Shown: positions 1-34,630 of the stretch, piece by piece | Layout: each line of letters opens with the position of its first letter | How positions within the stretch are numbered: position 1 is the stretch's first letter | From: Candidatus Oceanisphaera merdipullorum | Lineage (GTDB): Bacteria; Pseudomonadota; Gammaproteobacteria; Enterobacterales; Aeromonadaceae | Direction: 5' to 3' | Length of the DNA: 34,630 bases | Assembly: GCA_018883865.1 (NCBI GenBank) | Contig: JAHLFI010000080.1 | Span: forward strand, 1 to 34,630 | Notes under the pieces: model-generated | Database searches by the model: none | Seen by the model: the letters and a program-made list of their open reading frames with translations, nothing else | What the model was told of the DNA's origin: nothing | Position numbers and translations under genes: made by a program

Positions 1-2
1 CC

Positions 3-1640
3 AGCGGTATTAACCTTAATATCGCAAGCCAGCGCGAGCCTTTGTTTCAGCAGCTAGCACGCCTAGCAAATAAGCAATGGCAAGCTGCATCCTTGCTAGC
101 AGAACCGAGCATTGAGCCATTCACTGTTCAGCCGGTACTCAGCCCACAAGATAATCGCCAAGTGGTGGGTCAGGTAGTCATGGCCAGTCCGACTCAGGCA
201 ACACAAGCCGTCACTTATGCCCAAGCGGCATTTGTTGCTTGGCGCGATAAACCGGTGAGCGAGCGCGCCCAAATGCTGGAACGTTTGGCGGGTTTACTTG
301 ATGAGCATCAAGCGGAACTCATTTCGCTGTGCACCAGAGAGGCGGGCAAGTTATTGCAAGATGGCATAGATGAAGTGCGCGAAGCGGTAGATTTTTGCCG
401 CTATTACGCCAACCTTGCTCGCAGTGTAATGGCGCCGACTCTGTTGCCCGGCTACACAGGCGAGCACAATACGCTGCTCGCCCAAGGTCGCGGCGTCTTC
501 GTCTGTATTAGCCCCTGGAACTTTCCGTTGGCGATCTTTATCGGCCAAGTGAGTGCCGCCTTAGTCACCGGCAATACGGTTATCGCCAAACCCGCGGCGC
601 AAACCTGTTTAATTGCTCATCTGGCCACACAACTGGCGCACCTTGCCGGCATTCCCCAAGCCGTGTTGCAACTGGTGATCGGCGACGGCGCCAGCATTGG
701 CCAGGCCTTAATTGCCGACTCCCGTATCAGTGGCGTTTGCTTTACCGGCTCGACCGCTACGGCGCAGCACATTAATCGCACCTTGGCCGATCGTCCCTTA
801 GCCAAAAAAAATAGTGCCATTATTCCGTTTATCGCCGAAACCGGCGGCCAAAACGCCATGATAGTGGACTCCAGCGCCCAGCCCGAGCAAGTGGTGCGTG
901 ACGTAATACGCGCCGCCTTTCAAAGTGCCGGCCAGCGCTGCTCAGCACTGCGGGTACTCTACTTACAAAGCGATATCTATGATCGCGTGCTCACCTTACT
1001 AAGCGGCGCCATGGCCGAGCTTAGCGTCGGCGACCCCGCCTTTTGGAGCACAGACGTGGGGCCAGTTATAGATAAATCGGCTCACGCCAAACTGACCGAG
1101 CACATCCAGCAAATGCAGGCCGCTGGCAAAACCCTGATCGCCCAAACGCCGCTCGGCACCGACTTTGAACATGGCCATTATATCTCCCCCACTTTGATAG
1201 CCATAGAAGCCATCAGTGAACTCAGCCAAGAGCATTTTGGCCCCATTCTGCATGTCGTGCGTTTTAACGCTGACCAAATTGAACAGGTCATCGACGACAT
1301 CAACCATACCGGTTATGGCCTAACGCTCGGCATTCACAGTCGCAACGAGCGCTTTGCCCAGCATATTGCTAGCCGCGCCAACGTAGGCAACATTTATATC
1401 AATCGAGACCAAATTGGCGCCATGGTCGGCGTACAACCCTTCGGTGGCCAAGGTTTATCGGGCACAGGCCCCAAAGCCGGTGGCCCACATTATCTGACCC
1501 GCTTCATTACCGAAAAAACCATTAGCCACAACACCGCAGCCATAGGCGGTAATGCCAGCTTGCTCTCGCAAGAAGAAAGATTAGAGGAAGGTAAGCGCAC
1601 TAATATAAATAATGGAGCTCATGAAAATGAACGGGGTTAA
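3..1640 (+). CDS. putA: PutA, C-terminal part (L-glutamate-gamma-semialdehyde dehydrogenase domain), cut by window start
   Basis: The reading frame is already open at the first bases, so this is the 3' part of a longer gene. The protein is an NAD-dependent aldehyde dehydrogenase. It has the cofactor-binding SPWNFPLAIF stretch, the GSTATAQ nucleotide loop, the general-base glutamate in ETGGQNAMIV and the catalytic cysteine in AGQRCSALR, then the PFGGQGLSGTGPKAGGP motif of the P5C dehydrogenase family. These motifs and the residues before them match the C-terminal half of bifunctional proline utilisation protein A, which oxidises proline to glutamate at the membrane. The proline dehydrogenase domain must lie upstream, outside the window. 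The last ~20 residues (after GGNASLL) are extra and charged compared with E. coli PutA. A stand-alone P5C dehydrogenase is possible but less likely. Confidence 0.88.
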   Translation, partial: SGINLNIASQREPLFQQLARLANKQWQAASLLAEPSIEPFTVQPVLSPQDNRQVVGQVVMASPTQATQAVTYAQAAFVAWRDKPVSERAQMLERLAGLLDEHQAELISLCTREAGKLLQDGIDEVREAVDFCRYYANLARSVMAPTLLPGYTGEHNTLLAQGRGVFVCISPWNFPLAIFIGQVSAALVTGNTVIAKPAAQTCLIAHLATQLAHLAGIPQAVLQLVIGDGASIGQALIADSRISGVCFTGSTATAQHINRTLADRPLAKKNSAIIPFIAETGGQNAMIVDSSAQPEQVVRDVIRAAFQSAGQRCSALRVLYLQSDIYDRVLTLLSGAMAELSVGDPAFWSTDVGPVIDKSAHAKLTEHIQQMQAAGKTLIAQTPLGTDFEHGHYISPTLIAIEAISELSQEHFGPILHVVRFNADQIEQVIDDINHTGYGLTLGIHSRNERFAQHIASRANVGNIYINRDQIGAMVGVQPFGGQGLSGTGPKAGGPHYLTRFITEKTISHNTAAIGGNASLLSQEERLEEGKRTNINNGAHENERG

Positions 1641-1865
1641 GCATTAAGCACTTACATGCTGCTGTGATTATGGCTATGAGTGTGACTATTACCACAGCAT
1701 TACTATGGTCTAATAGATAAGTGAAATGGACTCAACTAGGCTGACGGTTAACCGACGAGATTCTATTGTTATGACCCTATATAATCCAAGGGTAATGCTA
1801 ATAAGAAAGTGTAATCAGCACACAAAAACAACCACCCCTACACTCTGCGTCACAAGGAGAGCGTC
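1641..1865 (+). promoter_or_regulatory. Intergenic region with probable fdnG promoter and strong RBS
   Basis: This 225-bp gap separates putA from fdnG. A TATAAT box at 1780-1785 could be a -10 element, but I see no good -35 partner and no clear FNR or NarL site. AAGGAG at 1854-1859, six bases before the ATG at 1866, is a good ribosome binding site and fixes the fdnG start. No gene is visible in the gap. Confidence 0.45.
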
Positions 1866-4800
1866 ATGAGCAATGTCAGTAGACGCGACTTTTTTAAGAT
1901 CACGGGTGCCACCCTAGCCACGTCCAGTATGGCGTTGCTAGGCATGACACCGACCCCCGCCTTGGCGGCGGCGCGACAATATAAGTTGTTGCGCGCCACC
2001 GAAACTCGCAGCACCTGCCCCTATTGCTCCGTTGCCTGCGGCATTTTGGTGTACAGCATGGGCGATGGCGCCAAAAACGCCAAGCCGAGCGTAATGCACA
2101 TCGAAGGCGACCACGATCATCCGGTTAACCGTGGCACCCTGTGCCCGAAAGGCGCCGGTCTGGTGGACTTTATTCACAGCCCCAACCGTCTGACCTTTCC
2201 CGAATATCGCGCCCCCGGTTCCGATACTTGGCAGCGCATCTCTTGGGATCAGGCCTATAGCCGTATCTCAACATTAATGAAAGACGATCGCGATGCGAAC
2301 TTCATTCAACAAACTGATGACGGAAAAACCGTTAATCGCTGGGTCACCACCGGCATGCTGGCGGCCTCTGCCAGTAGTAACGAAGTGGGTTATATCACCC
2401 ATAAAGTAATACGTCCCTTAGGGATGCTGGCACTCGATAACCAAGCACGCGTTTGACACGGTCCTACGGTGGCAGGTCTTGCCCCAACATTTGGCCGTGG
2501 CGCTATGACGAATCATTGGGTCGATATTAAAAATGCCGACGTTATTCTGATCATGGGCGGCAATGCCGCCGAAGCCCACCCTTGTGGCTTTAAATGGGTA
2601 ACTGAAGCTAAGGCACATAACAATGCCACGCTGATCGTGGTCGATCCGCGCTTTAACCGCTCAGCCTCGGTGGCTGACGTGTATGCGCCGATCCGTACCG
2701 GTACCGATATCGTCTTTTTAGGCGGGGTTATCAAGTATCTGCTTGATACCAATCAGATCCAGCATGAATACGTCAAAAACTACACCGATATGTCGTTCTT
2801 GGTCGATGAAAACTTCGACTTCGAAAACGGGATATTTTCTGGCTATGACGAAGACACCAGTCACTACGATAAATCCAGCTGGGATTACCAACTGGATGAA
2901 CAAGGTGAGGTCATTGCCGATCCTAGCTTGCAGCATCCGCGCTGTGTTTATCAGCTGCTAAAGCAACATTATCAACGTTATACGCCTGAAATGGTGGCGC
3001 GGGTGTGTGGCACACCTATCCCTAAGTTTAATCAGATATGTGAGCTACTGGCTTCTACGCATACTCCAGATCGTGCGGGAACCATCCTCTATGCCTTAGG
3101 TTGGACTCAGCACTCTATCGGTTCGCAGATCATTCGTACCGGCGCCATGATGCAGCTATTGCTGGGTAACATCGGCATTGCCGGTGGCGGCATGAACGCG
3201 CTGCGTGGTCACTCTAATATCCAAGGCTTAACGGATTTAGGTCTAATGACCAATCTGCTGCCGGGCTATATGACACTGCCTAATGAAGCCGAGCAGGATT
3301 TTGATGGCTATATTGCCAAACGCACGCAAAAACCGCTGCGCCCAAATCAGCTGAGCTATTGGCAGAACTATAAAAAGTTCCACGTTAGTCTGGCCAAAGC
3401 TTGGTGGGGCGATCACGCGCAAGAAGAAAATAACTACGCGTATGATCTGCTGCCCAAGCTGGATAAACCCTATGACATGCTGCAAGTTTATGAGCTGATG
3501 AACCAAGGCAAGATGAACGGTTATATCTGTCAGGGCTTTAACCCACTAGCCGCGGCACCGAACAAAGCTAAGATGATCACGTCATTATCGCAGCTGAAGT
3601 TCATGGTGATCATGGATCCACTGGCCACCGAAACCTCAGAGTTTTGGCGCAACATGGGTGAGTCGAACGATGTGAACTCAGCGGATATTCAAACCGAAGT
3701 ATTCCGCCTGCCGACCTCCTGCTTTGCCGAAGAAGACGGCACCCTAGTGAACTCGGGGCGCTGGCTGCAATGGCACTGGAAAGCCGCGGAGCCACCGGGA
3801 GAAGCCAAGACTGATATCGAAATCATGGCCACCTTGTATCAACATATTCGTGGTCTTTACGAGCAAGAAGGCGGCGTCTTTGCCGAACCTATTACTCAAC
3901 TGTCTTGGCCTTACGCCAACCCCTACCACCCTACGTCTGAAGAGTTGGCAAAAGAGCTAAATGGCCGCGCCTTAACCGATCTGTTAGATGGTGAAGGCAA
4001 GGTGATGCGCAAGGCCGGCGAGCAATTAGCCAGCTTTGCTGAAATGCGTGATGACGGCTCCACCTTGAGTGGCTGCTGGATTTACGCGGGCTCTTGGACC
4101 GAAGCCGGCAATATGATGGCGCGCCGTGACAGCAGTGACCCCACAGGTATCGGTCAAACGCTGAACTGGGCTTGGGCATGGCCGGCTAACCGCCGCGTGC
4201 TCTATAACCGTGCTTCTTGTGATCTCCAAGGCAAGCCGTTCGATCCACGTCGATCACTGGTGCACTGGGATGGTAGTAAATGGACGGGGTCTGATGTGCC
4301 GGACTTTAAAGGCAATGAGCCGCCAGAAAATGGCATGGGCCCTTTCATCATGAACCCAGAGGGCGTGGCACGCTTTTTTGCGCGGGATAAGATGGCAGAA
4401 GGTCCGTTCCCGACCCATTACGAGCCCTTTGAAACGCCGCTCGGTTATAACCCCTTGTTTAAGGACAATGCAAAAGCCACCAATAATCCGGCCGCCCGCT
4501 TGTTTGACGACGACAGGGCCACACTCGGCACGGCCGATAACTTCCCCTACGTGGGCACTACTTATCGCCTGACCGAGCACTTTCACTACTGGAGCAAGAA
4601 CGTGCAGCTGAACGCCATTATTCAGCCGCAACAGTTTGTGGAAATTGGTGCCGAGCTGGCCAGTGAGTTGGGCATTACAGAGGGCGACGTGGTTAAGGTG
4701 TCTTCCCATCGTGGCTACATTAAAGCCAAGGCGGTGGTCACCAAGCGGATCCGCGGGCTAGACATAGACGGCAAGCGGGTGCATCACATCGGCATTCCCA

Positions 4801-4928
4801 TTCACTGGGGCTTTGTGGGCTTAACCAAACCCGGCTTCTTAGCCAACACACTCACGCCTTCGGTCGGGGACGCTAACTCACAAACACCTGAGTTTAAGTC
4901 CTTCTTAGTCAATGTCGAAAAGGTGTAG
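1866..4928 (+). CDS. fdnG: Formate dehydrogenase-N/O type major subunit (molybdopterin, selenocysteine)
   Basis: This catalytic subunit of the membrane-bound respiratory formate dehydrogenase oxidises formate to CO2 in the periplasm and passes electrons to the beta subunit. The N-terminus has a Tat signal (SRRDFFK, residues 5-11, then a hydrophobic stretch). The [4Fe-4S] ligands are CPYCSVACG (residues 51-58) and C93 in TLCPKG. An in-frame TGA at 2454-2456, in the context QARV-U-HGPTVAGL, encodes selenocysteine 197, at the site occupied by Sec196 in E. coli FdnG. Read through, the protein is 1020 residues, the family's usual length, with no frameshift. Without read-through it splits into 196 and ~820 residue pieces. 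The RBS AAGGAG precedes the start. It heads the fdnGHI operon, and the sel and fdh genes downstream supply its maturation. Sequence alone does not distinguish the FdnG and FdoG paralogues. Confidence 0.96.
2454..2485 (+). promoter_or_regulatory. Selenocysteine UGA codon with bacterial SECIS hairpin
   Basis: The UGA is followed 11 nt later by a hairpin at 2468-2485. Its upper stem GGCA (2471-2474) pairs with TGCC (2480-2483) around the apical loop GGTCT. Below that, two G-C pairs flank a bulged T at 2470. The GGUCU loop and bulged U are the features SelB recognises in the E. coli fdhF and fdnG elements. The hairpin lies inside the coding sequence, as is normal in bacteria. Confidence 0.92.
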
Positions 4929-4937
4929 GAGGAAGTC

Positions 4938-5888
4938 ATGGCTTCACAAGGAATGGATATTAAACGTCGCTCGGCGACCACCACACCTTCACCCAGCGTG
5001 CGTCAATCCCCCGTGCAAGGCGGGGGCGTGGCCAAGCTAATTGATGTGTCGCAATGCATAGGTTGCAAGGCCTGTCAGGTGGCATGCATGGAGTGGAACG
5101 ACCTGCGGGACGAAGTTGGCAATAACGTGGGCGTCTACGACAACCCGGCCGACATGACCGAAAACAGCTGGACTGTGATGCGCTTTTCCGAATACGAAAA
5201 AGACGACGGCGATCTGGAATGGTTGATCCGCAAAGACGGCTGCATGCACTGTGAGGATCCGGGCTGCCTAAAAGCCTGCCCGTCGCCCGGTGCCATAGTG
5301 CAGCACGCCAACGGCATCGTCGACTTCAACCAAGAAAACTGCATCGGCTGTGGTTACTGCGTCACCGGTTGCCCGTTTGATGTGCCACGTATTTCTAAAA
5401 CCGACAAGAAAGCCTACAAGTGCAACTTGTGTGTGGACCGCGTTTCCGTAGGCCAAGAACCGGCCTGTGTAAAAACCTGCCCCACGGGCGCCATCTCTTT
5501 TGGCTCCAAAGATGAGATGCACCATCACGCTGCTGAGCGCATTAGCGATCTGAAATCTCGCGGTTATGACAATGCTGGCTTGTACGATCCCGAAGGCGTG
5601 GGCGGCACTCATGTGATGTATGTACTGCATCACGCAGATAAACCCCAGCTTTACAGCGGCTTGCCAAAGGCGCCCAAGATCAGCGCCATTGTCTCGCTGT
5701 GGAAGGGCCCAGCCAAACCCATTGGCGTGGCGGCCATGGTACTCACCGCCCTGGTGGGGGCTGCGCACTATATTCGCAACCGCCCTTCTGAGGTGAGCAA
5801 AGCCGACGAGCTGGCGGCCAAACATGCGGCGGAACTGGTGGCGCTGCAGGCACAAGAGCAGGCGGCCAAGGAGGAAAAGCATGACTAA
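4938..5888 (+). CDS. fdnH: Formate dehydrogenase iron-sulfur (beta) subunit
   Basis: This 316-residue electron-transfer subunit carries electrons from the molybdenum/selenocysteine subunit to cytochrome b. Four cysteine clusters of 4Fe-4S ferredoxin type are visible: [37 protein letters not shown] and CNLCVDR...CVKTCPTGA. Near the C-terminus a hydrophobic segment ([19 protein letters not shown]) is the single membrane anchor, with a charged Ala/Glu-rich tail behind it. It starts 9 bp after fdnG with GGAGGAAG as RBS, and its last 8 bases overlap the start of fdnI (ATGACTAA), which implies translational coupling. It has no signal peptide; it is expected to be exported together with FdnG by the Tat system, as is known for E. 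coli. Confidence 0.95.
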
Positions 5889-6513
5889 CGAAGAGCAGGA
5901 GATCGTACGCTACACGGCTAATCAGCGACTTAATCACTGGCTGATTGCTCTAAGTTTCGTACTGTTGGCTATTTCGGGCTTGGCATTATTTCACCCAAGC
6001 CTATTTTGGCTGAGCAATCTATTAGGGGGTGGCACTTGGACGCGAATATTGCACCCCTTTATTGGCGTTGTGATGTTTGTCAGCTTCTTCAGTTTTTCGC
6101 TGCAACTGTGGCGAGAAAACTGCATAACGGCGGATGATGTGGAATGGTTAAAGGCCGTGCCTAAGGTTATCTCCCATCAAGAGGCAGGTGTGCCCGAAGC
6201 TGGCCATTATAACGGCGGCCAGAAAGTGCTGTATTGGGTGTTAATAGTGCTGATGCTGGGCTTGCTGGCATCTGGCGTTGTGATGTGGCGGGCTTATTTC
6301 GGATTTCCGGTAGAAGCAATCCGCTGGGCGTCCATGCTGCATGCGCTGTTTGCCTTAATACTAGTCTGCGCCATTATCGTGCACGCCTATGCGGGTTTTT
6401 GGGTGAAAGGTTCGGTGCGCGCCATGACCCGTGGCACGGTTACGCCGGGCTGGGCGTGGAAGCATCACCGCAAGTGGTACCGCAAGAAACTGCGTGACTC
6501 GTCACTAAAGTAA
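5881..6513 (+). CDS. fdnI: Formate dehydrogenase cytochrome b556 (gamma) subunit
   Basis: This 210-residue membrane cytochrome b passes electrons from FdnH to the quinone pool. It has about four transmembrane segments ([70 protein letters not shown]). Candidate haem histidines are in RLNHW, ILHPF, MLHAL and VHAYAGF. I chose the ATG at 5881 because it follows GGAGG at 5869-5873, overlaps the fdnH stop, and gives the family's N-terminus. A longer in-frame opening upstream lies inside fdnH and is not needed. Confidence 0.94.
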
Positions 6514-6547
6514 ACATATGGGTCCTTAATTGGAACACCTAACACGT

Positions 6548-6580
6548 CGTCAAATGATACCCTTTGTTTGACGGCTTTTT
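6548..6580 (+). terminator. Probable rho-independent terminator after fdnGHI
   Basis: CGTCAAA (6548-6554) pairs with TTTGACG (6567-6573) around a 12-nt loop, followed by GC and five T residues. It is modest in strength and lies between fdnI and fdhE, so it probably separates or attenuates the two transcripts. Confidence 0.6.
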
Positions 6581-6647
6581 ATCTCTTACGTGCTGATGCA
6601 GACCCGAGCAGATACAAACAAGCGCCGACTTCACTCAAGGAGTGTTC

Positions 6648-7574
6648 ATGCAACGAATTCTTACCCGTGGCGAAATAGAAACTCTGGATCGCACCAGCAT
6701 AGTGCGCCTCATACTTGCCGCGCCCGACACCTTTAGCATTCGTGCCCAGCGGCTGCGAGACTTAAGCACAGATAATCCGATTGAGGATTATCTGTTATTG
6801 ATTGCCCTGCTGGCAGATGCACAGCAAGCGGTATTTGCACAAGACTGGTCGCTAACTGCCATCGACGAAACTCAGCTTGCTCAAGCGCAAGCCCACGGCA
6901 TGCCACCTTTTAGCCACCGCAGCACCCCAAGAGACCCCGTTTGGCGTGAGATATTAACCGCCATTATCGAGCAGCTGTTAAACGCTAGCCTGCCCGATGC
7001 CGTGCGCGAGAACCTAGCACAATTGCTGGATGACACAATAAATAGCCCTGAGCTCATAGAACAAGAAGGCGATGCCTTACTCAATCAAGCGCTCGAAAAC
7101 ATCGATGCTGCCCGTGCGCCCTTTATTATGGCCGCCTTGCAAGTTTACTGGAGCCAGTTAGTGGCAGGGCTCGACAGTAAAAAAATTCCCGCGCACACAC
7201 CCTTTGGCCTCTGCCCTTGCTGTGGCAGCCAGCCGGTGTCGAGCACAGTACTGCTGGGCGGACCAAAAGAGCAAATTCGTTATGCCACCTGCTCTTTATG
7301 CTCGAGCCAATGGCATATAGTGCGCGTGGTTTGCACCCATTGTGAAGACACCAAAAAAGTGGCGTATCACTCGCTGGAGGAAGGCAGAGCCGGCATCAAG
7401 GCAGAATCCTGCGATGCGTGTCAGCGTTACCGCAAGATTTTCTATCTCGATAAAGAGCAGTTCGCCGAAGCCTTTGCCGATGATCTAGCTAGCCTGCCGT
7501 TGGATATTTTAATGGGCGAAGTGCAGTTTTATCGCGCCAATAACAATCCTTATCTTTGGCAACTGGCTGAATAA
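6648..7574 (+). CDS. fdhE: Formate dehydrogenase accessory protein FdhE
   Basis: FdhE is a cytoplasmic chaperone needed for assembly of the respiratory, Tat-exported formate dehydrogenases. The C-terminal half carries the family's four CxxC pairs (CPCCGSQ, CSLCSSQWH, CTHCEDT, CDACQRY), which bind iron in E. coli FdhE. Length (308 residues) is typical. I chose ATG 6648 because AAGGAG at 6637-6642 sits five bases upstream; an in-frame GTG at 6642 overlaps that RBS and is unlikely. The stop is 2 bp before selA, so fdhE-selA-selB form one operon. Confidence 0.93.
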   Translation: MQRILTRGEIETLDRTSIVRLILAAPDTFSIRAQRLRDLSTDNPIEDYLLLIALLADAQQAVFAQDWSLTAIDETQLAQAQAHGMPPFSHRSTPRDPVWREILTAIIEQLLNASLPDAVRENLAQLLDDTINSPELIEQEGDALLNQALENIDAARAPFIMAALQVYWSQLVAGLDSKKIPAHTPFGLCPCCGSQPVSSTVLLGGPKEQIRYATCSLCSSQWHIVRVVCTHCEDTKKVAYHSLEEGRAGIKAESCDACQRYRKIFYLDKEQFAEAFADDLASLPLDILMGEVQFYRANNNPYLWQLAE

Positions 7575-7576
7575 TC

Positions 7577-9034
7577 ATGAACCTACCCACTTCTTTTCTC
7601 GCCACACATCCCCTTGCCCAGCCGGCAGATTTGCCAGCTTTGGATAAAGTGCTGCACAGAGCTGAGTTAGCCGCGGCTCTCACGCAGCATGGGCTCACGC
7701 TGGTTACGCAACAACTGCGCTTGCTGTTGAGTGAGCTGCGTATTCAAGCTATTGAGCAGCAGCTGGATAAGAGTGCAGTGGAGCCCTCCCATATAATCGC
7801 GCAGCTGATAGAAAAGCTAGACGCATTGACCGCTTCCAAGCTCAAGACTGTCATCAATCTCACCGGCACCGTGCTGCACACCAACTTGGGCCGCGCCTTA
7901 TTACCCGATTGCGCCATAGCGGCGGTGACGCAGGTACTGAGCCAGCCTACCAATCTGGAATTTGACTTAAAGACCGGCAAACGCGGCGACCGAGACGATT
8001 TAATCGAAGCGTTGATCTGCGAGCTGACCGGCGCCGAAGCCGCGACTGTGGTCAATAACAACGCGGCCGCCGTACTGCTAATGCTTAACGCCTTGGCCGC
8101 ACCAAACGCCGTGGCATCAAAAGCAGAAGTGATCGTCTCGCGCGGCGAGCTGGTGGAAATTGGCGGCGCATTTCGTATTCCCGACATTATGAGCAGCGCC
8201 GGCAGCAAGCTGATAGAAGTGGGCACCACTAACCGCACCCATTATGCGGACTATGAGCGCGCCATTTCTGAGTGCACGGCCATGTTGATGAAGGTGCACT
8301 GCAGCAATTATGCGGTGGTGGGTTTCACCAAAGAAACCGCACTCAGTGAGTTAGTCAAACTCGGCCAACAGCATCAAATACCGGTGACCGTAGATTTAGG
8401 CAGCGGCACGCTGGTAGATCTGTCTCAATGGGGGCTGCCTCACGAACCTACCGTAAAAGAAACCATACAAGCAGGTGCGGATTTGGTGACCTTTAGCGGC
8501 GACAAGCTGTTGGGGGGGCCGCAAGCGGGCTTTATTGTCGGGCGTAAAGCATTGATCGACATCATTAAAAAGCATCCCTTAAAACGCGCACTCAGAGTGG
8601 GCAAGCTCACCATGGCGGCGCTGGAATCCGTGTTGTCGTTATATCGCAGCCCAGAATTATTACCGGAGCGTTTAACCACGCTGCGGCTGCTGACTCGTGC
8701 TCAAACAGACATACAACAGCAGGCAAAAGGCTTACAAGCCAGCTTGCAGCATGCAGTCGGCAGTGATTATTCGGTGAGCTGCGAGCCTATGCTCAGTCAA
8801 ATTGGTAGCGGCGCCATGCCGATTGACTCTCTACCGAGCTTCGGCTTAGTGGTTCATTATCAAGGCTCAGATAAAATCAGCCGTCAGATCATGTGGCTTG
8901 AGCACTGGCTGCGCACCCAAGCCCAACCGATTATTGGCCGCATTCATAAAAACGCACTTTACCTAGATTGCCGTTGTTTGAGCGAGCAACAAGCACAACT
9001 GTTGCAAACAACATGGAGCCGCACTCAGTTATGA
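7577..9034 (+). CDS. selA: L-seryl-tRNA(Sec) selenium transferase
   Basis: SelA is a PLP enzyme that converts seryl-tRNA(Sec) into selenocysteyl-tRNA(Sec) with selenophosphate. The signature LTGTVLHTNLGRALLP (from residue ~95) and the PLP-lysine motif FSGDKLLGGPQAG (Lys ~310) are present. The protein is 485 residues, slightly longer than the ~463 of E. coli. Its stop codon overlaps the selB start (ATGA). Together with selB, selC and the UGA-containing fdnG nearby it makes a complete local selenocysteine pathway apart from SelD, the selenophosphate donor enzyme, which is not in this window. Confidence 0.96.
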   Translation: MNLPTSFLATHPLAQPADLPALDKVLHRAELAAALTQHGLTLVTQQLRLLLSELRIQAIEQQLDKSAVEPSHIIAQLIEKLDALTASKLKTVINLTGTVLHTNLGRALLPDCAIAAVTQVLSQPTNLEFDLKTGKRGDRDDLIEALICELTGAEAATVVNNNAAAVLLMLNALAAPNAVASKAEVIVSRGELVEIGGAFRIPDIMSSAGSKLIEVGTTNRTHYADYERAISECTAMLMKVHCSNYAVVGFTKETALSELVKLGQQHQIPVTVDLGSGTLVDLSQWGLPHEPTVKETIQAGADLVTFSGDKLLGGPQAGFIVGRKALIDIIKKHPLKRALRVGKLTMAALESVLSLYRSPELLPERLTTLRLLTRAQTDIQQQAKGLQASLQHAVGSDYSVSCEPMLSQIGSGAMPIDSLPSFGLVVHYQGSDKISRQIMWLEHWLRTQAQPIIGRIHKNALYLDCRCLSEQQAQLLQTTWSRTQL

Positions 9035-10959
9035 TTATTGGCACCGCGGGTCATATCGATCATGGCAAGACCGCCTTGGTACGTGCGCTCACCGGCGTGA
9101 ATACCGACCGCTTAAAAGACGAGCAAGAACGAGGCATCACCATTAGCTTAGGGTATGCCTATCAGCAGGTGGCGGAGGATATGACGCTGGGCTTTGTGGA
9201 TGTGCCCGGCCACGAAGGCTTAATTCATACCATGGTGGCGGGCGCTACTGGCATAAATTACGCCATGCTGGTGGTGGCAGCAGACGACGGCATAATGCCG
9301 CAAACTGTTGAGCATATTGCTATTTTATCGCTGCTTGGTTTAACCCAAGGTTGCGTGGTTATTACTAAGCGAGATAAGGCGCAACCCGAGCAATTAGCGC
9401 AAACGTTGCAGCAGCTTAGCCAAGCGCTGGCCCATACCTTTTTGGCCGACGCGCCGCAATTTATCGTCGATAGTTTATCCGGCGCTGGTATCGCTATGTT
9501 AAGTGATTTTTTACAACAACAAGCTCAGCTGCAAGCCACCACCAATCATAGCGGCCTGTTTCGCTTGGCCATAGACCGCGCTTTTACCCTTAGCGGCCAA
9601 GGCACAGTGGTCACAGGTACAGTGCACGGCGGGGAATTCGAGTTAAAAAACCCCCGCAGTAAGCTGCGCTTAATGCCCGCCAACACCCCCATCCGCGTGC
9701 GCAGCATTCATGCGCAAAACTTGCCCAGCCCAAACGCACATAGTGGCCAGCGCTGCGCTTTTAATATTGCCAATATCGCCAAAGACGCCATCAACAATGG
9801 CGACTGGCTGGCCGATGACCGCTGTTTTACGCCTGCTACGCGCATCGATGTGCAGTTGCAGCTGCTCGGTAATGTAGCGCAGCCGCTCACCACTTGGATG
9901 CCGGTGCATGTGCATCTGGGTGCGGCACACGTGATGGCGCATGTGGTACCGCTCACCGCTGAGTCACTCCCATCAGGCGAGCAGGCCTTTGCACAACTGG
10001 TCTTCGATAGCCCCCAGTGTGCCATGCCCGGCGATCGCTTTATTATTCGCAACGCTCAAGCCAAGCAGACCTTAGGCGGCGGTAAAGTGCTGGATGCCAA
10101 CGGCCCTGATAGAAAGCGCCGCACACCCGCACGTTTGGCGTGGCTCTCCGCTCTGTCGCACTATTTATCGGATAAACTGCCAGCGGATCAGCGGCTTTCG
10201 CCTTTACTCAGCCAAGCCCCGCACGGCATTAGCGAACCTGACTTGCGCCGCCTGATTGATGAAGAAGTCGAGCAGCTGCTTATTCCCGATACTGCCATGT
10301 GGATAAAACCTGCGACGAATAAACAGCTGGCCGTACTCATGGATAAAATGCGATGGGAAGCGCTGCTCAGCCAAATTGAAAGCACGCTGGAGCACGCCCA
10401 TCAACGCTATCCTGATGAACCCGGCATGGGTGCCGACCGACTAAGGCGCATGACCGCTCACACTTTACCCCTATCCTTATGGCAAAGTGCGTTACAGACC
10501 TTGGTGCAAACTCAGCGGCTGCAACGACAAGGCGCTTGGTATCACTTGCCAGAACACACAGTCAGCTTTAGCGAACAAGAGCAGCCATTGGCGGAGCAAA
10601 TTCTGCATTTAGCCCATCAAGGCCAATACGATCCACCTTGGGTGCGCGACATAGCCAGCTTATTAGAGATTCCAGAACAAGAGATTCGTCAGTTGGCCCA
10701 TAAGCTGGTGCAACAAGGCAAGCTGTATCAGGTACAACCCGACTTGCTTTATCATCATCAGCATATTGAGGAATTGGCACAGCTGATGCGCCAACGCCCG
10801 CAAAATCAGGGCATAAAAGCCGCAGAATTACGGGATCAATTAGTGTTAGGGCGCAAGAGAACCTTACAAATACTCGAATTTTTTCAACGAATTGGCTATA
10901 GTCGGCGTCTGCAGGACAGACATGTGATCCGGCCCGACAATCTGCTATTTACAAGCTAG
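9031..10959 (+). CDS. selB: Selenocysteine-specific elongation factor SelB
   Basis: SelB is a GTPase that delivers Sec-tRNA(Sec) to UGA codons by binding the SECIS hairpin in the mRNA. The N-terminal EF-Tu-like part has G1 GTAGHIDHGKT, G3 DVPGHE and G4 TKRD. The C-terminal third is the winged-helix array that binds SECIS RNA. I placed the start at ATG 9031, which gives MIIGTAGHIDHGKT as in other SelB proteins and overlaps the selA stop (ATGA). Earlier in-frame starts lie inside selA. Length is 642 residues against ~614 in E. coli. Confidence 0.96.
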   Translation: MIIGTAGHIDHGKTALVRALTGVNTDRLKDEQERGITISLGYAYQQVAEDMTLGFVDVPGHEGLIHTMVAGATGINYAMLVVAADDGIMPQTVEHIAILSLLGLTQGCVVITKRDKAQPEQLAQTLQQLSQALAHTFLADAPQFIVDSLSGAGIAMLSDFLQQQAQLQATTNHSGLFRLAIDRAFTLSGQGTVVTGTVHGGEFELKNPRSKLRLMPANTPIRVRSIHAQNLPSPNAHSGQRCAFNIANIAKDAINNGDWLADDRCFTPATRIDVQLQLLGNVAQPLTTWMPVHVHLGAAHVMAHVVPLTAESLPSGEQAFAQLVFDSPQCAMPGDRFIIRNAQAKQTLGGGKVLDANGPDRKRRTPARLAWLSALSHYLSDKLPADQRLSPLLSQAPHGISEPDLRRLIDEEVEQLLIPDTAMWIKPATNKQLAVLMDKMRWEALLSQIESTLEHAHQRYPDEPGMGADRLRRMTAHTLPLSLWQSALQTLVQTQRLQRQGAWYHLPEHTVSFSEQEQPLAEQILHLAHQGQYDPPWVRDIASLLEIPEQEIRQLAHKLVQQGKLYQVQPDLLYHHQHIEELAQLMRQRPQNQGIKAAELRDQLVLGRKRTLQILEFFQRIGYSRRLQDRHVIRPDNLLFTS

Positions 10960-11033
10960 CCTGATGAGTCCATTCTGATAGCCCGTTCTGGTGTGTATGC
11001 GTATTTCTATATGCGCGTATGTCCATGAAAAAT

Positions 11034-11129
11034 GGAAAGTAATCGCATCCGGTGGTGCGGCTGGGCTTCAAACCCAGTTGGGGGCGTTAGACGTTCCCGG
11101 GTAGGTTCGACTCCTACTACTTTCCGCCA
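11034..11129 (+). tRNA. selC: tRNA-Sec (anticodon TCA)
   Basis: This 96-nt tRNA with encoded CCA has an 8-bp acceptor stem (GGAAAGTA with TACTTTCC) and an anticodon stem CTGGG/CCCAG with loop CTTCAAA, placing anticodon TCA at 11068-11070. A long variable arm and T-arm GGTTCGACTCC follow. The 8-bp acceptor and long extra arm are the marks of bacterial tRNA-Sec, and the sequence parallels E. coli selC. It lies 74 bp after selB and 35 bp before fdhD. tRNA-Sec genes are common integration sites, but no duplicated end is visible here. Confidence 0.97.
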
Positions 11130-11164
11130 TTTATCTGCTCTTATCTTTTCGCACAGGACGCTAT

Positions 11165-11965
11165 ATGGACGATGCGACCCTAGATAATTTGGCACCCAGC
11201 CACGCCGTCTGCACCCTAGCAGGCACGGCGCATTTCCTCGCCAATGAAGTCCCGCTCGCTATTACCCTCAATGGCGTAAATCATGCGGTAATGATGGTAA
11301 GCCCCTATCAGCTAGACGACTTTATCATCGGCTTCCTGCTAACCGAAGGCATCATCCAGCACCACAGAGATATTCACGATCTCGAATTTATTGCTCAGCA
11401 AAACGCCATTATCGCCAACGTCACGCTGGCTAATCGCTGCCATCAGCCTTGGCAAGAGCAAAGGCGCAGCCTAGCGGGTCGCACCGGTTGTGGTTTATGC
11501 GGTATTGAGTCGCTCGCCGCCGCCTTGCCTAAGTTAGCGCCGCTGCCAGTTAGCGAATTGCCCAGCAATGAAGCGCTCATGGGGCTGCGCGACCAGTTGC
11601 CAAACTGGCAAACACTAAATCGAGACTGTGGCGCCCTGCATGCCGCTTTTTTTGCCGACATGCAGGGCCAAATACAACACGCCAGCGAAGACGTAGGCCG
11701 TCATAATGCGCTCGATAAACTCTTGGGTTGGCACCACCGTCGGCCTAATACTCTTGCGGGCATGATCTTAGTGACCAGTCGTTGCAGCATAGAGCTGATC
11801 CTAAAAATGGTGCGTACTTACAATCCTACGCTGATCACCTTGAGCGCGCCGACGCTACTCGCGGTCGAACAGGCGCGCCTCCATAAGCTCAACTTGATAC
11901 ACTTGCCTTATCAGCAAGAGCCTAGAGTGTATGCGGCGTCCGCCCATTCTCATTACCTCGAATAA
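11165..11965 (+). CDS. fdhD: Formate dehydrogenase accessory sulfurtransferase FdhD
   Basis: FdhD moves sulfur from the IscS persulfide to the molybdenum cofactor of formate dehydrogenase, a step needed for activity. The family marks are ANEVPLAITLNG near the N-terminus, the CxxC sulfur-transfer motif in GRTGCGLCGIESL, and the EDVGRHNALDKLLGW block. Length (266 residues) is normal. The ATG at 11165 is preceded by AGGAC. The gene follows selC closely and belongs functionally to the fdn/sel cluster. Confidence 0.95.
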   Translation: MDDATLDNLAPSHAVCTLAGTAHFLANEVPLAITLNGVNHAVMMVSPYQLDDFIIGFLLTEGIIQHHRDIHDLEFIAQQNAIIANVTLANRCHQPWQEQRRSLAGRTGCGLCGIESLAAALPKLAPLPVSELPSNEALMGLRDQLPNWQTLNRDCGALHAAFFADMQGQIQHASEDVGRHNALDKLLGWHHRRPNTLAGMILVTSRCSIELILKMVRTYNPTLITLSAPTLLAVEQARLHKLNLIHLPYQQEPRVYAASAHSHYLE

Positions 11966-11989
11966 AGGAAAACTTGTTTGCAGGAAAAC

Positions 11990-13174
11990 ATGTGTGAAGA
12001 ACAGAAAATAGAAACTTATTTAGTCGGCGGCGCCGTGCGTGATGCCCTTTTAGGCTTAGCCGTTGTTGACAGAGATTATGTGGTGGTAGGCGCCCTGCCG
12101 GAGCAGTTGCAAGCTTTGGGCTATCAGCAGGTAGGCAAAGACTTTCCGGTATTCTTACACCCCAAAACTAAAAACGAATACGCCTTAGCGCGCACCGAGC
12201 GCAAGGCCGGCTCAGGTTACACCGGCTTTATCTGTGACTTTGGCCCAGAGATCACGCTGGAAGAAGATTTAAGCCGCCGCGACCTGACCATTAATGCCAT
12301 AGCTCAAGATGAAAACGGCATCTTATATGATCCCTACGGCGGCCAAGCAGATATAGCGGCTCGCACCTTGCGCCATGTATCCGCCGCATTTAGCGAAGAC
12401 CCGCTGCGCGTATTGCGCGTGGCACGCTTTGCCGCCCGCTTCCATGATTTAGGCTTTACCGTGGCCCACAACACGCTGGCATTAATGCAGCAAATTGCAG
12501 CCAGTGGCGAGCTGAGCGCACTGACGCCAGAACGGGTGTGGAAAGAAACGGAAAAGGCCTTAGCGTGTGGGCAACCGCAGGTGTTTTTTGAAGTATTACG
12601 CAGTTGTAATGCCCTTGGTGCCTTGTTTCCAGAACTGGAAAGCTTATTTGTTGACCCGCAGCCAAGCATTAATTTAGGTCAGCATGCACTGCAAGCTTTA
12701 TGGCATTGCACACAACTCACCGCCGACTTGGCTTGTCGGTTTGCCGCACTGACTTTGCGGCTAGACGTGAGGCAAATCACCGAGATGAGCGAGCACTGCA
12801 AGGTGCCTAGCGAACATAAAGAGCTGGCGATATTGGCCAGTCGTTGTCATCAACACCTTCATTTACTGCGTCAACCAAGCAGGGATAATGCGGAAGATAT
12901 TCTGGCGTTATTTCAAGAAACAGATAGCTGGCGCAGGCCCGAGCGTTTTGGCCAATTACTGTTGTGCGCCCAAGCAGATTGGCAAGCCAGTCCCCTATTA
13001 GATTCAAGTGTAGGCTCAGAACTCTATCCACAAAGAGCACAGCTCTGGCAGTGGTTTAAAGAGCTACAAACTATTACCGCCGGCCCTTTCGTCGCCCAAG
13101 GACTAAAAGGCCCCGCCATTGGCGAGGCCATTAAACAGGCGCGCTTAGCGCAATTGCAGCACTGGTTGACTTAA
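11990..13174 (+). CDS. cca: CCA-adding enzyme with a degenerate HD domain
   Basis: This tRNA nucleotidyltransferase adds or repairs the 3' CCA. The class II nucleotidyltransferase head is intact: YLVGGAVRD, the acidic pair in VVDRDYVVVG, LARTERK, EDLSRRDLTINAIA and ERVWKETEKAL. The C-terminal part aligns with the HD domain of E. coli Cca. Where E. coli has the catalytic CHDLGKG and HHGHG motifs, this protein has a shorter TLRLDVRQITEMSEH, so the phosphodiesterase/phosphatase activity is probably lost. Length is 394 residues against 412 in E. coli. I chose ATG 11990, just after AGGA; a TTG at 11978 with another AGGAAA ahead of it is an alternative. Confidence 0.93.
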   Translation: MCEEQKIETYLVGGAVRDALLGLAVVDRDYVVVGALPEQLQALGYQQVGKDFPVFLHPKTKNEYALARTERKAGSGYTGFICDFGPEITLEEDLSRRDLTINAIAQDENGILYDPYGGQADIAARTLRHVSAAFSEDPLRVLRVARFAARFHDLGFTVAHNTLALMQQIAASGELSALTPERVWKETEKALACGQPQVFFEVLRSCNALGALFPELESLFVDPQPSINLGQHALQALWHCTQLTADLACRFAALTLRLDVRQITEMSEHCKVPSEHKELAILASRCHQHLHLLRQPSRDNAEDILALFQETDSWRRPERFGQLLLCAQADWQASPLLDSSVGSELYPQRAQLWQWFKELQTITAGPFVAQGLKGPAIGEAIKQARLAQLQHWLT

Positions 13175-13248
13175 GCTGTTCGGCGTAAAGTCATTGAGCT
13201 TACTGGGCTTATGTTTATTGAACTGGCATTTACTGGGCTTAAGTTAAG

Positions 13249-14049
13249 TTACTGACCTGCCATTACCCAAATCAGCACGGCGCCTAAGCCTAAGCGATAC
13301 AGCACAAACGGCAGCACACCGATACGCTCCAGCAAAGCCAAAAACAGATGGATACAGGCCAAGGCACTGAGAAACGACACCAAGATGCCGAGGCCCATCG
13401 CCGACCAAGAAATAGCAACTGGGCTACTCAGCAAGCCCACCGCCTGATGGCTACCGGCTAACAATATGATGGGGATCGACATCAGAAAGGAGAAACGGGC
13501 GGCGGCGCTACGCGTTAGGCCTAACATTAACCCCGCCGTTAAGGTAATGCCGCTGCGCGAGGTGCCAGGGATCAACGCCACCGCTTGTGCAAGCCCGAGA
13601 AAAAAGGCGCCCCGCCAACCAGTTTGATATTCACTCTTCAGGTGTTGCGCGCGTTTATCTGCCCACCATAACAACAAACCAAACACTATGGTGGCGATGG
13701 CGATCACCCAACCCGAGCGTAAAAACTCACCAATAAAGCCGCCAAACAAACCCCCGATAATACAAGCCGGAATAGTGGCTAATATAATGCACCAGGCTAA
13801 GCGCGATTCGGCGGTGGCGGCGCGCCCTGCTAACGAGCCAACCCAAGCATGAGCCAAGCTCAGCACTTCTTGACGAAAGTAGTATAACACCGCCAATAAG
13901 CTACCCAAGTGCACGGCCACATCAAAGGCTATGCCTTGGTCTGGCCAGCCCAATAACACCGAAGGTAAGATCAAATGTGCAGAGCTTGAGATCGGTAAAA
14001 ATTCGGTAAAGCCTTGGACCAACGCCAGTAATATAGCGTGTACTTCCAT
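13249..14049 (-). CDS. uppP: Undecaprenyl-diphosphatase UppP/BacA
   Basis: This integral membrane phosphatase recycles undecaprenyl diphosphate for peptidoglycan and other cell-wall polymers; overexpression gives bacitracin resistance. The two family motifs are present: QGFTEFLPISSSAHL near the N-terminus and IPGTSRSGITLTAG in the middle, with about eight hydrophobic segments. The 266-residue length is typical. It is downstream of folB on the same strand and converges with cca. Confidence 0.95.
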   Translation of the reverse strand: MEVHAILLALVQGFTEFLPISSSAHLILPSVLLGWPDQGIAFDVAVHLGSLLAVLYYFRQEVLSLAHAWVGSLAGRAATAESRLAWCIILATIPACIIGGLFGGFIGEFLRSGWVIAIATIVFGLLLWWADKRAQHLKSEYQTGWRGAFFLGLAQAVALIPGTSRSGITLTAGLMLGLTRSAAARFSFLMSIPIILLAGSHQAVGLLSSPVAISWSAMGLGILVSFLSALACIHLFLALLERIGVLPFVLYRLGLGAVLIWVMAGQ

Positions 14050-14138
14050 CTAATTAACTCTCTTAGCTAATACTGGCTGCATGCTAATCAATCCAGATGA
14101 CAATTTAATGACGTTTACTGGTGATGTATTAGCGAGCG

Positions 14139-14495
14139 TTATACTTTACGGGTTCTTAATATCTCTACGCCCACACCGGCGGCATTCACTACCGCATTAG
14201 GCTTAGTGAGGCGTACTTTTACAAACTGCACGGCAAACAGGCTGAATATCAGCTCGGCCACCCGCTCGGCCATGGTTTCGATCAGTTCAAAATGATTAAG
14301 CTGTGCGAATTCCATCACCGCTTGTGACAAAGTCGCATAATCAAGCGCCTTACTAAGGTCATCATCTTTGGCTGCCGGCGCATTATTAAAGCCCATCTCC
14401 AGATCGAAGCTGAGCTTTTGTTTAATGCCCTTTTCCCAGTCATACACGCCTATGGTCGTGAACACTTCCAGACCTTCTACAAACACTTTATCCAT
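14139..14495 (-). CDS. folB: Dihydroneopterin aldolase FolB
   Basis: FolB splits dihydroneopterin to 6-hydroxymethyl-dihydropterin in folate synthesis. The 118-residue protein starts MDKVFVEGLEVFTTIGVYDWE, carries the conserved TIGVYDWE pterin-site segment, a Tyr in DYATLSQ and the ELIETMAERVAELI helix. AGAGAG lies just before the ATG. It is divergent from plsY and followed by uppP, the same order as in E. coli. Confidence 0.93.
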   Translation of the reverse strand: MDKVFVEGLEVFTTIGVYDWEKGIKQKLSFDLEMGFNNAPAAKDDDLSKALDYATLSQAVMEFAQLNHFELIETMAERVAELIFSLFAVQFVKVRLTKPNAVVNAAGVGVEILRTRKV

Positions 14496-14632
14496 CGTCT
14501 CTCTCTTCTGTTAAGCTGAACTATATTCGGAATCGAGCAGCGCTTGCGGCAAAGAAGCCTTTGACTGCGCTCGGTTTAAGCTCGCATAGTAAGGGGCCAT
14601 AGTAACGGATTGACCCCGAGGTATAAACCGCA

Positions 14633-15247
14633 ATGACGGCCCTCATTTTCTTTATGATAGTGCTCGCCTACCTGGGGGGATCCATCTCCAGCGCCGTGCT
14701 GATCTCCAGACTCTATGGCCTGCCCGACCCACGCCAACATGGCTCCGGCAATCCGGGCGCCACCAATGTGCTGCGCAGCGGTAATCGCAGTGCCGCGGTC
14801 TGGGTGCTGTTAATCGATATTATGAAAGGGACTCTGCCGGTCTATTTAGGCTGGTATCTGGATATCGGCCCCTTGTACTTGGCCTTTATCGGCATGGCCG
14901 CCTGCTTGGGCCATATGTTTCCGCTGTTCTTTCACTTTCGGGGGGGCAAAGCGGTGGCGACGGCACTGGGTACACTATTACCGCTCGGCATGGACATGGC
15001 CGGCCTGATGATGCTGACCTGGCTGGTGTGCCTAGGCCTGTTTGGTTATTCGTCGTTGGCCTCTTTACTGACCGCCTTAGTAGCCCCGCTGTATGTCTAT
15101 TTCATTAAGCCCGAATACACGCTCTCGGTGTCGTTACTGTCTTGCCTCATTATCTTGCGCCATCACGGCAACATCAGCCGCCTCTATCACCGCCAAGAAA
15201 AGCCGATGCTTGATAGATTTAAGCGGGAAGAAAAAGACAGGGAGTAG
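14633..15247 (+). CDS. plsY: Glycerol-3-phosphate acyltransferase PlsY
   Basis: This inner-membrane enzyme acylates glycerol-3-phosphate using acyl-phosphate, the first step of phospholipid synthesis. The conserved motifs [15 protein letters not shown], the [10 protein letters not shown] and [18 protein letters not shown] loops, and the late [10 protein letters not shown] are all visible, with about five membrane segments. Length 204 is normal. Its tail is charged and probably cytoplasmic. Confidence 0.95.
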
Positions 15248-15300
15248 CGTCCTAGCCTAGCTTAAAACTAAGAACCAAACTTTTGCCACCACATTCACAA

Positions 15301-15332
15301 AAAAGCCCCGAACCTGTAGGTTCGGGGCTTTT
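15301..15332. terminator. Bidirectional terminator between plsY and tsaD
   Basis: AAAAGCCCCGAACC (15301-15314) pairs perfectly with GGTTCGGGGCTTTT (15319-15332) around the loop TGTA. The A-tract on one side and T-tract on the other serve both convergent genes. Confidence 0.93.
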
Positions 15333-15373
15333 GTCGTGTTGGCACCGTCATTAATCTTTAACTGGCGCTGTTC

Positions 15374-16399
15374 TTATACCGCCGTAAGCTCGTCTAATGG
15401 CCAGCGTGGTCGTGCGCGTACTGCGAGCGGCTCAACATCACCGGCTTTTAAGCGCTGCAGCCCGGCGAAGGCGATCATGGCGCCATTATCGGTGCAATAT
15501 TCATTACGCGGATAAAAGGCTTCGCCCTTTAGGCTTGCCATCAGCTCGCTGAGCTGCTCACGGAGCGACACGTTAGCACTCACGCCACCGGCCACGACTA
15601 ACCGATTCAAGCCCGTCTGCAGCAGCGCCCGTTTACACTTAATAGCCAGCGTATCCACTACCGCCTGTTGAAAAGCATGGGCGATATCGGCGCGAGTTTG
15701 CTGATCGTAAGTATCGGCGGCAATTTCTGCAGCTATGGTAGTCGCAGTGGCGGTCTTAAGACCAGAAAAGCTAAAGTCTAAGCCCGGCTTGGCGGTCATA
15801 GGTCGCGGGAAGACAAAGCGATTCGGTGTGCCCAGCTCTGCCAGCTTGGCTAAACGTGGGCCACCTGGATAATCTAAATCCATCAGCTTGGCGGTTTTAT
15901 CGAAGGCTTCACCGGCCGCATCATCTACTGACTCGCCTAAGATTTCGTAGCAGCCAATGCCATCTACGCGTACCAATAAGGTGTGGCCGCCGGAGACTAA
16001 CAAAGCCACAAACGGAAACTCAGGCGCGCGCTCTTCTAGCATAGGGGCCAGCAAGTGGCCTTCCATATGATGCACAGCCACCGCCGGTTTACCCCAAGCA
16101 AAGGCGAGGCTGCGGCCTATGGTCGCGCCCACTAATAAAGCCCCCATTAAACCGGGGCCGGCGGTAAAGGCCACGCCGTCTATGTCGTCTTTGGTGCAGC
16201 CCGCATCTTTCAAGGCGGCTTCAATCAAAGGGATGGTTTTACGAATGTGGTCGCGGCTCGCCAGTTCAGGCACCACGCCACCATAGTCCGCATGCAGCGC
16301 CACCTGACTGTAGAGTTGATGGGCCATGATGCCGAGTTGGTCGTCATAAATAGCAATGCCGGTTTCATCACAGGAGGTTTCTATACCCAATACACGCAT
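15374..16399 (-). CDS. tsaD: tRNA N6-threonylcarbamoyladenosine synthase TsaD
   Basis: TsaD is the catalytic Kae1/YgjD-family subunit that transfers threonylcarbamoyl to A37 of ANN-decoding tRNAs, working with TsaB, TsaC and TsaE. It shows [14 protein letters not shown] at the start, metal ligands His111 and His115 in [10 protein letters not shown], the LVSGGHTLL loop and the [12 protein letters not shown] motif. Length is 341 residues. It is divergent from rpsU, as in E. coli. It modifies tRNA-Ile2, among others encoded here. Confidence 0.96.
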
Positions 16400-16483
16400 G
16401 TCGGTCTTATCACTGGACTATTGAATGAGAGGAGCTTATGTTACACTTCTAGCGGTTTTTTAACCAGCGGAGCGCCTTCGGAC

Positions 16484-16513
16484 TTTACTTTTGGTAAGGC
16501 TTCGGAGTAGAAT
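16484..16513 (+). promoter_or_regulatory. Candidate promoter of the rpsU-dnaG-rpoD operon
   Basis: TTTACT (16484-16489) and TAGAAT (16508-16513) are spaced 18 bp and lie ~64 bp before rpsU. They are imperfect sigma-70 boxes. No clear LexA box was seen. Confidence 0.42.
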
Positions 16514-16561
16514 TTCGCACCATTTTATTATAGTCAGACTGGTTTAATAAAAAGCCAGTAA

Positions 16562-16792
<231 letters not shown>

Positions 16793-16806
16793 CAGTTATT
16801 GATCTC

Positions 16807-17250
16807 ATGTCCTTAAAAGACCAACTGTCTGAACAGCAAAAAATAGCTATGCGTGCCAAAAACAAGGCGCGCCTTAGTACGTTGAGAATGCTGCTGGCAG
16901 AGATCAATCTAAAAGAGATAGACAGCCGCGAAACCTTGAATGATGACGATGTCATCACCATAGTTACCAAAATGGTAAAACAGCGTAAAGACGCCGCTGC
17001 TCTCTATGAGCAGGCAGGTCGTCAAGAGTTAGCTGATGGTGAGCTTCAAGAAATCGTGGTGCTGCAGGAATTCCTGCCGCAACCTCTGAGTGCAGAAGAA
17101 CTGGAAACTTTGCTCACCGATGCCATCGCTGCTAGCGGCGCTAATGGCATGCAAGATATGGGTAAGGTAATGGCGGTGCTCAAGCCGCAAATCCAGGGGC
17201 GAGCAGATATGGGCAAGGTAAGCGCGAGCATTAAAGCCAGACTGGCTTAA
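16807..17250 (+). CDS. yqeY: GatB/YqeY domain-containing protein
   Basis: This 147-residue protein belongs to the YqeY family, related to the C-terminal tRNA-binding domain of GatB. It starts MSLKDQLSEQQKIAMRAKN and has the family's LRMLLAEI..KEID segment and the MGKVMAVLKPQ..GRADMGKVS tail. Its cellular job is unsettled. It sits 14 bp after rpsU and before the internal terminator, an insertion in the operon that E. coli lacks but many other proteobacteria have. Confidence 0.9.
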   Translation: MSLKDQLSEQQKIAMRAKNKARLSTLRMLLAEINLKEIDSRETLNDDDVITIVTKMVKQRKDAAALYEQAGRQELADGELQEIVVLQEFLPQPLSAEELETLLTDAIAASGANGMQDMGKVMAVLKPQIQGRADMGKVSASIKARLA

Positions 17251-17276
17251 GGGTTTACGTTTTATCTTACCAACGG

Positions 17277-17312
17277 GCCGTGCCTCTTCTTGATGCACGG
17301 CTTTGTTTTTTT
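17277..17312 (+). terminator. Internal terminator between yqeY and dnaG
   Basis: GCCGTGC (17277-17283) pairs with GCACGGC (17295-17301), followed by TTTG and a run of seven T. It lies just 18 bp before dnaG. In E. coli the equivalent terminator makes dnaG much less expressed than rpsU; the same logic is likely here, since the dnaG start is too close for a strong separate promoter. Confidence 0.88.
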
Positions 17313-17329
17313 CGCTACCCCGGTGAATC

Positions 17330-19114
17330 ATGTCAGGCAGAATACCCCAATCTTTTATCGACGACTTGTTGGCCAGAACCGACATAGTCGATCTTATCGA
17401 TCAGCGGGTTAAGCTGAAAAAGGCCGGCAAAAATTATCAAGCCTGCTGCCCTTTCCATAACGAAAAATCCCCCTCCTTTACCGTCAGTCATGAAAAACAG
17501 TTTTATCACTGCTTTGGCTGTGGCGCCCACGGCACAGTGCTGGGATTTTTAATGGAATACGATGGCCTAGAGTTTCTGGATGCCATAGACGAACTTGCCG
17601 GTATGCATGGTCTTACGGTACCCCGCGAAAACGCTCATTCATCTCAATCGCCACAGCAACAAGCCGCCGCCAAAGCGATCCGCCAAGACTTATATGAGCA
17701 GCTGAATGACATCAGTCGCTTTTACCAAACTCAGCTGCGCCAATCGCAAACCGCCATTCAATATCTTAAAAATCGCGGCCTGAGTGGCGAAGTGGTGAAA
17801 AGCTTTAACATCGGTTACGTACCCGAACAGTGGGATGCGGTGAAGCGCCAATTTGGCCGCAATAACGAAGCTGAAGCGCAACTGATTGAAGGCGGCATGT
17901 TAATCAAGAGTGAAAATGGTCGCGTTTATGACCGCTTTCGCGATCGCATCATGTTCCCAATTCACGACCGGCGAGGCCGGGTGATCGGCTTTGGTGGTCG
18001 GGTATTGGGTGATGGCACGCCTAAATATTTAAACTCGCCAGAAACGCCCGTGTTTCATAAAGGCCGCGAGTTATATGGCCTCTATGAAGTGCGCCAAGCG
18101 CACCGCAATCCAGAGCGTATCTTGATTGTGGAAGGCTACATGGACGTAGTGGCGCTGGCGCAATTTGGCATCGACTACGCGGTGGCAAGCCTAGGTACTG
18201 CCACCACGCCTGAGCATTTACAGCTATTATTTCGCACCACCCGCGAAGTGATCTGTTGCTATGACGGCGACCGCGCCGGCCGAGAAGCCGCCTGGCGGGC
18301 TCTCGAAAATGCCCTGCCGTTGCTGCAAGATGGCCGCAGTCTCAAGTTTGTGTTTTTACCCGATGGCGAAGACCCGGACAGCCTAGTGCGCCAATTAGGC
18401 GCCGAGGATTTTGCCAAGCTGTTAGATAATGCGCAAAACTTTGGCGACTTCTTGTTTGAGCGCCTTGGCCAAGATGCCATGGCAGGCGATGCCGGTCAGC
18501 ACGAACTCGCCAACCACGCCGCCGAAGCCATCTTAAAAGTACCGGAAGGTTTTACTCGCGAAGGCTTAATTACTCAGTTATCGCGCCAGCTGAATTGGGG
18601 CGAAAATGAACGCCGCGTACGTGAGCTATTCAGCCGCTTACAGCAAGATATTAAGCCTGCTAGCTCAGCGGCGCGCACGCCCAGTAAAAAGATTAAGCTG
18701 ACCCCTATTCGCCGCGCCATTGCCCTTGTGCTACAATATCCGGCTGCCGCTGCCAGCTTATCAACCGCTGACACCGAAGGCGTCGCTATGCTAGCTTTAC
18801 CGGGGATAGATTTGCTGCAAACGCTGTTGGCGCAAGTACAAGGCCAACCTTTGATGACCACGGCGCAATTACTCGAACATTGGCGTGGCCACAGCTCAGC
18901 GCCCGCATTGGCACGCTTAGCAATGGCGGATCAGTTGTTTGCAGGAGATCGCATAGAGCAAGAATTGAAAGATACCTTTGCGGTACTTATCGAGGACTAC
19001 TTCGCGACGCGCATCGAAGCGCTGCAACAAAAAAGCAGCAAAGGCGGTCTAATTACGGCAGAAAAACAAGAATTGATGCTACTGCTTAGCGAAAGCAAAG
19101 CCGGTAGGAACTAA
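17330..19114 (+). CDS. dnaG: DNA primase DnaG
   Basis: DnaG makes RNA primers for replication. The CHC2 zinc finger is visible at the N-terminus (CCPFHNEKSPSFTV...CFGCGAHG). The core follows with FGGRVLGDGTPKYLNSPETP, then the Toprim motifs VEGYMDVVAL and DGDRAGREAAWRAL. The C-terminal ~150 residues are the DnaB-binding domain. Length 594 against 581 in E. coli. It has no strong Shine-Dalgarno and a terminator upstream, consistent with low expression. Confidence 0.97.
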   Translation: MSGRIPQSFIDDLLARTDIVDLIDQRVKLKKAGKNYQACCPFHNEKSPSFTVSHEKQFYHCFGCGAHGTVLGFLMEYDGLEFLDAIDELAGMHGLTVPRENAHSSQSPQQQAAAKAIRQDLYEQLNDISRFYQTQLRQSQTAIQYLKNRGLSGEVVKSFNIGYVPEQWDAVKRQFGRNNEAEAQLIEGGMLIKSENGRVYDRFRDRIMFPIHDRRGRVIGFGGRVLGDGTPKYLNSPETPVFHKGRELYGLYEVRQAHRNPERILIVEGYMDVVALAQFGIDYAVASLGTATTPEHLQLLFRTTREVICCYDGDRAGREAAWRALENALPLLQDGRSLKFVFLPDGEDPDSLVRQLGAEDFAKLLDNAQNFGDFLFERLGQDAMAGDAGQHELANHAAEAILKVPEGFTREGLITQLSRQLNWGENERRVRELFSRLQQDIKPASSAARTPSKKIKLTPIRRAIALVLQYPAAAASLSTADTEGVAMLALPGIDLLQTLLAQVQGQPLMTTAQLLEHWRGHSSAPALARLAMADQLFAGDRIEQELKDTFAVLIEDYFATRIEALQQKSSKGGLITAEKQELMLLLSESKAGRN

Positions 19115-19289
19115 AAAACAGAAAGAAACAGAACATTGAAAATGGGCATGTATGCCCCAATATAGAAACTTAAGCCTGAGATATGGCCATTTATGGGTAA
19201 TTAGACCCAATTAACGCTGCAACACACTCACCGACATCTAGGCTGGCGTGTTGGCAAGCACACCAACGCAAAATGCATTGGTCAAGTTT

Positions 19290-19298
19290 TGTTATAAT
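19290..19298 (+). promoter_or_regulatory. Extended -10 promoter upstream of rpoD
   Basis: TG-T-TATAAT at 19290-19298 is a full extended -10 element 93 bp before the rpoD start. No convincing -35 hexamer is seen, which extended -10 promoters tolerate. It would allow rpoD expression independent of the operon. The 276-bp dnaG-rpoD gap holds nothing else I can identify. Confidence 0.6.
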
Positions 19299-19390
19299 CG
19301 GCTATTTGTGCGCCACTGAGAGTGCTTTTTTAAGTGCCAGTGTGCCTCATTGCTTACACCCTCTTGCACTATCTAAATCGGACGAGTTCT

Positions 19391-21232
19391 ATGGAGCCAA
19401 CCCCTCAGTCGCAGCTTAAACTTCTCGTTGCCAAAGGTAAAGAACAGGGTTACCTGACTTATGCCGATGTTAACGACCATCTTCCTCAAGATATTGTCGA
19501 CTCAGATCAAATTGAAGATATTATTCAAATGATCAATGACATGGGCATTCAGGTGGTAGAAACCGCCCCCGATGCCGATGACTTAATGATGTCGGAAACT
19601 TCCGCCGATGAAGACGCAGCGGAAGCCGCTGCCCAAGCACTGGCTTCTGTAGAGTCTGAAATTGGTCGTACTACCGACCCTGTGCGTATGTATATGCGCG
19701 AAATGGGTACGGTAGAGCTATTAACCCGTGAAGGCGAAATTGAAATCGCCAAGCGCATCGAAGAAGGCATTAACCAGGTACAAAGCTCGGTATCAGAATA
19801 CCCAGCCACCATTACTACCTTGTTAGACCAATTCGATCGTTTTGAAGCCGGTGAGATAAAACTTACCGACATCATCACAGGATTTCTCGATCCAGATGCG
19901 GTTGAGACTGCAGCCCCAATGGCAACGCACATCGGCTCTGAGTTAAGCGATAAAGAGAAAGACGAAGACGACGACGAAGACAAAGAAGATGACGAGGACG
20001 AGGAAGAAGTTGATACCGGTCCCGATCCTGAATTAGCTCGCGAAAAATTTGCTGTACTGCGTGAACAGTACGACATTATGCGCGCTATGATCGCCAGCAA
20101 AGGCCGTACTTCACCAGAAGCGGCGAAAGAAATTGCCGAGCTAGCTTATATCTTCCGCGAATTTCGCCTGATCCCTAAGCAGTTTGACCGCTTAGTGCAT
20201 GCCATGCGCGACACTATGGTGCGGGTCCGCGTTCAAGAGCGTTTGATCCTCAAGCTATGTGTTGAACAGTGCAAGATGCCGAAGAAAACCTTCGTGCAGG
20301 CTTTCTCTAAAAACGAAACTGATGCCGAGTGGTTCAACACTCAACTGGCCACAGGTAAAACCGCTTGGGCGGTACGCTTGCACGACGTAGCCGAAGACGT
20401 ACTGCGTTCAATTGGCAAGCTCAGAATCGTAGAAGAAGAAGCGGACTTAACCATATCGCAGATTAAAGATATCAACCGTCGCATGAGCATAGGTGAAGCT
20501 AAAGCTCGCCGAGCCAAGAAAGAAATGGTTGAAGCGAACTTGCGTCTGGTTATTTCTATCGCCAAAAAATATACCAACCGTGGCTTACAGTTCCTCGACT
20601 TGATTCAGGAAGGCAATATCGGCTTGATGAAGGCGGTAGATAAGTTTGAATATCGCCGTGGTTATAAGTTCTCAACTTACGCCACTTGGTGGATCCGCCA
20701 AGCCATCACCCGCTCTATTGCAGACCAAGCGCGCACCATTCGTATTCCGGTGCACATGATTGAGACCATCAACAAGCTCAACCGTGTATCGCGTCAAATG
20801 CTGCAAGAGATGGGCCGTGAAGCAACACCTGAAGAACTGGCGCACCGCATGATGATGCCAGAAGATAAGGTGCTGAAGGTGCTGAAAATCGCCAAAGAGC
20901 CAATCTCCATGGAAACGCCAATTGGTGATGATGAAGACTCCCACTTGGGTGATTTTATCGAAGACACCACTTTGTCGTTGCCTGCAGACCAAGCCACCAG
21001 CGAAAGCCTGCGTAACGCCACTAAAGACGTGCTCTCAGGCCTTACCGCCCGTGAAGCCAAGGTGTTGCGTATGCGTTTCGGTATCGACATGAATACCGAT
21101 CACACGCTGGAAGAAGTCGGCAAGCAGTTCGACGTAACCCGTGAGCGTATTCGCCAAATTGAAGCTAAGGCACTGCGCAAATTGCGCCACCCTAGCCGCT
21201 CAGAAGTACTGCGCAGCTTCCTCGACGAGTAA
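19391..21232 (+). CDS. rpoD: RNA polymerase sigma factor RpoD (sigma-70)
   Basis: This is the primary sigma factor. Region 1.1 ([20 protein letters not shown] onward) and region 1.2 ([21 protein letters not shown]) are followed by the acidic spacer (Asp/Glu/Lys-rich around residues 190-215). Region 2 has [27 protein letters not shown] and [15 protein letters not shown]. Region 4 ends in the helix-turn-helix [20 protein letters not shown]. Length is 613 residues, the same as E. coli. I chose the ATG at 19391 over an in-frame upstream codon because it gives the conserved N-terminus. Confidence 0.98.
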
Positions 21233-21260
21233 GCAAAGCCAGTAAGCGAATACCACATCC

Positions 21261-21286
21261 AAAAAGGGCGCAGCAGCGCCCTTTTT
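21261..21286 (+). terminator. rpoD terminator
   Basis: AAAAAGGGCGC pairs with GCGCCCTTTTT around AGCA, ending in a T-rich tail. It lies about 30 bp after the rpoD stop and closes the operon. Confidence 0.92.
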
Positions 21287-21424
21287 CTTTGCCTGATTTT
21301 TGTTGGCCCATATTTTGAGCTCCCTCTTTGCTAGGTAAGCTGTTTTTGAGCCCTGTATTAATAAACTGTTTGCGGAAAATAATGCCAACCGCTTAAAAAT
21401 CAAACTGATATGCATCCAGCCGAC

Positions 21425-21453
21425 TAGACAGCAAGAGTCACTTTACCTATAAT
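21425..21453 (+). promoter_or_regulatory. Promoter of tRNA-Ile2
   Basis: TAGACA (21425-21430, 5/6 match to TTGACA) and a perfect TATAAT (21448-21453) are spaced exactly 17 bp. They place transcription start a few bases before the tRNA at 21466. Confidence 0.8.
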
Positions 21454-21465
21454 CTCACCACTTTT

Positions 21466-21542
21466 GGCCCCTTAGCTCAGTTGGTTAGAGCACACGACTC
21501 ATAATCGTTAGGTCCCCAGTTCAAGTCTGGGAGGGGCCACCA
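21466..21542 (+). tRNA. ileX: tRNA-Ile2 (anticodon CAT, read as lysidine)
   Basis: This 77-nt tRNA with encoded CCA has acceptor GGCCCCT / AGGGGCC and anticodon loop CTCATAA. The sequence follows E. coli ileX closely (GGCCCCTTAGCTCAGT start), so the CAT anticodon is the isoleucine type whose C34 is changed to lysidine by TilS to read AUA, not a methionine tRNA. It sits after rpoD as in E. coli. Its 3' 46 bases are repeated at 31065-31110, showing that it is the integration site of the element to the right; the gene itself was kept intact by the insertion. Confidence 0.93.
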
Positions 21543-21586
21543 TATACAGCAAGGGTTAGCAGGTTAATACCTGCTAACCCTTTTTT
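21497..21586 (+). repeat. attL: 90-bp direct repeat (tRNA-Ile2 3' part + terminator)
   Basis: The repeat begins at ACTCATAATCG in the anticodon arm and runs to the T-tract of the terminator. The first 53 bases match attR perfectly; beyond that there are two C/T differences (21550 vs 31118, 21570 vs 31138). The crossover is most likely in the perfect part. Confidence 0.93.
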
Positions 21587-21587
21587 T
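21551..21587 (+). terminator. tRNA-Ile2 terminator
   Basis: GGGTTAGCAGGT (21553-21564) and ACCTGCTAACCC (21569-21580) form a perfect 12-bp stem with a TAAT loop, followed by seven T. It lies eight bases after the tRNA and is duplicated at attR. Confidence 0.93.
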
Positions 21588-21588
21588 C

Positions 21589-21608
21589 TGTGCCGCCTAT
21601 GTGCCGCT
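21589..21608 (+). repeat. Left integrase arm-type repeats (TGTGCCGCY x2)
   Basis: TGTGCCGCC (21589-21597) and TGTGCCGCT (21600-21608) lie directly after attL, 11 bp apart start to start. The same pair inside an identical ~26-bp segment occurs near attR (30901-30926). Repeats of this type beside att cores are normally bound by the integrase N-terminal arm-binding domain. Confidence 0.7.
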
Positions 21609-22310
21609 TTGCGGCGGGATAGTTAGGTAACAACAGCGCACACGTTTAAGTAAAGCTGCCTTGTTTGGTAAGCCTCTAGCGCCAGCCTGCAACGATAAGC
21701 CCCACTGTTTAGCCCTGCCTAATACTGACCTCTTAAATCGGCGTGTAAACCGCACTGCCATAGCGCCAGCCCTTGCCCTGCATGGCTTACAAACCCGCGC
21801 CTAACTCCGCGCCAGCAATAACAACGGGCAGCCCTGACACTGAACCGCCAAAGGTAAGCGGAACAATCCGTTCACCTAACGAACGGAATAATTCGTTCGT
21901 CTTAAAGTGTTCCCCATATTTAGGGTGTGGCGGTGAGTGTAGCGGGTGCGGTTGTGTAGCCCCTGCTCGGTGGCGGCTGGGCTGGGCTTCTAGCTGTTTA
22001 GGTGTGGCGGGTGGTGTAGTGGCCAAGCAACAACCAACCACAAAGCCGCGCTCTGGCGCTCGACCATCAATAAAGAACTAAGCGCAACTGTGCGCCCAGT
22101 TCATAACGGCCGCAAAGTTACGGGCGTTAGTTTGCGATATGTTCTCAAGGGCGGCTTTCCGCCTTTGGCTGTTAAGTTAACAAGGCAAAACTTAACAAGT
22201 AAAAAGTTAACAAGTCGCTTAAAAGAGGATTAAATCTCTAAATGTGAGAAGGTGGGGTTTCCGTGATTGCTAACAAAATACTTTCGACACCCCCCCTCCC
22301 TTGTGAGCAT
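21609..22310. other. Left-end region of the element without a convincing gene
   Basis: About 700 bp separate attL from the capsid gene. Overlapping open frames exist on both strands (21773-22081 plus, 21787-22041 minus) but neither has a good RBS or a recognisable product. The region does hold structure: nested inverted repeats at 21868-21900 (CCGTTC/GAACGG and ACGAACG/CGTTCGT) and three TTAACAAG repeats at 15-bp spacing. Confidence 0.5.
22177..22214 (+). repeat. Three TTAACAAG repeats with 15-bp period
   Basis: TTAACAAG occurs at 22177-22184, 22192-22199 and 22207-22214, exactly 15 bp apart, with A-rich spacers. The regular period suggests a protein-binding array; its role is unknown. Confidence 0.7.
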
Positions 22311-22332
22311 AAAAAAGGCGGCCAATGCCGCC
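22311..22332 (-). terminator. Terminator of the capsid gene
   Basis: Read on the minus strand, GGCGGC pairs with GCCGCC around ATTG and is followed by six T. It lies seven bases after the capsid stop codon. Confidence 0.85.
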
Positions 22333-22338
22333 TATACC

Positions 22339-23481
22339 TTAAACTTTAATCGCAAGCAGCTTGATACATTCAGAGTTAACCACGTCACCGCCGACTCGCT
22401 CTGTTGCGTAGAAGTTTACGTAAGGTTTGCTTGTGTATGGATCACGCAATAGACGAACACCAGTGCGGCGAGCAATGTAGTAACCACGCTGAAAGTTACC
22501 AAACATAACAGGGTAAGCACTCGCTGCAATGTCTGGCATGTTTTCATCAATCTCAACTGGATAGCCGAACAGTGTGTCAGGCTCGCCCGCCGTGGCTGAC
22601 TCACTCCAGATGTAGTCCCCAGCTCCGTTTTTGAGCTTTGACAGCACGCTGGCTGTCGTATCATTCATCACCCAGGCCGCCCCAGTGCGGTACTTAGCAC
22701 GCAATGCTGATTTGAGGTTCTTCAAGTCGTCAAAGTCAACTAGGCCGGATAATACAGTTTCAACAGATTGCAAGGAACCAAAGGCACGGACATCGTCTTT
22801 TTCAGCCGTCACCGTCTTGGATAGGATTCCAGTGGGCTTATTCAAACCGTCGCCGTTAATCAATGCCGCGCCCAATTGGTCGGCAAACTCACTAGTAATC
22901 TCCTCACCGATAAACATTTCAGCATCAAACATCGCATCATCAAGCATAGCTTGGGTCAGCTTAGGATTGGCATACAGCTCACCAACCGTAATATTGATAG
23001 AAGCTAACTTGGGTGTGCCTGTTTCTGGCCGGGCATCTGTTTCACCTACCCAACCAGACGCGGTACCGTGCAGGTTAACCAGCTTTTTAAAAGCAGGTCC
23101 AGGTGTTAAAACAGTGCGGGCAAGGCGAACAATTGCGGAAGCGTCCTTTTCGGTGCTCTCCACTTCACGATCAAGATATTCTGGTACCGCATAACCACCA
23201 TCTGATGGATCATCCCCAATCGACATCGATTTGCTCTGTAACTCGGACAGCCCTGATGTGTCACCTTTCGTTATGAATACGCGTAAAGCGTCCTTTTGCA
23301 CTCGCTCGGCAGTGCCGTGGGCGCTATAGCCGGCAAGACTAGGTCGCTTGAGGCTGGCCAACCCTAATAATTCTTTTTCAATCAGCGCGTATCGATCTTC
23401 GTGTTGCGCTTTAAAGTCCGTAAATTTCTGGCTTAGCTGTACGGCTACTTCTTTAATTTCTTCTTTAACTTCGTTAGACAT
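22339..23481 (-). CDS. HK97-family phage major capsid protein
   Basis: This 380-residue protein has the HK97 major-capsid layout. A charged, helical N-terminal delta-like domain (residues ~1-90) precedes the SDGGYAVPEYLD segment. The GWVGETDARPETGTP motif follows at ~143, with the LYANPKLTQAMLDDA and FADQLGAALINGDGLNKPTG blocks after it. The FGYPVEIDENMPD, FGNFQRGYYIARRTGV and FYATERVGGDVV blocks near the end are also family hallmarks. I chose ATG 23481 because AAGGTG lies six bases upstream; an in-frame GTG at 23490 overlaps that RBS. It is complete and undamaged. No protease gene is nearby, so removal of the delta domain, if it occurs, would need a helper phage. It is the only recognisable structural gene in the element. 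Confidence 0.93.
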   Translation of the reverse strand: MSNEVKEEIKEVAVQLSQKFTDFKAQHEDRYALIEKELLGLASLKRPSLAGYSAHGTAERVQKDALRVFITKGDTSGLSELQSKSMSIGDDPSDGGYAVPEYLDREVESTEKDASAIVRLARTVLTPGPAFKKLVNLHGTASGWVGETDARPETGTPKLASINITVGELYANPKLTQAMLDDAMFDAEMFIGEEITSEFADQLGAALINGDGLNKPTGILSKTVTAEKDDVRAFGSLQSVETVLSGLVDFDDLKNLKSALRAKYRTGAAWVMNDTTASVLSKLKNGAGDYIWSESATAGEPDTLFGYPVEIDENMPDIAASAYPVMFGNFQRGYYIARRTGVRLLRDPYTSKPYVNFYATERVGGDVVNSECIKLLAIKV

Positions 23482-23725
23482 AGGTTGCACCTTATTAACA
23501 AGTGGTTAGGTTTATAGTTTCTTGATCTGCTCTGACCTCACGCCGAGCTAAATCAAGTGGATTGCGACCTCTCGCCGCGCCTCCTAAATTAGTTAGGGGC
23601 TGGCCACACCGTCCCAGTGTTACCCCTATGCCTTGTCCAGATTTAGGGCTGAACTCCCGTTGAGTTCACGTTAAGGATCAATACAATCCTGCGCGGCCCC
23701 TTAACGCTTAGAGCAACTCGAGCCC
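23482..23725 (-). other. Structured 244-bp leader upstream of the capsid gene
   Basis: No ORF fits here. Several features are visible: a perfect 7-bp hairpin TGAACTC/GAGTTCA (23650-23668), a second short hairpin AGGAT/ATCCT near 23675-23690, and a 12-bp direct repeat GACCTCWCGCCG at 23534-23545 and 23566-23577. The second copy overlaps GCGACCTCTCGC, a short dyad. Possible roles are a regulated leader RNA or a packaging/terminase site. Confidence 0.5.
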
Positions 23726-23869
23726 TCAATCACTCCCGCGCTTTTTTATACCATCCAAGTCACGATAAGCTCTGGCCAGAATTTTGGCTTCTTTACCGCT
23801 GAACCCTCTTGAACGCAAAAAAACTTCGTACTCTCGCACCGTATTTATTTTATCCCGCGGCGTGCTCAC
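23726..23869 (-). CDS. Small phage-type protein next to the capsid gene (47 aa)
   Basis: This short gene starts at GTG 23869, overlapping the stop of the upstream ORF (GTGA), which implies coupling. The product contains VREYEVFLRSRGFSGKEAKI and ends LDGIKKRGSD. Short proteins with a similar LR..GFS..EAK pattern are often encoded beside HK97-type protease and capsid genes in tailed phages; their role is not known to me. Its presence suggests the capsid module came from a phage head operon that lost portal and protease. Confidence 0.6.
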   Translation of the reverse strand: MSTPRDKINTVREYEVFLRSRGFSGKEAKILARAYRDLDGIKKRGSD

Positions 23870-24171
23870 TTGTTTTCAGGTAGCTGCTTTGATTTAGGAT
23901 TCTGCTTGCGGATTTCTTCAAGTATCGATTGTTTAGGATCGCCAAGCTCTCCGCACCATCCACCATGCCCGGGCAAATTAATTATTCCTGAGTCAATGTG
24001 CTCCTTAATTTCTTTGGAAAGTGCTTCTTGGTTTGTAATGATTAAAATACCCACCATGGCGTTAACGTCACCCGCATCAGCAGCCGCACGAATTTTCTTC
24101 ATATAATCACGTTGATCCGCCTTGCTAGGCATGATGTTTTTTCCTTCTCTCCCGGCCTTAATGTTTTGCAT
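23866..24171 (-). CDS. Hypothetical protein upstream of the capsid module (101 aa)
   Basis: I do not recognise this protein. It is soluble, with a charged N-terminal half (PSKADQRDYMKKIRAAADAG) and a C-terminal IINLPGHGGWCGELGD stretch rich in glycine. I chose ATG 24171, behind AGGAC; a second ATG at 24132 behind AAGGA would give 88 residues and is equally plausible. It is the first gene of the capsid module and is coupled to the 47-aa gene. Given its position it could be a head-assembly or size factor, but nothing in the sequence proves that. Confidence 0.6.
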   Translation of the reverse strand: MQNIKAGREGKNIMPSKADQRDYMKKIRAAADAGDVNAMVGILIITNQEALSKEIKEHIDSGIINLPGHGGWCGELGDPKQSILEEIRKQNPKSKQLPENK

Positions 24172-24787
24172 GTTGCTTGTCCTGTTTATGTTTGAGTAAA
24201 GCCATATAATCACACGCACATGTAAAAATCAAATCTCCGATGAATCTCCGGCTAATCTTCGAAACAAAGCATAAGCTAAAATGGCTAATCATTAGCAGGA
24301 TTAGCTAATAAGTCGGTGAGTATATCGAGCCGCCAATTTTTCGGCCGTTAGCCATGGCGATCCGTGCTGACCTTTACGGCTTTAGTAAAAGGTTTACAGT
24401 TTTGGGGAATGTTTCCCTGTTTTGGGGAAAGGTTAAGGGGTGCGCCACTGGCGTATACCCATGACGCAATTTTGCTTCATGTAGAAGGCTGGCTAACTTC
24501 CTGCAATGCAGGGAGCAGCAGATTACCGCCTCCTAGCTCAACATTCCCCACTGGGGGAAGTTAACCAGGTGATTTTTAAGCACTGCTCAAAATTGAGCTG
24601 AGTTAGGTGGGCACTACAAAAGCTTTGTATTGGGCAAGCTGGTCCTACTTACTAAAAGGTACATTTTAGTAAGTAGGGGTGTTACTGGGAATTGCGCGAC
24701 ATGATCAATGAAGTTCTGGTAGGCAAACGAAAACTTTTCGACACCCACAAAGCCGCTCTCATTATAAATACTCATAAAACTATACAT
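24172..24787. other. Non-coding stretch between capsid module and origin
   Basis: About 600 bp with no convincing gene. It contains GTTTTGGGGAA twice (24399-24409, 24419-24429), an 11-bp inverted pair TGGGGAATGTT / AACATTCCCCA (24403-24413 and 24540-24550), and the perfect inverted repeat at 24644-24677. It probably carries the promoter of the capsid module, reading left. Confidence 0.5.
24644..24677. repeat. Perfect 14-bp inverted repeat
   Basis: CCTACTTACTAAAA (24644-24657) and TTTTAGTAAGTAGG (24664-24677) are perfect complements around the 6-base spacer GGTACA. It has no T-tract directly after it, so it is not a classical terminator. Position near the origin suggests a regulatory or cruciform site. 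Confidence 0.8.
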
Positions 24788-25000
24788 ACTGTACACCAGC
24801 CTTAAAACCTCATTAATTTCAACTAGTTAAGGTGTGTATAGTTTGGCTTGGACTGTACACCAACTATACACCGTGGTGTACACCTCCCCTTAAAGGGTGA
24901 ACAGTGGTGTACAGTAGGTGTATAGTTTTAAGTAAACTATACACCCTATAAGCATCTGTTTTAATTGACTTTAATTAACTGGTGTATAGTGGTGTATAGT
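24788..25000. repeat. Replication origin iterons, GGTGTAYAGT type (about 10 copies, both orientations)
   Basis: Forward copies are at 24896-24905 (GGTGAACAGT), 24906-24915, 24917-24926, 24981-24990 and 24991-25000, plus a 9/10 copy at 24833-24842. Inverted copies (ACTRTACACC) are at 24788-24797, 24852-24861, 24863-24872 and 24936-24945. A palindromic GGTGTACACC is at 24875-24884. An AT-rich stretch (24955-24980) lies among them. Satellite P4 alpha protein binds GGTGAACAG(T/A) iterons, and the gene ending 20 bp away encodes an alpha-type protein, so this is very probably its origin. Confidence 0.88.
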
Positions 25001-25019
25001 TTTCAGGGTAATCTAATTT

Positions 25020-26822
25020 TTAGGGGGGGCCACCAGCCGCACAAATCCAGTCAACGGCCGTATCTTCGTTTAGATCTAGGTTCGTCCGCATGCCGTGCTT
25101 GGTTCTCAGCTTAATGTACCTAGCCCCGAACTCAGCCATGGCGTAAGGCATCGCTTTACCGAATGCCGTTAAACTTAAAGGCCGCTGGTGTGCCATGCCT
25201 GCCATAAAAGTTAGGTATGCGTGATACAAGAACCGCCTTGGTGCCATCGGGCTAATATTGGCATTGCCCACATATAAGCCATCTGTCTGGGTTGAAGCGA
25301 TCAAGTAAGAGCAAAAATCTACCAGGCTATCAGCCTCCCTTTTGATTTCTAGCGCCTCGGCTGACTTCTGTTGTGCTAAAAGCTGCTCTTTGGCCAGTTC
25401 AGGCACCGCAAAGTGACTCAGTAAATGGCGAATGATCACCGGTAGCTCTTTAGCTATCTTGCTGATCAGCAGGGTATCGCGTTCCGCTTCTGGTACCGCC
25501 TCACTAAAGTTAAAAATTACCCGCCGCCGTGATATACCGCCCGACCGATCACTAAAGGCCATAGGGTTATTGTTCACGGCCAATATGACCGCCGGTATCC
25601 GTATCGAGTAAGGCGGTTTGTGTTTGGGGTCAACCATTACCGAATCGCCGCCTGTAATAGCCTTTAGCCCTGCCCCGTCCCCCATATAGCGCGGCTGATC
25701 TGGCAGTATCGCCAATGAGTAGCCCACCAGCGCCGATCGCTCTCTCGCATTCTCGATCGCGTCGATAGTTGCCGAGGTAGTATTGCTGGCGCCAGCTAAC
25801 ATAGTGCAAACCTCAGCAAACACACTTTTGCCACTCCCACCGGGGCCCGTCACTTCTAAAAACAGTTGCCAGTCGTACCGGTTCGCCAACACCATAAACA
25901 AAGCGGCCAGAATGCGGTCGTTCTTGGCCGTTCCTATTCCCCTAGCTACACGGTTAAGCCACTGATAAAAATTAGGGGCATCTTTCGCTAAACTTTCATC
26001 TGCCACGGCTTCGACATAATCCACATCTAGGGAATGCGTTAGCCAGTCAGTTTTATTGTGATTGCGGAAGGTACGATCTGACATATCAAACACGCCATTA
26101 CGAAAACCAATGAGCGCCCGGCTTGGTGATTCCATTACGGGCACCGATAGCCGCATAGTTTCAATAACGGCCGCAATCGCGCCGGCTGAATAGGACGCCT
26201 CGGCTTCTCGATAGAGTTTGGCCAGTTCACGGCGTAACACTTTGTCTGCTATCGGCTGCCAGTCAGCACCGCTGTATAGAAAGAAGTCATCCGAGGCATC
26301 ATCTAGCGCCAGCTCACCGCTATAACGAGCTAACAGCAAATCGGCCTTTTCACTGGCACCCATCGCCTTTAAATCAGCACCACTGAGCGCCGGCTTTGAG
26401 ATAACACCCGCTTGGTTCATGATTTCCACCAGTTCGCCCATAGGCTGCCCATCTTGGAATATTTCGGCGCCTGGCGCTTGTGTGGCAATAACGCCGATCA
26501 ATTCTCTAATATGGGATGCGGACACCGGGCCCTGTAATTCAAGGTAAACGTATTTCGTCGATTCATTTGCTAGCGCCACTCGCCTTAATGCAGGTGGGTC
26601 GGCTAATAGCTTGCTGCCAACGACTAACGGCGGCTGACTATTCATATCACCATCAATAGCGGCTAAAGGGTCACGGTTCCCTGTGGCTTCCATCAGGACA
26701 GCACTGCTACTGAGATTAAAACGCTCCTCGGCGGCCTTCCACGCATTAGGGCCCACAAATATGGTGACGGTGGCCACACTGCCTAACTCACTTAACTGTG
26801 TTGGCTTCCAACTTGGTTTCAT
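25020..26822 (-). CDS. P4-alpha-type SF3 helicase / origin-binding replication protein
   Basis: This 600-residue protein has a P4-family SF3 helicase core: Walker A TGPGGSGKS (~325-333), Walker B in LAILPDQPR (~370-378), motif C ILAVNNNP (~413-420) and the arginine-finger region GGISRRRVIF. The C-terminal ~100 residues (RRFLYHAYLTFMAGMAHQRP ... RTKHGMRTNLDL) match the winged-helix domain that binds iterons in P4 alpha. The N-terminal third shows no zinc-binding or Toprim-type primase motif, and the protein is shorter than the 777-residue P4 alpha, so host primase or a diverged N-terminal primase is needed. Its ATG overlaps the upstream stop (ATGA). Confidence 0.88.
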   Translation of the reverse strand: MKPSWKPTQLSELGSVATVTIFVGPNAWKAAEERFNLSSSAVLMEATGNRDPLAAIDGDMNSQPPLVVGSKLLADPPALRRVALANESTKYVYLELQGPVSASHIRELIGVIATQAPGAEIFQDGQPMGELVEIMNQAGVISKPALSGADLKAMGASEKADLLLARYSGELALDDASDDFFLYSGADWQPIADKVLRRELAKLYREAEASYSAGAIAAVIETMRLSVPVMESPSRALIGFRNGVFDMSDRTFRNHNKTDWLTHSLDVDYVEAVADESLAKDAPNFYQWLNRVARGIGTAKNDRILAALFMVLANRYDWQLFLEVTGPGGSGKSVFAEVCTMLAGASNTTSATIDAIENARERSALVGYSLAILPDQPRYMGDGAGLKAITGGDSVMVDPKHKPPYSIRIPAVILAVNNNPMAFSDRSGGISRRRVIFNFSEAVPEAERDTLLISKIAKELPVIIRHLLSHFAVPELAKEQLLAQQKSAEALEIKREADSLVDFCSYLIASTQTDGLYVGNANISPMAPRRFLYHAYLTFMAGMAHQRPLSLTAFGKAMPYAMAEFGARYIKLRTKHGMRTNLDLNEDTAVDWICAAGGPP

Positions 26823-27079
26823 GCGCTAGCCTCCTGCGTAATGCCAAACAGGCGCAAAGACTCGGCGCCATTCCAGCTAGTAGCCTGCTTAAGCTCTGGC
26901 GCTGTCCGACAAATGCCGATATTAAAAAGAACGGCTTTAGGTTTGCAGTTTGCGCCAGCAAAAGCGGCTCGGGTTTCATCCATGATCTGGTCTTGGGTCA
27001 GGCTGGTGATAAAAGGGCCGGTCATTAGGTCCGCATTGTCCAGATCAACGGCATGAATAAAAAAGGTGATTTGGTTCAT
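26819..27079 (-). CDS. Hypothetical protein coupled to the replication gene (86 aa)
   Basis: I cannot name this family. The protein starts MNQITFFIHAVDLDNADLMT and looks like a small alpha/beta fold without membrane segments. It has a good RBS (GAGGTGAGC) and is coupled at both ends by ATGA overlaps, with the 58-aa gene upstream and the helicase gene downstream. This tight packing argues for a real gene working with replication. Confidence 0.7.
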   Translation of the reverse strand: MNQITFFIHAVDLDNADLMTGPFITSLTQDQIMDETRAAFAGANCKPKAVLFNIGICRTAPELKQATSWNGAESLRLFGITQEASA

Positions 27080-27252
27080 GAGCTCACCTCCTGCGCCGGG
27101 CTACGGCTCACGAACACCAGAGAGCCAGCGCCGGCAATAGAGCGGGCCTCATGCTCGGTGCCAGCCAGTACGGTAATAAAGCGGATTTTCTGCATAGCGG
27201 CGATCCGCTGCTTGCCTTGGGCAAGGACAAAGGTAAACTTATTGATAGCCAT
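27076..27252 (-). CDS. Hypothetical small protein (58 aa)
   Basis: The protein starts MAINKFTFVLAQGKQRIAAM and is basic at its N-terminal half. I do not recognise it. A longer open frame reaches to 27639 but runs antisense through the ribbon-helix-helix gene, so the ATG at 27252 is preferred. It overlaps the next gene by ATGA and is first in the 58aa-86aa-helicase operon. The operators at 27346-27388 lie upstream of it. Confidence 0.65.
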   Translation of the reverse strand: MAINKFTFVLAQGKQRIAAMQKIRFITVLAGTEHEARSIAGAGSLVFVSRSPAQEVSS

Positions 27253-27283
27253 GTTCGTTACTCTCTTAACGGTTGTGGTTAGA

Positions 27284-27314
27284 AGCCCGGTTAGTGCTCG
27301 AACACTGCCGGGCT
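27284..27314. promoter_or_regulatory. Hairpin in leader of the replication operon
   Basis: AGCCCGG (27284-27290) pairs with CCGGGCT (27308-27314), with an inner AGTG/CACT pair. It sits in the leftward leader, 30 bp before the 58-aa gene, and has no T-tract on that side. It may be an attenuator or RNA-control site. Confidence 0.4.
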
Positions 27315-27345
27315 TTGCTGTTTCTTGAGGTGTTTTACAAGTACA

Positions 27346-27388
27346 ATGGTACTTACCATGTCGGCCATTATGTTTAAGGGTAATTACC
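27346..27388. promoter_or_regulatory. Two palindromic operators GGTAnnTACC
   Basis: ATGGTACTTACCAT (27346-27359) and GGTAATTACC (27379-27388) share the core GGTA-NN-TACC. Their cores start 31 bp apart, about three helical turns, so they face the same side of the DNA. The second ends at the base before the ATG of the ribbon-helix-helix gene and covers its RBS. Both lie between that gene and the divergent replication operon, so they probably bind the encoded protein and control both directions. Confidence 0.7.
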
Positions 27389-27562
27389 ATGTCAACACCA
27401 AAAGAGAAGCGATCACCACAATACCAAATGCGCTTACCTGAAGAATTTAGAGCGCAATTAGAGGAACAAGCCAAAACTGATGGAGATCCCACTCTCGCGG
27501 CTTGGATAAAAAGAGTGCTGCGTAAAGAGCTGCAAGCTAGAGGAGTAGAACCCAAAGGCTGA
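27389..27562 (+). CDS. Arc/Mnt-like ribbon-helix-helix DNA-binding protein (57 aa)
   Basis: The product runs MSTPKEKRSPQYQMRLPEEF, then RAQLEEQAKTDG, and ends LQARGVEPKG. The QYQMRLPEEFRAQLEEQA segment is the typical beta strand plus helix A of Arc-type ribbon-helix-helix repressors, with alternating Gln/Gln/Arg residues for base contact. It is the only plus-strand gene in the element, divergent from the replication operon, and has operators directly ahead of it (AAGGG as RBS lies within the second operator). I infer an autoregulated repressor of replication. P4 and related elements use other types of regulators at this place. Confidence 0.78.
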   Translation: MSTPKEKRSPQYQMRLPEEFRAQLEEQAKTDGDPTLAAWIKRVLRKELQARGVEPKG

Positions 27563-27659
27563 TGGTCTCCGCCAGCCATTACCCTGTTTTCAGGCAAGCC
27601 GATCCCCTGAGCATGTCGCCCATGAATAAAATATGTCATTGGTTGGTATCTCTGAGGGG

Positions 27660-28118
27660 TTAAGCCGTTAAGCCGGTGACTGGTGGATATGGCGCAATAA
27701 GCCGGGCAACTTCCGCCAGTTCTAATACTGGCGCTTTGCGTTTCTGGCGCATCTGACTAATTAACCCCGCCAACCGCTCGGCATCGTGGCGATTGGCCAC
27801 ACGGTAACGGTAATGGCTGCCTATGCCGTCAGAATTTCCCACCGCTTCACGGTTAAGCCTGATATTTAGGGTGCGCTCTGCCTTGCTGGCATAGTTCCGA
27901 CCGGAAGACAGGCGGCAATGCCTGAGAATATCGCCTTCTGTCACGCCGTTAGGCCATGACAAAAGCAGCAAGTAGGCTCGTTCGGTTTTAGTGGCTGGCT
28001 TATAGCCGATTGGCTGGCGCTGGTGGTAGGTGCTACACTCGGTAGCGTTATTGTTGTGCTGTGTCATTTGAGGGGCTTGAACCTGTGCCGGGTTCAAGCC
28101 CTTTTTGTTTGCTGTCAT
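27660..28118 (-). CDS. Winged-helix-like protein downstream of alpA (152 aa)
   Basis: I do not recognise a named family. After a polar, Gln/Asn-rich N-terminus the region around TERAYLLLLSWPNGVTEGDI and ILRHCRLSSGRNYASKAERT reads like a helix-turn-helix with a wing (IGSHYRYRVANRHDAERLAGLI). A basic segment (QMRQKRKAP) and a hydrophobic end follow. ATG 28118 with GGGGG eight bases upstream is the likely start; an earlier start would lie inside alpA. It probably binds DNA and is in one operon with alpA (16-bp gap). Confidence 0.65.
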   Translation of the reverse strand: MTANKKGLNPAQVQAPQMTQHNNNATECSTYHQRQPIGYKPATKTERAYLLLLSWPNGVTEGDILRHCRLSSGRNYASKAERTLNIRLNREAVGNSDGIGSHYRYRVANRHDAERLAGLISQMRQKRKAPVLELAEVARLIAPYPPVTGLTA

Positions 28119-28134
28119 GCTGTGAACCCCCGCC

Positions 28135-28383
28135 TTAAACTGACTGCGTGCCGCTTTGCCCATCGAGCCAAGTATCAAGATCGGCTTTCATATAAATAGC
28201 CTTATTGCCGCAACGGTGATATTTCAGACTATAGCGGCCAGAGCTGGCCCAGTTAGCTAAGGTTCTTTCGGCCAACCCTAAATAAGCGGCGGCCTCTTTG
28301 CGGGTAAAGCGTGGGTTAGCGTCCAGTTCGGCGGCCAAGCGGTGGTTAAATATTGGTTGCTGGTGGCGCATGGTGACTTGCAT
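28135..28383 (-). CDS. AlpA-type / excisionase-like HTH regulator
   Basis: This 82-residue protein has a MerR/HTH_17-like helix-turn-helix: RFTRKEAAAYLGLAERTLAN with WASSGRYSLKYHRCGNKAIY and then KADLDTWL. Proteins of this type (AlpA, excisionases) switch on satellite and prophage excision or expression. The ATG at 28383 has AGGGG seven bases ahead, located in one arm of an inverted repeat (28386-28418). It lies just left of the integrase operon. Confidence 0.82.
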   Translation of the reverse strand: MQVTMRHQQPIFNHRLAAELDANPRFTRKEAAAYLGLAERTLANWASSGRYSLKYHRCGNKAIYMKADLDTWLDGQSGTQSV

Positions 28384-28385
28384 GT

Positions 28386-28418
28386 AATACCCCTGTCATT
28401 CAGTGAATACGGGGTATT
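28386..28418 (-). promoter_or_regulatory. Inverted repeat covering the alpA ribosome binding site
   Basis: AATACCCC (28386-28393) and GGGGTATT (28411-28418) are perfect 8-bp complements 17 bases apart. In the alpA mRNA the RBS GGGG is in one arm, so a hairpin would hide it. As DNA the pair could also be an operator. Confidence 0.6.
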
Positions 28419-28495
28419 TTCAGGGGGAAGGCTTGGGGATTCTATCGATAACAAAAAGAAGATTTTTATATGCAATCTCGTCTTTATTAAAATCT

Positions 28496-28523
28496 ATGTA
28501 AATTCAAAAATTTGAAATTACAT
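28496..28523. promoter_or_regulatory. 28-bp near-perfect AT-rich palindrome
   Basis: ATGTAA-a-TTCAAA-aa-TTTGAA-a-TTACAT: both 6-bp half-site pairs are perfect and the only breaks are the single bases between them and the centre. It lies between the integrase/DUF6387 genes and alpA, upstream of alpA, and may be an operator for either, or a weak terminator for the integrase operon. Confidence 0.65.
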
Positions 28524-28538
28524 ATAAATCTAGTTGCT

Positions 28539-29444
28539 TCATTTTATATACAGCGCCATGTTATCTGACATTTTTCGATCATATTGCTCTGGATTATTAT
28601 CAAGATAGGTTTTAAATGCCCTTTCGTGACCATTATCTCTAATAGTTTTAATTCCGCGCCGCAATGTCTGCATAACACTACTGCGTAGGGAGTCAGGAAA
28701 AAGAGTTCTCTCAAGTAATGCCTGAGTAATTTTTGCCCCCTCTAAGAGCTCCCATATCATCAAATCCATTGCAGGTATCAGACAATCACTCATGATCTTA
28801 GGCAAAGTGCTTTCACCAACTCTTGGCTTTTCAAAGACCGGCTCGGGAATGCTCAATTGTTTACGCCACTTGGGCAGCAAATTTTTTAAATTAGCTAGAA
28901 TCTCTTCATCAGTGGATTCATCTAGCAAAATAGTCGCAATAACATCACAGGCTGTATCGTCTTCATTTACGGGTATCGATACGCTAGAAAGTATAAAATC
29001 AGAACGAATAAGTAAATCATCATAGCGATCTATAGACCCCTGCTCGAGAAAAGAAGATGGATCGGCTTTATAAATTCCATTCCTCCTTGCTTGGGCATCC
29101 ATCATCCATAGTTCCGCATAATACAGAGGCATTATACTGTCACTTTGGTTTAGCCGTGGTCTATCGCCATTTTGCGTCTTATCTTCATGGGGAATGTGGT
29201 AGCCGATACCGCCTTTGATAACAACCTCTCCTGATAGTATTTCATCTATGTAGTCCCCACATTCAGCACCGCCATCGTCATCAACGCCGTAAAGCTCCAG
29301 CATTAAAAGCGTAAACTTTCGGATTTCCATCTGCTCTAAAAATTCTCGTCCTGTCAAATCTAACAACGCTTGGTATTTCTCTAATTGAAACCATGGAGGG
29401 AGCAGTTCGGGACTGTTGATTCGCTTGGTCATCTGGGTATCCAT
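28539..29444 (-). CDS. DUF6387-like protein encoded beside the integrase (301 aa)
   Basis: The protein starts MDTQMTKRINSPELLPPWFQ and continues LEKYQALLDLTG. This N-terminus resembles the DUF6387 family of unknown function, commonly found directly downstream of integrases in proteobacterial islands. The rest is acidic and mostly helical, with no membrane segment or catalytic motif I can identify. It starts two bases after the integrase stop, so the two are co-transcribed. The family assignment is from memory and not certain. Confidence 0.6.
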   Translation of the reverse strand: MDTQMTKRINSPELLPPWFQLEKYQALLDLTGREFLEQMEIRKFTLLMLELYGVDDDGGAECGDYIDEILSGEVVIKGGIGYHIPHEDKTQNGDRPRLNQSDSIMPLYYAELWMMDAQARRNGIYKADPSSFLEQGSIDRYDDLLIRSDFILSSVSIPVNEDDTACDVIATILLDESTDEEILANLKNLLPKWRKQLSIPEPVFEKPRVGESTLPKIMSDCLIPAMDLMIWELLEGAKITQALLERTLFPDSLRSSVMQTLRRGIKTIRDNGHERAFKTYLDNNPEQYDRKMSDNMALYIK

Positions 29445-29446
29445 TA

Positions 29447-30835
29447 TTATTTATTATGATCGCTGGCGGTATCGCCGTTAATTTTGGCAGCTAACTCAAA
29501 CAACAGGCGGCGTTTACTATCCTCGTCTAAATCGCTAACCAATGCCGCCAACTGCCCATCAATCGCACTTTCTGGCCTAGCTATAAGGCCCGCATGTTCT
29601 AAAATAGCCCGCTCTATCCGCTCGGCTGGTTCTCTTAACTCGTCAGCACTAAAAGACAAATAACCCTCGGTCACATCGTCGCGCTTGCTCTTATGGTTCA
29701 TTAGCCGCTTTAGAATATAAGTCCCCACGCCTGCCAGCTCTGCAACACTGCCAAAGGTACGGCGGGCATCGTGGCAATTAAAAGCAATGGGGGCTAAGCC
29801 GTGTGGGTTAGGAACAGGCACAGTCTGGACGCTTATCCGGCTTATGGTTTTTCTCGGTTCTTGAATGGGCTTGGTATTGTTAGAGTTCGGGAACACATAG
29901 GCGCTAGTTATGCCACACACATTCCACCGGCGGCGAAAAAGCGTTAACAGGCTATCTGTGATCGGCAGTTCCAACGGGTCGCCGTTTTTGGTTTCCTCTA
30001 TCCAAAAATACCGCCCCCCAAGGCTTACCCGGTCCCACGTTAGGCCGAACACTTCGGAACGCCGCAAGCCAGTAAACACCGCAAGATCTAAAGCGTCACA
30101 AATAGCCGCCCTCGTATCTTCTCTATTCGCCATTGCCTCACTGCGCACCTGCTCAACGGCGGCCAGCCAGCGACCTAGATCATGGTTTCTTATTCGGCTG
30201 GTTTTACGGGATACGTTGTTCCATTGCCGTTTGGTTGATAACACCATGGTCGGCGGGTCTGGTAGTAGGGTTCTGCCCTCTTCGTCGCGGTAGTGGTCAT
30301 GGGCAAAGCGATAAACAGCCCGTAAAGAGCGCCCCCATAGATCCGCCTGCGCTTTACTTGGCTTGCGCATATTTACGGCTTGGCCGTCTTGGTTGGTCCA
30401 GCTTATGCGGCCCTCGCTTATTGCTTGGTGCCGTTGCTGTACTCGCTCCCGTGTAATGTTGCGCAAGGGCTGGCGCATCCACTCTTGGGAATAATTACCA
30501 AGGGCTGACCTATATTGGTTGCCGGTAGTGGCTTTAATGCGATCCCCTCGGCTGGCTATGTATTCCTCTAATGCGCTGGACAAGGTGATATTGGCTTGAT
30601 TTTGGTTGCGCCGCTCTTGGTTAGGGTGCTGACCTTGCGCCATTTGGGTGCGCACTTCGGCTGCTTTATCTCTCGCCATGATGGGGGATAGGTCGGGGAA
30701 CGGGCCAAGAGTCACTGTAATATCTTTACCCTTAACCTTGCGGCGTAACCGGTAGAACTTATCGCCGGTTGGCATCACTTCAACAAACAGCCCTTTGGTT
30801 TGCGGATCAGGGTATCGGGTGCGCTTATCAGGCAC
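29447..30835 (-). CDS. int: Tyrosine recombinase (P4-like integrase), native 5' end frameshifted
   Basis: The catalytic domain is complete: Arg in FTGLRRSEVFGLTW, Lys in EETKNGDP, HDARRTF, and the nucleophile Tyr in EGYLSF after LMNHKSKRDD. The N-terminal arm-binding domain (DUF4102 type) begins PDKRTRYPDPQTKGLFVEVM. The only in-frame start available is GTG 30835, at V-P-D-K. The normal beginning of such proteins, FTKAGIK-A-LPVPDKR, is present upstream but in another frame (see 30840-30882). It is the rightmost gene, ~230 bp from attR, and reads inward. It may be inactive, or start at the GTG, or be a sequencing error. Confidence 0.88.
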   Translation of the reverse strand: MPDKRTRYPDPQTKGLFVEVMPTGDKFYRLRRKVKGKDITVTLGPFPDLSPIMARDKAAEVRTQMAQGQHPNQERRNQNQANITLSSALEEYIASRGDRIKATTGNQYRSALGNYSQEWMRQPLRNITRERVQQRHQAISEGRISWTNQDGQAVNMRKPSKAQADLWGRSLRAVYRFAHDHYRDEEGRTLLPDPPTMVLSTKRQWNNVSRKTSRIRNHDLGRWLAAVEQVRSEAMANREDTRAAICDALDLAVFTGLRRSEVFGLTWDRVSLGGRYFWIEETKNGDPLELPITDSLLTLFRRRWNVCGITSAYVFPNSNNTKPIQEPRKTISRISVQTVPVPNPHGLAPIAFNCHDARRTFGSVAELAGVGTYILKRLMNHKSKRDDVTEGYLSFSADELREPAERIERAILEHAGLIARPESAIDGQLAALVSDLDEDSKRRLLFELAAKINGDTASDHNK

Positions 30836-30839
30836 GGGT

Positions 30840-30882
30840 AGGCTTTTATACCCGCTTTGGTGAACTCAAAAGGTACTTTCAT
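30840..30882 (-). pseudogene. Displaced 5' end of int (one-base frameshift)
   Basis: From ATG 30882 the frame reads MKVPFEFTKAGIKA and then goes out of frame (YPCLISAP). If one C were added to GCC-TACCC, making GCC-CTA-CCC, the sequence would read MKVPFEFTKAGIKALPVPDKRT and run straight into the integrase. This is the expected start of the family. The ATG has a TGTGCCGCT arm-type repeat three bases upstream and no strong RBS. Confidence 0.75.
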
Positions 30883-30884
30883 AT

Positions 30885-30955
30885 TGTGCCGCTTACCCCG
30901 TTTCTGTGCCGCCTATGTGCCGCTTTAAAAAGTCCTGTGCCGCTATTGTGCCGCT
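30885..30955. repeat. Right integrase arm-type repeats (TGTGCCGCT x5)
   Basis: Copies begin at 30885, 30905, 30916, 30936 and 30947 (nine bases each; one ends in C). Start-to-start spacing is 20, 11, 20, 11. They cover the int promoter region. The middle pair lies in a 26-bp segment identical to one beside attL. Confidence 0.75.
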
Positions 30956-31064
30956 TTTTGGGAGTTATTCGGGCTAATGCTGGCGCTCGCTAGGTAACTA
31001 TAAGGACATGATATATATAGAGTTAGTGAGCATCAAGGAGCAACGGGTAATATATAAGCGGGTA

Positions 31065-31154
31065 ACTCATAATCGTTAGGTCCCCAGTTCAAGTCTGGGA
31101 GGGGCCACCATATACAGTAAGGGTTAGCAGGTTAATATCTGCTAACCCTTTTTT
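31065..31154 (+). repeat. attR: 90-bp direct repeat with partial tRNA-Ile2 copy
   Basis: The copy starts in the anticodon arm (ACTCATAATC) and includes the T-arm, acceptor 3' strand, CCA and the whole terminator hairpin. It is 88/90 identical to attL. It cannot make a tRNA because the 5' 31 bases are missing. Confidence 0.93.
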
Positions 31155-31168
31155 GTTGCCTGCGATTC

Positions 31169-31192
31169 TGGGGCAAGTAATGGGTCAAGTAA
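31169..31192 (+). repeat. Tandem 12-bp repeats just outside attR
   Basis: TGGGGCAAGTAA (31169-31180) is directly followed by TGGGTCAAGTAA (31181-31192), 11/12 identical. Their place after an att core mirrors the TGTGCCGCT pair after attL, so they may be arm sites of another, now lost integrase. Confidence 0.55.
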
Positions 31193-31369
31193 GCGCGCAG
31201 CTGTTTGACTCCCTTCGGCCAAAATAAATACTTTTACCTCTACCGCTCTTTTCTAGCGTTTTTCAAAATTTTCACGAGATAACGCGGAAAATCGTCATTT
31301 ATCCAAGCCACTCCTGTACGGAACCTCGATATTCTTGAACTCCAGTTAATAGAACGAGGCGCAAAATTT

Positions 31370-31560
31370 ATGAAAGAAACATATGATCGGATCATTACCA
31401 TCAACGAGATGTGTGACTTGGTAGATAGTGTCCCGAAAATGCTGTGGGATGGAGTAAAAAAAGGACTTTTCCACAGCTCATACGTTACAAGGGGCGAGCT
31501 ATTGGCTGGCGTTGTATAAAAAGCGGGCAGAGTTTGCTCTCGACAGCACCAGCCCATACA
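31370..31560 (+). pseudogene. AlpA-like regulator remnant, frameshifted
   Basis: From ATG 31370 the frame reads RIITINEMCDLVDSVPKML and then WDGVKKGLFHSSYVTRG, ending at TAA 31517-31519 (49 aa). It resembles an AlpA-type helix-turn-helix. Past the AAGGGGCG run the expected continuation RAIGWR is in the next frame, consistent with loss of one base. Only ~150 bp of the gene remain recognisable. The ~215 bp before it and the ~150 bp after it hold no gene I can see. Confidence 0.45.
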
Positions 31561-31667
31561 TCCAGCTCACTACGGCATTGCTTCCTAAATAAGGGAACTA
31601 TCTGGCGCACCCGAGATCCGAGTCTTCAATCGGCGGATCTTTCCAGGCGCAGACTCGCTATCTCATG

Positions 31668-33515
31668 CTACAGGACACCAGTCTCATATTTTCCAGATAT
31701 TCTCTGCAGGTACGCCAGCATCTTTTCGGTGCGCGCCGCACTGGCGATAGACTTATCCTGACACCAGGTGACTATTGGCTCACCACTGCTCACAAGCAAA
31801 TCCACGGCATCCATGGGCAAGCCGGTATCCAGCAATTCATCAGTCTGCACTACCAATACTAACGCCTCCACAGCAGGGTTCCCGAGCAACGCCGTGCAGC
31901 GGGCAAACAGCCCATCCTGCGCCATGGGCATCACGGCACCAGACGCGTCGAACGTAACATTATGGCTCGTCACATAGCAGGCTAGGCTTAGCTCTAGCCT
32001 GACTTTTTGACGCTGGCGCGCCATCTGTAGCGCCTGAGTCATACCAACGCAGACGTCGACTGGGATGCGCCCCTGCCCGGACAGCAAAAGACTCAACACC
32101 TGCGGCAGTGTTCGTCTTGAGCTGTTACTCTGGCCCAACATAGGTGCCGAGTTCACCTCGTTGATGATGGCACCGTTTTCATGCCAAGGGCGAGTGATAT
32201 CCGGCGAGATTATGTCGATACCTGCTACGTCGAGATCGAAGAGTGCAGCCGCGAGCTTGGCAATGGCGGCATTGTCAGGATGCAGGGTCGCCGAATAGTC
32301 TTCGTCCAATCCGCCCCACTGCGTGGATTCAATACGCCGCAGTCGTGCCCAAGCACCAGCAGGCGGTACGCTCGCCAGATCCCAACCCGCTTCCTGTAAG
32401 CAATCCAAGGCCTGCCTATCGCTGGGGAACAGCGGCTCGCGTACCCAGCTAGGCAGCGCCAGTTGGACGGCATTGGCGGCGGCGATCAATTCGCTGACCG
32501 TGCGCTGACCATCGCCCTGCACGGCAACCGGCATACGTTTTACTGCGTACAACACCTTGCCGCGCACCACCAGCAGACGGTGGCACACGCCAGTGACTTG
32601 GCGCTCGACTAACACCTGCGAGGAAAATTGCTCAGCCTGTCGATAGGCACTACGCAGTTTGGCTTCAGTGGTGATGTCCACCGTCACACCCTCCCCGCGA
32701 TCACGATCCGCAGGCTTAACCACCAATGGCCAACCCAGCACCGCATGTGTCGCAACGGCCTCGGCTTCATTGGCGACTCTACGATGCTGCGGTGCAGGCA
32801 AGCCTGCGCGGCGCATCCATTCGCAGGCAAGCTCTTTGTTCTGCGCTACTGTTACGCCAATCGCCGAGTCAGACCCCACCTTGCTGTGCTGCATGTGCAG
32901 GCGATGTACGCCCCACCCCAGCTGAAACAGACCGGCCCCAAGATGTCGCCACGGGATGCCGCGTTCCTGGGCACAGGTCAGCAGGGGCAAGGTCGACAGC
33001 CCCATTTGCATCACCGCACGCAGCGGCTGCAGCACCTTGGCCTCCAGCTGCTGATAAAGTGGCTCAGTGACTGAAAAGCTCCCGGGGTCCGCCGCTACGC
33101 CCAGCACCAATAGCGTGGCGGCTTCATATACCAGACGGGTCGATTGCGCAGGTACATAGTCGATATGGACTACACTGACATCCGCCAACCAGCCACCCGA
33201 CCGCTCTTCATCGGCTTGCAAGGCACATATCTGGCCGGGCTCGAAAACCGGCATGCGGGCCGCGCGCTGCAGTTCTGCCGCCACTTGCAGAATCCGCCAG
33301 AACAAGGCACCAACTGCACTGACCGAATGCGGCTCTTTGCTAAACTCAAACCCCTGCGATGGGGATTGCAATGCCAGACCCAGCTTGTCCCGCAACCAAG
33401 TATCCAACGCTGGCCAGTCGATAGCCTGCGGACAGTGGCTCAACTGCAGACGTAGGGTTTGCTCAGGCTGGCGCAAACGGCCACGAAAGCCCGCGGATAG
33501 ATTGGTCTGAGTCAT
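31668..33515 (-). CDS. Cyanophycin-synthetase-like ATP-grasp ligase
   Basis: The 615-residue protein has a CphA-type N-terminal domain, then an ATP-grasp domain: LGWGVHRLHMQHSKVGSDSA, AGLPAPQHRRV, WPLVVKPADRDRGEGVTVD, VERQVTGVCHRLLVVRGKV and GIDIISPD...INEVNSAPML. ATP-grasp enzymes of this type join amino acids through acyl-phosphates. The ~130-residue tail (NVTFDASGAVMPMAQDGLFA then VEALVLVVQTDELLDTGLP) lines up with the start of the CphA Mur-ligase half. Its P-loop (GTNGKTT in CphA) is absent (VCVGMTQAL), and the rest of the Mur domain is missing. So it is probably not a true cyanophycin synthetase. I chose ATG 33515; earlier starts run into the upstream hydroxylase gene. It lies 56 bp behind that gene. 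Confidence 0.85.
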   Translation of the reverse strand: MTQTNLSAGFRGRLRQPEQTLRLQLSHCPQAIDWPALDTWLRDKLGLALQSPSQGFEFSKEPHSVSAVGALFWRILQVAAELQRAARMPVFEPGQICALQADEERSGGWLADVSVVHIDYVPAQSTRLVYEAATLLVLGVAADPGSFSVTEPLYQQLEAKVLQPLRAVMQMGLSTLPLLTCAQERGIPWRHLGAGLFQLGWGVHRLHMQHSKVGSDSAIGVTVAQNKELACEWMRRAGLPAPQHRRVANEAEAVATHAVLGWPLVVKPADRDRGEGVTVDITTEAKLRSAYRQAEQFSSQVLVERQVTGVCHRLLVVRGKVLYAVKRMPVAVQGDGQRTVSELIAAANAVQLALPSWVREPLFPSDRQALDCLQEAGWDLASVPPAGAWARLRRIESTQWGGLDEDYSATLHPDNAAIAKLAAALFDLDVAGIDIISPDITRPWHENGAIINEVNSAPMLGQSNSSRRTLPQVLSLLLSGQGRIPVDVCVGMTQALQMARQRQKVRLELSLACYVTSHNVTFDASGAVMPMAQDGLFARCTALLGNPAVEALVLVVQTDELLDTGLPMDAVDLLVSSGEPIVTWCQDKSIASAARTEKMLAYLQRISGKYETGVL

Positions 33516-33571
33516 CGGGGTATGGGCTCCGGTTAGTAAGAATAAAAAGGGCAGTTCAATCCGGCCAGTGT

Positions 33572-34228
33572 TCAGTCGCCCCACATGCGTATCAGCTCCT
33601 GAACGCATTGGCCGGACTGGGTTGCCAGCTCGACATATTTGGTATCCTGACTCAGCGTTCGTGGAACCTGACTGAGCTTGGCGATGATTTCGCGCTGGTG
33701 GGCATCGCGGATGCGACTTTGTACCCAACCAACCACGGCATGGCGCGTTCCATGGGTAACCGGCGCGACTCGGTGCAGTTCACCGGCGGAATAAAGCACC
33801 ATACTCCCCGCCGGCAACTTGAAGGTTAAGGTCTGCGCCGTCGTCGCGACAACCAGCTCGCCGCCCTGATACGTACTCGGGTCATCGAGAAACAGGGTAA
33901 AGGACACGTCAGTGCGCACATCGTGAATATAAGCACCGTCGGAATGCATGCCATACTCCATGCCCACGTCATAACGATTGATAATAGGGCGGCCTGTAAA
34001 ACGCGGTATGGCGAAAGCCTGCACAACGGGCTGCGCATGAATGGCCAGAGCAATGCTGTCGAGCAATTGAGCATGCACCGCAGGAGATAACTGCAGGTTG
34101 TTCTTGGCCGCCTTTGCCATTCCCTGAGCCGTTTGTTTGCCGCTCTCAAAAGGGCCAGCCTGAATAGCCGCAGCGATAGCAGAAAGCAGATCGGCCGGCA
34201 GCGCGTTTTCAATAATGACGTAGTTCAA
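33572..34228 (-). CDS. PKHD-type Fe(II)/2-oxoglutarate hydroxylase (YbiX/PiuC family)
   Basis: The 218-residue protein has the Fe(II) ligands His95 and Asp97 in YGMHSDGAYI and His152 in GELHRV. The 2-oxoglutarate-binding Arg162 is in TRHAVVGWVQSRIRD. The order and length match YbiX/PiuC proteins, which are usually near siderophore receptors. Here it precedes an ATP-grasp ligase on the same strand, so it may hydroxylate the ligase's substrate or product. The start is TTG 34228 behind GAGGCG; no ATG is available nearby. Confidence 0.88.
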   Translation of the reverse strand: MNYVIIENALPADLLSAIAAAIQAGPFESGKQTAQGMAKAAKNNLQLSPAVHAQLLDSIALAIHAQPVVQAFAIPRFTGRPIINRYDVGMEYGMHSDGAYIHDVRTDVSFTLFLDDPSTYQGGELVVATTAQTLTFKLPAGSMVLYSAGELHRVAPVTHGTRHAVVGWVQSRIRDAHQREIIAKLSQVPRTLSQDTKYVELATQSGQCVQELIRMWGD

Positions 34229-34601
34229 AGCGAATCGCCTCTAGGTAGACTTGAGCTGTCAGAATTCTACCTGCCCGCGCCACAATTCCAACGGTTTAAA
34301 TAAGATATGTCACGACAAGCCAGCTTGAAAGGGCTTTCCGCCATACCTGTTACTTGGTTGATGATGTGCGTTCCTCCCGCATCTGAAAGGCTTTACGGGC
34401 TTTTAAGCGCAGCATTAAACCTGTGGCGAAATGTCGGGAGTGTGACACCGCTGATTGCGATCATGAATATGAGTTTCGTCAGCATGGGCTGTTTATAGCC
34501 GCAACTGAATTAATCTCTGGCACGGCACAGGCTATCCCATTTATTATCCGGTTTCTGCCGAACTCACGCACTACAACAATTTAATCCAGGATGTTTGAAT
34601 T
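34229..34601. other. Intergenic region without a clear gene
   Basis: This 373-bp gap must hold the promoters for the minus-strand hydroxylase pair and the plus-strand gene at 34602. A plus-strand open stretch (34307-34498) and a Cys-rich frame around 34410-34590 (AKCRECDTADCDHEYEF) are present, but neither has a good start or a family I know; the second could be a decayed gene. Confidence 0.4.
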
Positions 34602-34630
34602 ATGGAAAATCGCCGCTCGCCCCGCGCTCA
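34602..34630 (+). CDS. Possible gene start, cut by window end
   Basis: ATG 34602 opens MENRRSPRA and runs to the window edge. AGGA lies ten bases ahead. Too short to identify. Confidence 0.35.

Follow-up and report, generated by a model that had tools for sequence, protein, structure and literature searches.

An integrative element of Gram-negative PICI layout in Candidatus Oceanisphaera merdipullorum carries an HK97-type capsid gene in a recurring cassette

The capsid gene of an integrative element in Candidatus Oceanisphaera merdipullorum belongs to a four-part cassette, made up of orf117, orf47, a covarying RNA of ~220 nt and the capsid gene, which recurs in otherwise unrelated elements and, judging from sequence comparison, is apparently new. 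The element occupies 9.6 kb (21497–31154) between att repeats at a tRNA gene of the window, the whole stretch of 34,630 nucleotides that was analysed (contig JAHLFI010000080.1), and its predicted gene order agrees with that described for Gram-negative PICIs. The explanation that we favour, if by a modest degree of confidence, is a satellite of this type with a capsid-substitution cassette, in which, we infer, a small shell of its own would be combined with the portal, protease, terminase and tail of a helper. Recurrence of the cassette suggests that satellites have repeatedly resorted to swapping of the shell protein.

Table 1. Features of the integrative element, in order along the window
Feature	Coordinates	Strand	Evidence
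attL, overlapping complete tRNA gene	21497..21586	+	90-nt direct repeat
HK97-type major capsid protein, N-terminal scaffold (delta) region	22339..23490	-	PF05065 6.6e-69
Candidate structured RNA between orf47 and capsid gene	23505..23707	-	covariance model R1, 168.6 bits (member of training set)
orf47, like prohead protease C-terminal tail	23726..23869	-	overlaps orf117 stop codon
orf117, first gene of cassette	23866..24219	-	homologues in L172, L171, L004
Iteron cluster, probable origin	24788..25000	.	10 copies GGTGTAYAGT, up to 1 mismatch
Replicative helicase	25020..26822	-	D5_N 1.4e-14, DUF5906, PHROG 864 1.3e-102
orf86, no assigned function	26819..27079	-	phmmer 65 bits to L091 9467-9817
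orf187, no assigned function	27076..27639	-	phmmer 225 bits to L091 9021-9518
orf172, no assigned function	27660..28178	-	phmmer 201 bits to L091 8547-9005
AlpA-like regulator/excisionase	28135..28383	-	HTH_17 2.3e-8; PHROG 66 1.3e-7
DUF6387 protein, accessory gene	28539..29444	-	PF19924 6e-32
Tyrosine integrase	29447..30835	-	PF00589 8e-14, PF13356 2e-15
attR	31065..31154	+	other copy of 90-nt direct repeat

The two copies of the att repeat were 98% identical. The complete tRNA gene at the left end (21466–21542) was called by ARAGORN as tRNA-Met with anticodon CAT, but the tRNA-Ile2 of the initial annotation, a gene next to rpoD, is plausible. All 10 listed genes of the element are on the minus strand, with the integrase facing inward and the AlpA-type gene at the same end. 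The regulator is AlpA-like by HTH_17 and by PHROG 66 (annotated as "excisionase and transcriptional regulator") and not by PF05930. Matches to GGTGTAYAGT with up to one mismatch numbered 13 in the whole window against 2.1 expected, and 10 of these fell in the cluster immediately 3′ of the helicase gene, which ends at 25020; within the cluster an AT-rich stretch separates two iteron groups. The satellite-like character of the element, for which the initial annotation had cited att repeats, an integrase, an AlpA-like regulator, iterons and an intact HK97 capsid gene, was thus borne out by domain and repeat evidence. Its P4-type alpha helicase was retained in part: the helicase domains (D5_N/DUF5906) were recovered, but no primase domain was found in Pfam and PHROG scans, so that by its predicted domains the protein corresponds only in part to one of P4-alpha-like type. 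The backbone of L091, which also sits at a tRNA with anticodon CAT, is related: its integrase and helicase are 81 and 67% identical, respectively, to those of the window element; nucleotide matches between the two covered integrase, helicase, origin and att, the capsid gene not included. The DUF6387 protein had no PADLOC match at E 0.01, and a match of orf187 to Mrr_cat, at 17.3 bits below the cut-off of 21, was not believed.

Profiles for portal, protease, TerL, TerS and tape measure, seeded from phages SfIV and VW-6S and from L172 and iterated over the compared loci, gave no match in the window, and the 10 ORFs of the element, scanned against Pfam and PHROG, included no portal, protease, terminase or tail gene, in agreement with what had been proposed at the outset for these ~9.6 kb. 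Psu and Sid families were likewise not found among the ten ORFs, and none of the unassigned ORFs is big enough to encode a portal or large terminase. The structural genes of the element are only the capsid gene and the protease-tail-like orf47. The AlpA-like HTH protein scored 19 bits (E 0.0017) against a small-terminase PHROG, a match taken as HTH similarity.

Capsids 69–71% identical to that of the window were found in three other elements, in which portal, protease and large terminase were not found: L172 of Pseudomonas psychrophila, and L004 and L171, of which one is from Halopseudomonas aestusnigri and the other a viral contig. The four elements differ in replication genes and insertion sites but share orf117, orf47, the RNA and the capsid gene, and nucleotide matches of the window element to the other three were confined to 22355–24147. 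That the cassette has been kept together across four unrelated elements argues that the capsid gene is selected. Despite their differing other genes, the four are of similar length, with 9.57, 9.75, 9.85 and about 10.36 kb, the last value being taken from a 95% terminal repeat of L004. L172 (P. psychrophila) carries a tape-measure gene beside the capsid gene, and L004 a gene resembling small terminases (Terminase_4, 23.0 bits, below the cut-off of 24.7). The parts of the cassette other than the capsid gene had been missed by the initial annotation.

Homologues of orf117 lie directly upstream of orf47 in L172, L171 and L004 (46, 28 and 18% identity, respectively); among the other loci compared at that stage, the best match had an E value of 0.07. 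NaeI restriction endonuclease (17.9 bits, cut-off 25) and PADLOC REase_II (E 0.008) also matched orf117, but neither match was believed, and the structure model of orf117 was set aside (pLDDT 57). The orf47 product resembles a protease tail, as judged by strict regex matches of its motif in 2 of 108 proteases only, a sub-threshold enrichment and hhalign comparison with the tails.

The capsid gene is intact, with the PF05065 match covering residues 98–379, and the N-arm, E-loop and spine-helix regions seen in related phage capsids are retained in the protein. Its structure model (pLDDT 76.5, pTM 0.65) best matched the solved capsids of RcGTA and of the cf-PICI EcCI2 (9gyi), although the fit was loose (TM 0.57 over the query, rmsd 6–13 for the best matches). 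In a tree of 176 capsids, the four cassette capsids grouped as a single clade (support 1.0), set apart by a long branch (stem 0.92). They share residues that differ in >90% of other capsids, including L206 and L210 in the spine/backbone helix, where the others have E in 98% and F in 94%, respectively. Many of the nearest capsid matches were sphingomonad loci; a GTA origin, to which these and RcGTA might point, was not upheld by the midpoint-rooted tree, which placed the four outside a 149-member group (joining node support 0.85) mixing phages, Pseudomonas prophages and alphaproteobacterial loci, and so gave no sign of a special GTA link. SfIV and similar phages of 38–40 kb have capsids of the same family (43% identity), so a small shell cannot be deduced from the family alone.

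Two findings had been named in advance as refuting the initial interpretation: relatives that always carry a full head operon, and a capsid gene decaying at dN/dS near 1. Neither was encountered. The three closest relatives have no such operon, whereas in ordinary relatives a portal lies near the capsid gene in 123 of the 129 loci with enough upstream sequence to be scored, and dN/dS was 0.12–0.22 where dS was not saturated, values that indicate purifying selection. Retention of a capsid gene by chance in a deleted prophage is strongly disfavoured. The orf47 gene does look like a remnant of a protease gene beside the capsid gene, but the gene order of Gram-negative PICIs, the inward integrase, the satellite-type helicase and the iterons all speak against this origin, as does the recurrence of one reduced block in all four elements.

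The helicase family is related to that of P4. Defining features of P4-like satellites are Psu, Sid and an alpha protein that combines a primase with a helicase domain; the window element, in which Psu, Sid and a primase domain were not found, falls outside this class. It shares with P4 its own replication and an AlpA-type gene, but P4 takes its capsid protein from the helper (PMC11389934, PMC6092414). Capsid-forming PICIs likewise encode their own capsid but add portal, protease, connectors and terminases (PMC10690885), none of which was found in the window element; capsid and portal occurred together in 20 of 80 helicase-related loci. The closest likeness is to Gram-negative PICIs such as EcCICFT073 and PmCI172, which combine an integrase and AlpA-type gene, unidirectional transcription, a size of ~10 kb or more and a replication gene with an iteron origin immediately 3′, as in their definition (PMC6092414). 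On our reading of that definition, the lack of a complete structural or lysis gene set also agrees. The tRNA-Ile2 gene is a described PICI site, and a late-zone capsid gene is often present (PMC10111431, PMC6092414), in 21 of 29 reference Gram-negative PICIs (PMC10111431). A capsid gene without the full head set, put forward initially as a new in-between type, is accordingly already known from these elements and from Ccm of SaPIbov5. What differs is that the window capsid sits in a block with orf117, orf47 and the RNA that is common to other backbones; the portions of PMC6092414 and PMC10111431 drawn on here make no mention of such a block. The role of the capsid in Gram-negative satellites has been raised as a question for EcCICFT073 and PmCI172 (PMC6092414, PMC6893505), and the cassette offers defined parts for its dissection.

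On the favoured explanation, helper infection would lead to excision and replication of the satellite and late expression of the cassette. The satellite capsid protein, with its own scaffold region, would either build a small shell on the helper portal or supply most of the subunits of such a shell, which, after trimming by helper protease, would be filled by helper terminase with ~10 kb of satellite DNA. The orf47 protein, a protease tail without catalytic domain, might influence how helper protease docks within the satellite shell, and the RNA might set the amount and timing of capsid protein. This explanation draws on the sharing of the cassette and little else among the four elements, the long-branch clade under purifying selection, the similar spans, the retained N-arm, E-loop and spine helix, and the relatedness to the RcGTA and EcCI2 capsids. 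It also draws on an analogy with phage D3, in which a scaffold-fused capsid protein made proheads with and without portal and protease, the capsids with and without portal being virtually identical, and a scaffold clamp on the backbone helix, which in the cassette capsids holds L206 and L210, was proposed to set size (PMC12749128). Counted against it are the 38–40-kb phages with the same capsid family, the loose superposition and the result for EcCICFT073, in which interference persisted after deletion of the capsid gene and the DNA packaged was of phage size (PMC6092414). In addition, a packaging signal was not recognized in the window element, and its own genome yielded no helper with a capsid of this type; the prophage there (G000:C94) is P2-like and, having a capsid of a different family, is not argued to be the helper.

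A mixed shell, with satellite subunits in some positions (e.g. pentamers) of an otherwise helper-built capsid forced to small size, is unlikely but the most serious competitor. SaPIbov5 works in this way: its HK97-fold homologue Ccm, with a delta domain and no protease of its own, shrinks helper heads, the remainder of which comes from the helper (PMC8569155), and the window element has, from its genes alone, the same inventory of one capsid homologue with a delta domain and neither portal nor protease. Ccm, however, lacks the extended N-arm, occupies pentamers only and forms no shells alone (PMC8569155), whereas in the window capsid the N-arm and E-loop regions are preserved by sequence and a protease-tail-like protein accompanies it. 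Nor was any helper found whose capsid is closely related. It is rather improbable that the capsid gene is a late gene captured from a helper that serves as passenger or backup and that transfer can do without. This view has been proposed for the late zones of PICIs, in which phage genes come and go, and transfer of Gram-negative PICIs is reported not to need their capsid genes (PMC10111431). Recent independent captures should have given four different capsids close to local phages, not one long-branch clade in four unrelated elements, under purifying selection and accompanied by two proteins and an RNA. Pure interference, with capsid, protease tail and RNA poisoning helper head assembly and the satellite left unpackaged, seems less probable still: orf47 could compete with helper protease, and PLEs and SaPIs do interfere via morphogenesis (PMC12987554, PMC8569155), but the small-terminase-like gene of L004 and the tape-measure gene of L172 point to particle building. 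PLE11 and some cf-PICIs substitute the tape measure and so also supply a size-setting protein; L172 differs in that capsid and tape measure occur there with no portal, protease or terminase, but this pairing in one satellite is not new, since cf-PICIs have putative tmp genes (PMC12987554, Extended Data Fig. 10).

More tentatively, and with rather less than even confidence, the cassette may be a satellite-only mobile "shell kit" of orf117, free protease tail, new RNA class and capsid that moves between unrelated backbones and gives each a shell of ~10 kb. The RNA would then be active, for example as a helper-sensing leader or an assembly or packaging RNA, and not a spacer, and the tail would license or limit helper protease.

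Covariation in the RNA was supported by pair counts. Model R1 was built from the window RNA and those of the other three elements, and its score for the window is that of a training-set member. No Rfam match was obtained to E 10 in window positions 23300–23900, nor to E 5 at the RNA site of the other three elements, and an intron reading was not retained; a cos-site reading of the conserved orf47–capsid stretch was dropped, as the window and L171 versions had no phage match. The RNA may represent a candidate new family tied to capsid production. A 15-mer was present in 75 viral contigs, but R1 scored at most 17.9 bits on these, and the occurrences look like chance. A protease–capsid gap of 140 bases or more was seen in 27 of 157 loci, so that a large gap alone is not unique to the cassette.

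The window element is bounded by a 90-nt direct repeat whose copies are 98% identical, the first overlapping a complete tRNA gene (anticodon CAT), and its DNA is present once in the window's own genome, where two further matches are inverted self-matches within the element. The minus strand carries all ten genes considered: integrase, DUF6387 protein, AlpA-like HTH protein, orf172, orf187, orf86, D5/DUF5906 helicase, orf117, orf47, and capsid gene. Directly 3' of the helicase gene lies a cluster of ten GGTGTAYAGT iterons (≤1 mismatch), a motif found 13 times in the whole window, compared with 2.1 expected. The element has the layout published for Gram-negative PICIs (PMC6092414, PMC10111431), in which integration and regulation genes are followed by a replication gene with an iteron origin at its 3' side and then by a late zone. 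Profile searches of the window for portal, protease, TerL, TerS, and tape-measure proteins gave no match; the TerL profile is weak (matches in 21 of 129 capsid loci), but every TerL-sized ORF in the element is otherwise assigned.

Positions of features in the window and in two related elements
Sequence	Feature	Positions
Window	SECIS_3 element	2451–2509
Window	tRNA-Sec gene	11034–11129
Window	Satellite-like element	21497–31154
Window	26-nt repeats	21585–21610, 30901–30926, 30932–30957
Window	Nucleotide similarity to L004, L171, and L172	22355–24147
Window	Capsid gene	22339–23490
Window	Candidate structured RNA	23505–23707
Window	orf47	23726–23869
Window	orf117	23866–24219
Window	Iteron cluster	24788–25000
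Window	DUF6387 gene	28539–29444
L091	ClpP-protease/capsid fusion (657 amino acids)	14021–15994
L172	Lambda-type tape-measure protein (959 amino acids)	11312–14191

Nucleotide comparison divided the element into two parts. Similarity to three other capsid carriers, namely L171 (Halopseudomonas aestusnigri), L172 (Pseudomonas psychrophila HA-4), and the viral contig L004, was confined to the block from orf117 to the capsid gene, and similarity to L091, a 17-kb viral contig, covered the rest of the element with that block excluded. Gene order from the integrase (81% identical) through the AlpA-like gene, orf172, orf187, and orf86 to the helicase (67%) is conserved in L091, which lies at a tRNA of identical anticodon and has a ClpP-protease/capsid fusion in place of the capsid block; the fusion had 28 ORF matches among the fetched loci, L091 itself and fragments counted. 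In G048, a genome of the window's genus, a 72% identical helicase sits in an element without this capsid. Among the best 80 of at least 596 confirmed helicase-related loci, a PF05065-type capsid was present in 21, and 20 of these also had a portal, the exception (L113) being a capsid cut by the contig end. The 26-nt repeats flank both att sites, occur in L091 too, and are probably integrase arm-binding sites. The DUF6387 gene adjoins the integrase gene and has homologues in several helicase-related loci; a PADLOC search with the protein gave no match, and its position is possibly a satellite cargo spot.

The backbones of L171, L172, and L004 are unrelated. L171, which ends at a tRNA-Ser with a 14-bp repeat, encodes Toprim and DUF3987 proteins; L172 has a 62-bp att repeat at a tRNA-Arg and no helicase among the ORFs scanned; L004 encodes a Replicase-family protein and a serine recombinase, and its one match to a small terminase (Terminase_4, 1.1e-4) falls below the cut-off. 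The four elements measure 9568, 9745, 9853, and ∼10361 bases, the last taken from the distance between the copies of a 95% terminal repeat on the L004 contig. Of 205 loci with a capsid match, 129 had at least 3 kb upstream, not all independent as some contigs were met in two collections, and a portal lay within 10 kb in 123 of them. The six in which none was found comprised the window, its copy L001, the relatives L004, L171, and L172, and L242, which has a protease. Elsewhere in the genome, portal matches above cut-off numbered three in P. psychrophila and zero in Halopseudomonas. The tape-measure gene of L172 lies directly downstream of its capsid gene, with no other tail gene recognized in that element, placing shell protein and tail ruler within one ∼9.7-kb element; capsid-forming PICIs (cf-PICIs) with putative tmp genes are already known from a figure legend in PMC12987554.

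In a search of 84,980 genomes by two 7-residue patterns, keeping the best 80 of 92 confirmed relatives, the two capsids closest to that of the window were 71 and 69% identical and the next at most 50%. Three IMG/VR scans, two giving the best 80 matches each, had L004 (71%) as the only close capsid among the matches listed. None at ≥60% identity occurred among 587 phage and 203 plasmid records with a match. Sampled genomes yielded no new clade member: the other 74 of the window's family gave weak matches in 6 (24–32% identity); 10 of 398 Pseudomonadaceae matched at E 1e-80 (2 known members and 8 at half their score); 3 of 369 from the window's class matched (the window's own and two below 290 bits); and 1 of 37 from the genus of the Halopseudomonas member matched, the known member itself. 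The four satellite capsids formed one group (support 1.0, stem 0.92; FastTree, 176 capsids including a few near-duplicates), with a midpoint-rooted sister group of 149 members mixing phages, prophages, and alphaproteobacterial loci. For the three pairs formed among L004, L171, and L172, Nei–Gojobori dN/dS was 0.12, 0.19, and 0.22 (dS 1.0–1.2); for pairs including the window, dS was saturated and pN/pS was 0.25–0.27.

Upstream of each relative's capsid gene lies an orf117 homologue (46, 28, and 18% identical to the window's); among the other loci scanned for orf117, no match was better than E 0.07. In all four elements orf47 follows orf117 and precedes the capsid gene, and the orf117 stop and orf47 start codons overlap or touch. 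The orf47 profile matched two Pseudomonas prophage prohead proteases in their C-terminal tails (E 5e-5 and 2.5e-4), both proteases being encoded directly upstream of their capsids, the place taken by orf47. Protease ORFs made up 12 of its 18 non-satellite matches at E ≤10, some of them close relatives of one another, versus 185 of 33,194 among all ORFs. With hhalign, probability was 61% (E 8e-5) against 94 protease tails and 0.6% against whole proteases; the strict orf47 motif occurred in only 2 of 108 proteases. With moderate confidence, orf47 is read as encoding a free protease tail.

Between orf47 and the capsid start, as set by alignment, all four elements have 235–259 nt, and RNAalifold on a MAFFT alignment of these spacers predicted 38 pairs. 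In this structure, derived from the very alignment being scored and from four sequences, 95.3% of lettered cells pair, and 18 pairs are changed on both sides versus 8.5 in shuffles (0 of 500 reaching 18), dropping to 2–4 with partners slid by 1–3 columns. Arms of the 5' helix pair at 44 of 46 positions with their own partner versus 68 of 132 with those of other elements. Wobble pairs outnumber C–A mismatches (16 versus 2), an excess pointing to an RNA of the capsid-coding strand, although predicting the structure on that strand in itself biases the count in this direction. Counting against the RNA, equally long 5' stems arose in 61, 24, 2, and 40 of 500 single-sequence shuffles, folding of the whole stretch improved on shuffles by no more than a modest margin (z −2.8, −1.4, −1.0, and −0.75), and the 115–120-nt core gave z −1.3, −1.15, and −0.8, with L172 worse than shuffles at +1.8. 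Rfam gave no match at E 10 in window positions 23300–23900, nor to E 5 at the matching place in the other three elements. Across 100 sources the covariance model (R1) matched nothing but the four elements; in 95 more it matched only the L172 copy and fragments of ≤17.9 bits, and in 398, 75, and 369 genomes, under strict filters, nothing beyond known members. When the cores are folded one at a time, three of the four form a hairpin that reuses the C run of the invariant GGGG/CCCC consensus helix; since the two compete for one C run, the predicted RNA might switch between two forms. Satellite capsid genes without a head operon are already known (PMC10111431, PMC6092414, and PMC8569155); no report of the cassette or the RNA was found in the literature searched, where subscription journals were thinly covered.

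The predicted model of the window capsid (pLDDT 76.5; low confidence at residues 47–61, 80–96, and 143–148) has a long N-terminal helix (6–45) in the scaffold region and a spine helix (190–212) holding satellite-only residues, and the N-arm and E-loop regions are retained. Its best solved matches were a gene-transfer-agent capsid and that of the cf-PICI EcCI2, and its family also includes phages of 38–40 kb. HK97-type phages make their scaffold as a fused part of the capsid protein. For the D3 phage, PMC12749128 describes proheads from capsid protein expressed with or without portal and protease, virtually identical capsids with and without portal, and a scaffold clamp on the backbone helix as the proposed size determinant. 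We infer from this that a single gene could determine shell size, as a satellite would require. The SaPIbov5 capsid homologue, Ccm, offers a precedent for a mixed shell: it is described in PMC8569155 as lacking the long N-arm and depending on helper capsid protein, whereas the window capsid keeps its N-arm and E-loop regions. We therefore consider a small shell built wholly or mostly from the satellite's own subunit more likely than a Ccm-like mixed one. With such a shell, portal, protease, terminase, and tail would come from a helper. No helper was identified for the window element, the prophage in the window's own genome being P2-like. That prophage (L262, on the 19,939-base contig G000:C94) encodes a gpO scaffold protease, a P2-family capsid, terminases, and sheath, and its capsid family differs from that of the satellite. 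Outside the element, the host probably uses selenocysteine, because the window holds both a SECIS_3 element and a tRNA-Sec gene.
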